A stretch of DNA of 64,000 nt from Schistosoma haematobium. Its lineage: Eukaryota > Platyhelminthes > Trematoda > Strigeidida > Schistosomatidae. A program made the translations under genes and the position numbers. Positions 1 to 64,000 of the stretch are shown here, piece by piece. How positions within the stretch are numbered: the stretch's first letter is position 1; each line of letters begins with the position of its first letter. The notes beneath the pieces are model-generated. The model was given only the letters and a program-made list of their open reading frames with translations, searched no databases and was not told the origin of the DNA. The DNA lies in the NCBI RefSeq assembly GCF_000699445.3, contig NC_067196.1:80838364-80902363 (forward strand), read 5' to 3'.

Positions 1-1250
1 AATTCGGCGAAGTAAATTTTCTTTTCTACGAAATCATTTATTTAAGCTGCGTATGCGTATTTGTAGTTGTATGGAAAATATATGTTTATAGAAGGATAGG
101 AAAGATTACATCATAAGTTGATTCGAGATTTGTTATCAAATGAGGTTACTTCAACTTTAACAGGCTCTCATTAGGAATGGTTATCCATCTAGATTCGTCG
201 ATAGTAACTTAAGACCTAAACATCATCCGGAAGAAGCACCAACAGTGCGAAAGAAAACTCTTTAAAATCGCTAAATAAAACCTTTTACTCAGCTAAGCTG
301 CGAATTATTTTCTCAAACAGGCCTATCATACATGGATGTGTTAAGGATAAACTTCCACTTTGAGCCAAATCAATGTGCATCTATAAATTTACTTGCTTAT
401 ATCAAGAAGGTTAAGTTGGCTGCACAAAGTAATCACTTTTCAAACGTATCTCAGAACACTACTTGGTATGGCTTTTAAAAGGAAAATGCAAAACAATTAC
501 TAGTTCAATACAGGAGCATTTAATCAACTATAGACTCATCGTTACAAAGGAGTCTTCTTTTAAAATAATCTACACAGTCAAAGGAATCGGATCGAATGGA
601 GGTCGAATCAAAATTTTATGCACTACTGAGGCACTGGCAATTCACCAACTCAAACCTGAATTTCGCATGCAAAAACAGTACGTTCAACCTCTCATCTTTC
701 CTTGACCCTAATTCCCTTTTGTATTATGTTTCGATTTTTTCATTTTGTTGTTGTTGTTGTTATTATTATTGATTTTTAAATTAGTGTCCCGTAATTTTAA
801 ACCGTAACCAGCGTAATACATTTCGAACAATCTGATCACACGTTATATATTTGTTAGGAACATTTATATATAAATCTTGGGTTATTATTCCCTTGTTTAT
901 ATATAAAAATAAAAAGTCAACTAGACTAGAAATAGAAGGTAAGAAGATAAGACAAGGATAATAAAGAGAATAATGTGAAAACAATTTGTCGTTTTTTTTC
1001 TCCCATATTTATCAACTGGACAATTATCTTTCATAATTCATTCAGACCCGTAAATTATTTCCATCTTTATATTCTTCTCTTACCCCCTGATTATTACGTA
1101 ACCTAATCTGATAATAAGAGTCTCGAATCAATTTATGACGTCATCTTTTCTATCGTTCTATAAACATATATTTACCATACAACTATAAATACGTATATAT
1201 AGCTTAAGTGAATGATTTCGTTGGAAAGAGAATTTATTTCGCCGAATTCT
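1..1250 (+). mobile_element. Penelope-like element fragment between inverted terminal repeats
   Basis: The first about 130 bases reappear inverted at about 1118-1247, with few differences over the whole stretch. Between them, 165-705 reads, with stops and shifts, as the connector and C-terminal GIY-YIG-type part of a Penelope-like protein: NGYPSRFVDSN-type start, PEEAPTV, CIYKFTC, then KILCTTEALAIHQLKPEFRM and QKQYVQPL. Penelope-like elements are known to be flanked by repeats in direct or inverted order, so inverted pseudo-LTRs are plausible. The left repeat starts at the window edge and may continue upstream. The reverse transcriptase domain is absent. Confidence 0.7.
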
Positions 1251-1394
1251 CTTTATTATTTTTATGCAGTGACACAATGGATTATTTCAGTTATCTGATT
1301 TTTATTACATAAATTGTAACAGTTTGAGTCGTAGATTTGTTACTATTTCAGTTTACTACGTGTAACTAGTGAAGGATCATGTATGGTTTGTAAA

Positions 1395-1545
1395 TCGTGG
1401 AGAAGATTTGTAGCTCAGGTGGATGATGTTGGTGGAGTTTTGTTCTCTGAGCTGGATGGTTTGGTCGTGGAGCTTTCATCGTTCTTCTGAACGACATCAT
1501 CAGCACAAACTTCAGGTAGAAGACTTCTACCTGAAGTTTGTAAAT
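1395..1545. mobile_element. foldback repeat, copy 1 (truncated)
   Basis: Left arm of a foldback element starting GTGGAGAAGATTTGTAGCTC, ending in a perfect small palindrome around 1508-1540 (ACTTCAGGTAGAAG and its complement). The same arm occurs at 9445, 14734, 26471, 43374 and, inverted, 44356. Confidence 0.65.
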
Positions 1546-1689
1546 CGTTAAACAACAATGCTTGTAATACTGCCAGGATATTTTTTTAAAGGATTATTTA
1601 ACAAGTTTGTTGTTTAGATTGAATTCACACACATATTAATCTATGTATTTGTTATTCATGCAAAAAAATGTGCTCAATTATACGTTGTT

Positions 1690-1800
1690 TATTAAAAATG
1701 TTAACTGGTTGATGCAATGAATTATTGTCCTGAAGAAGTCCAGACAAGTTGGTTGGACGAAACGTTGGATTTATTTAAATTTCAATCGATAAGATATTTC
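1690..1800 (+). other. hammerhead-like core motif (CTGAAGA...GAAAC)
   Basis: CTGAAGA at 1730-1736, a stem-loop closed by GTCCA/TGGAC, then GAAA at 1759-1762 and CGTTGGATT. The catalytic-core order matches a hammerhead, but I see no convincing stems I and III. A similar arrangement occurs at 58269-58299. Confidence 0.3.
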
Positions 1801-2029
1801 CATAATCAATAAATATTATATCCCATTTTACTAGACAAGAATAAACTATAACAAATAACCATATTTTTCTTTTCTTATGATTTGTCTCTATATTTATTCT
1901 GTGAAAATGATTTGTCTGTATGGTAATTTTTATCTAGGTTTAATATTTTCATTGATACTTAGGTCATTCTCATTTTATTCCTATTAATTTATCACTAAGT
2001 TTTATCAACAGATAATTCATACATTAATA

Positions 2030-2340
2030 GTTGAGTTCATAAGTCAATTAAAGCTAGACTACCATGAAAAATTTGGAAGTACTGAATATTCGTTAAACAT
2101 TATTACCGTTGGATACCAGCTCAGTAGTCTAGGGGTTAAGCGATCGCACACGAGACCGATAGGTCTTGCGTTTGAATCCTGTGGGGTGGCATCGTGGATA
2201 AGTACTACTGAGAAGTCCTATACTAGGAAGAAACGGTTGTCCGGTACTTCCAGGTTTTCCATGTCGATCTAGCTTTAATTGACTCATGAACTCAACTATT
2301 AAATTAATATAATTTCCACAAAAACGCCTTTCTGATAATA
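2030..2340 (+). mobile_element. hammerhead SINE family 2, folded-back copy
   Basis: A minus-oriented 3' tail piece (2030-2088) is followed by a plus copy: tRNA-like head (AGCTCAGTAGTCTAGGGGTT, B box near 2168), hammerhead remnant with mutated core (CTGAGAA, GGAAGAAA), and tail ending TTTCTGATAATAAT. Confidence 0.75.
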
Positions 2341-3800
2341 ATTCATACTTTATTTATTAATCAGAAAATTGCTAATAACGTACTCAACGAATATACCATC
2401 TTGTGTTTATTAATAAAACTATCGAAACTTACTATATTTTATGATAAGTAGTGAATGGTAGTTCACTATCTTACATTATTCAACTATAAGTCAACTATTT
2501 TTAGAACTGATCAGGTGATGGATTCAGTATTTTAACAAATATACGTATCCTATTTATTCCTTATCAACAACAATGTATGAAATTATATCTACTAAACTAG
2601 TTAAATCAATTCTTTACTATATAAGTGAATGTATCTATATTTTATCTTACTTTCTTGGAGGGTAGCAAGTTGTAAAAATGACATGCATTAAAGAAATGTT
2701 TTACTGTTAACACTTCAACAATTAAATCCGTTTATGAATGCATTATTTCCTATTTAACGTAATTATGACTATGTAAATTAGATACCATTTCTAAAATATG
2801 GTTAGCTGGTTTGTTGATTCCTCTTGTTACTTTTATTTACTATGAATGTGTTCTCTAACGGTACACAAGCAAAAATAACCTAAAAATTTATGTAATGCTT
2901 TTTTATGTTCTAAATATTAAAACGACTGAAAAACAATCTTTCCACTCTTATTGCTTCATGAATATCATGAAAGTTGTTAAAAAACTGGATATTTCTACAC
3001 TGTAATGAATATGAATAGTTGTTTACGTAAGTATGATTTCTTCATATAAAAAACTGGCTTGTACTTGTAGCATTTCAGTAAAACTAAACGGTACATTGAA
3101 ATCATGAGCCGATTAGTTTTAGATCATTATTGAAAACGTTGAAGCAATGGGCGACTGTCTTGACCCAGTGTGAGACTGCTCAACAATGTTTATCCGTGAT
3201 CACTCATCTGGGAATCGATCTCCGAACCTTCAGTCTTATACATGAAAGCTAAACCACTAGACTACTGAACTGGCGTCCAACTATGTTAGTGTATAACTTC
3301 AATTGTTCCATGCATAATATCATGTGGTTTTCAAAGGTGTTCACATGTATCACTGATAGAGAAGTTGTCTTATTTATAATTAAAACATTTTTACATACAC
3401 TTTATGAAAAACTGTAGTTTCATAATAAATTATTATTTCATATCCATCAAGATTTATCTAAAGTAAACGAAGCTCATTTAACCAAACTATTCAATGAACT
3501 ACTTAACCTTTATTTAGACAAGTTTTTACTGACTAAGAATTTATTCATTTGAATTAAACTGGTGAAATTTTACAGTCAAATGAAAATTGAATGACCAATA
3601 ACCATATTAGATAATCAAGTATCCATAAGATTTCGTAATCAATTTAATTGAATGAAATAATTTTTTTAATCAAACCATTGACCGTAAAATTATCTTTAAC
3701 TTGTCCGTTTATAGTTGACAATTTCTAATAATGTAACACGTAACTTTAATGTATTATAGTAATAACACTGTAGTGAACGAGAACATCAGTGGGGATAACC
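2341..3800. other. no gene or clear repeat recognised
   Basis: AT-rich sequence without supported coding potential. A short inverted-looking SINE-like remnant with GAACC and ACCACTAGAC blocks lies near 3160-3285 (GAGACTGCTCAACAATG, CTAAACCACTAGACTACTG), probably an ancient tRNA-headed SINE. Confidence 0.4.
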
Positions 3801-4640
3801 AAATATATTAGAACACAACATTATAGAATAGCTTGGTAAACTTTGAGAATCACAAAGTAAATTCTTCACTTGCAAAATATCCATTAATTGTTTCAGACTT
3901 TGTAGTTCCTTCATTTCTATACCAATCATATGCCAATTCTCGTTCTTTTTCCTTTGATTTTACCAAACCTTCTACCTCCAGGTATTTCACATTCGATTGA
4001 TGATACATATTATTGGGATCACCGCGTAAGTAATAGTGAGGTTAGATGCAGGGTATTAGGGAACGATGCTAAATCAGTTGATGAGGTTGTGAATCTTCAT
4101 CGATTGAGATGGTTGGGTCACGTGTTACGTATGCCTGAACACCGATTACCACGACGTGCAATGCTAACCGGTGTTGGAGATGGTTGGAAGAACGTTAGGG
4201 GCGGCTAAACCAAAACGTGGCATCAGTACTTGAAGTCACTAACTACTAGTCTGAGCCATGTTGGGAGATGCAGACTACTTGGTTGTGGTCCGCATGACTA
4301 TCGTAACCAATGGTTAGAGATTCTTGGTGACATGGCTCAGAATCGATCACAATGGCGTCGGTGTATACACCCTCTGTCTTCCCTGAAACTAAGAGATTAA
4401 AATCGCTTCATATCTTTCTTTCTTGGAACTAATTGTTTCTTCCTGTACTAAATCCTTATATGCAATCTTTCTTTTATATATTACCACCACTAAATTAACT
4501 ACTTTCATGAATCCAGTGTTCATCTTGTTTTGTTGATGAGGTATGGCAACTTGGACCGATGCATATATGTGCCTGGTCCTACGTTGCAGCTGACTGGCTG
4601 ACTGACTGACTGACTGACATATTACTTATATCTGTCGACA
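3800..4640 (+). repeat. interspersed repeat R220, copy 1, split by a retroelement
   Basis: Sequence at 3820-4012 and 4617-4640 matches the uninterrupted copies at 19088-19315 and 36562-36790 (CCAATCAT, TTCTCGTTCT, TTGATCTTC, ATCTGTCGACA). It is interrupted exactly at 4013-4616 by family A. Function unknown. Confidence 0.7.
4013..4616 (+). mobile_element. non-LTR retrotransposon family A, 5'-truncated copy with TSD
   Basis: Begins inside the C-terminal region of a reverse-transcriptase ORF (WDHRVSNSEVRCRVLG, LRWLGHVLRMPEHRLPRRAM), followed by a 3' UTR ending in TGAC repeats. An 8-bp target duplication ACATATTA lies at 4005-4012 and 4617-4624. It matches the better copy at 58502-59845. Clade (RTE-like) is from memory. 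Confidence 0.8.
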
Positions 4641-5045
4641 ACAGTAGCATATGAATTACTTTTATGATAATATTCTTATAAATTTGTGAAGATTTCGCTA
4701 AGTGAATTCTAATTTAATTGTTTGTTGTATATTGTAACTATAACTTCAACCTGTTTTATAATTTAAACACTACATTATTAAATGATAGCTTTAAAGAAAC
4801 AATTAATGAAATGATATTAATTTACCATATACCAAATCATTGAAGTTTCAGTTATTTATGGAAAAAATTATAACAGATACCCTAGAGAGTCAACTGGTTG
4901 TGATGACTGTAATTACACTATAGACAACTATTGTCTAATTATTTGTTTGTTTGTTTTTTTCTTTAATCATTATGTATTCTAAATTTAAACAATAATTTTC
5001 TTATAATCAGACAGAGATATTGTGGATATTATATAGTAATTTTTA

Positions 5046-5195
5046 ATAGTTGAATTCATAAGTCCATTAAAGCTAAACTACCATGGAAAACCTGGAAATA
5101 CTGGACGACTATTTCGTTCTAGTATGAGACTCACTTAACAGTGTGCATCCACGATCATGTTTCACGAGATTCGGACCCAGTTAGGTCCTGGGTTA
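5046..5195 (-). mobile_element. hammerhead SINE family 2, partial
   Basis: Tail, degraded hammerhead (core lost) and part of the tRNA-like head in minus orientation; truncated at the head, ending in an A-run. Confidence 0.65.
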
Positions 5196-5748
5196 ACTAT
5201 TTAAAATTTAAAAAAAAAACAATTTTTTTTACTAACTACAAATAGAAAGTAATAACTTGACACATATCACAATTAACTATTTCATTCAGTATTCTGTGGC
5301 CTTAAAAACTCTTAGTATTTTTAATGCCCTTAGAGATTAGAATCTAATAGAAAAATATATTCAAATAGGAAAATAATTTCAAAGTTTATGATACATTGAA
5401 CTTAACTATTTAGAAATCGTTTTCCTGTTTATCAATTTAATAACTTCACCGAAATTTTAGTATTTTAGTATTCTAGTTTTTATGTAATTCACATATGATT
5501 TACAGATATGTTATTAAGAAATTAAAAATTTTGGAACCATTTTAGTAATATTATACTATTGTAATGTTAGGATCTTGGAGAGTAGAATGTTGATTGATTA
5601 TCAAAATGGTTTTTTTTCGATCTTACTGAAATTGATACTGTTTATGAGATTCAAACTCGTACTAGACATTTTAACGGTTCGAAATTTTTACCATCAACTA
5701 GTTTAACTCCCACTGACTATCTATAGAATTGAGATACTTAGACTATTA

Positions 5749-6400
5749 TCAGAAAAGAGGTTTTATGAAGATTGTAGTACCTGTGATAATTGAATTCATG
5801 GGTCTATTGAATCTAGACCACATTGGAGAACCTGAAAGCACTGGACGGCCGTTTTGTCCCAGTATGGGACTTCACAGTTGTACGATTCTACGATCCTACA
5901 CCAGAGGGACGCGAACCCAAGATCTCCGGTCTCGCGCTTGAACCTTTAACCTCTAGATCACTGAGCCGGTATCCAACGGTGTTAACATCTAGCTTTAACC
6001 AATCCACGATATTGCGCCACCATCCACCGTTATCTTCAATGAGTTACTGCTTTACAAAAGACGCGGTTGGATTTCAATGGTCATGGCTTCTCACTAGATT
6101 TCCAGAAAATTCCTCTTGAAGCCAGTCACTAATAATTAGCACATGATGATTATTATAATCAGAAAGTGGTTTTGTGGATATTGTAGTCCCTTTGAGATAG
6201 CCGAGTAATTATAGCAATTGTGGTAACTGAATAGTTGAATTCATGAGTCGAATAAAGTGAGACCGAGTGCCCTGGGTTCGAATCCCATGGGCGGGATCGT
6301 GGATGAGCATTGTCGAGGAGTCCCATACTAGGACGAAATGACCGTCCAATGTCTCCAGGTTTTCTATGGTGATCTAGCTTCAATTGACTTAGGAATTCAA
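5749..6400 (-). mobile_element. hammerhead SINE family 2, near-complete unit plus second partial unit and fold-back
   Basis: Unit one (about 5749-6155, minus): tail, hammerhead remnant, tRNA-like head, then the upstream spacer (CCACCATCCACC, TTCTCACTAGA, GCCAGTCACTA). A second tail follows directly (6156-6262), so two units were once head-to-tail. At 6263 the sequence flips to a plus-strand head/hammerhead/tail piece with core CTGA changed to TCGA. Short open frames here are not genes. Confidence 0.75.
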
Positions 6401-6897
6401 TACTTAGATTAACTGATCGCTGTATAACATTTATTCAGTACTAAAGAACAGACAAATTTTGATTAGATCAGTACTCAGTAATCCCTTCAATTAAGCATGA
6501 AACTAGACATATTTCAAGTTACTGCTGCAACTTATATTCACCATCATAAGTGTTCATCTACGTCGGTCAATAAATAGCAATGTATTTCCAACTTTTGAAC
6601 GTTAAAATTTTTTTCGAGTTTCAAATACTTTCTACAGGTATAAGATTCATTTACAAAACTATCAACAAACTCTGTTGCATAAACTTTGTTTATTAGTCCA
6701 GATATTATGAATAATCATTTACATAGTCAAAGGCTGATCAAACACAAGGTTAATCAAGAACACAGGAATTTATGATAACCTACTACTGAAACAGCACTAT
6801 CAACGGAAATAACTGATTCAGTGTACGAAGCTCACTTCTCTTCAGACTAAAAATAAACGTTTAGGCCGTTCGCCATTTAACTCAAAGGATGCAGAAG

Positions 6898-6941
<44 letters not shown>

Positions 6942-7419
6942 TGACAGCAACTACTGTGTTCACTAAACTACCGATTTTCCACCGTTTTATTCTCAATACA
7001 AATGTTAATTGATTGAATTAATTTAATTTAATTTTCCAGTATCTTTATTTTGGATCAAATCTAATGGAATTATTAAAAGTAAAATGTTCACGATAGACAT
7101 TTATCAATAATGCTTTGTCCGTAATTGTCTCCTGTAATTTCCTAGATTATAGTTTTTAGATTATTTGAAATGTAGTTAATGTAAAATTCTAAATTGCCAT
7201 TTATATAGTTAAATAATTAAACGACAATTATCTATTCACATTGTATAGGAATGAATTTAGTAAACTATTGCAAATATACGCATTATTATTGTGCATAATG
7301 TTTAAATACTATTTGTTACATATTTAATAGAGTATCCATACTAGTCAACTGGTTAACTAGTCAGCAAGAGGCAATGTGTTTGAATATTATCACATTTTAT
7401 AACTTAAATGGTTTAAATT
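6401..7419. other. no gene; (TA)n microsatellite
   Basis: AT-rich, no coding support. Alternating TA runs at 6898-6941 form a self-complementary tract. Confidence 0.5.
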
Positions 7420-7916
7420 CACTTGGTGTTGTTTTACTTGTATCTTCTTATTGTTATTTAGGACTGTAATTGACTAGTCTCTTATTGGCATATATGCATC
7501 CTGTGCGTATTGCCTCGATACTGTCTTAATTCACAAGCATCACAAACAAAGATGGACAGTGAATAGCAATGAAATCCACGGCGCGTGTTTCGTCCTATTT
7601 GGGACTTGTCAGCCGGATATACCTACATCTCAGCGTTGATGTTCACTCCGCGACGCGAACCCAGTACCGTCCACTGAAAACGCCATCACGTTATCCACTT
7701 AATTACTGAGTTAGTTCAAACGTCACCCCGTTGCACAAGCAAGTGACTATCAGGACTCAGTAGCTAAGTGGATAACGCGATGGCGTTCGAAGCCAACAGT
7801 ACTGTGTTCGAATCCATCATCTCTGAGATGCATGTACATCCATCTGACGAGTGCCAAATAGGATGAAACACGCGTCCTGAATTCCATTACTAGCCACTAT
7901 CCATCTTTGCTTAAAT
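7420..7916. mobile_element. two Sm-alpha-type SINEs head to head
   Basis: A full-length minus copy (about 7420-7715) meets a plus copy (about 7745-7916) at their heads. Both have the tRNA-like A box (AGCTAAGTGGATAACG) and B box. Minus hammerhead has CTGACAA instead of CTGACGA; plus copy has GTGCC and GGATG changes in stem II. Both probably inactive. Confidence 0.8.
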
Positions 7917-9440
7917 GGTTTAGTTTCAAACTTTTAACTGTAGCGTCTAATTTAGTTTGATGTGTCTACTGAGAGCCGATTAACTGAAATGAGATGATTT
8001 TGACAATTTTTTGGTCTGTCCTAAATTTTCTTGACATATGCTTTAAACACTTAATCAATCACCTTCTTGTTACAAATAAGATCATCTGAAGTAACTGATT
8101 TAAGTAAATGTAGAATAATTTCAAAATCTAACAATTCCACGTAAAGTAAAAGCTTAGGTTGTTGTCCAGAACCAGAAATAAAGCTTTGAAATTAAACCAT
8201 ACTTTTTAGAATCCATGATAATACTGAAAATCAAGTGAGAAATTTAGCGAAACGTATAAAAAAAGTCTCACTGCGAATCTTGATAGACTCCTGAGTTCAT
8301 TAACATGTAGCTCAGTAAATCTTTGTTCAAAAATCAATGAAATGTAATGGGATATATTGTTTTTCTATATACCCCTATCATGTTAAATATATAAATAAAC
8401 TGACTGATGCATTGTGGAATGCTTTGGGTTGCGTTAATGTTTAAGATAGTGTATTTTAATGTAATTGATCTGTTTAACTCCTTTCAATATTGCAGACTAT
8501 TGTAATTATATCTTGGCAACTAATAAAACAGTATAGTTATGGTTTATAAAAGATGCAATAAAGTCATCATCATATTACACTACTTATATGTATCAAATCT
8601 GTTGAAAATGAAGTTTGTTATACATTTTCAAATGAGAGAATAATTATTGAAAGCTACGACAATTTATTATCAACAGTCAATTTGTATATATATTTGATTC
8701 GTGAGTATAAACCAATGAAAATGATTTTAGTGACCCTGATATCTAACCCCATTTGAATCGTATGAATAATTGTTATTGAAATATACATATCGCCAATCAT
8801 CTTATATAATCATCGACTTTACTCGCGTTGGTGAATAACGGGATTAAATAAGTAAAATACCAAAATGAAGTTTTGAATACGTATATTTTGTACAACCGTT
8901 GATCAGAACAGACAATCAGTGAGATGGCGTGAAGTAAGCGAAACGAAATGAATTTCAGATGGCACGTGAACCAACTCAATTTAACCAAGAGTTAATCGAT
9001 ATTTATAGTCAGACAAAAATAAGTTAAAGACCGAATGAATAGGGTAAGCATTACACGCACACGTGATCATACAAAAACACTCAGGATTAATAAACGAATA
9101 ATTAACAGGGTCATAATGTGACTCAAGAAGAATGAATAAATCAACCTGTTTGGAAGCTAGAATAACTTATATAGGCTTAACATAGCACTAAACACTACAT
9201 GATCAATTATGAGATAAATACTGACCAAACGAAAAATGATTGTACACTTGAAATGTAAATACTAAAATTAGAATACTATCTAGTATTCAAAATGCATGAA
9301 TAAATAACTTTGGTAAATTTAAAAGCAAACTCTATAGAACAGTCATTAATTTTCGTAAATAGACTACATACTTAAAAAAACAATCAGATATTCCTTAAAC
9401 GTTTTACTATGCATCTTATTCCTGTGAAACAAGTAAGATA
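7917..9440. other. no gene; possible solo-LTR-like block
   Basis: No supported coding sequence. About 8797-9150 is richer in mixed sequence than its surroundings and shares short strings (CACATGTGATCA/CACGTGATCATAC type) with 49020-49060. This may be LTR material, but no ends or duplications were found. Confidence 0.3.
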
Positions 9441-9444
9441 ATAT

Positions 9445-9657
9445 TGATGGAATTTTGTTTTCTGAGCTGGATGGTTTAGTCGTGGAGCTTTCATCATTCT
9501 TCCGAATGACATCATCAGCACAAACTTCAGATAGAAGTGAAGTGTTGTGCTGATAATGTCTCTTAGAAGAACGATGAAAGCTCCATGACCAAACCATCCA
9601 GCTCACAGAACAAATTTCTATCAAAATCATCCACCTGAACTACAAATCTCCACCATT
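9445..9657. mobile_element. foldback repeat, copy 2
   Basis: Two inverted arms of roughly 100 bp: TTCTGAGCTGGATGGTTTAG at the left, its complement CCAAACCATCCAGCTCACAG at the right. Confidence 0.75.
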
Positions 9658-10344
9658 TCAGGTAAGATAATTAAAAAAAATGGTTTAATCTTTAAAAATA
9701 CGTTTTACGTAAAGATTTCGAAAAAAAAACTTCAAAAAATCCTATTTCTTATGTACATACTTCATTCATATCAAAGATTGAAACGAAAAACGAACTAAAA
9801 AAGGAAATACTTTCTCCTTTTACCGACAACAATAAAAGTAGCGATAATAAACTATCAACATAACTTTAAACGAAATTAAAAATGAGGAGAGAAAAAGACA
9901 AACGAACAAACAAACAAACCTAAACGTTTTATGATTGCTATAAAAGTATGGACAAGAATGTTATATACAAATTAATGATGTAATTATATATGTATAGGTA
10001 CATATATTCACTATGATGTTGTTTTATAATAATGAAATGTTGAATAGAAAAAACGGGAACAAATAAACTGGGTTCCTTTTTTCTCTTTCTTTTTGTAGAA
10101 GATAAAATCGAAACGACACAATAGGAGGAGAAGTAAATGACTAGAATAGATACAATGTAGCAAAGCACCTGTTATTAAAATACAGTTATTACCTATAATG
10201 ATAATAATTTTTCAGGGAAATAAACTATACCTTTGAGGATTTTGTCAAACACTTAAACAGTTATCTATAAATTGAATTACATATATATATGTATTCAATG
10301 TAAATATTTTGTGGGTTTACATGTTTTTTAAAAGGTAATAAACG
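9658..10344. other. no gene recognised
   Basis: A-rich sequence; short simple repeats (CAAA)n near 9900. No coding support. Confidence 0.4.
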
Positions 10345-10865
10345 CGATCTATTTAATTTATAAACAAAGATGGATAGGGGTTAACAATGGAGTCTAGAAT
10401 GCGCGTTTCGTCCTATTTGGTACTCGTCACCTGGATGTACATGAATCTCAGAGATGATGGTCATTCTGGGACTCGAACCCAGTACTGTTCACTTCAAACG
10501 CCATCGCGTTATCCACTTAGCTACTGAGTCCTGATAGTCACTTGCTTGTCCAATAGGGTGAAGTTGAAATTCACTTGGTATTGTTTGCGTGAATCTTCCT
10601 ATTGATGCTTAGGACTGCAATTGATCAGTCTCTTATTGGAATATGTGCATCCTGTGCGTTTTGCCTCGATATTGCCTTAATCCACAAGCATTATAAACAA
10701 AGATAAATAGTGTCTAGCAGTGAAATCCAGGATGCGTGTTTCGTCCTATGTACCTATATCTCAGAGTTGATGCTCACTCTGGGGCTCGAACCCAGTACTG
10801 TTGGCTTCGAACACCATAGGCTTATCCACTTAGCAACAGAAGTGGGAAGATACAAGTAAACAACA
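10345..10865 (-). mobile_element. Sm-alpha-type SINE, tandem dimer
   Basis: Two minus-strand copies head to tail: one about 10570-10865 and one about 10345-10565. The junction near 10540-10590 carries the linker ACTTGCTTGTCCAATAGGGT also seen at the 56800 junction. The first copy's hammerhead has lost stem II; the second has GTGACGA and a mutated cleavage region. Confidence 0.8.
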
Positions 10866-11484
10866 CTAAGTGAATTTATTTAATTTATGTTTGAAAATCA
10901 AAAAAACTTAGAATTTAACCGAACAAACTCATAAACATGAAGGCATATTGTATTTGAACAGCCTATATACAATACAATCACCATTTCATTAACAATTGTA
11001 CACATATATATATACAACTATATACAGTTCAACTTGACATAGTTTATGTGGTTACTTAGCCTCATTTCTCGAACCTTCAAATGTGAATAGTTTTAAGATA
11101 TTTAATTAAATAAGTAGTTCTTTGATGTTGATCAAAAACTTAGGAATGTTGACCAACTAGTTATTTTCACAATAAAAATTCAGTTCAACTACTAACCAGT
11201 GAATTGATACTGTTGAAATTTAAATAATTTAGTTAATATGATAAATGACTTCCGCTTATATTCTATCATATTTTATTTCTTAGTAGTTTTACAATTATAA
11301 GGGGAATGTATTAAGTTTACAGTCCAACTACACACATTTGTTAAAAACAAATAATTCCATATTATATATGACAATTTAAAGAAATCATTTACAGAAGTTT
11401 ATATTATTGTTATCGATAAAATAAAAACACTGGTTAATTAAGAAAATTGTTGATGTTACATACACAATCTATGTACAATTTGTT
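10866..11484. other. no gene recognised
   Basis: AT-rich sequence without supported genes or clear repeats. Confidence 0.4.
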
Positions 11485-11491
11485 AACTGTA

Positions 11492-12080
11492 CCCGTTAGG
11501 AAACAGGTATTAGGTAAGGATGGCAAATCAATTGATGAAGTAATGAAACTTCATCAGTTGAGATGGCTGGGATACGTGTTACATATGCCCAACCACCGAC
11601 TGCCCCGACGAGCGATTTTTAATGGTGTAGGAGTAGGTTGGAAGGAAGGTAGGAGCGGCCAGACCAAAAACATGGTAAAAATCCATGAAGTCATTGAAAA
11701 GTGGGCTAAGCCATGTTGGTAGGTGTAGACTACCTGGTTGGGATCCACGACACGATAGCAGCTGATGGTTAGAGACCTTGAATGACATGGCTCAAAATCG
11801 TTTGCGATGGCGCAGGTGCATCCACCCTTTGTGTTTTCCCGAATTCTAATCTTCTGAATTCTTCATGTCCCTTTCTTTCTTCTCTTTCCAAATTTATTTC
11901 ACTGTATTATACTCCTTGAATACCATCTTCAAACCCTAACCTTTCCGATTACTGCTTATACTTTTACTACCTCTACCACTATGGGATTTTAATCGACAAT
12001 CGTATCTCTGAGCTAATGTGGTATGACAACTCGAACTGATGTACGTACTTACGAAGTTCCACGTTGTTACTGACTGACTG
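11492..12080 (+). mobile_element. non-LTR retrotransposon family A, 5'-truncated copy with TSD
   Basis: Reads VRKQVLGKDGKSIDEVMKLH and [20 protein letters not shown], then a 3' UTR ending TGACTGACTG. A 7-bp duplication AACTGTA flanks it (11485-11491 and 12081-12087). Confidence 0.8.
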
Positions 12081-12954
12081 AACTGTAAAACTGACTTTAG
12101 CATAAATATCAATTGCTTTATAGCTATTGACTATATTGATTATAAATATAAAGTTAAGTAATCCATTAATATCAGGTTAAGATATGAAAACTATTATCTT
12201 TTATTAATTAATTAACTAATTGTTTTGTCATAATAAAAAAATAGAAACTTGTGAATAACTGATTTCACTTTTATCGTAACAAAAACGAGATTAATATAAG
12301 TTGATTATATGTTATGACAATTTGATTGAAGAAAGACATACATACGATTGGATACCGGCTTATTAATTTAAAATTTCAGTCCTGTTTATGAGACTTAATG
12401 GTTTGTAGCTTGACCTCGGACAAGGTCAAGTATATACACTGCTAAGGAGTTTCATACTAGAACAAAGTAACTGTTTATTGCGTATTGATTTTGAACAGTT
12501 ATTTAACTAATGTCAGTTTATGATGTAAACTACAATAAGTATTCTTATGAGCGCTTGTCTTATCAATAGTATGGACAATAAGAATGTATTATATCATTAT
12601 TGTATCTTTTGATGTTTTTGTAAAGTTTCTAATAATAACCAGTCAACTAGTAATTAAGTATCAAAGTTTAATAAGCAAACTATGTGACTTATATTACTGT
12701 GTAGTGTTAATAATAAACACTTAACTGTAATGAAACATTAATACATATTAATGTATAAAGTCGGTTATAGAACTTGAATTTCAATAAAGGTGACTGCTTA
12801 TCAAAAATGTTCCGACAATAAACGCTTGTTTATTTTTCTCATGTTTATTAAAAATTTCTTTAAGAAGTAATATCAGTTCGACTTCTTTGATTTTTCATGA
12901 GACTACATTTTTACAGAGAGATTTATTTTCAGAGACAGTTTTGTGGAGATATTA
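12081..12954. other. intergenic/intron DNA with a decayed SINE
   Basis: 12345-12480 is a strongly decayed family 2 SINE (GATACCGGCT head, CATACTAGAACAAAG hammerhead remnant). The rest shows no gene. Confidence 0.4.
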
Positions 12955-13600
12955 GTAATTTGAACTTAGACATTAACACCGTTGGATGCCTGCCGGGTCA
13001 GTGGTCTAATGGTTAAGCGCTCGCGCGCGAGACTGATAGGCCCTGGGTTCATATCTCGCGTGAGGACGGCGGGATCGTGGATGCACACCGCTGAGGAGTC
13101 CCACAATAGGACGAAACGGCCATTCAGGATTTTCAGGTTTTCCATGTTGTTCTAACTTCAGTTGACTCATGATCAAAACTATTGAAATTACTAAAATCCT
13201 CACAAAACCTCTTATGATACTAATCAACATATGCTCACTAGTGACGGTCTCCAAGAGGTATTTCCTGCAGTTCTGGTGAGAAGCAGTGACCAGTGGAGTT
13301 CAACCAGGTCTGTTGTGAGATATCAACTCACTGAAGACAATGGTGGATGTGTCGTTCAATTTCGTGGATTAGTTAAAGTTAGACATTAACACTGTTGGAT
13401 TCCGGCTTAGTGGTCTAGTGGTTAAGCGCTCGCACGCGAGACTGATATGTCCTGAGTTCGAATCTCGCGTGGTGGAGGCGAGATCGTGGATGCGCGCTGC
13501 TGAGGAGTCCCACAATAGGACGAAACGGCCGTCCAAGATTTCCAGTTTTTTCATGGTGTTCTAGTTCCAACTGACTCATGATTTCAACTAGTGAAAGATC
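12955..13600 (+). mobile_element. hammerhead SINE family 2, tandem dimer
   Basis: Two plus-oriented units about 415 bp apart: heads at about 12975 and 13390, hammerheads near 13080 and 13498, joined by the spacer CACTAGTGAC...GAAGACAATGGTGGATG. In the second unit the core CTGAGGA, stem II, GAAA and GTC cleavage triplet are intact but stem I is mismatched (GCGCTG against CAAGAT). A and B boxes are visible in both units. Confidence 0.8.
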
Positions 13601-14733
13601 TATTTATCAAATTACAGTACCTTGATTATAAAATTACGTTAATGATGAGATTAAATCCAAAAGCTTTTTGAATGCTTTTGATAATATTGTGAAAATGTTT
13701 ATGACGTGATCTTTTTCCTCGAAATATTTCAAAACTGGTTTGCTTTAATGGCTAGTCCAATCATACCTCGTGTATAAGTCAAGGGTGACGAAAATTTTAG
13801 ACCGAACGAGTTTGTGGCTAGTTAAATGTTAATATGAATAAAAATAGCTAGTTAAGCTTTGTTAACGTACTTAAAGTATCAGTACCCGGTTCAGCTGTTA
13901 TCTGTGAATTGTTTGACCGCTGTCCATCATAATCTATGACAGTAGAGAACATCCGCAGCTTATAAAAAATATTTGACGATTAAAGTCGCTAGTAGTTTGA
14001 TCGGATATAGTGGAGTAAAAAGAAGAAAAAACCTATAGATAGTCATATTGTTTGAAATAAAATGGTGAATCAACCGATAAATCCTTCAAGCTTAACTGAA
14101 TAGACAGTTTAGAAGATACGTTATCCATGTCTAGCATAATAACTACTTTGAAAAATAATGATAGATGGCATGGAAGTATTTGTTAGTTTAAACAACATGT
14201 CAACAAATAAAGAAGAAATCAGCTGTTAGTTTGTTCCATTCAAAGACAGCGACTAAATATACTCGAGTCAAGTCTGCCTAATAGTAGTAATATATGAACG
14301 ATCCCACTGAGTTATATGACTCTAAATTTGTCTAAGTAGCTCGATTACGTTTACATCTTCCTCTTAATCTCAAGCTCGTTGTTATTATACATATAACATT
14401 TTACTAATTTAATGATTACTTTTTCGCTATATTCTTTATGTTTCGTCATTTACCACTATGGATATAAACATTTCATTACTTTTATTCCCTTAATTTTCTC
14501 CCTCTTCTTTGACTGATATTAGGTAATACAATTTGAACCAATACTCACTCGTAATAGTTCCTTTTTTTCATTCCTAAAGTGGCTGACTTCATAATAAACT
14601 AACTAGATGGACAGGTCAACTTTTATTGTCAATATAAAGAATATTTCATCAATTCATGATAACTGTTTATTACACGAAGCAACTAACGGTATTAGCTAAA
14701 TTATTCCTGACAAAACTTCTTTCATTTTTGAAA
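13601..14733. other. no gene recognised
   Basis: Unique-looking AT-rich sequence with no supported coding region. Confidence 0.4.
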
Positions 14734-15010
14734 GAGTTTTGTTCTCTGAGCTGGATGGTTTAGTCGTGGAGTTTTTATCTTTCTTCTGAACAACACCATC
14801 AGCACAAACTTCAGGTAGAAGTGAAGTGTTCGGATATCTCCACATGTGGTTCACAGCTTGTGCACCTCACTGTACACCTCACTTCAACCTGAAGTTTGTG
14901 CTGATGATGTTGTTCAGAAGAACGATGAAGTTCCACGACCAAACCATCCAGCTCAAAGAACAAAACTACCTCAAAATCATCTACCTGAGTTGCAAATCTT
15001 CACCATCTCA
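14734..15010. mobile_element. foldback repeat, copy 3 (most complete)
   Basis: Left arm from TTTTGTTCTCTGAGCTGG to ACTTCAGGTAGAAG, a central segment (about 14820-14880), then the complementary right arm to GCAAATCTTCACCATCTCA. Arms pair over more than 100 bases. Confidence 0.75.
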
Positions 15011-15221
15011 TAACTTCTGTCAACTTTACAAATAGTAATCTTTTGCGTTTACAGTCGTCAAAAAAGCATTGAATTAATTTCAATTTATTCATCGAATATA
15101 GTATTTAACTTTATATTGTCTTCTAACAATTAGATAAAACGGAAGCATTTCACTCACTGTACATTCGAAACTTTAGAAGTTACATCAATCAATAGATTTA
15201 ATAAATCAGAAATGCTATTAA

Positions 15222-15305
15222 TTTCTCCACTTGGTATTGTTTTGCTTAAATTTTTTCATTAAGGTTTTAAGACTGTAATTGATCAGTCTGTTATTGGCAT
15301 ATTAG
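15222..15305 (-). repeat. Sm-alpha SINE 3' tail fragment
   Basis: CACTTGGTATTGTTTTGCTT and CTGTAATTGATCAGTCTGTT match the 3' end of the Sm-alpha-type copies; no hammerhead or head remains. Confidence 0.65.
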
Positions 15306-15924
15306 TTTCTATTTTCAACTAGTAACTCGTCTTCAATTATATAAATAATATTCTAATGTTAATAAATAATCAACAATTAGTAGTCAATATCAATGATCAA
15401 TATTCGATACAAGTTATAATTTATCAATGTAATACATATAACTATTCATGGATTAAAATAACTTATCCACTATCATACCTCTATTTTCTAGGGTAAGAGA
15501 AAGATGTTTTTCATATTCTGGATGTTAGTAGTATAACATAAATCATTGAAGAATAATTATTACTCTACAGTATAATGAATAATGTCTTTTGTATTCTATT
15601 GACAGTAAAAAAAAGAACCAATATGAGATAGTTTAGAAAGTATACGATGCAAAATATTATTTATAATAAAGATATCTGTTCATAAAAAAATTCACCTTAA
15701 TGTATATCGTTCTGTTGTCATGGTTACTATTCACAGATAATCGAAATAAAGTTCACATTAAAATGAAGAAAAAAATTTATGTTTAAAATAAATTATAAAA
15801 TGTAAGTAAATTTCCAGGGGGTTGGAATAAAATAGGTGACATTAACGACAATTAATTGTTCAGTCTTTTAGAGATAGGGAAAATTTTCACTTGTGAGAAA
15901 TATATTTCATAGAATTGTTTTCTC
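15306..15924. other. no gene recognised
   Basis: AT-rich sequence, nothing supported. Confidence 0.4.
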
Positions 15925-17510
15925 TGAGTTAATGTTATGAACAAGATGGATGAACGAGCAAGTGAATAGGAGTATTAGAGCTAACAAGTAGAAATATGTG
16001 GAAGATCTAGTAATAACAGCGGAAAAAGATGCAGCAGAAGGAAATATGATACAGCTATATGACAAAACTAAGAAATTGGTAGACAAATATAGTAAACCAG
16101 AGAGACCGGTCAAGGATAAAGGAGGCATGCCGATCATTGAGACACAGAAGCAATTGCAAACATGCTCCAAGTTCTATTCAGGAAGATTTGAGGGGAGGAA
16201 GGACAAGTGCTGACACACTGCAAAGTATGATATCTCATCAAGATAACAATGAAAGGAGATCTGAGCAAATGTGAGAACTTAAGGGGCATCACACTATTGT
16301 CAGTACCAGGGAAAGTCTTCAACAGAGTGTTGCTGAGTCAGATGAAAGACTCAGCAGACGCCCAACCTCAAGATCAACAGGATGAATTCCGTAAGCATCG
16401 ATCGTGTACAGACCAAATCGTCGCACAATCAATTGAGTGGAACTCGTCACTATACTCCATGTTCATCGATTATGAGATAGCATTTGATAGTGTGAATGGG
16501 AGCACATTATGGAACCCTCTTCGATGCTATGAAGTACATGAAAAAATCGTCAATATCATATGGAATTCATACGATGGAATACAATGCAAAGTCGTGCATG
16601 GGGAACAGCTAACAGATGCATTTCGAGTGACGACCGGAGTCAGATAAGGCTGTCTACTCTCCGCCCTTCCCTTTCTTCTGGTGGTCGACTGGATTATGAA
16701 AACCTCGACATCTGAGGGGAAGCATGGAATACAATTGATAGCTCAGAACCAATTAGATGATTTCGACTTCGCAGATGACCTAGCCCTTCTGTCGCATACA
16801 CATCAATAAATGCAGATGAAGACAAACTAGTTTGGCAGCAGCCTCTGCGTCGGTAGGCAACACAGAGAACACCAACCCAATCACGCTTGATGGCGAAACT
16901 CTAGAAGATGTGGAATCTTTCACGTACTTGGAAAGGATCATCGATGAACAAGGAGGATTAGATGAAGGCGTGAAGGTAGGAATTGGCAAATTAATGATAG
17001 CATTCCCACATCTGAACAACATATGGAACTAAAAACAACTATCAACCAATGTCAAAGTGGGAATCTTCAATACGAATGTCAATACAGTTCGACTGTATGG
17101 CACTGAAACTTGCACAACGACCACAACCGTCATCAAAATGTTGCAAGCATTTCCAAACAATTGTCTACACAATATACTCAATGTCCGTTGACAGCCTTCT
17201 GTGGGAGAGAACAAACCAGCTTCGATCTGAAAATGAAATTAGGAAAAGACGTTGGAAGTAGATAGGACACATATTGAGGAAATCATCAAACTTCTTCACG
17301 AAGCAAGTGCTAACATGTAACGCTTAAGGGAAACGGAAAAGTGAAATACTAAATAACACACTCTGCTGAGAATTGGGAGCAGACACGAAAAGAATGAATA
17401 GCAGCTGGAAACAAATGGAAAGGATCACTCAGGATAGAGTTGAATAGAGAATGCCGGTGGGCGGCCTATGCTCATCGACGAGGGGTAATAGGCGTAAGTC
17501 ATTACAGATA
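15925..17510 (+). pseudogene. non-LTR retrotransposon family B, reverse transcriptase pseudogene
   Basis: Plus-strand reverse transcriptase and C-terminal remains broken by stops and frameshifts. Visible blocks are ENLRGITLLSVPGKVFNRVL, RKHRSCTDQI, FIDYEIAFDSV, FADDLALL (the active-site YADD box, Y changed to F), [18 protein letters not shown] and SLLWERTNQL. The 3' end reads GCGGCCTATGCTC and TAATAGGCGTAAGT, matching the minus-strand ends at 27216, 34050, 53190 and 57553. Longest family B copy here; not functional. RTE-like by memory. Confidence 0.85.
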
Positions 17511-18159
17511 ACCTTGATTCGTGTCATAGTTCATTCCATATATGACAAACTGAAATATAATTTATATTCGGTGGAAAATTCATTTGTTCACTGACATAAG
17601 ACATATTTAGGTCATTTTAAGGTTAACAGTTAATGGTTAATCATTATAAAATTACTTAGTAGTAAAACAAAAAATGAGGATAATAAATAAGCATTTTACA
17701 ATCAATTCATTACTCATTTTACAATTATACAAGTTATAGAAAGATGAAAATTAATTATGCTAGCACACTTAAAATGGCTAAACTGATGCTTATAGCTCAT
17801 TAAGACAGCATAAGAACGGAGTACACTTTAGTGTACAGTTTTAATGTAAGGAAGAAACAAAGATAAACAACAACATAGAAAACAGTCAATATAATATATA
17901 ATATTTTGATGTATATTAGTGATCCAATGTATTCTCAGTAGTTGTGCATTTTATTGGATGAATGACTGAATTGTAAATTTTTAACTGTCTTTCTAGTCAG
18001 CATTATCTGTTTCGGAATAAAAGAGCTCGTGCTTTCTATTGTTTCGTTTTTTTTTCGTAGAGACATTTATGAATGACCAAATCTTTTATTGGTATTTTTC
18101 ACAATGTTTTACGTACATATTTTTGTTTCTGTCCAATATTGTCAAACAATAATTTTACA
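17511..18159. other. no gene recognised
   Basis: AT-rich, nothing supported. Confidence 0.4.
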
Positions 18160-18610
18160 ATGCACATCCATGATCCCGCCTCGCGAGATTCGAATCCAGG
18201 ACATATCGGTCTCGTGTGCGAACGTTTAACCTCTAGATCATTGATCCGGCATCCAACGGTGTTAATGTCTAACTTCAAATAATCGATGAAATTGAGCGAC
18301 ACATCCATCATTGCCTTCAGTGAGTTAATATCTCACAACAGATCCGATTAAACTCCACTGGTCACTGCTTCTCACTAGAACTCCAGGAAATACCTCGTGA
18401 AGCCAGTCACTAGTGAGCATATGTTGATTAGTGTGAGAAGGGGTTTTGTGGATATTATAGTAATTTTTAATGGTTGAGATCATGAGTCAGTTGAGTTCCA
18501 CGTTTTCTATGGTGGTCTAGCTTCAATTCACTCATGATCTCAACTATTAAAAATTACTACAATATACAGAAAACCCCTTCTAATAATAATTTTACAAGTT
18601 TCAAACACAA
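18160..18610 (-). mobile_element. hammerhead SINE family 2, folded-back copy
   Basis: Minus-oriented head and long upstream spacer (18165-18440), then a second unit's tail, then at about 18496 the orientation flips to a plus tail (TCTATGGTGGTCTAGCTTC). The two tails are inverted repeats of about 90 bp. The hammerhead itself is lost. Confidence 0.7.
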
Positions 18611-18779
18611 ATGCGAAATTATTGACAAAGAATTAAACATGGGTTAAATTAATGTAAACAATTATCATATTGGGATTCGAGATTTCTCACTTAAAAATCT
18701 CTGTCACTTCTATTAGATTTTCATTATATTTTTTATGTAAATATGTAGTAAACAAGAATACAGGTGTGGATAGTCAATT

Positions 18780-19083
18780 GTAACCAATGGTTGGAGACTC
18801 TGGTTGACATGGCTCAGAATCGATCACAATGGCGTCGATGTATACACCCTCTGTCTTCCCTGAAACTAAGAGATTAAAATCGCTTCATATCTTTCTTTCT
18901 TGGAACTAATTGTTTCTTCCTGTACTAAATCCTTATATGCAATCTTTCTTTTATATATTACCACCACTGAATTAACTACTTTTATGAATTCGGTGTTCAT
19001 CTTGTTTTGTTGATGAGGTATGGCAACTTGGACCGATGCATATATGTGCCTTGTACTACGTTGCAGCTGACTGACTGATTGAC
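18780..19083 (+). mobile_element. non-LTR retrotransposon family A, 3' UTR fragment with TSD
   Basis: From GTAACCAATGGTTGGAGAC to GCAGCTGACTGACTGATTGA, matching 4305-4616. TCAATT at 18774-18779 and 19084-19089 is a likely target duplication. Short frames on either strand are not genes. Confidence 0.7.
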
Positions 19084-19087
19084 TCAA

Positions 19088-19315
19088 TTACAGAATATCT
19101 TAGTAAAATCTGAGAATCATAAAGTAAATATTTCATTTGCAAAATGTCAATCAATTATCTCAGACTTGATTATTCCTTCATTTTCACACCAATCATTCTT
19201 TGTTCTCGTTCTCTTTTCTTTGATCTTCTTAATCCTCTACCGCTAGTCATTCCACTTTTGATTGATAATACATACTACTTGTATCTGTCGGCATCAGTAG
19301 TACACACCACAATAT
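19088..19315 (+). repeat. interspersed repeat R220, copy 2
   Basis: ACAGAATATCTTAGTAAAATC to CATCAGTAGTACACACC, closely matching 36562-36790 and the interrupted copy at 3820-4640. Confidence 0.7.
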
Positions 19316-19633
19316 TTTAATAAAAAGATGGATATTTGAAAAAAAAAAACCAATCTGAAAACTTACACTTCAAAACACAACTAAGTGAGGAAACTAAATT
19401 GTGGGTCAACATGTTTATGTTATTAAAGACAAAGTGTTCAATTATTTACAAGATTTATATCGGTAACTATATTGGTAACTACAAAAGCATTTCCTATAAA
19501 ATAATCCTGTTTAATATGGCAACAGGTAATGTATAATGTATATTTTTTTATCTGATTAATTAGATTTTTCAACTTTATTCTTTTGCAAAACTTAATTTGT
19601 TTCCCCTTACATTTCCTTTTTACCATCACATAG

Positions 19634-19724
19634 ATTTGCTTCAGTTTTTGGTTGTCTTGTTCTCAGTGTATTATCTACAATTAATGAGTATGCAGAATCA
19701 GCCGGACGAGTTTTACTTTACATG
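19634..19724 (+). CDS. KCNQ: KCNQ exon: S1 to start of S2
   Basis: This 91-nt exon has a pyrimidine-rich tract and CATAG acceptor, and a GTAAGT donor. One base completes a codon from the upstream exon. It then reads [20 protein letters not shown] followed by [10 protein letters not shown]. This matches the S1 helix and S1-S2 loop of KCNQ channels, where CLVLSV-STI-EY is a hallmark. The exon ends in phase 0 just before the S2 glutamate. Its 91-nt length equals that of the second coding exon of vertebrate KCNQ genes as I recall it, so the missing piece upstream should be the usual long first exon. A Penelope-like fragment begins about 50 bp after the donor. Confidence 0.9.
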
Positions 19725-22700
19725 GTAAGTAATATTACATTTATTTATTTGAATATATCTTTTTGTTCAACCTTTCAGTGTCTTTTCAAAATAAAAATAT
19801 TAGTAATTGTTTCAGCCATCTGTAGGAATCTAAGTCTGACAGAATTAGGTAGATTGCTGTTAACACCATATATTATTGCGAAAGATTGCTCCATGTTGGC
19901 TGTATATCCCATCTGAGTTAAATGGGATAAAATGGAACCACTTTTTTCTGTATCTATCAATTCAACTACTCCTGTGGATCAAGTTATATTGGCAGTTGTC
20001 CTAGGAATTTGTATATTTGGGCTCATGAGCACCTCCTACTGTGGTTAAGCAAAGGTGTAGTTAAAATGGTTAACAGCTCCATTTTGGCCCATTTAATTCA
20101 GATGGAACGTGCAGTCAACATGGAGCAATCTTTCGGAATAATATATCGTCTAAACAGCAGTCTACCTAATTCCGTCTGACTGAGAATCCTGTAGACAGCT
20201 GAAACAATTGCTACTAGGATCAAAAAGCCAGAGCTTTGCATCCAAAATAATGTTAGTGATAATTAGATATTGAAGTTTGTCTAATTTAAGTCATGTACTT
20301 TTGATATTAATTTTATGTATTTCATTTTTTGATGAATAAGATTCAGATAAAGACTAATATAATGATGGAAACAACTTGGAACCTTATGTAAATATTAGTC
20401 TTTACGGATTATCACAATTCACAATAATAATTTAAAACAATGAGAATTTGAAGATAATTGAAATGGTTAACACCACCCAGAATGTCTAATCTCCTCGTAA
20501 GAGTTGATGATTATAAAGGCTAGTAATGAAGGAAGATTGTCTTTTAAAATCTGAAAAAAATGTTCATTAATCATAAATCTTTATCGATTTCGTTCAAACC
20601 AATTGGTGATATGATAGCATTGCAATATGACAGTAATACACCGACTACCAAACATGGGTAAATATTGACTTCGTTTATAGTAGACGAATAACTGAGAAGC
20701 GATTATACTTACAGTAATATCAAAATTAAATGAAAGCTGGGATACTGAATATCTATAAGGGGTAATCAATATTGTTACTGATAAAACCAAATGACGTCTT
20801 TAAAAGTAGTTAGTTAGAATTGATTTTTCATGTTTCTTAAGTGTTATGATGAATTCTAGTTCTTGATTTATGTAAAGTCTTATGGAAATAAATATAAAAT
20901 AAGTCTTAAAAAACCATATTATACTTAATTTATCTTACTTATGTTTAAAGCTTTCGGATAACAACACTGTTTCGTGGTAGATTTCATTAAGGATTGGAAT
21001 CAACTTGTGAATCACTGAAACAAACAGCGATGAAAAAAATGAGTCATTCTGTTCTAGGAATTCTCATCAGTGAACATTGACTAGCATTTGATTATCACAC
21101 CAAGGTTCATAACTATTTACTGTTGAGTTAGAATTCAGTGTTTCACTTTAACACTGTTATACAGTCCCATCAATGACATTTATATCACACTAGAGGTGAT
21201 TCTTACTTAACTCTTTAGAATTCAGTTCTTTATTGGTCATTCAGTTACTGATTAGTTGAATAGTTTGTAAATTTATATTTACGAGCCACTTGATTGGCAT
21301 CAAAAAAACCCTGAAAGTATCGTGCTAGCCCCCAGACTCGACATTTTTCAGTATAGTTAGTATTGGGTAGTGGGTGGGTGCTTTTGAGGGGTCCACAGCC
21401 TTTACACCTCTCATATGTTCTATGACGTTGAAAGTAATATTAAATATACAATAAAGACTGCATTTATGTTCTATTAAATTTTACAAATGATGCAATTAAA
21501 CAATAAACATATCTCATTTACAGAATGGGGATTTGTGGAGATTGTAGTATATGTAATAGTTGAATTCATGAGTCGATCTAAACTGGACCACCATTGAAAA
21601 CCTGAAAGCGCTGGACGACAGTTTCGTCCTAATAAGGGGCTTCTCAACAGTGCTTATGCCCGATCTAGCACGCGGGACTCGAACCCAAGACCTTTGATCT
21701 CGCACGTAAATACATAACCTCTAGACCAGTGAGCCTCTGTCCATTGATGTTAATGTTTAACTTCAATCGATCTATGGTCTTGCGCAACTCTCCATTCATT
21801 GTATGAGGTCGGTAACTGTCTCCACCCGATACAGATTGGACTCCACTAGCTACAGGTTCTCACTAGAACTTATTTAGTTGAAAATATAGGAAAATGTTTG
21901 AAGTCAGAATGAAGAAGACTAGAACGATTTATATGGAGACGGAGGAATATTAGTCAATTTAATCTGGGTAGCTCTATGTTTACAAGTTAGAAAATTATTA
22001 TAGTTGATTTTGTGAATAATATTACTATTGAGAAGTAGAATCATGTTGTAAAATGACTTCAGCTTCAAAACTGTTAAGTACCAGAATGAGCTGGATAACT
22101 GGGTTTTTTTTCGAAATGTGGGATTTTGCAATAGTTCTTGAAATTATTCATCATTAAATCAAACCCTGAACCTTCTGGTTTCATAGTAAGTAGTATGACA
22201 AATTTGCTTAATAACTCTTTTTTGACATTAGCTTAGAATCATTTTATATTATAAGGTAAATGAATACATAGATAATACGCTTCTTGTGTCCCTGTTTAGG
22301 AGGAAACAGTAATTTAATAAATCTTAATGTTCATGTGTCAGTTTGTAACAAAAAAACCATCCTACACAATATTTATCACATTATTTCTTCACATTATTAA
22401 GAATCATATGAAAGAAGATTAAAAATATACTTGCTAATTAGATGGAAACAAATAAATTTTCCATATTTGATCCTCACAATTCACAAGCATGGACAACAAC
22501 TAACAGTATTTAAGTCAATTTACACTTTTGAACTAATATTTTCAAAAACCCTTTTAGTGAGACTATAATTTATGGACGACCTTTGAGCGACATTAAACTG
22601 ACCTTGAGAGTGTCCACCTAATAACTTGGACCAAATGAAAATTATAAACCAATACGAGCAATTAGAATTATGATGTACAGTTAATGATTAAGGTTAGAAA

Positions 22701-25700
22701 TTAGATTTAGGGTTTTCATCAGCTACAATGTCAAAACTCGATTTAGCCAAATGAATGAATGAATTCTGCGCCAAAATCCGAGACCTGTTATTTTATACCT
22801 GATAAGTTGGTCCCTTAAATTTTAAACTCACCACCCTTTTTTAGAAAAAATGCACAACTCGAAAAATTTATTCACCACAACTTTTGCAAATGTTAACCAA
22901 TAAAACTTTAAATTACTGAACAAACTTAAATTATGTAAACAAATCCCTATCTCCCAATTTTGGGGAAGCCCCTATAGAAACTTTTGGGGAAATTTAGGGG
23001 AAATAGCACCAAAACCCCAATATTTCCCCAAATTTCCCTTTTACCTTGGTGATGGTCATTTGAATTCGGGGATTTCCCCAAACTTTCCCCGAAATTCCCT
23101 TAAATTTGTGGTTTTTCCCCAAAATGTCCCCAAACTTGGGAAATTGGGATAGAGGACAATTTAATTCAAACATTTATAACTAATTCATCAATCAGTATAT
23201 TAAAGAACTAAACAGCGTATCTCTATGATTTTGAAGTAAATCACAGTAAATTAATACAAACTTCTATAATTAACTACAATAAAAGATCCAAAAATATATG
23301 TGTAAAGAAAATTAATTCTTTCAATAATTGATTAAGGATAGAACATGGTTAAAGCAAAGCATTTAGATAACTTAATTGATTATAATCAGAGAGAGGTTTT
23401 ATGGAGATTGTAGTAACTTAATAATTGAATTCATGAGTCAATTGAAGCTAAGTCAACATGAAAGACCTGGAAGCACTAGATGGCCGTCTCCTTTTAGTAT
23501 AAGAATCCTCAGAGGTGAGCATCCACAATCCCACTTCGCAAGATTCGAACCCAGGACATATCAGTTTCATGCACGAACGTTTAACCTTTAAACCACTGAG
23601 CCAAACGGCATCTAACAGTGTTAATATCTAACTTCAACCAATCCACGAACTTGCACCACCGTCCACTATTGTCATCAGTGAGTTACTATCTCACAACAGA
23701 CGCCGTCCTATACTAGGATGAAACGGCAGTCCAGTGTTTCCAGGTTTTCCATATTTGTCTAGCTTCAATTAACTCATGAATTCAATTATTAATTCAGTTG
23801 AAAAAATTATATGTAGAAGAAAACAGGAAAATACTCATTCTAGCATATATATGGAAAGAATAAACAAAAACATTCATTAATTGAATGAAAAACATAGTAC
23901 TTTTATTTATTTATTTATTACTAGAATAGGAAAATGTAAATCAACCAAAAGAAAATATTAATTATTGGAATTCCTTTACCACATTTGTTTGTATCGATCA
24001 GTAGCCAAATCATCGTAACTGTTCCTCATGATATATGTATAATATATGTGTATGATATTAGTAAATGACAGCAGATTATACATAACTATTGATTTATTAG
24101 TAAAATTTATATGAGTATATTGTATAATATATAAACCTTTCAGTTACGGTAATATATGATCTCATCCTTAAGAGAGTATCTAGGGATGGACATTATATAT
24201 AATACAAGAATGTTTATTGTATTGATTAGAGTTTAATTTCAACTTATTACTATACATTAAAAGGTTTAAATAATATTGGTAACACAAAGAGATGCTTATA
24301 AGTTTGATGATAGAAATCTAGGTTTCACATTTTAAGAAAATATTATTAAAAGTATAAATAGCCTAAGTTGTAAATAAACTATTAATAAATATTCTCAGAA
24401 GGGGTTTTGTGGAGATTTTTTTAGAAATTCCAATAGTTGTAATCATGAGTTAATTGAAGCTAGACTACTATGGAAAACCTGAAAGCACTGGATGGCCGTT
24501 TCGTCCTAGTGTGGGACTCCTCAAAAGTGCGCATTCACGAAGACAATGGTGACAGTGGCGCAGTTTCGTGGACTGATTGGAGTTAGACATTAACACCATT
24601 GGATGCCTGCCGGCTCAGTGGTCTAATGGTTAATCGCTCGCGCGCGAGACTGATAGGTCCTGGGTTAATATCTCGCGGGGGGGCGGGATCGTAGATGCGT
24701 ACTGCCGAGGAGTCCCGTACTAGGAAGAAACGGCCGTCCAGTGCTTCCAGGTTTTCCATAGTGGTCTAGCTTCAATTGACACATGATTTCAACTACTGAA
24801 ATAAATATTCGACATTTTGCAAAATCATTAAATAATCAGTAATGGAAATTATGAAGCGAAAATATGTAAATTACTTGTAACTATGACTACAAACTAAGAA
24901 ATAGAGTATCTGATAGAGAAGGTAATAAAAGAAAAATACTAACTTCAACTATAAGATGTGTAAATAATATTTTACTGTGAATTATGAGTAGTTTTTACAG
25001 TTTGTCAACTATTCATTCTACTTATTACATTTGATTTTTACTGGAGAACATATTTTTCAACATTTTTCCTTATCAGTTTTAAAGGTTGACATTTCTTGAA
25101 CAATTCAGATAGAAAATTGTCTTTCTATATTTAGTTCGGGATTGGATTTTTTATTCCAATATAAATGAGCTTATTTCTATTTATCAAAAGTATACGGGTA
25201 TATATTGCGACAATAAGTGAAAAAATGTTTGAAAACATGAGGTGTTAGGACTCACTAGCTAAGTGGATAACGAGATGGACTTTAAAACGAACGGTATTGA
25301 GTTCGAGTTCCAGAGTTACTATCAACGCCGCGATGCAGGTAAATTCAGCTGACGAAACGTGCGTCCTTGATTCCACTGTTAGCCACAATCCATCTTTGTT
25401 TATAAAGTTTGTGACTTCATGTAGTTCGCACAGGATAAATATATACCAACAAGAGATTGATCAAATGCAGTCCAAAACAGCAATGGGAAGATAGAAGCAA
25501 ACAAGACCAACATGAACTGATTAGTTATGCATTTGCCCAACATTTGTAACCACGACACAGACGTTTTCTATCATTAAGAAATACACATGGATTTTTATTA
25601 TATGAAGTTAATCTGTGAATTATTTATTTATTTATTATTGCAAGTAATCATCATCATCACCCTCAAATTTATGCTGAATTTAAACAAATGGTCCACTCAA

Positions 25701-28700
25701 AAAGATTATTCAAATATTCAAAGTCTACTGTCGACATATGGATAATACATTCATCTTCTGTAAAGATAATAAGTCACAGCAAGAGGTTATTAGATAGTTT
25801 AATAAAGTACATACAGCCATTGAGTATACATCTGATGAAGAGAGTGATGCTAGAATAGCATTTTGGATGTTCTCCTAACTAAGAGAGCTGGTGGACCATT
25901 AAACAGAAAAAATGCCTGGACAGAGTAGTACATACATTTCCTTAGCTTTGTACCTCTACAGTACAAACGAAACTTGATCAAAACCCTTAGTTACCGTATA
26001 CGCACTATATGTTCTGCTGATATAGTTGAAGATGAGCTTAACGCCTTGCATAATACTCTCAGGGAGAACGGTTGCCCTAGAAAGCTTATAATTAAATATA
26101 TGATCACGAAGGTGAAAATAGGCGGAATGCAAACGGTGAATAAAAAAATCCCTGTTCATGCGTCTACAATTCAGAGGGGGATGCGGCTAGCGAAATATTA
26201 ACTCAGAGATCACGCAGGACAATACAAAAATCTTCTAACGCCGGAGAACTACGATTAATGTTTTCTACGCATCCAATGATGACACAGGCTAAAAGATGAA
26301 TTCCGTGGAATGACCACCTCATTTTGTATTTATCAGTTTGACTGCTCCTGTAGAGCGAGTTATATCGGTCGAAGTTCTAGGAATTTACATTTTTGTGCTC
26401 GTGAACACCTCCCAGCGTGGCTAAACAAAGGTTTGATGAAGAAAGTGAACAGCTCGATAATGGCCCATTTTGAGATGGTGGAGAAGATTTGTAGCTCAGG
26501 TGGGAGACACAACCAAAACAAAGAAGTAAACAATGATAAATTTAAGGTCAACAAGAACCAATCAACATCGAGGTGCACAGAACAAGCTGTGAAACACATA
26601 TGGAGAAATTCGAACACTTCACTTCTATCTGAAGTTTGTGCTGATGATGTCGTTCAGAAGAACGATGAAAGCTCCACGACCAAACCATCCAGCTCAGAGA
26701 ACAAAACTCCACCAAAAATGGCCCATTTATTAAAAACTGGTCATATTGCCAGTATAAACTAGTCTTTTTCAATTATTTATAAGATCAGTAATTTTTTTCA
26801 AAACTGGTCAGACTGAAAGTCCTTCAAACAGCTGAAGCAGTAGCCATCCGGATGAAGAAACCGGAGCTATGTGTACAACAGAAATATCTTCAACCACTTC
26901 TCCTTCCCTGACTAACCTCAAGGCCAATTAGTCAGTAGTAATCTTAGCTATTGAATGACGTATTTTGACTATGGTACTTACGACGTTTCGTAGTAAAATG
27001 TTATTGTCTCTATAATCTTTATTCACATATATTCGTATTATTATTATTATCATCGTCATTATTGTTATTACTGTTGGTTACACATCATTATCAATCTCTC
27101 CAACACATGATTCATTTACTTCTCAGTCATCCCACCTTATTACATCATACTAATATTTTACACAATATAGTCTTTCAATGAACGTTTGATCGGATTGTAA
27201 TATTTCCCTCACCCTTACTTACTTACTTACTTACTTACTTACGTCTGTTACTCCTCGTGAAGGAGCATGGGCCAACCACCAGCATTCGCCATCCAAATCT
27301 GTCCAAAGCAATCCTTTCCACGTGTTTCTAGTAATTATTCGTCCTTTTCATATCTGCTTCTATTTCCTGACGTAATGTGTTCTTTGGCCTTCCTCTTTTC
27401 CTTCTTTCTTCAGGATTCCATGTTAGGGCGTGCCTCGTGATGTAGTTTGATGATTTTCGTAATGTATGTCCTATCCATTTCCATAGTGTTTTCTTAATTC
27501 AGATGGAAGCTGGTTTGTTCTCTACCTCAGGAAGCTGTTGCTGATGGTAATCGACCAATGGATGTTGAGTATCTTGCGTAGACAACCATTTATAAATACT
27601 TACACCTTCTTGATGATGGTTGTTGTAGTTCTCCAAGTTTCAGCTCCGTACAGTAAAACTGCCTAGACGTTCGTATTAAAAATTGTGACTTTGATATTGA
27701 TTGAAAGTTGTTTTGAGTTCCATATGTTGTTCAGTTGTAGGAATGCGGCCCTTGCTTTGCCAATCCTCCCCTTTATGCCTGCATCTGATCCTCCTTGTTC
27801 ATCGATTATGCTTCCCAGGTATGTGAAAGATCCCACATCTTCGAGAGTTTCTCCATCAAGAGTGATTGGATTGCTGTTCTCCGTGTTGAATTTGAGGACC
27901 TTAGTTTTCCCCTTGTGTATGTTGAGACCTACTGATGCCGAGGCTGCTGCTACACTGGTTGTCTTTATCTGCATTTGTTCGTGTTTATGCGATGAGAGGG
28001 CTAGGACATATGCTAAGTCCCAATCATCTAATTGGCTCTGAGCTGTCCATTGTATTCCGTGTTTTTCCTCAGACGCCGAGGTCTTCATAATCCAAGATTA
28101 TCTAGGTTGCAAACACTAAATTATTAGAAGACGAAATCTTTAGTTCTTTGATTAGCAACATGGTTTTCAAGTAACCTTTTTTAAAAAAAAGTTGCTTTTA
28201 GACTTTGCATTCGACACTGAATATTTATTTACTCAAATCTAATTTATTTACCATTACTACTGTTATAATTATTACTTTGATATATCTAGGCCGTCAATCT
28301 AGTAGTTTCACCGCATATTATCATTTTGTTGTTTATATTTTGTTCAATTCTATCCAAATAGCTTTTATTATATTAACGGATAAATATTAGTTTAATGGAT
28401 ATATTCAATATATGTATGATGTATGATATACAAACTATCCGTTATAGCATAATCATTCAGTTATAATAAACTTATTTACTTAATAATAAATAAATCATCT
28501 TCAAAAATTGAATTTATTCTTTGATTAGTATAATATATTTATGATTTAATTACATTAAAATAATTAGTTTTGACATAAATAGGATAAACTATAATTATTC
28601 ATATGATTCTATATGAGATTTTCTATTATGTATATCAATATATGTATGATACAGTCATTTCAATGTGAATCTCTGTTGATGACGTAATAAAAATGGTATA

Positions 28701-31700
28701 TCAACCATTTTTTTGTAGTTTTGTACTAATGTTTAACTACTCAATAAGTTCTACTTTTTATATGACTGAATGTGAATATCTTCTATAGTTAACGTACATC
28801 ATTCATTCATTCATTAAATAGATTGATAATATGAAACTTTGTTTTAATCTTAAAACTTTTAGAAGTTTATTATGTATTAAGTTTTAGATATTAACCGATA
28901 ATTTTAAGCGTTTCCGCACGAGAATGATAAGTCCTGGATTCAAATCTCGTGGGGTGGGATTGTGGATGTGCACTGTCAAGGAATCTCTTTCTAGGACGAA
29001 ATGGCCTTCCAAGGTTTCTGAGTTTTCCATGGTGGTCTAGTGTTAATTCACTCATGAATTTAACTATTAAATTAATAATGTTAAGTAAATGCGTTTCATG
29101 CTGTCTGTTTACCCTGTTATCATTGATGCTGGTTGACTCGAAATAAGTGACTGATTATATTTTTACCATACTCTTTAGAATGGCATGTGAAATTAACAGT
29201 TATTTTGGTGATATGTTTACTTAAAATGTAATCAACTTCCTAATAGGTTTATTGATATTGGTGTGATTTGAATAGTTGAGATCATGAGTCAGTTGATGCT
29301 AGGCCACTGTGGAAAACCTGGAAGCACTGGACAACCCACTTCGTCCTATTGCGGGACTCCTCAGAAGTGCGCATCTACGATCCCTTCTGATATTGGTGTG
29401 ATTGTTGATTAAAAGTGATTGTGATTCAATTATATTTTTTTTTCATTTACATGCATAAAGTTGAAAATATTTTCTTATTTACAATTTATTTATTAAGGAG
29501 CTTGTAATACTCTTTTGGTTTTTTGCTGAATATTGCCTACGTTTATGGAGTGCTGGTTGCCGATCCAGATATCAAACATGGCGTGGAAGGTTACATTTTG
29601 CAAGAAGACCATTTTGTATTGTAGGTAAGTTATATTGCCATTGAATAATCTAAACTATAAGAAATGTTGAACGCTAACTATATTTATGAAAATCATTGAA
29701 AAATCATTGTTTAATTTCCTAATGTTAGGATTTCAACTCATAAACTAGTTGACCTAATTATTGATTGAGATCATGAACCGATTGATGTTAGACCACCATT
29801 GAAAACCCGGAAACACTGGACGGCCGTTTCGTTATATTGTGGGACTTAATGGTGGTCTAACATCAATCGGTTCATGATCTCAATCAAAACCTTAAAAATC
29901 TCCACAACCCTAAACTGACCTAATTATTTAACAAATGGTGTTAAACTGAAGTCAGTACTCAAGATTGTATTTAGTTCAATAACGTTTAATGATGGTTGAA
30001 GTGAATCAAAGTCTTTCTTTAGAAAAAAGAATCATTTATAATAACATATAAATCTTCCTTTACATATTTAATGAATAATATTAAAAAGGTATTTCGTTAA
30101 TACAATGGACTCTCAGAGGTATTTTTTGCCGAATAAATTGTCACCAATCAAGAAAATTCGGATGAAAAAAAAATTAAAAATAGAAGTACATTCATTCTAC
30201 GTAAAATCACCGATAGTGTGCATACATCCAAGTGTTATGCGTATGTATATCGAAACGACTTAAATTTTCACTGAACAGTTCGGTTTTGATTATAAAGGTC
30301 TACATCTATCATTGTGGATAAATAATATAGAATTTATACTTTAATCAGTTATTCACTCTATAAATATAAACTCTCTGAGTTACCTGATTTTCAGATTGTT
30401 AATGTCGTAGCTTAGATAAAATTAATATTCACTTGGTGTTGTTTTACTTGTATCTTCCCATTGTTATTTAGGACTGCAATTGATCAGTCTCATGTTGACA
30501 TATGTGCATACTGTGCGGACTGCCTCGATATTGCCTGAATTCACAAATTATTTATGCAAAGATGGATAGTGGCTAGCAGTGTAAACCAGGACGCGCGTTT
30601 CGTCCTATTTAGGACACGTCATCTGGATGTACCTGCATTTCAGCGTTGATGGTCATTATTAGACCTGAACCCAGTACCGTAATCCTAGTACCTAGGACTC
30701 AGTAGCTAAGTGGATAACGCGATAGTGTTTGGAACGAACAGTGCTGGGTTATACTTCTGGAGTGAACATCAATTCTGAGATGCAAGTACTTCCAGCTAAT
30801 AGATAAGGATACTTTCGAAACAGTTACTGCCTTAAATATCATCAGCCCCCAAATTCCCTGGTACGGCCGATAGTGGGGACAGTCAACTCTCCTTCTCGAA
30901 ATGCTCTCAGATGGCCACGTGGATACAACCACTGGTAGGGAAGTCCTACTCAATGCCTTCTAGTGGCAAGGATGTTGTTTGGTCCTATTTCGGACTCATC
31001 AGCTGGATGTACCTGCATCACCGTTCACCTCAAACGTCATCACATTACCCACTTAGTTATTGAGTCTTAAGTACTAGGATCACGGTACTGGGTTCTGGTC
31101 TCATAGTGACCATCAACGCTGAAATGCAGGTACATACAGATGACGTGTCCCAAATAGGATGAAACGTATGTCCTAGATTTCACTATCCATCGTTATTTAT
31201 ATATATAAAACTAAGTTTCAAAACCAGCAAACTCAATTATGTTTTCATAAATTTATTTCCGTTTTATGATTCAATTCCCTCAGTCATTCATATATATATA
31301 TACGGATAAATTATTCATAATTCATAAATCATCTATAATTTATTTCCATATCTCTAATCTTGTGTAACATAAAGTAGGTTGGCACGAAAATTTATTGATT
31401 GTATACTAATACATGTTTTGATGAATATAACAGTTTAACAGTTCTGAATTATGCAACTTTTAGGAAAGTACGGTCTAAGCTCTTTAATAAACAAAAGAGG
31501 AAATAACATTTATTCCACCAAATTATAATATAAATAGCTTGTTGAACAAACTCTGTAAACTTCCTGTCCCATTAATCATCATACGGACTTTAATTAAGAG
31601 ATTCCAGAAGAGTTTTTGAAATTCTGACTTGTGGGGTATATCAAAGTCGATAATATCTTTCGTTCGATTTATATACAGTTATATACAATTAAAATGCATA

Positions 31701-34700
31701 CCGAAAGGGGTTATGTCTCATGGTATAATCTATAGAGGTGATATGTGAACGCGTTCCACAGAAACTCCAAGCTAGAATTAAACGCTATTTAATTCTATTT
31801 GACCTTTAATGACCAGTCAGTTCTGTAAACTACGTATTCTATAAAATAGTTTTTTGGTTGACTTTTTGTGAAGACAAACAAACTTAGCTTTATAAACTAA
31901 TACGTGACAATCTCAATGTTTTCAGAGTTCTATTAGAATTAGCCATCACTTTAGTGTAATGAGTCAATAGGTCCAATCATCTGAATGTATATTCGTATGA
32001 TACATGTAAACACACCTTCATTAACAACCGTATAGTGTTTGGTAAATTACATTTTATTACATTTTATTATTTTTTTTCATAATAATTATGCAAAATCGTT
32101 TTTTAAAATTAATCTTTAACAGATGTCATTGTTATTGTCGCCAGTGTAGTCGTTCTTGCTGTAGACAGTGACAGGAATATGTTTGCAGCAAGTGCACTAA
32201 GAGGATTGAGATTCTTTCAAATTTTACGTATGATACGAATGGATCGCAGAGGCGGATCATTTAAATTACTAGCATCTGTTGTATGGGCACATAGACAAGT
32301 GAGTAAAGGTATTTATATTATTTATTTAAAAACATGATCTCGTTTAATGATTTTGGATAGAGGTACCAATAAGTTATTACGAACAAAATTCAATTAACTT
32401 ATCACTATCTGAAAATTGATATGAAAATGAGGGATTATCCGAACATTTCATTATTATCAAAGCAACCTCAGATAAGTAAATTTATGCAGTTTCACTTGTT
32501 AGTTTTCACTATTGAACTTTAGGTTTGTACTTGACCATCTTTTTCTATAATTCATCCATTTTGTATCACAGATCACTTAAAGGTGTCGTAACTCACAGAA
32601 CACGTATCAGCAAAATGGTCCGTATTGGTCAGTTATTCTGCATTGATCATTTATTAGCCAATATGATAATTCTACATGTAATTAGTCGTGATTATTTAAC
32701 AGTTTCGAATTAATCATAAAGTAAAATGAAAAATTTTACATGGGACTTTAAATGAAATTTTTACGCTGGATTACGTTTCGATTACACAGAAAATTTTCAG
32801 TACGAGTAACACTCAAAACAAACATGTGTCAACGAGGGTAGATATAGTCATTTTCAACCAGATTCCAAAGGAATTACGGGAAAACTTGCTTCTCATTTGA
32901 GTAGCAATGAACCTATGTGCGAGATTTCCAACCGGTTCCCCCCAAGGAAAAAATATAAAAGTGCATGAGATATGATATTGCAACATTTAGCTCTAAAACT
33001 CACGTAATATGATATTATTAACTACAATATTGTCAGTTATTGTAAACCTATTGATAAGACATACTGTTATGGCTAATCCATTACGGGTTAATAAACGATA
33101 CATAATTACTAAGTCATTCTTGTTGAGTACAAGTGTTATTTAAAATATCAATGCTGTAAAAATATTTGAACCTTCATGTAAACATTATTGGTCATAAAAC
33201 GTTTGCACATAGTTCTTGATAATGACTATCAAGGAAGTAAAGAGATTAAATTTCTGAAAAATCATTCTTTCATATGTTAAAGACAGATTTTACGCTATAA
33301 ACAAATTACGTAATAACACTGTTGAATACCGGCTCAGCGGTTTACAGGTTAAGCGTTCGTGCTCAAGATGGAGAGTCCTGGGTTCGAGTCCCATGTGCAG
33401 GATCGTGGATGCGTACTTCTGAGGAGTCCCATATTAGGACGAGTTGGCCATCCAGTGCTTCCAAATGTTTCAATGGTGGTCTAGCTCTTATCGACTCATG
33501 AATTCAAATATTGTAGTTACTACAATCTCCACAAACCTACGTTTCGAGAATTTGTAATAAAAATAGAATAACAACACTATAGGCAGTTTAAATTTAATAT
33601 CATTAAAAAGAATTAATACTGAAGAATAGGTTGCTTTTCTGTGCACGGAAATGCGTTACATTTCAATTTCCATTAGTTTGTCATTGCATTCGCTCGTCTA
33701 TTGCAAAAAAACTAGTTACAAACTAATTTATATAGACATTTATGATTGGTAATCTTGCGATATATACATATTCGTGATGCATTATTCCATGAATATAGCA
33801 TAACGGATGATTATTTCATCTCAGATAAACTGAGACGGAAAGGCGGTGACACTAGTGAAAATAATAATAATTCTACAGATAGCATCAGTCTATGATTCAA
33901 TAAAATAAATCTCTACATAATCATGTGATGAAATAATTATCAATAATTTACGTTTGGTTTTAATTTTGTTAATAATCTTCCCATTTATTTATTCCCCATT
34001 TATTTTTTCATATGCATAATAAGCAAAAAAGAAGAAGCATATATATATCATGTACTTACTTATTTATGCCTGTTACTCCCAATGGAGCATAGGCCGCAGC
34101 ATTCTCCAACCCACTCTGTCCTGGGCATTCTTTTCTAGTTCCATCCAATTCTTGTTCATTCTTCTCATGTCTCCATTTCCCGGCGTAATGTGTTCTTTGG
34201 TCTTCCTCTTTTCCTTTGGCCTTGAGGATTCCATGTGAGGGCTTGTTTTGTGATGCAGTTGGGTGCTTTCCTCAATGTGATATATCATGTACAGTTCACT
34301 CTATACCAATATCCCTCTGTATAATATGAAAATAATCGATCATATCTGTGTTTATTATAACTAATCCGATTGTTATTGTCCCTATTGTTGTTCTTCTTTC
34401 CTATGCTTATATATTTATCCAATAAATTTCTGTTATTTTTTTGTTTGTTTTTATATTTCATAACTTATCTACAATATTACGTCATTGGATTACATTTAAT
34501 CTTCTTTATTTTTTTTCTCTTTGGTCTTTTCATTGTGTTTTTTTATCATTATTTATTTTTCTTTATTTAGGAATTATTCACAACGGTGTATATTGGGTTT
34601 TTAGGTCTTCTATTCAGTTCATTCTTGATATTTTTAGTTGAAAAGAAAGAAAATGAAAAAATTCGTACATATGCAGATGCATTATGGTGGGGTGTAGTAA

Positions 34701-35185
34701 GTTAATTATTTATTTATTCCTGTATTTATTTATTTATAGTTCATCATGTAGATGTTTAACTTTTCATTACAGTTAGTTACTAAGTTACTTGATTAATTAT
34801 TTCTTTATTTGAAAAATTCCTTTCATGTTTCTAGTTATAATTATCATCGATTTTCTGTTGTGTTTGTTTTTATTTCTTCATTATAATTATAATTCCACTT
34901 AATGGATAATAAGTTTATGATGTTTTAAGTAAGACAGTTTAACTATTTTATTGCATAAAAACAAACATAAATTTCAACAGTCTAATCTATATTCATTGAA
35001 TAATCATTAAGTGGTAACATAATTCTGAAGTGTTATAAAGAGTTGAGTTAGAAAACAAAACCCACATGTTATTCAAGATTTGGATAAAATCAATCGAAAA
35101 GTAGGTTTGATGGTTACTTCAATGAATGATATTCAATGATCTATATGAGATTCAAGAAACATTCGATGACAAATACATATACTAT

Positions 35186-35227
<42 letters not shown>

Positions 35228-38200
35228 CCTTTTCTACTGTCTACATTCATTTCAATGATTGACTGATGCATGATTTTATTAAAAGCTCAATGAACTATAA
35301 ACTTACTGGATAATTATGATAATTAACTTCTTGTAATGAACAGATATGATCATGCAATCATTGATAGACTCAATTTAAAATAATCGTTTGTTATAATTGG
35401 TAAATATCTTTGACAACAAATATATATGATTGGTATACTTTAACTATTCCTTATTAGCTGAATAACTTTTATATTAGTAAACAGTCAAATATATCTTGAT
35501 AAATAATACACAATCTCTACTGTTTTTGTTGAAATACTCATCAAACTATTTTCTTCATGAAATATACTGTTATAACTTGTGGCCTTGTGCCCTATTAATA
35601 TATAACATAATGTTATTACCAATTAGAGAACAGTGATTTGTCAACCGGACCAATGACGCGTAAACCTGTGCGAGCAGTCTAGAGTCCTTATCGGTCCTTC
35701 TTCCTGCCTATCTCTGCCTGTTGAGTTCAAAACACCAATCTCAGCCTCTGCGATATAAATCATATATTTAAGACATACTGGGTTTATATACAAACCAAAC
35801 AGAGTACATCGCACCACAAAATAGAAAACAACATTTGCACAAGATCTAGCCAAAAGTGACTGTGAATGTGGGAGATCGTAATTAGTAGACTTGGTGTACC
35901 TAAAGAATGGCAATATTCTATGAGTCAAAATAAAGCTTATAATAAGAGGAAAATGAATATGTATATTACAGGTACTTAACAATTATACAGTGAAATTATA
36001 TGGATTGGTGCATAAATAGTTCCCAAATGTTACCATTCATAATTCTCGATGGGATATAACATGTACCTACAAAATAATACTTGCTTTCATTGTTACAGAT
36101 GAGATAGATTTATTCTGATCCAGTTCAGAAAACTATAGGCATTACAATACATAATTAACTTTTATTTATTCAGCGCTTACTAATGAGATTCAAAGTGTTC
36201 AACTAGTTAGATCTCTACAGAAATGTACAAATAAATACCAATGTAACTGTAATTTCACGAAACTTTCCATAATAATCCATAAAACGGATTAATAATGTGA
36301 ACATAATCAACGATTTTATGGAAATTCTAAATTAGTAGATAAAAAATCACAACGACTGATTCTGGACTATATTCCAGTTTATTTACAGTCTTATAATTCA
36401 TTCCTAAACCACTGACATTGAGATTGATCTAAATGACTTAGCTGCTTGATGCCAGAAGTAAGCAGCTGAATTCTTGCAATCTCTTTATATTAGCTACTTT
36501 TGAGAGAAGTAAAATACTTCGAAAAAGAACACAAGTGGAAACAGTCGAATATATTTGAATACACAATGACAGAATATCTTAGTAAAATCTGTGAACCATG
36601 AAATAAATTCATTTGTGAAATGTTAATCAATCGTCTGAGACTTCATTGTTCCTTCGTTTTCACACCAATCATTCTCTGTTCTCGTTCTTTTTTCATTGAT
36701 CTTCCTAATCTTCTACCGCCAGGCATTTTACTTTCGATTGCTGTTACATATTACTTGTATCTGTCGACATCAGTAGTACACACTACAATGATATACAAAT
36801 GCGGTAAATGTTATATTTACCAGGAGCACATTTCAGTTTAAATCTCACATATACTTTTAAATATTCGGTTAAGTATACACTCGAACTGTTAATAATAATT
36901 AATTCCTATAACATGACTGATTAAAGTAAACTATGTAAATTATGACATCCAAATAAATAAAATGGATATTCTATCAATACGTTTGAATATGGGTTTTTTT
37001 TTCTTTATTCTTTTGTTTATATTAATTAATTCGTATTGTTAACAAACAAAAAAAAGAGCGAGGTAAGTTTAAAATAAGAACAAATTGACATTTTCTCCTC
37101 ATTATCATGTATTTGTATAGAAAAGTAAACATTATACATAATGATTTTCTTCAGAAATTATATATTCTATAATTAACAAATGACATTGTTGAAATAGAAA
37201 TCCTCTTCATTAAACTAACACATTATGTAATACGAGTAATGATAGAAATTATATGGACTATATAATATAAACATGGTGAATTAATCTTCTTTTACGATTA
37301 CAATTTGGCCGATCAATACAATCTTGTACAATATTTCATTCGTCAGCACTTTTTTACTGAATATATAAAATGATTGGATTTTACATTGTTTCTTTTATAA
37401 ACGATTATAAATGAAGAAAACTGTAATATAGATTTATATTTGTTAATCTATATGCATATGTATATATGTATACATCTTTTAACTCTCCCTTTCTCCTTAC
37501 TTTAAATACATAAATTAGATAACATTATGTACTGTAGGTTATGGTGATAGCGTACCACAATCTGGTTTGGGCAAAACTATTGCAGGATGTTCATGTTTGG
37601 CTATAATATCTTTCTATGCCTTACCACCGGTAAGCGAAATATCAGCATAATTCTCATCATTTTAGGACAATCCAATATAAATATATATAAACATTCATAA
37701 TATAAAGAACAGAAATATATATATATATCCAATAGTTTTGGAGTGATTCATCAACAGTTGTCCTCAAAATAGAAAATAATAAATCACAATAAATAAATAA
37801 ATAAACCCAATTGACAAATAAAGTAATATCAAACTAATTACAACATCTACCAATCTATTATATAGAAATATATCTTCAAACATTTTATGATATGTCTTAA
37901 TATGATCATCCTAAGTAATAGGCTAAGTTTTAGTTTGATATCACATATTGGTTAAGTCATTTTCGATTGTCAATTCCAATGGTGATATGTCCAAAAAAAA
38001 GTGTTTTCATTTGTATTTTATTTTAAATTTAATTAAAATGATACTGAAAATACATAGAAGATATACTACTAACAAAAAAAAGCTAAAGAATAATATGTAC
38101 AATTCTCACATTTAGATTGTTTAACATTAACTAATCTTTTTAAATTGACTTATGATTTCAACTATTGAAATTACTAAAATCTTCACAAAACCTCTTCTGA

Positions 38201-41200
38201 TAATAATCATCTGCTCACTAGTGATTGACTTCAAGAGGCATTTCTTGGAGTTCTAGTGAGAATTTGTGACCAATGGAGTTCAACCAGGTCTGTTGTGAGA
38301 TATCAGCTCATTGCCTTTATCAATTACTCACAAGTAACCTTGAGTATGTTTTATGTGTTTACATGATAGTATGTATGTGTTTATTCACATTTTACATTTC
38401 CTACATGCCTTGTAAAAATTGAGTCATCTTATTACTGTTTCAGTAGCTGTATTACCAAACCCCAATGCTTTACTTATTCGTAGTATCTTTTATTACTTGT
38501 TTGCTTTCCAAAGTTAACATATCTGTGATATATGTATCCTTAAAACAATTCGTATTCAATTTTGATATGTTGTCTTAAGTTGACAAAAATTATACGAGGT
38601 TCAGTAGGGTATATATTTATTATTATCATTGTTGTCGATTATATTGGGCTTAGATAATTAATAATAAAATGACAAGCCTGATATGATTGCTGCAATCCAA
38701 ATTACAGCTGCTCCTGTGGAGAAAGCTATGTTGGGTGCACGACTAGACAACTGAGCCAAAGAGTTAGTGAACACCTCCCTTCGTGGTTAGGAAGAGGTAA
38801 CATCAAGACAAAACGCAGCTCGGTTCTATCACACCTGATAGATAGCGGTCATCTAGTGGACAGAAACAAGTCATTTAAAGTTATTTATCGTATTCCTAGT
38901 AGTTTTCCTTATGGTGTTCGATCTCGTCTCTTACACAAAGCAGAATCTATAGGAATTCGAGCCAACAACCCAAGTCTTTGTGTTCATAAGAAATTTGTAA
39001 CACCCTTATCTTTCCCTTGGCCTTAATAAATAATTTTATTTATTATTATTTTCCACACTCTTTCTTCGTCTATTTTTCTTCACACCCTCCCACCCTTTTC
39101 TTTTCTCAAATATACGCTTCACGGTCCAATTATCTGAACACCTCCTATTACGCAATCTTATAATCTTTCTATGAATGTTATTTCAGTGCTTATATTTTTC
39201 TATTCATTGACCTATTCCCGATTATGTAACACTGATTTAAGTCTTTGTTATTCTTATCACAACTAGTGCTCCTGTCATCACACTATCAATTTGCACTTTT
39301 CACTTATTTATGTCATCTATTCCTTTGTTACCACTGCCTCATAAACTACTTTGATTGGTTTAATAATTTCATATATGCATATAAATATTACTGAATATTA
39401 CAGTAAAGCCTGATAAGGATCTAATCGAAGACAATATTGTTCGGTCATATCTATGCTGTTCTAAATTACACCTAAATGAAGATGTCAAGTGTTGATTCAT
39501 TTTTTAATAATTTCTAAAAATTCACTAAAATGATTAATGTGAAACATTGTACTTGAAATAGTTAACATTTTCACATAGTCAAAAAGACTTTGTTTTTGAT
39601 TATCAAAATTGACACAAATCACTTATTCAATAGACTACATTGTCCGTTTGCTTCCTGTTTCTATCTCCTTATATTTAACTGCTTATTATTTTATAATCTT
39701 TGGGTATACATGTGTAAATCTGTAATTAGTTAGTTTTTTTTATTTCTTTTTACTTGATCGCATACTAATTACCCATTAGTTAATTCATCATATAATTCAG
39801 TCCTCACACATGAACTGATATGACATTTGAAACTTTCTTGTCTCTAATCAATATACACCCAATATGGTTTGTTTCCATATTCAAGAAATAAATAAAATGA
39901 TAAGTTAATTCTTCAAAATGAACTAAAATATCAAATACGGTAATTTTATATTATCAGAAGGGGTTTTGTGAAGTTTTTAGAAATTTCACTGGTTGAAATC
40001 ATGAGTCAATTGAAGTTAGACCACCGTTGGAAACCTGGAAGCACTGGACGGCCGTTTCGTCCTAGTATGGGACTCATCAGCAGTGCGCATCCACGATCCC
40101 GCACCCCGCGAGATTAATAAATATTTTCATTATGTTTAAACGATAATAGAATATTCTAGTCTTCTAATTGAAATATGAATAATCTCAATACTGAAAATAC
40201 TTCATATTTTATAAATTGAAATTATCCTTCCATTTACATTAACCGATCTTGTTGTTAAAGATAAATAATATTTCAAATAACTAGGCCTATAATATTACAA
40301 GTGATTGGATTATTTGTCTCATGTTTAAATCTTTGTACAAAGCTGTATTGCTTGTTCTTGTATTTAGAAAAGTATCACAGTTGGTATTGATCCACCAGTT
40401 ATACGACTGATTGATTAAATTTACTATGATGGATCTTTCAACAAAAACTCAATGTTTATTCTCTATTTTTTATTATTTGTAACTTTACATATGAAGTATA
40501 GTACTTTCTATTTACGATATCTCTACTATAAAAATCATTCAATTTATTAAAATGACAATTTGTACATATATTTATATTTAATACATAAACACTTGTACAA
40601 GTGGAAATAAAATATAAATGCACCACATAATAAAACTAAGGTTGTAAAGAGATAGAGAAAGGATAGTGAGTACAATTAAACGAACAGAAATGAATAGAAA
40701 TTAGTATCTATGCGTAAAATAATAATAACAGTGGAAGTATCAGTTCTATTAGGGAAAATGCAGCCAGAAAAGAACTTACTTCCATTTTTATGAAGAAAGA
40801 AACAGAAAGTTAAAGCGGGATCGCCACTGGTTTCTATTCTGAGCCATATCTGATAACTTCTCAAGCAACGGTGTTATACTATCAAGAGAACCCAAAAAAG
40901 AGTCGTAAAGGATAAACAGAATCCAGTCCTGTATAGTCTTTTTTCAAACCCCGACACCATCTCATACACTGACCATCTCTCCGTTTTCTCCAACCGGTCC
41001 TGGAGTTGGAAAATAATGCATGACGTGGTTATCGCCGGCACGACATTTGTAAGATATGTCTAATACACTGAAGTCTATGTTTCAAGACGGTGACATAATC
41101 TAAATTACCGTCACTGTATCCGAACACACGTTCTCGAACCTCTGTATTACTAACATAATGATGTCACTAAATGTTGATAATTATCCGGAGACAACGATGA

Positions 41201-44200
41201 TCAAACACAGAGTGTCATCTAGCATCTTCAACTTCGAGAGGCCGAGTTTCAAAAGGATAGAGCAAAACTGCTCTCACAGACAAGTTGTAGAACCAATCTT
41301 TTACAGCCAGACTAACATCACGTAGGCTCCGAAAATGTCATAAATTGGTATAACCAACTCTAACTTTCACTATACATGAATTTATCTCATACCTCACGCC
41401 ACCATCAGCACTTACTCAGCTACCGATATGCACGAACTTCTCGACTACTTCTATCTGTTCACTACCCAGAATTAGTAGGATCCTCCCAGTCTTGTAAGAT
41501 TACTTTATACTTAAGAGATGAAAAGTATATGTCATACTGACGGAAACTGGTTGCCAACTGAAAACGCGTGGATTGTATGGATTGGGCATCATCACAACAT
41601 AACAAAATATCATCAGCGTAATCAAGGTCGGAATGTCTTTCTCCAGACAACAGAGCCACAACGCCATTACTTACACCGATCAGAGTTGTTTCCAGGTGGT
41701 AATATTGAAGAGGAATAGTGAGATTGGAAAACCCTTCTTAATACTACTGTATGAATGAAGCAATGGAGAGAGGTCGTTGGATGCCATCACTCCGTCCGAG
41801 GTATTTGCATATAGAACTTTCAAGATGTTAGTAAACTTTTTAGGTAGACCCTTTCTCAATCGACAATCTCAGAAAACAGTTCTGTCCAACGAATCGAATG
41901 ATGCTCGGATGTCAAGAAGCACTACGCTTATTGGCCTGTGATAAGCATGACAGTGTTCTGACATTTGGTGGGGGATGAAGATATGATCAATAGATTCTCG
42001 ACCAGAACGAAAATCAGCCTGCTTCTCTGAAGCCAGTCTTTAAAGTGTTCTGGACAATCTGAGAAATATAACGTAGCCTAATAGTTTGGACGCAGTCGAG
42101 AGAAAATTAATCCTCTGATGGCTGTTGCATAGGTGACGTAAACCCTTTTAAAATATAGGGACGAATATAATTGCATTCCATGATGTTGATATACTCTATA
42201 GTTGCCAAACGTTTGCAAGCAACTCAGTCAGCTCCCTAAACAAATGGTTGCTTTTATCCTCTAAAAAGGCTAGAGGTAGTTTACATAGGCCTATTAAGTT
42301 ATGGAGCCCCAAAACTTGCTGTTCCTTGAGGATTTTCACTTCGTTGAGTGGATCAGTCCTCACCGTCCAAAAAGGATGGGACAGTTTGATCGATGACGAC
42401 TACTATGACATTTTCGACGATTCAAAAGTATCGTAGGTGTTAAATAGTAAAAAAATAGTTGCATTTACATACTTTATTACAGCTAAAGTAGAGAAACTAA
42501 TAATTTCGAAGCATGTCACAAATCCACAATCGGTTATTGAAATGTTTGTTTAGGGAATTTGAGCTAAAACATAGTTTATCTGTATGCTGAAAATCAATAA
42601 CCAAAAGAAACATTTCCTGGTGGATAAAATAGAATGAAGATGATGTTTAGCTTGGTAAATAATTCACTTGATCGTTTGAGTGTATCAGCGACAGGATGCT
42701 TTTTTACAGTACCAGTTATTAGAAGTCAGTGGTCTGCTTGAATATCCAGGCAAACTGTTCCTATCATCTCGATATCTCAACAAGCTATCTGTTTTCTTGT
42801 TTGTTTCAACACATCATTATGTCTATTGGGCGCACAACCTATTCAGGCACGCTTCTGAAAAATTTCGCAACATTTCACTGTACAGGTTACGAAAAGGTAC
42901 AATCAGCGACATCGTGGTTGCTGGCAATATGCATTGAAAAGGATGAACATTATTCAGATGTCGATTCTCGAACTGCTAGCATCTAACTGGCGATCAATCA
43001 ATATTTATCGTCAGGATCGATCAAGAAATAAGAAAAGGAAACATATCATAGATATTATTGATTTTTTGATTTTATCTTTTATTGATTTTTTTTCATGTAT
43101 ATTTCTTGGATAAGATTAAAGAATAATGGTGTTCATAATAATCACTATGCCTATATTGATCTTTATATTATTTTATCTTATTCTGAATAGAATTCTCTCA
43201 AGTTGATGTTTGCTTTTTTTTTGAAAAATTATACTTTGTTACCAGGTCGAATGAAATTTCATCATTATTTTAGTTTTAAACACCGTTTGATGTTATGATC
43301 TGATATTCTTAATAGAAAAAAACAAACCCGGTTCATTCTGATTTAAAATTCGATTAATCAATTATTTATTCTGAGATGGTGGGGAAGATTTGTAGCTCAG
43401 GTGGATGATTTTGATGGAGTCTTGTTCTCTGGGCTCCCAAATCCCCTGGTATGGCCAAGAGTGGGGTGGGCCCGCCCTCCCTCTCGAAATACTCTCACAC
43501 GGCCACGCGTATATAGCCTCTGCCAAGGAAGTCCTACCCACTGTCTTCTCGTGGCGTGGGTGTTGTTTACGAAATCGAGAGTATGAAAAGCGAATGTCTG
43601 GCGCTTTAACCGGATTCCAAACCAGTGGTGCACATGGGATCCAGTATCCTGTAGGAAAAAATGGCGTATGAACCTATTTTCGGTCACCGGCTACCATGGG
43701 ATGCTCCACTGCCTTGTGGATCAGACCTTTAGGCCAAAGGTACTGGGTGTGGGCCCCTAAGAAAACCACCTGCTTCGGTCTGGGCACCCGGGCAGTATCA
43801 CAGCCCTCACACAAATCGAATGATTCATGTGGCGCATATCTATTCGGTGCCTCCTTGTACCAATGTTTATGTGTTAAAAAAATCTCTGAGCTCTGAACTT
43901 CTGAGTGGTCCTATACTAGAACGAAATGGCCATCCAATGCTTCCCGGTTTTCCATGGTGTTCAAGCTTCAATTGACTCATAAATTCAACTATAATATTAC
44001 TAAAATTTCTACAAAACCTCTTCTAACATTAATATTAGTTTAAATCCTTTTAACTATTTATTAACTTCTAACCAACATATAATTTGTTTTGTCATTTTCT
44101 TGATACACTTATAATTCTATAATATAAATCTTATTTTTAGTTGTTTACTTATCTTAGGGAAAATTTAAATGTCAACTAAACTTGTAGTTTATGCTTTAAA

Positions 44201-47200
44201 AAATAACAAACAAAAAAAACCCATTTTAAAGTGATTTGGGTAGTTTGCAATTAGTATTTAACATTCATTATTAAGTTGTAAATATAAACACTTTATAGAA
44301 CTAAACGATTATCTAAAGTAATTAACTTACGGGTTGATTAGTTAGATTAACAAAGTAATTTGATAAACTTCTACTTGAAGTTTATACTGATGACAGAGGT
44401 TTTGTCGTTCAGAAGAGCGATGAAAGCTCCACCACAAAACTATTCAGCTCAGAAAACAAAACTTTATCACAAAAGAATGCCCAATAATTGCCTCACAGAT
44501 ACTGAAATAAATTAAATAATTTTTGTAACAGTTGAATTCATGAGTTGATGTAAGCTAGATCACCATTGAAAACATGAAACACTGGACGGCTTTTTTGTCC
44601 TAGTATGATACTCCTCAGCAGTGCACACCTACAATTATATGAGTCATATACTAAGATGAAACGGTCGTCTAGTAATTCCAGGTTTTTAATAGTGGTCTAA
44701 TCTAGATAGATTCATGAATTCAATTATTAGAACAACTACAATCTCGACAAATCGTCATTCTGAAAAGAAGGATTTATCAACAATTTAATTTTAATAGATT
44801 GAGATCATAAACCGATTGATGTTAGACCACCGTTGGAAAACTGGAAACATCGGTTCATGATCTCAATCAAAAACTTAATAATCTCCACAATCCCTATGCT
44901 GATAATTAACATGTGCTCACTAATGACCAGCTTCGTGAGGGAATTCTCGGAGTCTTAGTGAGAAGCCGTGACCTGTGGAGCCGATTCGTGTCGAGTAAAG
45001 GCAGGTATATACCTCAGTACAATGGAAGATGGTCGAGCAATTTCGTGGATTGGTTGATGCTAGACACTAACATCATTGGATGCCGGCTTAGTGTTCCAGT
45101 AGGTTAAGCGTTCGCGAGCGAGACTGAAGTCCTTGGGTTCGAATCCTGCGAGTGGGATCGTGGATGAGCACTGCCGAGGAGTCCCACAACAAAACGAAAC
45201 AGCTGTCCAGTGCTCCCAGGTTTCCGACGGTGGTCTAACATCAATCAGTCCATAATTTCAATCAAAACTTAACAATCTCCACAACTTCTATACTGTTAAT
45301 TTTAATAGTTTTTTTCCTTCTAAAACTTCTTAATAATATCCAACTTGAATAGTGAATAAATTCTATACTGAGTCTAAACTATACTGCCATCTTCTTAAGA
45401 AACGTTTTGAAAGATTCAACTGTTTATTCAATTCTTCATTCATTTTTTTTGTCTTAATTCTTTCTTTCAATTTACTCATCAGATTACTCTTTGTACAGTC
45501 GGTTATGGAGATACAGTGCCTAAAACATGGATGGGGAAAATTATTGCAGCATTTTGTGCATTGGCTGGTATCTCATTTTTCGCTCTACCTGCTGTGAGTT
45601 TTTATTCATTAAAAAAATTAATCATTTAGTGATTCACACATACAAATTCTCAACTATTTCTATTGTGTAAATTCAAATGAAACTAAAATAATAAACACTT
45701 TTAATTATTAATGCTTCATTTTAAGATAATTAGATATGTAGTTTAAGCAGAATGGGTTTAACATTACAAATAAATAACAAATAATAGTTGATAATATAGT
45801 GAAAGATTTACTAATAATGACAAGCAGAGTACAGTTAGTTTTTTTTAAATAAACAAATAAACCAAAAATCCAGTGACCTTCACAACTTGAAATCAAGATT
45901 AATACAAATGATAAATATTTCAGTAAAGGGGTGTGGAGATCATGAACCGATTGATGTTAGACCACAATTCAAAACCTGGAAGCACGGGACGGCCTTTTCC
46001 TCCTATTGTGGGACTCCTCAGCAGTGCGCATCCACGATCCCACCCGCGGGATTTGAACCCAAGGCCTTCATTCTCGCGCGTGAACGCCTAACCTACTGGA
46101 ACACTGAGCCGGCATCAAATGGTGTTAATGTCTAACCTCAACAAATCCACGAAATTGCTCGACCATCTTCCATTGTACTGAGGTAAATACCTGCCTCTAC
46201 CCGACACGAATTAGCTCCACTGGCCACGGCTCTCACTAGAACTCCGAGAATTCCCTCACGAATCTGGGTTCGGATCGCGCGAGCGGGATCGTGGATGCGC
46301 ACTGCTGAGGATTCCCACAATAGGACGAAACGGCCGTCCAGTGCTTCCAAGTTTTCAATGGTGGTCTAACATCAATCGGTTCATGATCTCAATGATAAAT
46401 ATTTATTTAATACTGAAGGATGAAATGGATAGTAAATTAACAGGATATCTTAAAATGTCCAGTTAGTATAGTTAGAGAGAACTTCAATGAATTTAAAGAG
46501 GAAAGGTTTATGTACATTCTACACGGTAAACAAACCATAGTTATAGTCAAGTTTTGTTCACCCCTATTTATCGAATACTCAGAGATGACATTCTGATTGT
46601 TTATCTCATTTCATATACAATTGCATTATGTCATACTTGATCAACAATAACTATTCATTACTTGTTGAGACGAAATTAGAATTTATCTCTTACAAACCGT
46701 AAAAGTTATACTAGTTCCAGCCAATAACCATTGTTTTCGTATTGGAAAGAAGTTTTTAATATATCTTAATAACATTTTCCCTTTCATTTGATGACTGTTG
46801 TTTCACATGCCTTCTAAACTTCTTTTATTGCACTATATTTTTGTGTCATCTGACTTTAATGACTAGAATTTTTGACCTATTATAAACTTTCATGCAATTA
46901 TTCCCTAATTGATATTAACTTCAATATGTTTATCATTAAAATAACCACTGTTACATCTATCATCAGGCCACACTTATTTCTTATCCTAAGTTTACTATGT
47001 TACCCTACATATATTTGGTTTAAAACTTTACATAGATAATTAAGAAATATCTTAGGTTTATATAATTGAAGACATTGTTATTCGGTTACATAAGCCATCA
47101 TTACTGTATATGTTTTGTTTTACTGTTCCGAACATTTATTCAGATGGTTCATTAATAACAATCACCTTTAACTTAAATTATAACACTTCCCAATCTAATA

Positions 47201-50200
47201 GTCAAGAATGTATAGTGTTACTTCACTTTCAGCTACAAATTAAGATAATAGATGAATCAACATTTTGCACATGTTAAATATAGTTCTGTTAGAGTTCATA
47301 ATTTCTCGAATGTTTACTTAAACGTTTGTTATTATGATACCTTTAAAAGATTTAATTATTTAATATTAAAGATCATGAGTCAATTAAAGCTAAACCACCA
47401 TGAGAAATCTAGAAGCATTGGACGGCTGTTTCGTCCTAGTATGGGACTCCTCAGCAGTGCACATCCACGGTTCCGCCTCTCGGGGTTCGAGCTCAGGACA
47501 TAACGGTCTCGCGCGCGAACACTTAACCTCTATATCATTGAGCTGTCTAGCATCCAATGGTGTTAATGTCTAACTTCAACTAATCCACGAAGTTAAGCCA
47601 CACGTCCACCATTGTCTTCAATGAGTTACTATCTCACAACAAGCCTATTTGAACTCCTCTGGTCACTGCTTTTTTTCAGTAAACAAAGTGAATTGTCATT
47701 TTGATAATCTTTTAATTTACAACTATAAAACTTTAATATTCAATATCTCATTACTTTTGTTCATCATTGTACATTTAATTTACTATCATATCTTCCAATC
47801 AAATCATTTCTTTGTAAGTCCGTCTTGATTTGACTAAGTAGCATAAAATGAATGGTAAACGAAATATTGTATAAAAATATACCAAATATACTATACATAA
47901 GATAATGATAAAAATAATGACAATGAACAGAGAAAATTTTTTATTTAATTGAGATCATGAATCGATAAGTGTTAGACCACCATTGCAAGCCTGCAAGTAC
48001 TGGATGGCTGTTTTGTCCTAGTGTGGGGCTTCTCAGAGGTGCGTATCCACTATCCTGCATGCGAGATTTTCAATGGTGGTTTAACATTCATCGATTCATA
48101 ATCTCAATCAAAAACCCAAAAACATTAGCAAGTCAAGTCGATAAAATGGATGAATTGTGATTAACAAAGCAATTCACGTTTTTTCTTATTTGAGGCTTAA
48201 AGGCTGAGTATATATGAATCCCTGTGTTAATGTCTATAATGAGACTCGAATCCAGAACCTTTCGCTTTAGGCATCAATACACACTCAGTTAATGATGATT
48301 ATATAAGCAGACAAAAGTCAATACATATTATATTACATCATAAGGTCACTGAATGAAACGAAGGAAAAATGATATAGGACAAAAATATAAATATATTACA
48401 ATACTGATTTATCGTTGGACAACTGTTGTGAATAAAACTCCAAAACTTCTACGGATATTCTCATAGGAATCAAATTTATGATTGTATTTATTATTTATAT
48501 ATATATGCCAAATTCGAATTTTTTTTTGTTTTTACTAATAATGGGCAAGTTAATGATGTAACTTCTATATTAAACGTGTCAATAATATATTGTTATCTAC
48601 TTAAACAGATTGACATATTTATTATTCCCAAAATTTGAAATTTTTCAGGAATTTTACATCCGTAATTCAGAGATTTACTTGTAGTGGCTTAGCTTCCATA
48701 ATCAATTACTTTGATAATCGTTATTATATAAATCCTAGCGGTGTTTGAATTCAGAAGTCAATAAGAAGCGGAAACTGCAGTTTATTAGCGAATAACACTG
48801 ATAACAAATTTACAAGCATATCGAGCGAATTGAAGCAGAGAAGCTAATGTGTGAGCGAGCAAATACAGAGGTAAATTGATAGTCAAATCGAATCAAGGCA
48901 GAGATAGATACGACAAAGCAAAAGCTATTAATAGGATTCGAGCACATATATACATGGTAAAGAGAGTGACCGATTGAGCAATATTTAAGCTATCAACATT
49001 TAACATAGAGAGATATGTGCAGAAGCTGTCACATGTGATCAAGTATACGCAATCATACAGACATGATAGTGATCATAATAGAACAAAATAATAGACGAAT
49101 TGTTACGGTCCGAATAACAATATCTGTTAAATAAGTTAATAAAAGTGCATGAAAGAAACCGAACTTAATCGCAATAAATCATAGGAGTGTTGCTTCATTC
49201 TGAATAGATTTCAATAATGAACAAATGTGTAAATATATTTGTTCAAGTCATGCATTTAAATGATTGAAAACTTAAGTAAGATGTGATGATCTATTGGGAG
49301 AGACTATAATTTATAGACGAACCAATCAGGTATAAGATAACAGGTCTCGGATTTCAGTGCGAAATTCACTAATCCAGTTGGTTAAATCGAGTTTTCACAT
49401 TATAACTGATGTCAGTTCGTGATCAAAACCATAAAATCTAGTTTTTAACCCTAACCATCAATTGTAAATCATAATTGTAATTCCTCACACTGGTTTATAA
49501 CCTTCATTTGATTCTGGTTATTAAGTGAACACTCTCAAGTCCACTTTAGAATCACTCAAAGGTTGTCCATAAATTATAGTCTCACCATCTAATGAACTTT
49601 AGAATGAAGATCAATAAATTGTGTTTAGTTCCAAGTCATTTGAACTTACAAAATCTTTACCGGAAAGTTAATGAAGCAAGTGAACTAAATGATCACTCAA
49701 TAAAAACAAAACAGATTCATTAAAAATTCACGGTAGACAATTGTTAGTTCATTTTAATTTATACCAAATTAATATTAAATTTTTGTTCAAGATTTAATAA
49801 ATCCACAAATTCTGATTTTGAAAATATCTCCTATATGAATAATCAATAACTGATAGTGTCTCCAGAGTATTACTTGTCATTGAACCGTTGTATTATAATC
49901 AAGTTTTTACATTTGCATTACATTAATTATATTGAATTTATTTCAAAGTTGAATAACCGATTTTGAAATACTTCCAACTGAAATTGATTTACAGTAGTTT
50001 ATCGCAGTTACTACAGTTATCAGGACCAGTGATTTGTAAGTGTAACGAGCTCATTTTTTATGTATGAATACAACATGAAAATACTTGAATGAGATATTAT
50101 TACCGATTAGCAGAAAAACAGTCTCTTAGACAATACATAGTATAGTAAGAAACAGCAATTACAACACATCTTGTAAGAAAAATAGATATGGGTAGAAAAC

Positions 50201-53200
50201 AACTAATATAAAACGGAATCTGATATAGTATTTCCAATATCAAAACATATAAAGAACAGATTACTTACAATCAGAAACATAAGGAATAATCATAAATATA
50301 GCAGATACATCTAGCTGACGAGTCCAAAATAGGACGAAACGTGCGTCCTGGATTCCACTGCTAGCTACTATCCATTTTTGCTTATAAAGCTTGCGACTTC
50401 AGGTAATATTGAGGCAGTCCACACAGGATGCACATATGCCAACAAGAGACTAATCGATTGCAGTCCTAAATAACAATGGGAAGATACAAGTGAAACAACA
50501 AATGAATATAGAAATAGATAGTTTAAAGCGATATTGGTATTTTAGTCATAAAGAGATGAAACCAACCCACTGTTAATTCAACCAGATGGGATTAGCTCAA
50601 AATATAAAACAACAACTAATTAATGGACTTTACAAAATATTAAACTTCGAACATTAAACGGAATAATCTATTAATTTAATTTCTGTAATTAGATTGTTCA
50701 AACTCAGTAATTGGTTAATATTAGGTCAACTGCAAGACCTGTAGGTTTGTGTTGAATTGTTTAGTGGTTACTTCCACTGACTAACAGTCGAAAATAGGAA
50801 TCCTTTGTAGTGTTCATTGGTTTCAAATAATACTCTAGATAATGTCATTTAAATGTAAAAATATCTTGTTAATCGATCAATCCAGTGAAAATTTGAGTTT
50901 TCTAACAAATGTCTATGAAAAATCTCAAATCCACATAGTCTTTTAGCAACTATGATATCATCCATATTGAATTCAATAAGATACACAAAAATTACTGATC
51001 AAAATACCTCCATTTTCTCTTAAGTATTAGCTAAATATTTTGGGATTTTAATATTTTGTTTAAAACACATTGATAGTTTTATGGTATAGTATTGAGTAAT
51101 GAACGGAGAAAAATACCCTACATATATGTAATTCATTAATTCAATTTCAATTTCAGGGTATATTAGGTAGCGGTTTCGCTCTCAAAGTTCAACAACATCA
51201 AAGACAAAAACATCTAATTCGAAGACGAGTTCCAGCTGCTACATTAATTCAATGTTTATGGAGATGTTATGCTGCAGATCCTCATTCATCATCCGTTGCA
51301 ACATGGAAAATTCATATGAGACCTATTAGGAAACCTGTTGGGTTTGTGGAAATAATTTTGTTTATAATAATGTTTTTTTATTTAAAAAAATAATTGTGAT
51401 TAATACATACCTTGTTCAATTTGACTTCTTAGATCATCAATCTCATTTTACATCTAGAAACCAATAATAGTTGTACACTAATGTTGTGTAACTTTCTACA
51501 ACTGACTGGTTAGTAAATATGAGTCAATAAAAGTGTTCATTTACTGAAAAAAACTCGAATAAACATCATTCATAGAGACTAATTCATTTAGATGAATTAA
51601 TCTTCCACAGAAACTGAACTTACTTTAACCTTCATTGTAACTAAGTGAATAAAATTTTTTTCCCTTCCATCTTATTATTTATTGAATATTTTATAATTTA
51701 TCCTATTTTATATGTAGTTAAATGTATATTTGTTGTTTTCATTTCAAAAATATCGAATCAACTGAATATATTTCTTAGAAATAGAGAACATATGGAAAAC
51801 GTAAAGACTAAAAAAACCCTAAGAAGCTACAACAAATAAAAAAACCTATTTTGTATTCAACTCAAATTTAAAGGTGACTAAAAACTGCATTGACACGAAC
51901 TTATCCTACAGCTAAATTGATTGTCCTGTTCAAAACAATATGTTATTTGACACAATCAAAGGTTGACAGGTATCCCTTTCATGTTACCATCAACTGTGTA
52001 TACAAATTTACATGTATCTGCCAAAGCAGCTACATTGGTAGACCAGAAAGGAAAGCCTAATTCCGATTCAAAGAACATATTCCGAAGAGTTTAAGATCAA
52101 ACGGGTTAAAAGCATTCTACAGTGTCATCGCAAGACATCTCCTTGACACAGGACATGAAGTCGATACACTGAAGTCCTTCAAGATGAATGACAAGCAATC
52201 AAACGTCTAAAACCCGATCTATTTATACAAAAAGAGACAGTAATAAATCTTTCTTTGCCCTGGTAACATTAAACCCCTTCTTTTTATTGATTATTTATTA
52301 CGTCATTCATTATTCCAACTCTTTCGGAAGTTTAAAATTACATCATTCATAACTGACTGATTCCAATTCATATCTTTCTTTATTACCATTAATCTATTTT
52401 CAGTTACTTGATTACATAATCATCTAATGTTTGTTAATTTAATCAATTATTATCACTCTTTCAATGTTCTAGAACTTTCCCTCCCAAACTATATTCGAAA
52501 CAAATTTTGTGTGACTTAATTAACTCTATTGAAATCTTCGCTACATCATGATACACATATATTCATCTTTAATTACTCTTGTATGTATAAGTATGTCAAT
52601 ATCTGCGATAACGTTAATTTCAAAATATTTTAGGTTGTAAGCAACTGATGAGAACTTAAAGAAATAAAATGAATTCATATTATTCTGCACCAATCTTTGT
52701 TCTTGTTCTATTTAGGATAATAAAGGGAATTATATGTATGAAATATATTTTTATTAAATAACAATATATACTACTTATTATTTATTTATTCTACATCTAT
52801 AATCATTTATCATGATTCTAATTAGATATTCTCGTTTTATATATTAAATTTACTTAATTCAACTACTTTAATATTATTTCAACCCTTGACATAGTTTGCA
52901 TAAATAATCCATAATTTCCAATATTTTCCTGTAAAACTCATAAATCTACTAGTGGTTTGATTGTTTATTTAATGTTTCTTTTTTAGGTTAAACTGTAAGT
53001 GAATTATTTAACGACTTGACTTAATAATTATTGAAATCTTCCTTTAATAATTCCATACTAATAGTATATAGTGTAATACAAATGTATTTCGTCTGGAACA
53101 AAACCTTTCAAGCTTATGACTTGATTCAGTAGAATAGTTAATAAACTTTCCATGAAAAACATGATCTGCATAGTACACTTAATTTGAATTATTTACTTAC

Positions 53201-56200
53201 TTACTTACTTACTCACTTACGCTTGTTACTCCTGGTGGAGGAGCATAGGCCTCCCATCAGCACTCGCCATTTGATCCTTTCCTGGGCAATCTCTTTCAGT
53301 TGTTATTCATCTTTTTCATATCTGCTGCGATTTCTCGACGTAATGAGATCATTAGCCTTTCACTTTCCCTCTTCCCTTTAGGATTCCAAGTTATGAATTG
53401 CCTCGTGATGCAAATTTGAATGATTTACTACTGTTTATTTTACATTGAAGACGAATTCAGGGTGGTTGTTTTTTTAAAAAAAGTATCTCAGTCAATCAAT
53501 CATTCAGCTACAACTTAGGACCAGGCACATATGTGCATCGGTCCAAGTTGCCATACCTCATTAGCACAACAAGATGAACACCAAATTCATAAAAGTAGTT
53601 AATTTGGTGGTGGTATTATATAATATATTTCATCTTGGTTTATAAATTCTTCAGTGTTGTCATAAGAGAATCACATGAATAATGTGAAATATGCTGATAA
53701 ATATTGTTTGTAATGATTGACTTGCAAGTGTATCTACACATAAATTATCGATCATTTATCTTGATGATTAATTTATTACTTATAAAGCAGATTAGTAATT
53801 TGTTATCTTTCGTTATGAACATGAAAATTATGTTCATGTATACAATGATAAGGTAGTTATGATTTTGAATGTTTCATAAACAATTTGTGTCATTCCTTTC
53901 CTAGAATAAACATAAGAACAAACAGTTCACTCTAATCATTTTATAAATGTATACAGTGTATATCTATTCTTCCTTAACTTAGCAAACTTTTATTATTTCA
54001 GGTATGAAATTGTTTTGTTCCTCTTCTAATGATACGAAATTCAGAAACAAATAATGATTTAATAGTTGAGTTCATGAGTTAATTAAAGCTAGATCACCAG
54101 GGAAAACCTGGAAGCACTGAATGGCTGTTTCGTCCTAGCATGGGACTACTCAGCAGTGCACATCCACGATCTCATACTAGGACGAAACGGTCATCCATTG
54201 GTTCCAGGTTTTCCATGGTTATCTAGCTTTAATCGACTCATGAATTCAACTAATAAATTACTACAATCTCCACAAAACCTTCTTTCTCAGAAAAATGTTT
54301 ACTTACAGTTGTTATATTAGATAAATTACATCATCGAAATATATTTTTACATTTCAACTGAACTTGATGTTCTATAATTTAATGTCATAATTTTAATGGC
54401 TGTTCTTATCATAGAACAATTTCCAGGATCTTCAGGAATCCATGAATGTACTCTGGTGAATTTTTATTTACAGATTTAGAATCGATTTGAAGATTAACCA
54501 TATAACATGTTTCAACGAAATGACATGTAGAACTATGATTTATTATCCAACCTCCAACCACAATCTTATCTTAACATAGTGCACGCAATGCCGAGTAACC
54601 TAGACTGGTGGCCACATGGCAACTTAATCGATAGGATTCGATTTGCACTAAGAAACATCTGACATACATGACATTGATCACCCAGTGATCAATCAACTGT
54701 AAATATTACTAAGTTCTTAAGGTTAGAGTTTGAGGATGGGATTAGGATTTGTGTTTAGAACTGGAGTTAGATTTATAGCTGTTGTTTTTATAACTAAAAT
54801 ACAACTTATACTGCATAGGCTAACATTAAATCCGATTAATAATATTTTATATGAGCGCTAATAGTTAGGAATTTATGATAAACATGGAAAAGTTCATTAA
54901 TCATTTAAAAATAACGTATTCTTTGTGAATTCTAATGTATTTTCAACAAAGTAAGATTTTATTTATTATTATTTTCCTTACTCTTTGTTCCTTTGTTTTT
55001 CTTCACACCATTCTATTCTTTACTTATCTCAAATATAAGCTTCACTGTCCAATTATCTGAACACTTCTTATTGCGTAATCTTATGGTTTTTATGAATGTT
55101 ATTTCAGCGTCCATATTTTTTTCTTCAAATCACTAACCTATTTTCCATTATACAACATTGATTCAAGCCTTTATTATTCTTATCACAACTAGTACATCGA
55201 TCATCACACTATCAATTTGTACTTATTATTGATTCTGTTTGTTTATGTAATCTATTCCACTGTTATCATTGATTCATGAACTGCTTTGATTGGTTTAATA
55301 ATTTCGTATATACATATAAAGATTATTGAATATTAGAATAAAAGCCTGATGAGAATCTAATCGAAAACAATATTGTTCACTTATATATGTTATTCTAATA
55401 CACAAAGGAAGAACAACAGCTGGTGCAGAATAATATGTATTTACTTTCATTCTTTAGACTCTTACCAGTTGCTTACGAATGTATTCATATAAAAGTTTAA
55501 CATAATATTTAACAAATACCTGTCACTCAAAGACAAATTTGCAAGGTTATTTGAAAGAAAACATAGAAAATATAAATTGAGTAAAGTAATAGTTATGGTG
55601 AGACTATAATTTATGGACAACCTTTGAGTGATTCTAAAGTGGACTTGAGAGTGTTCACTTAATAACCAGAATCAAATGAAGGTTATAAACCAGTGTGAGG
55701 AATTACAATTATGATTTACAATTGATGGTTAGGGTTAAAAACTAGATTTTATGGTTTTGATCACGAACTGACATCAGTTATAATGTGAAAACTCGATTTA
55801 ACCAACTGGATTAGTGAATTTCGCACTGAAATCCGAGACCTGTTATCTTATACCTGATTAGTTGGTCCATAAATTCTAATCTTGCCATAATTACCTACAA
55901 TTCGAAAATTGATGAGACTGATTGTACAATAATTACAAAAGATTTGGAGATGTTACGTACGCTTAAGTATTGAGCGTTTGAAATTGATGGATAAATGAAC
56001 AGGTAAAGGTAATGTGAATGAAGTGATGATTAGCTGAGCTGATTGTATAACAAAACAAAAACGATAATAATAGTAAAAATTGGAGACATTTTATTCGCAT
56101 TTACAGTTTAACATTGCATCTATATCCTTCATAACACATAAATATGATTTAAACTTTTTTAGTGAATACTGCTTAAGTTTACCGTAATGGAATTGAACAT

Positions 56201-59200
56201 TTTTTTCGGTTATTAACCGTTAGAGATCTAATTACATCATTAACGTAACTGCCATCGAATAAGTGCTGAACAATTTAGCCGCTTAGAACTGTGAGACATT
56301 TTAGCCATAAATTCTTTGAAATGTGCTTGGATATAATGAAGTTTACTCTTCTCTTTATCATGTTTTCTAACTGAGTGAAGTGAGTCAACAATTTCCAAGT
56401 CATTTTAGAAGTTCCCTATTTTCAGTCCTATGGCTAAACTTAACTCTAAAGAAACTAATGAAAGTTTTATAAATAAGATAATTGATCTACTAAAATCTAC
56501 TCTAATTTCTGCATATTTTCTATTCTTGTTTTATTCACCCTGAATTCCTGTTATAAGACTTAAATTCATTATGTCTTCATATTTAAATTAAGATATTATG
56601 AAATAGGTTGTATTCAAATTCACTTGGTAGTGTTTACTTGAATCTACCCATTGGTGTTTCGGACTGCAATTGATCAGTCAACATCGAGGCAATACGCACA
56701 GTATGCACATATGTTAATATGAGACTGATCAATTGCAGTGCTAAACATCAATGGGAAGATTCAAGTAAATAATATCAATTGAATTTCAACTTCACTCCAT
56801 CTCACAAGCAAATGGCTATCAGGATTCAGTAGCTAAGTGGATTACGCGTAGGCGTTTCTAACGAACGGTACTGGGTTCGAGTTCTAGAGTGAACATCAAC
56901 TCTGAGATGCAGGTACATCTAAAATGTTCAGAAAGAAAAGATATATTCATTGAACTCATAAGATTATGATTATTATTAAAACTTCATAAATTCTATATAT
57001 TTTAGATTAACTAATTCATATTCAATGACTGAACGAAGTGCTTTTTCTCGATTTGGTCGATTTTCAACATTAAAACGTCGTTCAGAAAAAACTACTTCGA
57101 ATACAAATACAAACATTAATAACATTGCTCTTACTATATCAACAGATGATGAAACACCGAAATCTGCACCTGTTAAAAGTGAAGATTTAGATGGTATTTA
57201 TGCATTTATAAATGATGAAGATACCACAAAGTAAGTGAATTTTGGTTCTAATCTTTTATTTTTATTTATGGCTTATATTTTTGTTTAAGATTTCTATCCA
57301 CAGTATAGACCAGTATATTTAATTTACTAAATTTGATATCAGTACTATAGAATATTTGTTTTAGTAATTAGTTTTAAAAAAATTAAATAATTTGGTTACC
57401 TTTTAAATCCAGAATATTTGGGTAGCTAAAAATAATCTACTGTAAAATAAAACTGTGAGATTCTAAAGAAGTGTAATCTTATTTTGAACATGCATTTCTG
57501 TGAACTTAATGTATAAAATAATAGATAATAAGTATTAATGGGCCTGATACATTACTTACTTACGCCTGTTACCCCTGATGAAAGAGCATAGGCCGACTAT
57601 CAGCATTCTCCATCCAAATCTGCCTTGGACAATCCTTTCCAATTCTTTCCAGTTGTAAATCATCTTTTTCATGTCTGCTTCAAATTCTCGACAAAATGTG
57701 TTCTTTGGCCTTCTTCTTTTTCGTTTTTACTTCACGATTTCAAGTTAGAACTTGACTCGTAATGCAGTTTGATGATTTCCTCAATGCGTATACTATAGAT
57801 TTGCTGAATCTTTTCCTAATTTCCTCTTCGTATGGAAGTTGGTTTGTTCTCCTCTATTGTAGGCTGTTGCTGATAACATCTGACCAACGGACATTGAGTA
57901 TCTTACGTAAACAATTGCTTATAAATACCTGTACCTTTTGGTGATGGTTATGTTAGTTCTCCAAGTTTCAGCTTTGTACAGTAGAACTGACTGTCTTGAC
58001 GTTGGTATTGAAGATTCGCACTCTGATATTGGTTAGGTCTGATACATACATGTGTCTATAAAACTTTAATTGGTCAATCGATAAGTTTTGAAAATACATA
58101 AATGTTAATAAACATTTTTATATGTATCAATGCCAATGTTGGACATACTAGTTTCAAATAAATTGAGCATTAATTGAAACGTTAGTAACAAATATATTCT
58201 ATTTTATTTCCGAATGAGTAGAAAATTGCGATCTTGACATTTCGTGGCCTAACAGTTATTTATTTACTCTGAAGATGTGGCTTGCATTAAGTCACGAAAC
58301 ATCAGAATTACAATTTTCTGCTCACTGAGACATAACAAAAAATATATCTATTATAAATTTTCATACTTCCGTTTGCTAATTTTAAAGTAAACAGTTTTTC
58401 ACTCAATTATCCTTCCATTAACAGACCATTTCTGACGTAGCATAAAAAGAGAAATTGTTAATAAGAGAACATAATTATCGTTTCAAATTCTATTATGCTT
58501 CTTGTTAAATTACAAAACTCTGCTAGTAAGCTTCAGTGGAGTAGAGAGTCTTATACAGGCCCTCTACCAGAACACAACTGATCGAGTGAGAGCTCATGGC
58601 AAACTGTCATCAGATTTGATTACCTCAAGTGGTGTTCATCAGGGCTGTCCAATTTCCCCATTCTTGTTCAACTTTGTGGTCGACGTACTTTTAGAGATAA
58701 CACCCTCCTCATCTAAATTTCCAGGGGTTGAACTTCTACCGGGAGATTCAATTGTTGACTTGAAATATGCTGATGACATAGTTTTATTTGGCGAAGACGC
58801 TAACAAAATGCAGAGTCGTCTGACCACTCTAAGCAACAATGCAAGCATGTTCGGGATGCGATTCTCCCCCTCAAAATGCAAAATGTTGCTTCAGGATTGG
58901 GTTACATCGACACCCGAACTAATGATAGGGAGTGAAGTAGTTGAGTGTGCCGACCGCTTCACTTATCTTGGAAGTCTCATCAGCCATTGTGGTCTGGTGT
59001 GTGACGAAATCTCAGCACGGATACAGAAGGCTCGACTAGCTTTTACCAACTTGCGTCATTTATGGCGTAGGCGAGATATCCGTCTATCAACAAAAGGACG
59101 ATTTTACTGCGCAGCAGTTCGTTCCGTCCTACTTTATGACAGTGAAACATGGCCGGTAAGAGTAGAGGATATTCGTAGGTTACTAGTATTTGATCATAGG

Positions 59201-61934
59201 TGTCTTAGAAACATTGCTCGTATATCATGGGACCATCGAGTAAGTGATGTAGTTGTTAGGAAACGGGTACTAGGTTAGGATGGAAAATCCACTGATGAAT
59301 TAGTGAAACTTCATCAGTTGAGATGGCTGGGACAAGTGTTACATATGCCCAACCACCGACTGCCTCGATGTGCGATGTTCAGTGGTATAGGAGTAGATTG
59401 GAAGAAAGCTTGGGGCGACCGGACCAAAACATGGCGCAAGTCCATGAAGTCACTGACAAGTGGACTGAGTCATATTGGTAGGTGTAGACTACCTGGTTGG
59501 GATCCGCGAGACGATAGCAACCGATGGTTAGAGACCTTGAATGACATGGCTCAAAGTCGTTTGCAATGGCGCAGGTGCATACACTCTTTGTGTTCTCCCA
59601 GATTCTAATCTTCTGAATTCTTCATGTCCCTTTCCTTTTTTTCCCTTTTCAAATCTATTTCACTGGATTATAGTCCTAGAATAACATCTCCAAACCCTAA
59701 TCTTTCCGATTACTGCTTATACTCTTACCACCTCTACTACTACGGCATTTGAATCGACAACTGGATCTCTGTGCTAATGTGGTGTGGCAACTCGAACTAA
59801 TGTACGTACGTACGAAGTTCTAAGTTGTTACTGACAGACTAATTGACTAAATAAACTTCAGAACTGTTTAGTTTTTAATGTCTATTAGCCTGTTCAATGT
59901 AAGGGATACATGTTATTCATGTGAGAATTCACTCTTACTATAAAAAATACTTATTTTAAATGATCAAGCAAATAAAATTGATAAATGTAAAATTTATTAT
60001 TAAAGATAATCTTTGTAACTTCTATTTGTCACAAATATATCTAACTTATCACAATTGGTTGATCATTGGGTGGCGATCAATGTCATGCTTGTCTAGTCCT
60101 TATTAGTGCAGATCGAATGCTATCGATCATGTTGCAGTGTGGCTACCAGTCTAGGTGACTCGACACTGCGAGCACTATATATTGAGACTACCTCGACTAC
60201 TTCTAACCACCATTTAATATCTTACTTAAAATATCATCTGTGATGAAAAGAAACCAAAATGATTACATTGAATTAGTTCTATTCTAAAATATAAACATCC
60301 ATCTAGTGTTAGTTAATTTTCATTAACAATTAAATGGATATTAAATCTTTGATAAATATAATTAACAAAATCAAATCAATCTTGACAAATTCATTGAAGT
60401 CAAAGAAGAAGAAGAAGAAGAAGAAGATAAAATAAATCTATGTTATTAATATGCAAAGAATGTAGCATAGAATATCTTCATTACAGTCTAATAAATAAAA
60501 ACAAAATTATTTACTTCATTGAAATTAAATTTAATGAATGTTTTAATTTTTCAACTGTTAAAGTATTAAATAAATTTTTTTTAATTTTTTTAATTTTTTA
60601 TGTTTTTATTTTTTATTTTTTATTTTTATATTTTTTATTTTTTTTTATTTTTTATATTTTTTACTTTTCTTTTTTTTTTTCAAAATCTTCAATAAATATC
60701 ATGACAGAATGGATATTTTAGTTCCAGAACTTTAAAGTTAATAATCACTTTTAATAAAATTTCTTATTTCATAATTTGATATTTAATATAGAAAATCTTG
60801 TCTAACTTGAGTTGAAAATTCTTTCAATATTACAAAGTTTGATGAGTAGATAAATAAAAAATTATACTGGTATAATTAAATTCTTACATTAAAAATGCTT
60901 GGTCTGATTTTAAAATTACAAACTATCGAGGAATTTTGAAATCAAATACCCTGGTACGGCTGAGAATGAAGAGAGTTTGCTCTCCCTTTCAAAATCCTCT
61001 CACCTGATCACGTGCATATAACCACTGACAAGGAAGTTCTATTCATTGCCTTCCCGTAGCAGAGGTGTTGTTTATGAAATTGAGAAGATTAAAAGCGAAT
61101 GTACGGCACTTTACCCGGGTCAATGAGTGCGGAGGATCTATCTAGGGTAGTTGAAATATTTCAATTTTAAACCAATGGTCCACCTTCACCATTGCCTTTA
61201 GTGGGCTGATATCTCACAACAGACCTGAATGGACTCCGCTGGCAACGGCTTCACATTAGAAATCCAGGAAATGCCTCTTGAAGTCAGTCACTAGTAAGTA
61301 GATGATTATTATCAGAAGGGGTTTTGTGGAGATTTCGTGGATTGGTTAAAATTAAACATTAACACTGTTGTATGCCGAACGGCTCAGTGGTCTAGTGGTT
61401 AAGCGCTCGCGCGCGAAACTGATAGGTGCGGGATCGTGGCTGTGCACTGCTGAGGAGTCCCACACTAGGACGAAACGGCCGTCCAGTGCTTCCAGGTTTT
61501 CCATGGTGGTCTAGCTTCAATTGACTGATGATTTCAACTATTGAAATTACTAAAATCTCCACAAACCCCCTTCTGATAAAAGATTTATTGTCAATTAATT
61601 GAAGTTATTGAAACGGAAAAGATATATAAGTCAAAATATTGAGATTATATAAATTCCCAAATGACAATTATTTAGTATACAAACTCATTTATTAGTTAGC
61701 TATTACTCTTATTTCATATTCAATGTTTTTGTTTACTTGGTCACCAAAACAAAACAAAAAAACACACAAAAATACAAACAAACAAATGGTCTAATTTAAT
61801 TTTACAGCAAATTCATTCAATACAATTAATATTATGAATTCTTTATGTTTATTTTCTATTTTTTTATTATTACAGTTTGCAAAATACTCCTGACCCTGTT
61901 AAATCATCAGATTTAGACGAGAAAATAGTAAAAG
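19634..61934 (+). CDS. KCNQ: KCNQ (Kv7) voltage-gated K+ channel, partial multi-exon gene
   Basis: This entry spans the recognised coding exons of a plasma-membrane K+ channel subunit; KCNQ tetramers carry slow, PIP2- and calmodulin-dependent M-type or IKs-like currents. Nine exons were joined by eye using reading frame, AG/GT sites and protein similarity. They are 19634-19724, 29498-29624, 32123-32298, 34571-34696, then 37519-37629 or 45483-45593, then 51157-51341, 57006-57230 and 61876-61934. Phases agree at every junction. Together they give S1 (partial) to S6, the TVGYGD filter and the post-S6 IQ-type calmodulin site. The first exon (N-terminus and start of S1) and helices B to D were not found and probably lie outside. 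The S4-S5 junction ([14 protein letters not shown]) resembles KCNQ1 more than KCNQ2-5 as I remember them. Introns run from 2.3 to 9.8 kb and are full of retroelements. Family assignment is firm; subtype and exact C-terminus are less certain. Confidence 0.93.
19775..20260. mobile_element. Penelope-like element fragments, inverted pair
   Basis: 19960-20260 (plus) reads [20 protein letters not shown] and [20 protein letters not shown], the GIY-YIG-type domain, then KPELCIQ. 19775-19960 (minus) encodes an overlapping part ([33 protein letters not shown]). The two pieces face each other. They begin about 50 bp after a KCNQ exon donor. Confidence 0.75.
20261..21500. other. intron DNA, no gene recognised
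   Basis: No supported coding sequence. A short G-rich patch (TATTGGGTAGTGGGTGGGTG, 21361-21387) is unexplained. Confidence 0.4.
21526..21872 (-). mobile_element. hammerhead SINE family 2, single minus copy
   Basis: Tail (GTGGAGATTGTAGTA), mutated hammerhead, head with B box complement GGGACTCGAACCC, and spacer ending TTCTCACTAGAACTT. Confidence 0.7.
22555..22835 (+). mobile_element. short TIR element (MITE-like), copy 1
   Basis: GTGAGACTATAATTTATGG at the left and a decayed complement at the right (CCTTAAATTTTAAACTCACC). The internal CGAGACCTGTTATTTTATAC and TTAGGGTTTTC blocks match 49293-49589 and 55593-55890. Confidence 0.65.
22944..23155. repeat. imperfect palindrome rich in GGGG/CCCC runs
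   Basis: Two arms of about 95-100 bp that are mutual inverted repeats. They contain many TTTGGGGAAA-type blocks on one side and CCCC blocks on the other, starting CCCTATCTCCCAATTTTGGGG and ending AAATTGGGATAGAGG. No open frame. Unlike the AT-rich surroundings. Confidence 0.7.
23390..23805 (-). mobile_element. hammerhead SINE family 2, folded-back copy
   Basis: Minus copy from tail to spacer (23390-23700), then at 23703 a plus piece starting inside hammerhead stem II (GTCCTATACTAGGATGAAAC) through the tail. Core mutated in both. Confidence 0.7.
23806..24394. other. intron DNA, no gene recognised
   Basis: AT-rich, nothing supported. Confidence 0.4.
24395..24800. mobile_element. hammerhead SINE family 2, folded-back copy
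   Basis: Minus tail and hammerhead (24395-24540), then plus spacer, head, hammerhead and tail (24541-24800). Plus core is CCGAGGA, minus core TTGAGGA; each has one change in the invariant CUGA. Confidence 0.75.
25245..25505 (+). mobile_element. Sm-alpha-type SINE, nearly full length, hammerhead lacking stem II
   Basis: Head CACTAGCTAAGTGGATAACG, B box GAGTTCGAGTTCC, then CAGCTGACGAAACGTGCGTCC, where the whole stem II (about 16 nt) is missing, and a normal tail to ATGGGAAGATAGAAGCAAAC. Confidence 0.8.
25675..27190 (+). pseudogene. Penelope-like element, longest copy (RT end plus GIY-YIG domain)
   Basis: Starts in the reverse transcriptase near its active site ([10 protein letters not shown] where a YVDD box would be). 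It continues through the thumb and connector ([37 protein letters not shown]) to the GIY-YIG-type domain ([32 protein letters not shown]) and its end ([18 protein letters not shown]). Stops and shifts make it non-functional, and a foldback element is inserted at 26471-26716. The following AT-rich stretch to about 27190 resembles the 3' UTRs of the other copies. Confidence 0.85.
26471..26716. mobile_element. foldback element inserted in the Penelope-like copy, with TSD
   Basis: Begins TGAGATGGTGGAGAAGATTT and ends GAGAACAAAACTCCACCAAA. It splits the host frame between NSSIMAHF and [10 protein letters not shown]. The 12-bp AATGGCCCATTT occurs at 26459-26470 and 26717-26728 as target duplication. 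The inner 110 bp carries sequence also found (inverted) in the centre of the 14734 copy. Confidence 0.85.
27216..28105 (-). pseudogene. non-LTR retrotransposon family B, 3' half
   Basis: Minus strand encodes the end of a reverse transcriptase: [82 protein letters not shown], then decayed C-terminal sequence. The 3' end is a run of ACTT (27219-27240), i.e. AAGT repeats on the coding strand. Confidence 0.85.
28106..28894. other. intron DNA, no gene recognised
   Basis: AT-rich, nothing supported. Confidence 0.4.
28895..29070 (+). mobile_element. hammerhead SINE family 2, partial
   Basis: Head from GCGTTTCCGCACGAGAATGA, B box GGATTCAAATC, degraded hammerhead (CTGTCAAGGA), tail TCCATGGTGGTCTAG. 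Confidence 0.65.
29268..29390 (-). mobile_element. hammerhead SINE family 2, tail and hammerhead
   Basis: Core CTGAGGA and stem II are intact but GAAA has become GAAG and stem III is altered. Confidence 0.65.
29498..29624 (+). CDS. KCNQ: KCNQ exon: S2, S2-S3 linker, start of S3
   Basis: This 127-nt exon has an AAG acceptor and a GTAAGT donor. It reads [20 protein letters not shown], then [20 protein letters not shown] and IV plus one base. S2 keeps the acidic residues expected to pair with S4 arginines: the first residue E, and E of [12 protein letters not shown] is a strong KCNQ signature, and the basic ARRPF stretch before S3 is the conserved cytosolic linker. It continues in frame (codon split 1+2, giving Asp) into the next exon. 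Its length equals the corresponding human exon as I remember it. Confidence 0.93.
29755..29925. mobile_element. hammerhead SINE family 2 (second sub-type), hairpin copy
   Basis: Minus tail and partial hammerhead (29760-29850), then the same tail in plus orientation. Tail sub-type has AACCGATTGATGTTAGACC, as in 44795 and 45925. Confidence 0.7.
29926..30424. other. intron DNA, no gene recognised
   Basis: Nothing supported. Confidence 0.4.
30425..31200. mobile_element. Sm-alpha SINE cluster with an inserted GC-rich repeat
   Basis: 30425-30690 is a minus copy (hammerhead CTGACGA changed to ATGACGT). 30692-30795 is a plus head. 30838-30975 is a GC-richer repeat shared with 43437 and 60945. 30970-31070 is a minus head with hammerhead, and 31075-31200 a plus piece. 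Core residues are mutated in most; the 30970 minus piece reads CTGATGA but is truncated after GGACCAAA. Confidence 0.7.
31201..32122. other. intron DNA, no gene recognised
   Basis: Only the KCNQ splice acceptor at the end is supported. Confidence 0.4.
32123..32298 (+). CDS. KCNQ: KCNQ exon: S3 and S4 voltage sensor
   Basis: This 176-nt exon has an AACAG acceptor and a GTGAGT donor. It encodes S3 ([16 protein letters not shown]), a short S3-S4 loop (RNMFAA) and the S4 segment [20 protein letters not shown], then the S4-S5 linker [14 protein letters not shown]. The S4 arginine ladder has the Gln that KCNQ channels carry at the third charge position. The fifth position is Arg, as in KCNQ2-5, not the His I recall in KCNQ1. 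The exon ends in phase 0 right before the S5 exon, so AHRQ/ELF spans the junction. Confidence 0.95.
32299..33304. other. intron DNA, no gene recognised
   Basis: No coding support after the S4 exon. Confidence 0.4.
33305..33545 (+). mobile_element. hammerhead SINE family 2, plus copy
   Basis: Head ATACCGGCTCAGCGGTTTAC, B box GGGTTCGAGTCCC, hammerhead CTGAGGA with stem II but GACGAGTT instead of GACGAAAC, tail to CTCCACAAACC. Confidence 0.75.
34050..34285 (-). mobile_element. non-LTR retrotransposon family B, 3' end fragment
   Basis: Minus strand encodes [20 protein letters not shown] and related C-terminal sequence. 3' end toward ACTTACTTATTTATGCCTG. Lies in the intron before the S5 exon. 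Confidence 0.75.
34571..34696 (+). CDS. KCNQ: KCNQ exon: S5, turret and pore helix
   Basis: This 126-nt exon has a TTTAG acceptor and a GTAAGT donor and is phase 0 at both ends. It encodes S5 as [20 protein letters not shown], followed by [20 protein letters not shown] and GV. GFLGL-FSS and VEK match KCNQ1 S5. YADALWWGV is the pore helix shared by all KCNQ channels. Where retigabine-sensitive KCNQ2-5 have a Trp in TAWYIGF, this protein has Val (TTVYIGF); KCNQ1 also lacks that Trp. The next exon must supply the selectivity filter, and two candidates exist downstream. Confidence 0.95.
34697..35567. other. intron DNA with (AT)n tract
   Basis: No gene. Alternating AT run at 35187-35226. Confidence 0.45.
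35568..35981. repeat. candidate solo LTR
   Basis: Starts TGTTATAAC and ends TTAACA, giving TGTTA...TAACA termini about 414 bp apart. Interior is less AT-rich (GACGCGTAAACCTGTGCGAG) and holds a 113-codon minus frame that resembles no family I know. No clean target duplication seen, so this is tentative. Confidence 0.3.
35982..36561. other. intron DNA, no gene recognised
   Basis: Nothing supported. Confidence 0.4.
36562..36790 (+). repeat. interspersed repeat R220, copy 3
   Basis: Uninterrupted copy of the repeat at 19088-19315. An open frame across it is incidental. Confidence 0.7.
37519..37629 (+). CDS. KCNQ: KCNQ alternative pore/S6 exon A (variant S6)
   Basis: This 111-nt exon has an ATTAG acceptor and a GTAAGC donor, phase 0 at both ends. 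It reads [20 protein letters not shown], then [17 protein letters not shown]. The filter TVGYGD is intact and there is no stop or frameshift. Compared with exon B and with KCNQ consensus it has Ser-Gly where TW follows the filter, II-S where G-I-S gives the S6 glycine hinge, and PP at the PAG bend, so the joined motif becomes P-P-G. The open frame, splice sites and conserved filter argue for a used exon, not a decaying copy. It would replace exon B (45483-45593); both together would put two filters in one subunit. Confidence 0.88.
37630..38141. other. intron DNA after pore exon A
   Basis: AT-rich, no gene. Confidence 0.4.
38142..38322 (+). mobile_element. hammerhead SINE family 2, tail plus next-unit spacer
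   Basis: Tail (CTTCACAAAACCTCTTCTGA) followed directly by the spacer of a following unit (GCTCACTAGTGATTGACTTC, CAGGTCTGTTGTGAGATATC). A tandem junction remnant without a hammerhead. Confidence 0.65.
38690..39470 (+). pseudogene. Penelope-like element, GIY-YIG domain and 3' end
   Basis: An open stretch of about 110 codons (to a stop near 39027) reads [60 protein letters not shown] and [20 protein letters not shown]. This is the Cys-containing GIY-YIG-type endonuclease domain of Penelope-like elements, with family end VTPLSFPWP. The 3' UTR (39030-39470) is shared with 54955-55400 and ends in a degraded hammerhead-like motif (CTGATAA...GAAG near 39412). Confidence 0.8.
39471..39952. other. intron DNA, no gene recognised
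   Basis: Nothing supported. Confidence 0.4.
39953..40118 (-). mobile_element. hammerhead SINE family 2, tail and intact hammerhead
   Basis: Minus copy from the tail (CAGAAGGGGTTTTGTGAAG) through a complete hammerhead to the start of the head, truncated at GCACCCCGCGAGATT. Confidence 0.8.
40041..40086 (-). ncRNA. hammerhead ribozyme, all core positions intact
   Basis: On the minus strand: GCACTG (stem I), CTGATGA, GTCCCATACTAGGAC (stem II with loop), GAAA, CGGCCGTC, then CAGTGC. Stem I pairs 6 of 6, stem II GTCC/GGAC, and stem III ACGG/CCGT. Predicted cleavage follows GTC, between the complements of 40047 and 40046. The core fits the hammerhead consensus CUGANGA...GAAA...NUH. Confidence 0.8.
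40860..42430 (-). pseudogene. non-LTR retrotransposon (family A-like) reverse transcriptase pseudogene
   Basis: Minus strand, broken by several stops and shifts. Blocks in order: [48 protein letters not shown] (RT block A), [16 protein letters not shown] (YADD active site), [30 protein letters not shown]. The order and the [16 protein letters not shown] strings match family A, but divergence suggests another subfamily. It lies between the two KCNQ pore exons. Confidence 0.85.
42431..43373. other. unassigned stretch with overlapping short frames
   Basis: 42680-42986 has two overlapping plus frames of 85 codons and a more balanced base composition than the flanks. Neither product resembles a family I recognise; most likely part of an old mobile element. 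No splice pattern fits KCNQ. Confidence 0.25.
43374..43436 (+). mobile_element. foldback repeat, left arm only
   Basis: GAGATGGTGGGGAAGATTTG to GTTCTCTGGGCT, then abruptly another repeat. Confidence 0.6.
43437..43890. repeat. GC-rich interspersed repeat (long copy)
   Basis: Begins CCCAAATCCCCTGGTATGGC. Shorter copies at 30838-30975 and 60945-61150 share CCCTGGTACGGC, AAGTCCTA and GTGTTGTTT. About half GC against AT-rich surroundings. Several short frames on both strands lack similarity to anything I know. Confidence 0.6.
43905..44035 (+). mobile_element. hammerhead SINE family 2, truncated plus copy
   Basis: Starts in the hammerhead (CTTCTGAGTGGTCCTATACT) and runs to the tail; core mutated. 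Confidence 0.65.
44356..44472 (-). mobile_element. foldback repeat, right arm only
   Basis: CTTCTACTTGAAGTTTATAC to CAGCTCAGAAAACAAAAC. Confidence 0.6.
44525..44762. mobile_element. hammerhead SINE family 2, hairpin copy
   Basis: Minus tail and hammerhead to 44640, then a plus copy beginning inside stem II (CATATACTAAGATGAAACGG). Both cores damaged. Confidence 0.7.
44795..45300. mobile_element. hammerhead SINE family 2 (second sub-type), hairpin plus full plus-strand unit
   Basis: 44795-44905 is a tail hairpin. 44905-45300 is a plus unit with spacer, head (GGATGCCGGCTTAGTGTTCC), B box GGGTTCGAATCC, hammerhead (CCGAGGA, stem II decayed) and tail. It ends about 180 bp before pore exon B. Confidence 0.75.
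45483..45593 (+). CDS. KCNQ: KCNQ alternative pore/S6 exon B (canonical S6)
   Basis: This 111-nt exon has an ATCAG acceptor and a GTGAGT donor, phase 0 at both ends. It reads [20 protein letters not shown], then [17 protein letters not shown]. Joined to the next exon it gives [13 protein letters not shown], restoring the PAG bend and the glycine hinge (AGISFF) seen across KCNQ channels. It lies 7.85 kb downstream of exon A and has the same length and phase. This is the form closest to vertebrate and insect channels. Confidence 0.95.
45925..46410. mobile_element. hammerhead SINE family 2 (second sub-type), folded-back copy
   Basis: Minus tail, hammerhead, head and spacer (45930-46262), then plus B box, hammerhead and tail (46263-46410). 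The plus hammerhead is nearly complete. Confidence 0.75.
46299..46344 (+). ncRNA. hammerhead ribozyme, near-intact
   Basis: GCACTG, CTGAGGA, TTCCCACAATAGGAC, GAAA, CGGCCGTC, CAGTGC. All invariant core bases and stem I are intact. The only defect is the first stem II base (T for G), which removes the closing G-C pair and should weaken activity. Confidence 0.55.
46411..47367. other. intron DNA, no gene recognised
   Basis: Nothing supported. Confidence 0.4.
47368..47675 (-). mobile_element. hammerhead SINE family 2, minus copy
   Basis: Tail, hammerhead (47415-47460: core CTGAGGA and GAAA intact, one stem I and one stem III mismatch), head and spacer to CTCTGGTCACTGC. Confidence 0.75.
47945..48125. 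mobile_element. hammerhead SINE family 2 (second sub-type), hairpin copy
   Basis: Minus tail and decayed hammerhead, then an inverted tail from 48070. Confidence 0.65.
48126..49292. other. intron DNA; unexplained A/G-rich block
   Basis: 48750-49150 is purine-rich on the plus strand and lacks stops of any known repeat; perhaps LTR or 5' leader sequence. No gene supported. Confidence 0.3.
49293..49589 (-). mobile_element. short TIR element (MITE-like), copy 2 (inverted)
   Basis: Inverted relative to the copies at 22555 and 55593; TIR GAGACTATAATTTAT at left and TAAATTATAGTCTCACCAT at right. Confidence 0.75.
49590..50300. other. intron DNA, no gene recognised
   Basis: Nothing supported. Confidence 0.4.
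50301..50515 (+). mobile_element. Sm-alpha-type SINE, 5'-truncated with hammerhead
   Basis: Starts just before the hammerhead and continues through the usual tail (CATATGCCAACAAGAGACTA, GGGAAGATACAAGTGAAACA). No A or B box remains. Confidence 0.8.
50309..50353 (+). ncRNA. hammerhead ribozyme (Sm-alpha type), intact core
   Basis: ATCTAG, CTGACGA, GTCCAAAATAGGAC, GAAA, CGTGCGTC, CTGGAT. Stem I pairs ATCTAG with CTGGAT (one G-T wobble), stem II GTCC/GGAC. Stem III is very short, as known for schistosome hammerheads. Predicted cleavage follows 50347. Confidence 0.75.
50516..51156. other. intron DNA, no gene recognised
   Basis: Ends with the KCNQ acceptor TTTCAATTTCAG. Confidence 0.45.
51157..51341 (+). 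CDS. KCNQ: KCNQ exon: end of S6, helix A / IQ motif
   Basis: This exon has a TTTCAG acceptor and an unusual GTTTGT donor; 185 nt, phase 0 in and 2 out. It reads [40 protein letters not shown] and [21 protein letters not shown], ending two bases into a Gly codon. [12 protein letters not shown] is the absolutely typical S6 end and PIP2-binding S6-helix A link. [13 protein letters not shown] is the calmodulin-binding IQ-type helix A, and VATWKIH is shared with invertebrate KCNQ and KCNQ1. The codon completes as GG+A at the following exon. Confidence 0.95.
51342..51958. other. intron DNA, no gene recognised
   Basis: AT-rich, nothing supported. Confidence 0.4.
51960..52690 (+). pseudogene. Penelope-like element, divergent GIY-YIG domain and 3' end
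   Basis: [20 protein letters not shown] and RPERKA, then [37 protein letters not shown], and after a frameshift [15 protein letters not shown]. Same domain plan as the other copies but a different subfamily. The 3' UTR resembles 39030-39470. Confidence 0.75.
52691..53186. other. intron DNA, no gene recognised
   Basis: Nothing supported. Confidence 0.4.
53187..53435 (-). mobile_element. non-LTR retrotransposon family B, 3' fragment
   Basis: ACTTACTTACTTACTTACTC, then GTTACTCCTGGTGGAGGAGC, as at 27216; minus orientation, heavily decayed coding part. Confidence 0.75.
53487..53625 (-). mobile_element. non-LTR retrotransposon family A, 3' UTR fragment
   Basis: CAGTCAATCAATCATTCAGC (degenerate TGAC tail, inverted) then GGACCAGGCACATATGTGCA and CAAGTTGCCATACCTCATTA, complementary to 4535-4600. 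Confidence 0.75.
54058..54290. mobile_element. hammerhead SINE family 2, hairpin copy
   Basis: Minus tail and hammerhead (core CTGAGTA) to 54172, then plus from inside stem II (TCATACTAGGACGAAACGG) to the tail; arms of about 100 bp pair. Confidence 0.75.
54573..54700 (+). repeat. unnamed 125-bp repeat, copy 1
   Basis: GTAACCTAGACTGGTGGCCA to TGACATTGATCACC; an inverted copy lies at 60052-60180. Confidence 0.65.
54955..55490 (+). mobile_element. Penelope-like element, 3' UTR fragment
   Basis: Matches 39030-39470 closely (TTTATTATTATTTTCCTTAC, TCCAATTATCTGAACAC, GGTTTAATAATTTCGTATAT) and ends in a hammerhead-like motif at 55332-55399. 55405-55490 is complementary to 52625-52705, an inverted piece of another copy. 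Confidence 0.7.
55332..55399 (+). ncRNA. candidate Penelope-associated hammerhead ribozyme
   Basis: CTGATGA at 55346-55352, a weak short stem II (GAATCTAATC), GAAA at 55363-55366, then self-complementary AACAATATTGTT and C. Enclosing it, ATTAGAATAA (55332-55341) pairs perfectly with TTATTCTAAT (55390-55399). Helix I near the core is poorly paired, so activity is uncertain. Penelope-like elements are known to carry hammerheads in their terminal repeats. Confidence 0.45.
55593..55890 (+). mobile_element. short TIR element (MITE-like), best copy
   Basis: 298 bp with TIRs TTATGGTGAGACTATAATTT and, inverted at the right end, TTATGGCAAGATTAGAATTT. No coding capacity. Matches 22555 and 49293 copies. 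Confidence 0.75.
55891..56609. other. intron DNA, no gene recognised
   Basis: Nothing supported. Confidence 0.4.
56610..56930. mobile_element. Sm-alpha-type SINE, inverted tails and tandem junction
   Basis: Minus tail (56618-56678), plus tail (56680-56785), then the linker TTCAACTTCACTCCATCTCA and a new plus head (GATTCAGTAGCTAAGTGGAT, B box GGGTTCGAGTTC). It stops just before the hammerhead, some 75 bp upstream of a KCNQ exon. Confidence 0.75.
57006..57230 (+). CDS. KCNQ: KCNQ exon: post-helix-A linker
   Basis: This 225-nt exon has a TTTAG acceptor and a GTAAGT donor. It continues the Gly codon and reads [20 protein letters not shown], then [12 protein letters not shown], an Asn/Thr-rich stretch, and an acidic end ([15 protein letters not shown]). 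SRFGRFS-LKRR is a basic, Ser-rich segment like the phosphorylatable region after helix A in other KCNQs. The second half is low complexity and poorly conserved, as expected for this linker. An apparent ATG inside the exon is not a translation start. Placement follows frame, splice sites and position. Confidence 0.85.
57553..58038 (-). mobile_element. non-LTR retrotransposon family B, 3' fragment with TSD
   Basis: Short ACTT run then ACGCCTGTTACCCCTGATG; minus coding remnants of the C-terminal region. CTGATACAT at 57544-57552 and 58039-58047 is a 9-bp target duplication. Confidence 0.8.
58215..58335. repeat. small foldback with hammerhead-like core
   Basis: GAGTAGAAAATTGCGATCTT at 58217 onward pairs imperfectly with the stretch ending TTACAATTTTCTGCTCAC. 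It holds CTGAAGA (58269-58275), a GTGGC/GTCAC stem and GAAA (58296-58299). Confidence 0.4.
58502..59845 (+). pseudogene. non-LTR retrotransposon family A, RT to 3' end (best copy)
   Basis: A 258-codon open frame covers the reverse transcriptase from before block [39 protein letters not shown] (catalytic YADD), [27 protein letters not shown] and [24 protein letters not shown] at about 59276 interrupts what is otherwise continuous with the next frame (59303-59608: [39 protein letters not shown]). The endonuclease and first RT blocks are missing. The 3' UTR ends GTTGTTACTGACAGACTAAT. RTE-like by memory. Recently inserted compared with other copies, judging by the intact frame. Confidence 0.88.
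59846..60051. other. intron DNA, no gene recognised
   Basis: Nothing supported. Confidence 0.4.
60052..60180 (-). repeat. unnamed 125-bp repeat, copy 2 (inverted)
   Basis: Complementary to 54573-54700 over nearly the whole length (GTCATGCTTG, CGATCATGTTGCAGTGTGGC, CCAGTCTAGGTGACTCG). Confidence 0.65.
60400..60690. repeat. simple repeats: (GAA)n and T-rich tract
   Basis: (GAA)n near 60403-60427, then a TTTTTAT-type tract from 60570 to 60680. An open frame over the tract is low complexity and not a gene. Confidence 0.8.
60945..61150. repeat. GC-rich interspersed repeat, third copy
   Basis: ATACCCTGGTACGGCTGAGA to GTGTTGTTTATGAAATTGAG; matches 43437 onward, decayed. Confidence 0.6.
61165..61585. 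mobile_element. hammerhead SINE family 2 with intact hammerhead
   Basis: Minus spacer (61180-61310) joins a plus head, hammerhead and tail (61335-61585). A box GGCTCAGTGGTCTAGTGGTT is intact, but the B box region is deleted (GATAGGTGCGGGATCGTGG). Confidence 0.8.
61444..61489 (+). ncRNA. hammerhead ribozyme, all core positions intact
   Basis: GCACTG, CTGAGGA, GTCCCACACTAGGAC, GAAA, CGGCCGTC, CAGTGC. Stem I 6 of 6, stem II GTCC/GGAC, stem III ACGG/CCGT, cleavage predicted between 61483 and 61484. It sits about 390 bp upstream of a KCNQ exon in an intron on the transcribed strand, so it would be present in the pre-mRNA. Confidence 0.8.
61876..61934 (+). CDS. KCNQ: KCNQ small linker exon (last in window)
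   Basis: This 59-nt exon has a TTACAG acceptor and a GTACAT donor. AA from the previous exon plus T makes Asn, then [19 protein letters not shown] and one base (G). There is no recognisable domain. Support is a clean acceptor, an open frame in the right phase, and resemblance in style to the preceding acidic linker (PVKSSDLD here, PVKSEDLD in the exon before). Helix B and the tetramerisation coiled coil would follow beyond the window. Less certain than the membrane exons. Confidence 0.65.
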
Positions 61935-62004
61935 GTACATATTTTTGTTTTATTTTACAATCAAGAAAAAAAATTCATGAATGTGGATATTTGTATTTTG
62001 AATA

Positions 62005-62105
62005 GTTGAATTCATATGTCAATTAAAGGTAGACCATTATGGAAAACCTGGTCTAACTTCAACTGACTCATGAATAATAATGATAACATTCACAAAACCG
62101 CGTCT
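62005..62105. mobile_element. hammerhead SINE family 2, minimal hairpin
   Basis: Minus tail directly followed by its plus complement (GGTAGACCATTATGG...GGTCTAACTTCAACTGACTC); hammerhead entirely missing. Confidence 0.65.
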
Positions 62106-62547
62106 TTGATTTGTATTTTTGTTACATAATAAACAAATTTCTTTATAGTAAGTAAAGTATTATACGTTTTTAAATATTGTTGTTCAAATAATATAAAAAC
62201 TTTCGTCTAAATATGATCGAATACTTTCACAGTATTTGGGCACTGAGTTGGTATGAGATATTAAAGAGGAAGAATGTATTTGTAAAATCTGAGCGAATGG
62301 ATTTGAAGTAAATCCAACATTTTACCTGGTAATTTGGCTTAAGCTTTTTCATAACTATGAACTTCTACCTATTGTAATGCGAAATTTCAATAACAATGTC
62401 AAATTATCAAATTAAATATCAATGAACTTATCTTAACTCTGTGCCGGTTAATTATTTCGTTCAAGTCAGTAGGTTTCGTGATATAATCACTAATTGAATT
62501 ATATTCTTAAATGTAATTGGAACGATAATAACTGCTATGTAATTAGT

Positions 62548-62750
62548 ATCAGAAGGGGTTTTGTGGAGATCGTAGTAATTTCAACAGTTGAGATCATGAG
62601 TCATTTGAAGCTAGACCACCATGGAAAACCTGGAAGCACTACTTCTCAATGATGAGGAATCCCACAATAGGACGAAACGGCCGTCCAGTGCTTCCAGGTT
62701 TTCCACGGTGGTCTAGCTTCAATTGACTCATTATCTCAACTGTTGAAATT
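62548..62750. mobile_element. hammerhead SINE family 2, hairpin copy
   Basis: Minus tail to GGAAGCACT, then plus from ATGAGGAATCCCACAATAGG through GAAACGGCCGTCCAGTGC and tail. The 5' stem I strand and first core bases are missing at the flip point. Confidence 0.75.
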
Positions 62751-64000
62751 GCTATGTAATTATCAGTAAAAACTATTTGGAAAATTGATATAGTTGTGCC
62801 TTCATTAATATTTCATTTCCAAGACCCATTCAAAATGGTACTGTGTAACATATGGAGATTCCTTAATTAAATTCAATCCACTTAATTGGTTACATAAGAA
62901 TCAAGGTAATCAAAATATTCACTGTAGCTCACTACAAATGTATGTTCATGTCTTTAGAATGGGGATTCAAAAACTAAGCTAAGTGAACAGATATGCTAAC
63001 AAACATTACCATACATTTCCATAGTTTTAAGTAAATATTCTTAGTCTACAGTCACTACCGGTTAGTATCAAGATTAATGCGAAGTAAGACTTCTATCAAA
63101 AATGATTAACTTCTAATGGATTATTTAAATTCATTATTACTCCATGTAACAATCAGTCCTGTATTTGCATACAATCTCGTCTTTTAGTTATCTAATTAAA
63201 AGAACGCTGGAGTTATAGCAGTATCCAACTAATAAGGGTACATTGTGTGAAAGCATTTACTATCAAGCTTATAGTATAACATTAAATGTTAATTGCCTAT
63301 CAACATAAAAAGTCAAATTAAGTCATGATGTTAAATCAACTTTCAGATTATAAACTGACACTGATAACAATACACCTTGAATATGTATGCTATTCAATGA
63401 CACTTTGATCCCAATAACACAGTCCTGCAACTATAACTCATTTTAGATATCTGTGATCGAAATACTAATTTATATTTGCAATGACGTACAAAAATTCACT
63501 ACTGTTTCAAAGATGGATCGGATTATGAAATTAACAGACAGTCCAACAAATTATAAGCATTTTGAAATAAGTCATGAGAAGTTTCATAAGTCAATGAAAT
63601 ATGCAACGGATATACTATACTATTGTTTCATACAATTAAATAAGGTTCTATTCTCTCCTCAATAACATGTCTTTTAAATACAACAGTTACACATCTGCGA
63701 AATCAGTTATGGCTTTATCGTCTAACTGAGGATGAAAGTATCATGTGTCATAGAATAACGAATATGTCTTACTTTATAATCACCAAAATGGAAAAATTTT
63801 GAAAATTATATACCTCATGAACTGATTTTAGCTAGTTGCCCATTAAAAACCAGTCGGCATTAGAGAACTAGTGAGGAACAATTATTTAGGAAACTGATCC
63901 ATGCCATTGTTGGCAACCTATAATGGCAGCACGATTTTGGGAAACAACTGAAGTTGGAAGTATTTGCCATTGGATATCAACTCCATACCACACCATTAAA

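What the first reader, a model, noticed from the sequence alone, without database searches (positions are those of the whole stretch)
37519..45593. Two in-frame pore/S6 exons of one KCNQ gene, apparently mutually exclusive
Seen: two 111-nt exons, 7.85 kb apart, both phase 0, both with AG/GT sites and both encoding [10 protein letters not shown] plus S6. Known: a KCNQ subunit has one pore loop. Inference: splicing chooses one, so one gene could make two channel types differing in filter flank and S6. I do not recall alternative pore exons for KCNQ channels, so this may be undescribed.
Basis: partly seen in the sequence, partly recalled or inferred. Interest (0 to 1): 0.88.

Follow-up and report, generated by a model that had tools for sequence, protein, structure and literature searches.

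The report
Alternative pore exons in schistosome KCNQ
A blood-fluke potassium-channel gene carries two interchangeable versions of the exon that builds the ion pore and gate hinge, both kept almost unchanged across schistosomes, so one gene can probably make two kinds of KCNQ channel.

Summary
In detail: two 111-nt phase-0 exons (A 37519-37629, B 45483-45593) with intact splice sites each encode a KCNQ filter plus S6, between the S5 and helix-A exons of one gene. The gene spans at least 78 kb, and six of six pieces tested match a public S. haematobium KCNQ protein exactly. Exon A is constrained: in 9 named schistosomatid species whose records hold it, 8 have all 37 residues identical and S. 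rodhaini 36, while the linker is only 51% identical between Trichobilharzia regenti and S. haematobium. S. intercalatum records hold an A and a B protein that differ only at 13 exon positions. The filter is identical; both S6 hinge segments and cavity residue F340 differ, so the switch should tune gating and pharmacology, not ion selectivity. Exclusivity is inferred: tandem A+B stays in frame, three species' gene models join A and B, and no RNA was available. I saw no description of alternative KCNQ pore exons in the listings of my paper searches. A 296-nt inverted repeat encloses exon B, a possible splice regulator or an accident. Verdict: real; new variant of a known kind (NALCN has alternative pore exons).

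The parts
37519..37629 (+). Exon A: alternative pore/S6 exon, [37 protein letters not shown], phase 0, acceptor TTAG, donor GTAAGC
   Evidence: found in records of 9 named species
45483..45593 (+). Exon B: pore/S6 exon of the usual KCNQ type, [37 protein letters not shown], phase 0, acceptor CAG, donor GTGAGT
   Evidence: present in public S. haematobium protein P0017
19634..19724 (+). KCNQ S1 exon
   Evidence: residues present in P0017
29498..29624 (+). KCNQ S2-S3 exon
32123..32298 (+). KCNQ S3-S4 / S4-S5 linker exon
34571..34696 (+). KCNQ S5 / pore-helix exon, upstream neighbour of A
51157..51341 (+). KCNQ S6 end / helix A exon (starts with the G of the PAG hinge), downstream neighbour of B
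57006..57230 (+). KCNQ C-terminal linker exon ([11 protein letters not shown]...INDEDTT)
44964..45259 (+). Left arm of 296-nt inverted repeat (86% complementary) enclosing exon B; contains a hammerhead ribozyme match 45168-45213
   Evidence: predicted hairpin
45936..46231 (-). Right arm of the inverted repeat enclosing exon B; contains a hammerhead match on the - strand 45982-46027

Best explanation
The window holds most of a KCNQ (Kv7) gene of (most likely) Schistosoma haematobium in which the 111-nt pore/S6 exon was duplicated. The two copies are used as alternatives between the S5 exon and the helix-A exon, giving an A-type and a B-type subunit that are otherwise identical. Shown: both exons are intact, and exon A has been kept under strong purifying selection in Schistosomatidae. 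Supported by annotation only: transcripts with A and without B. Inferred: that exactly one is chosen per transcript, and that the choice is regulated. Both isoforms keep the TVGYGD filter, so both should be K+ selective. Exon A changes the outer-pore position after the filter (W to G), both S6 hinge segments described for KCNQ channels (positions 332-336, and PAG to PPG, KCNQ1 numbering) and cavity/fenestration residue F340 (to Y). I therefore expect A and B subunits to differ in gating and drug sensitivity, and to mix in tetramers.
For: Intact splice sites and frame. Exon A identical in 37/37 residues in 8 of the 9 named species whose records hold it and 36/37 in S. rodhaini; between T. regenti and S. 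haematobium the N-terminus is 59% (105/178), the linker 51% (87/170) and the tail 35% (90/254) identical, so 37/37 by drift at the linker rate is about 2e-11. S. intercalatum P0006/P0018 are an exact exon swap. A-only proteins in S. bovis, S. intercalatum, H. americana, T. regenti, S. mekongi, S. rodhaini. Exon A keeps 15 of the 16 positions that are invariant in 41 other unique pore segments. Pfam KCNQ_channel and Ion_trans hit both isoforms. Both models give the same pore helix 344-356 and S6 helix 368-428. Hinge roles: passages of PMC7584456 and PMC12589563.
Against: No RNA was available. Three public models join A and B in tandem (S. curassoni P0003, S. mansoni P0124, T. szidati P0123). 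Neither frame nor intron length forces exclusivity. Exon A breaks one otherwise invariant position, F340; it scores lower than B against Ion_trans_2 (38.6 vs 54.3 bits) and Ion_trans (102.2 vs 114.9), and its pore is modelled with lower confidence. The listed S. haematobium, S. japonicum and S. turkestanicum records carry only B, though cluster representatives may hide A forms.
Confidence: 0.8

Rival explanations
1. Exon A makes a non-conducting or strongly altered regulatory subunit: A-type proteins assemble with B-type ones and damp or reshape the current, so the splice choice sets how much KCNQ current a cell has.
For: In 41 other unique pore segments none has C333, I336, Y340 or P344; these occur only in exon A and its S. 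rodhaini variant. P344 adds a second proline at the PAG hinge where S6 bends to open (passages). The C-terminal part is the same in both isoforms.
Against: The filter and 15 of the 16 invariant pore positions are kept; nothing measured. The 41 segments come from best-match lists and are not a fair sample.
Confidence: 0.25
2. Both exons are spliced in together, giving a subunit with two pore/S6 modules.
For: Tandem gene models in S. curassoni, S. mansoni and T. szidati; A+B is open in frame.
Against: A-only and B-only records exist, including both from one species. One more pore/S6 would change membrane topology and put the cytoplasmic C-terminus on the wrong side (inference). A predictor without RNA would include both good exons by default, so the tandem is the expected artefact (inference).
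Confidence: 0.05
3. Exon A is a decaying relic of an exon duplication that is not used.
For: Its branch in the pore tree is very long (3.68).
Against: 37/37 identity across Schistosoma, Heterobilharzia and Trichobilharzia; intact splice sites here.
Confidence: 0.02
4. The inverted repeat around exon B (296 nt, 86% complementary, exon B in its loop) controls the choice in S. haematobium by hiding or skipping exon B, letting exon A be used, or by making a circular exon-B RNA.
For: Repeat and predicted stem. Among pairs of 40 nt or more in 34697-51156 (20 found) none encloses exon A.
Against: Such pairs arise from abundant repeats: 5 pairs (2 of them parts of one palindrome) of 150 nt or more within 2 kb in the 164 kb examined. 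Short A+T-rich pairs of 25-35 nt do enclose exon A. No RNA data, and conservation in other species was not testable; the exon pair is older than the genus, and these repeats may not be.
Confidence: 0.15

Closest known systems
NALCN alternative pore exons 15a/15b and 31a/31b
   Same: Duplicated exons swap part of the pore, including the filter region, in one channel gene; mutually exclusive in snail cDNAs; reported in flatworms (passages of PMC3557258).
   Different: Four-domain channel, where one domain changes and the filter charge (E/K) changes. In KCNQ all four subunits can change, the filter is identical and S6 hinges change. The same paper says Schistosoma lost exon 15a of NALCN.
Cav3 T-type exons 12a/12b
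   Same: Duplicated exons in the pore region of an invertebrate channel (passages of PMC4436565).
   Different: Code for the extracellular turret region; by that paper they do not involve the selectivity (HFS) site.
Tandem duplicated exon substitutions of ion channels generally (slo, cacophony, para, CACNA1)
   Same: Same architecture: homologous adjacent exons that replace each other; enriched in voltage-gated channels (section 16 of PMC9741552 read, other passages seen).
   Different: That section names no KCNQ gene, and the 4 'KCN' words counted in the held main text are accounted for by KCNMA1, KCNAB2 and KCNIP4 in the passages shown; its supplements were not seen.
Vertebrate KCNQ1-5
   Same: Same subunit plan; the KCNQ1 pore row aligns without gaps with exon B. 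That a human exon has the same borders is recalled, not tested.
   Different: C333, I336, Y340 and P344 were not seen in the fetched set outside exon A and its S. rodhaini variant.
Strigamia maritima KCNQ1-type protein P0007
   Same: A public model carries two tandem 37-residue pore/S6 units with the same borders; the upstream one also lacks the W and the last alanine.
   Different: Falls in the KCNQ1-type half of the pore tree, schistosome A in the other (100/100, with the tool's warning of few columns and long branches), so probably an independent duplication; one gene model only.

Membership tests
KCNQ (Kv7) channel | Ion_trans and KCNQ_channel C-terminal domains | tested here: met
   Isoforms A and B of S. 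intercalatum both above Pfam cut-offs; 6 of 6 window/flank pieces match S. haematobium P0017 exactly
KCNQ (Kv7) channel | Best solved relatives are KCNQ channels | tested here: met
   Isoform A: the first 26 of 60 shown (138 in all) PDB sequence matches are KCNQ1-5. Isoform B model: the first 37 fold-search rows are KCNQ channels, but TM-scores are low (0.37-0.51 by target length) as most of the model is disordered; isoform A's model was not searched
KCNQ (Kv7) channel | PAG hinge in S6 | tested here: not met
   Met in isoform B; isoform A reads PPG. Some other KCNQ proteins read PSG, so this does not exclude membership
Mutually exclusive exon pair | Neighbouring homologous exons of similar length, same phase, compatible splice sites (criteria in title and passages of PMC3228551) | tested here: met
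   111/111 nt, phase 0, GT-AG, 24/37 residues
Mutually exclusive exon pair | Every transcript holds exactly one of the two | not testable with these tools
   No RNA; public models disagree (A-only, B-only and tandem)
Mutually exclusive exon pair | Exclusion enforced by frame or a short intron | tested here: not met
   Tandem and double-skip forms open in frame; intron 7,853 nt. All sites are GT-AG and look U2-type by eye; no U12 scan was run
NALCN-like alternative selectivity filters | The two exons differ in filter residues | tested here: not met
   [10 protein letters not shown] identical in A and B

The most novel reading that the evidence does not exclude
Schistosomatids lost the second KCNQ gene that other flukes keep and replaced subunit diversity with a regulated exon switch that exchanges the whole filter-to-hinge module, including both S6 hinges, in their only KCNQ gene; the first pore-exon switch in the Kv7 family. 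In S. haematobium a 296-nt RNA hairpin around exon B could help to set the choice.
Probability: 0.35. Interest if true: 0.8.

Novelty: new variant of a known kind. Interest (0 to 1): 0.66.

Why it matters
KCNQ channels are drug targets (recalled), and this gene is the only KCNQ locus that two searches of the worm's genome found. If it makes two pores with different gating, screens against one isoform would miss the other, and exon A, which I saw only in schistosomatids, would be a parasite-specific pore. It also offers a natural experiment: evolution fixed a double exchange of both S6 hinges, which can be tested directly by recording A, B and mixed channels.

Tried and rejected
Considered and rejected: nested separate gene (A lies in order and frame between KCNQ exons); chance match; exon A derived from the second KCNQ type of other flukes (A is no closer to it: 22/37, against 22-25/37 for the other flatworm pores listed); exon A as KCNQ1-type (tree). 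The age of the duplication could not be resolved: 37 columns, very long branch; the tree draws A beside a copepod row (87/82), which I do not trust. Splicing-factor motif counts near A and B gave nothing usable beyond 3 TCTTTT in 300 nt upstream of A, against 0.25 per 300 nt in the window. Scorpion P0004 also shows two pore units, but they are identical with sequence between, probably an assembly artefact. Structure models had low overall confidence (mean pLDDT 47.7 and 47.3; 10-residue means in the transmembrane part 40-89) and say nothing about function. Paper searches: bore on this or near questions, 60, 75, 76 on others; I saw at most 20 listed papers of each (of 50, 33, 123, 218, 16, 1 and 5 for the first seven) and none described alternative KCNQ pore exons. 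In two papers looked into, the Drosophila KCNQ paper PMC3168433 has no word beginning splice, exon, isoform or alternative, and PMC3681755 has KCNQ only in its references. Supplements and most subscription papers were not searchable. The three protein searches show only the best 120 of 5876, 5768 and 1375 matches, as cluster representatives, so absence of exon A in other flukes is weak evidence. Of the 264 proteins held, 5 have two filters: P0003, P0004, P0007, P0123, P0124.
Full report
Observation. Exon A (37519-37629) and exon B (45483-45593) are 111 nt each, phase 0, with AG and GT borders, and translate to 37 residues that begin with the same ten residues [10 protein letters not shown]. 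They agree in 24/37 residues and 72/111 bases; 22 of the 39 base differences are at third codon positions. A degenerate filter pattern matches only these two places in 64 kb.

The gene. A tblastn query places exons for S1, S2-S3, S4, S5, pore A, pore B and helix A in order on the + strand. The N-terminal exon lies about 13 kb before the window (near G000:C2:80825000) and the helix C/D exon just past its end, 78 kb apart. All six pieces compared, including exon B, occur without a mismatch in the public S. haematobium protein P0017, while the S. bovis and S. intercalatum proteins differ in 6 of 178 N-terminal residues, so I take the window to be S. haematobium. Two searches of the 400-Mb genome, with this gene's S5-helix A part (19 matches) and with a second-type KCNQ of Clonorchis (23 matches), find KCNQ-level identity (56-98%) only at this locus (4 of 19 and 7 of 23 matches); all other matches are 23-48%, three places with stops. 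Only best candidates are scored in such searches. Other flukes have two KCNQ types: two proteins each of Cryptocotyle and of Clonorchis, and one each of Fasciola hepatica and F. gigantica, 49-70% identical between types over the aligned parts. The second type thus appears to be lost here, as judged from one assembly.

Is exon A real? Public proteins hold exon A in 9 named species: alone in S. bovis, S. intercalatum, H. americana, T. regenti, S. mekongi and S. rodhaini, and joined to B in S. curassoni, S. mansoni (UniProt A0A5K4EQ12, whose model also drops the V before exon A) and T. szidati. It is 37/37 identical in 8 of these 9 and 36/37 in S. rodhaini. The listed S. haematobium, S. japonicum and S. 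turkestanicum records carry only B. Between T. regenti and S. haematobium the N-terminus is 59%, the linker 51% and the tail 35% identical; at the linker rate the chance of 37 unchanged residues is about 2e-11. Exon B is equally constant (37/37 in the S. haematobium, S. intercalatum, S. curassoni, S. mansoni, S. japonicum and T. szidati records, 36/37 in S. turkestanicum). Neither exon looks like a relic.

How is it used? S. intercalatum P0006 and P0018 (longest contig 90,650,280 bases listed for both) differ in 13 of 996 residues, all inside the exon: an exact exon swap. A-only models skip a perfectly good exon B, which a predictor without RNA hints would have no reason to do; this is an inference, as I did not see how these genomes were annotated (one search listed one paper, not on this). 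Exclusivity is not built into the frame: S5-A-B-helix A and S5-helix A are both open. The A-B intron of 7,853 nt excludes crowding. What decides must be regulators or RNA structure. One candidate: inverted-repeat arms 44964-45259 and 45936-46231 (296 nt, 86% complementary, 676 nt apart) enclose exon B, and the stretch folds into a long hairpin with exon B in the loop (-604 kcal/mol, no shuffle control at this length). Each arm carries a hammerhead-ribozyme match, in opposite orientation. Five pairs of 150 nt or more (2 of them parts of one palindrome) occur in the 164 kb examined, so the enclosure may be accidental. Of the 20 pairs of 40 nt or more in 34697-51156 none encloses exon A; several A+T-rich pairs of 25-35 nt do (25 of 31 shown).

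What changes in the channel? The exon ends at the A of PAG (P343-A344-G345 in KCNQ1, from PMC7584456, passages), and exon B aligns without gaps to KCNQ1, so it covers KCNQ1 308-344. The filter is unchanged. Differences are at 318, 321-324, 327, 330-333, 336, 340 and 344. PMC12589563 (passages) describes two S6 kinks in KCNQ channels, at 332-336 and at PAG, and names F340 as lining a fenestration pocket; PMC7584456 (passages) reports constitutively active F340W channels. Exon A differs from B in 332, 333, 336, 340 and 344: both hinges and the pocket. Of 43 unique pore segments in the fetched proteins (best-match lists, so not a fair sample), 41 are neither exon A nor its S. rodhaini variant; none of these has C333, I336, Y340 or P344. 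Exon A keeps 15 of the 16 positions invariant in those 41; F340 is the exception. Models of the two isoforms have the same pore and S6 helices, with lower confidence for the A pore. I conclude that the switch most likely tunes gating and pharmacology; whether A conducts well is open.

Comparison. Alternative pore exons are known for NALCN and Cav3 (PMC3557258 and PMC4436565, passages), and tandem duplicated exons are common in voltage-gated channels (PMC9741552, section 16 read). The papers listed by my searches showed no alternative KCNQ pore exons (see tried and rejected for what was seen). Alternative S6 variants of Shaker are recalled from memory; the listing showed none. The centipede Strigamia has a public model with two tandem 37-residue pore units in a KCNQ1-type gene, on the other side of the pore tree from the schistosome type (100/100); a search with it brought no new protein with two filters among the 120 listed of 1375.

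Verdict. Real and conserved; alternative use very likely; strict exclusivity and function untested. New variant of a known kind.

Noticed in passing
window 44964-46231: 296-nt inverted repeat pair enclosing exon B, each arm with a hammerhead ribozyme match; could promote exon B skipping or circular RNA.
   Followed up: partly
window 40041-40086, 45168-45213, 45982-46027, 46299-46344, 47415-47460, 50309-50353: Six Hammerhead_1 (RF00163) matches in the 18 kb searched (34000-52000), three on each strand; probably the hammerhead-bearing repeats known from schistosomes (recalled).
   Followed up: no
G000 (own genome): Only one KCNQ locus found; the second KCNQ type of Clonorchis, Cryptocotyle and Fasciola has no counterpart in two searches.
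   Followed up: partly
protein P0007 (Strigamia maritima): Public KCNQ1-type model with two tandem 37-residue pore/S6 units, the upstream one divergent (lacks the W, ends ALPS): likely an independent alternative pore exon annotated as tandem.
   Followed up: partly
proteins P0003, P0123, P0124: Public models of S. curassoni, T. szidati and S. mansoni KCNQ join both pore exons in tandem; probably annotation errors worth correcting.
   Followed up: no
window 58475-59278: 267-codon open frame on the + strand that reads like a non-LTR reverse transcriptase (by eye).
   Followed up: no
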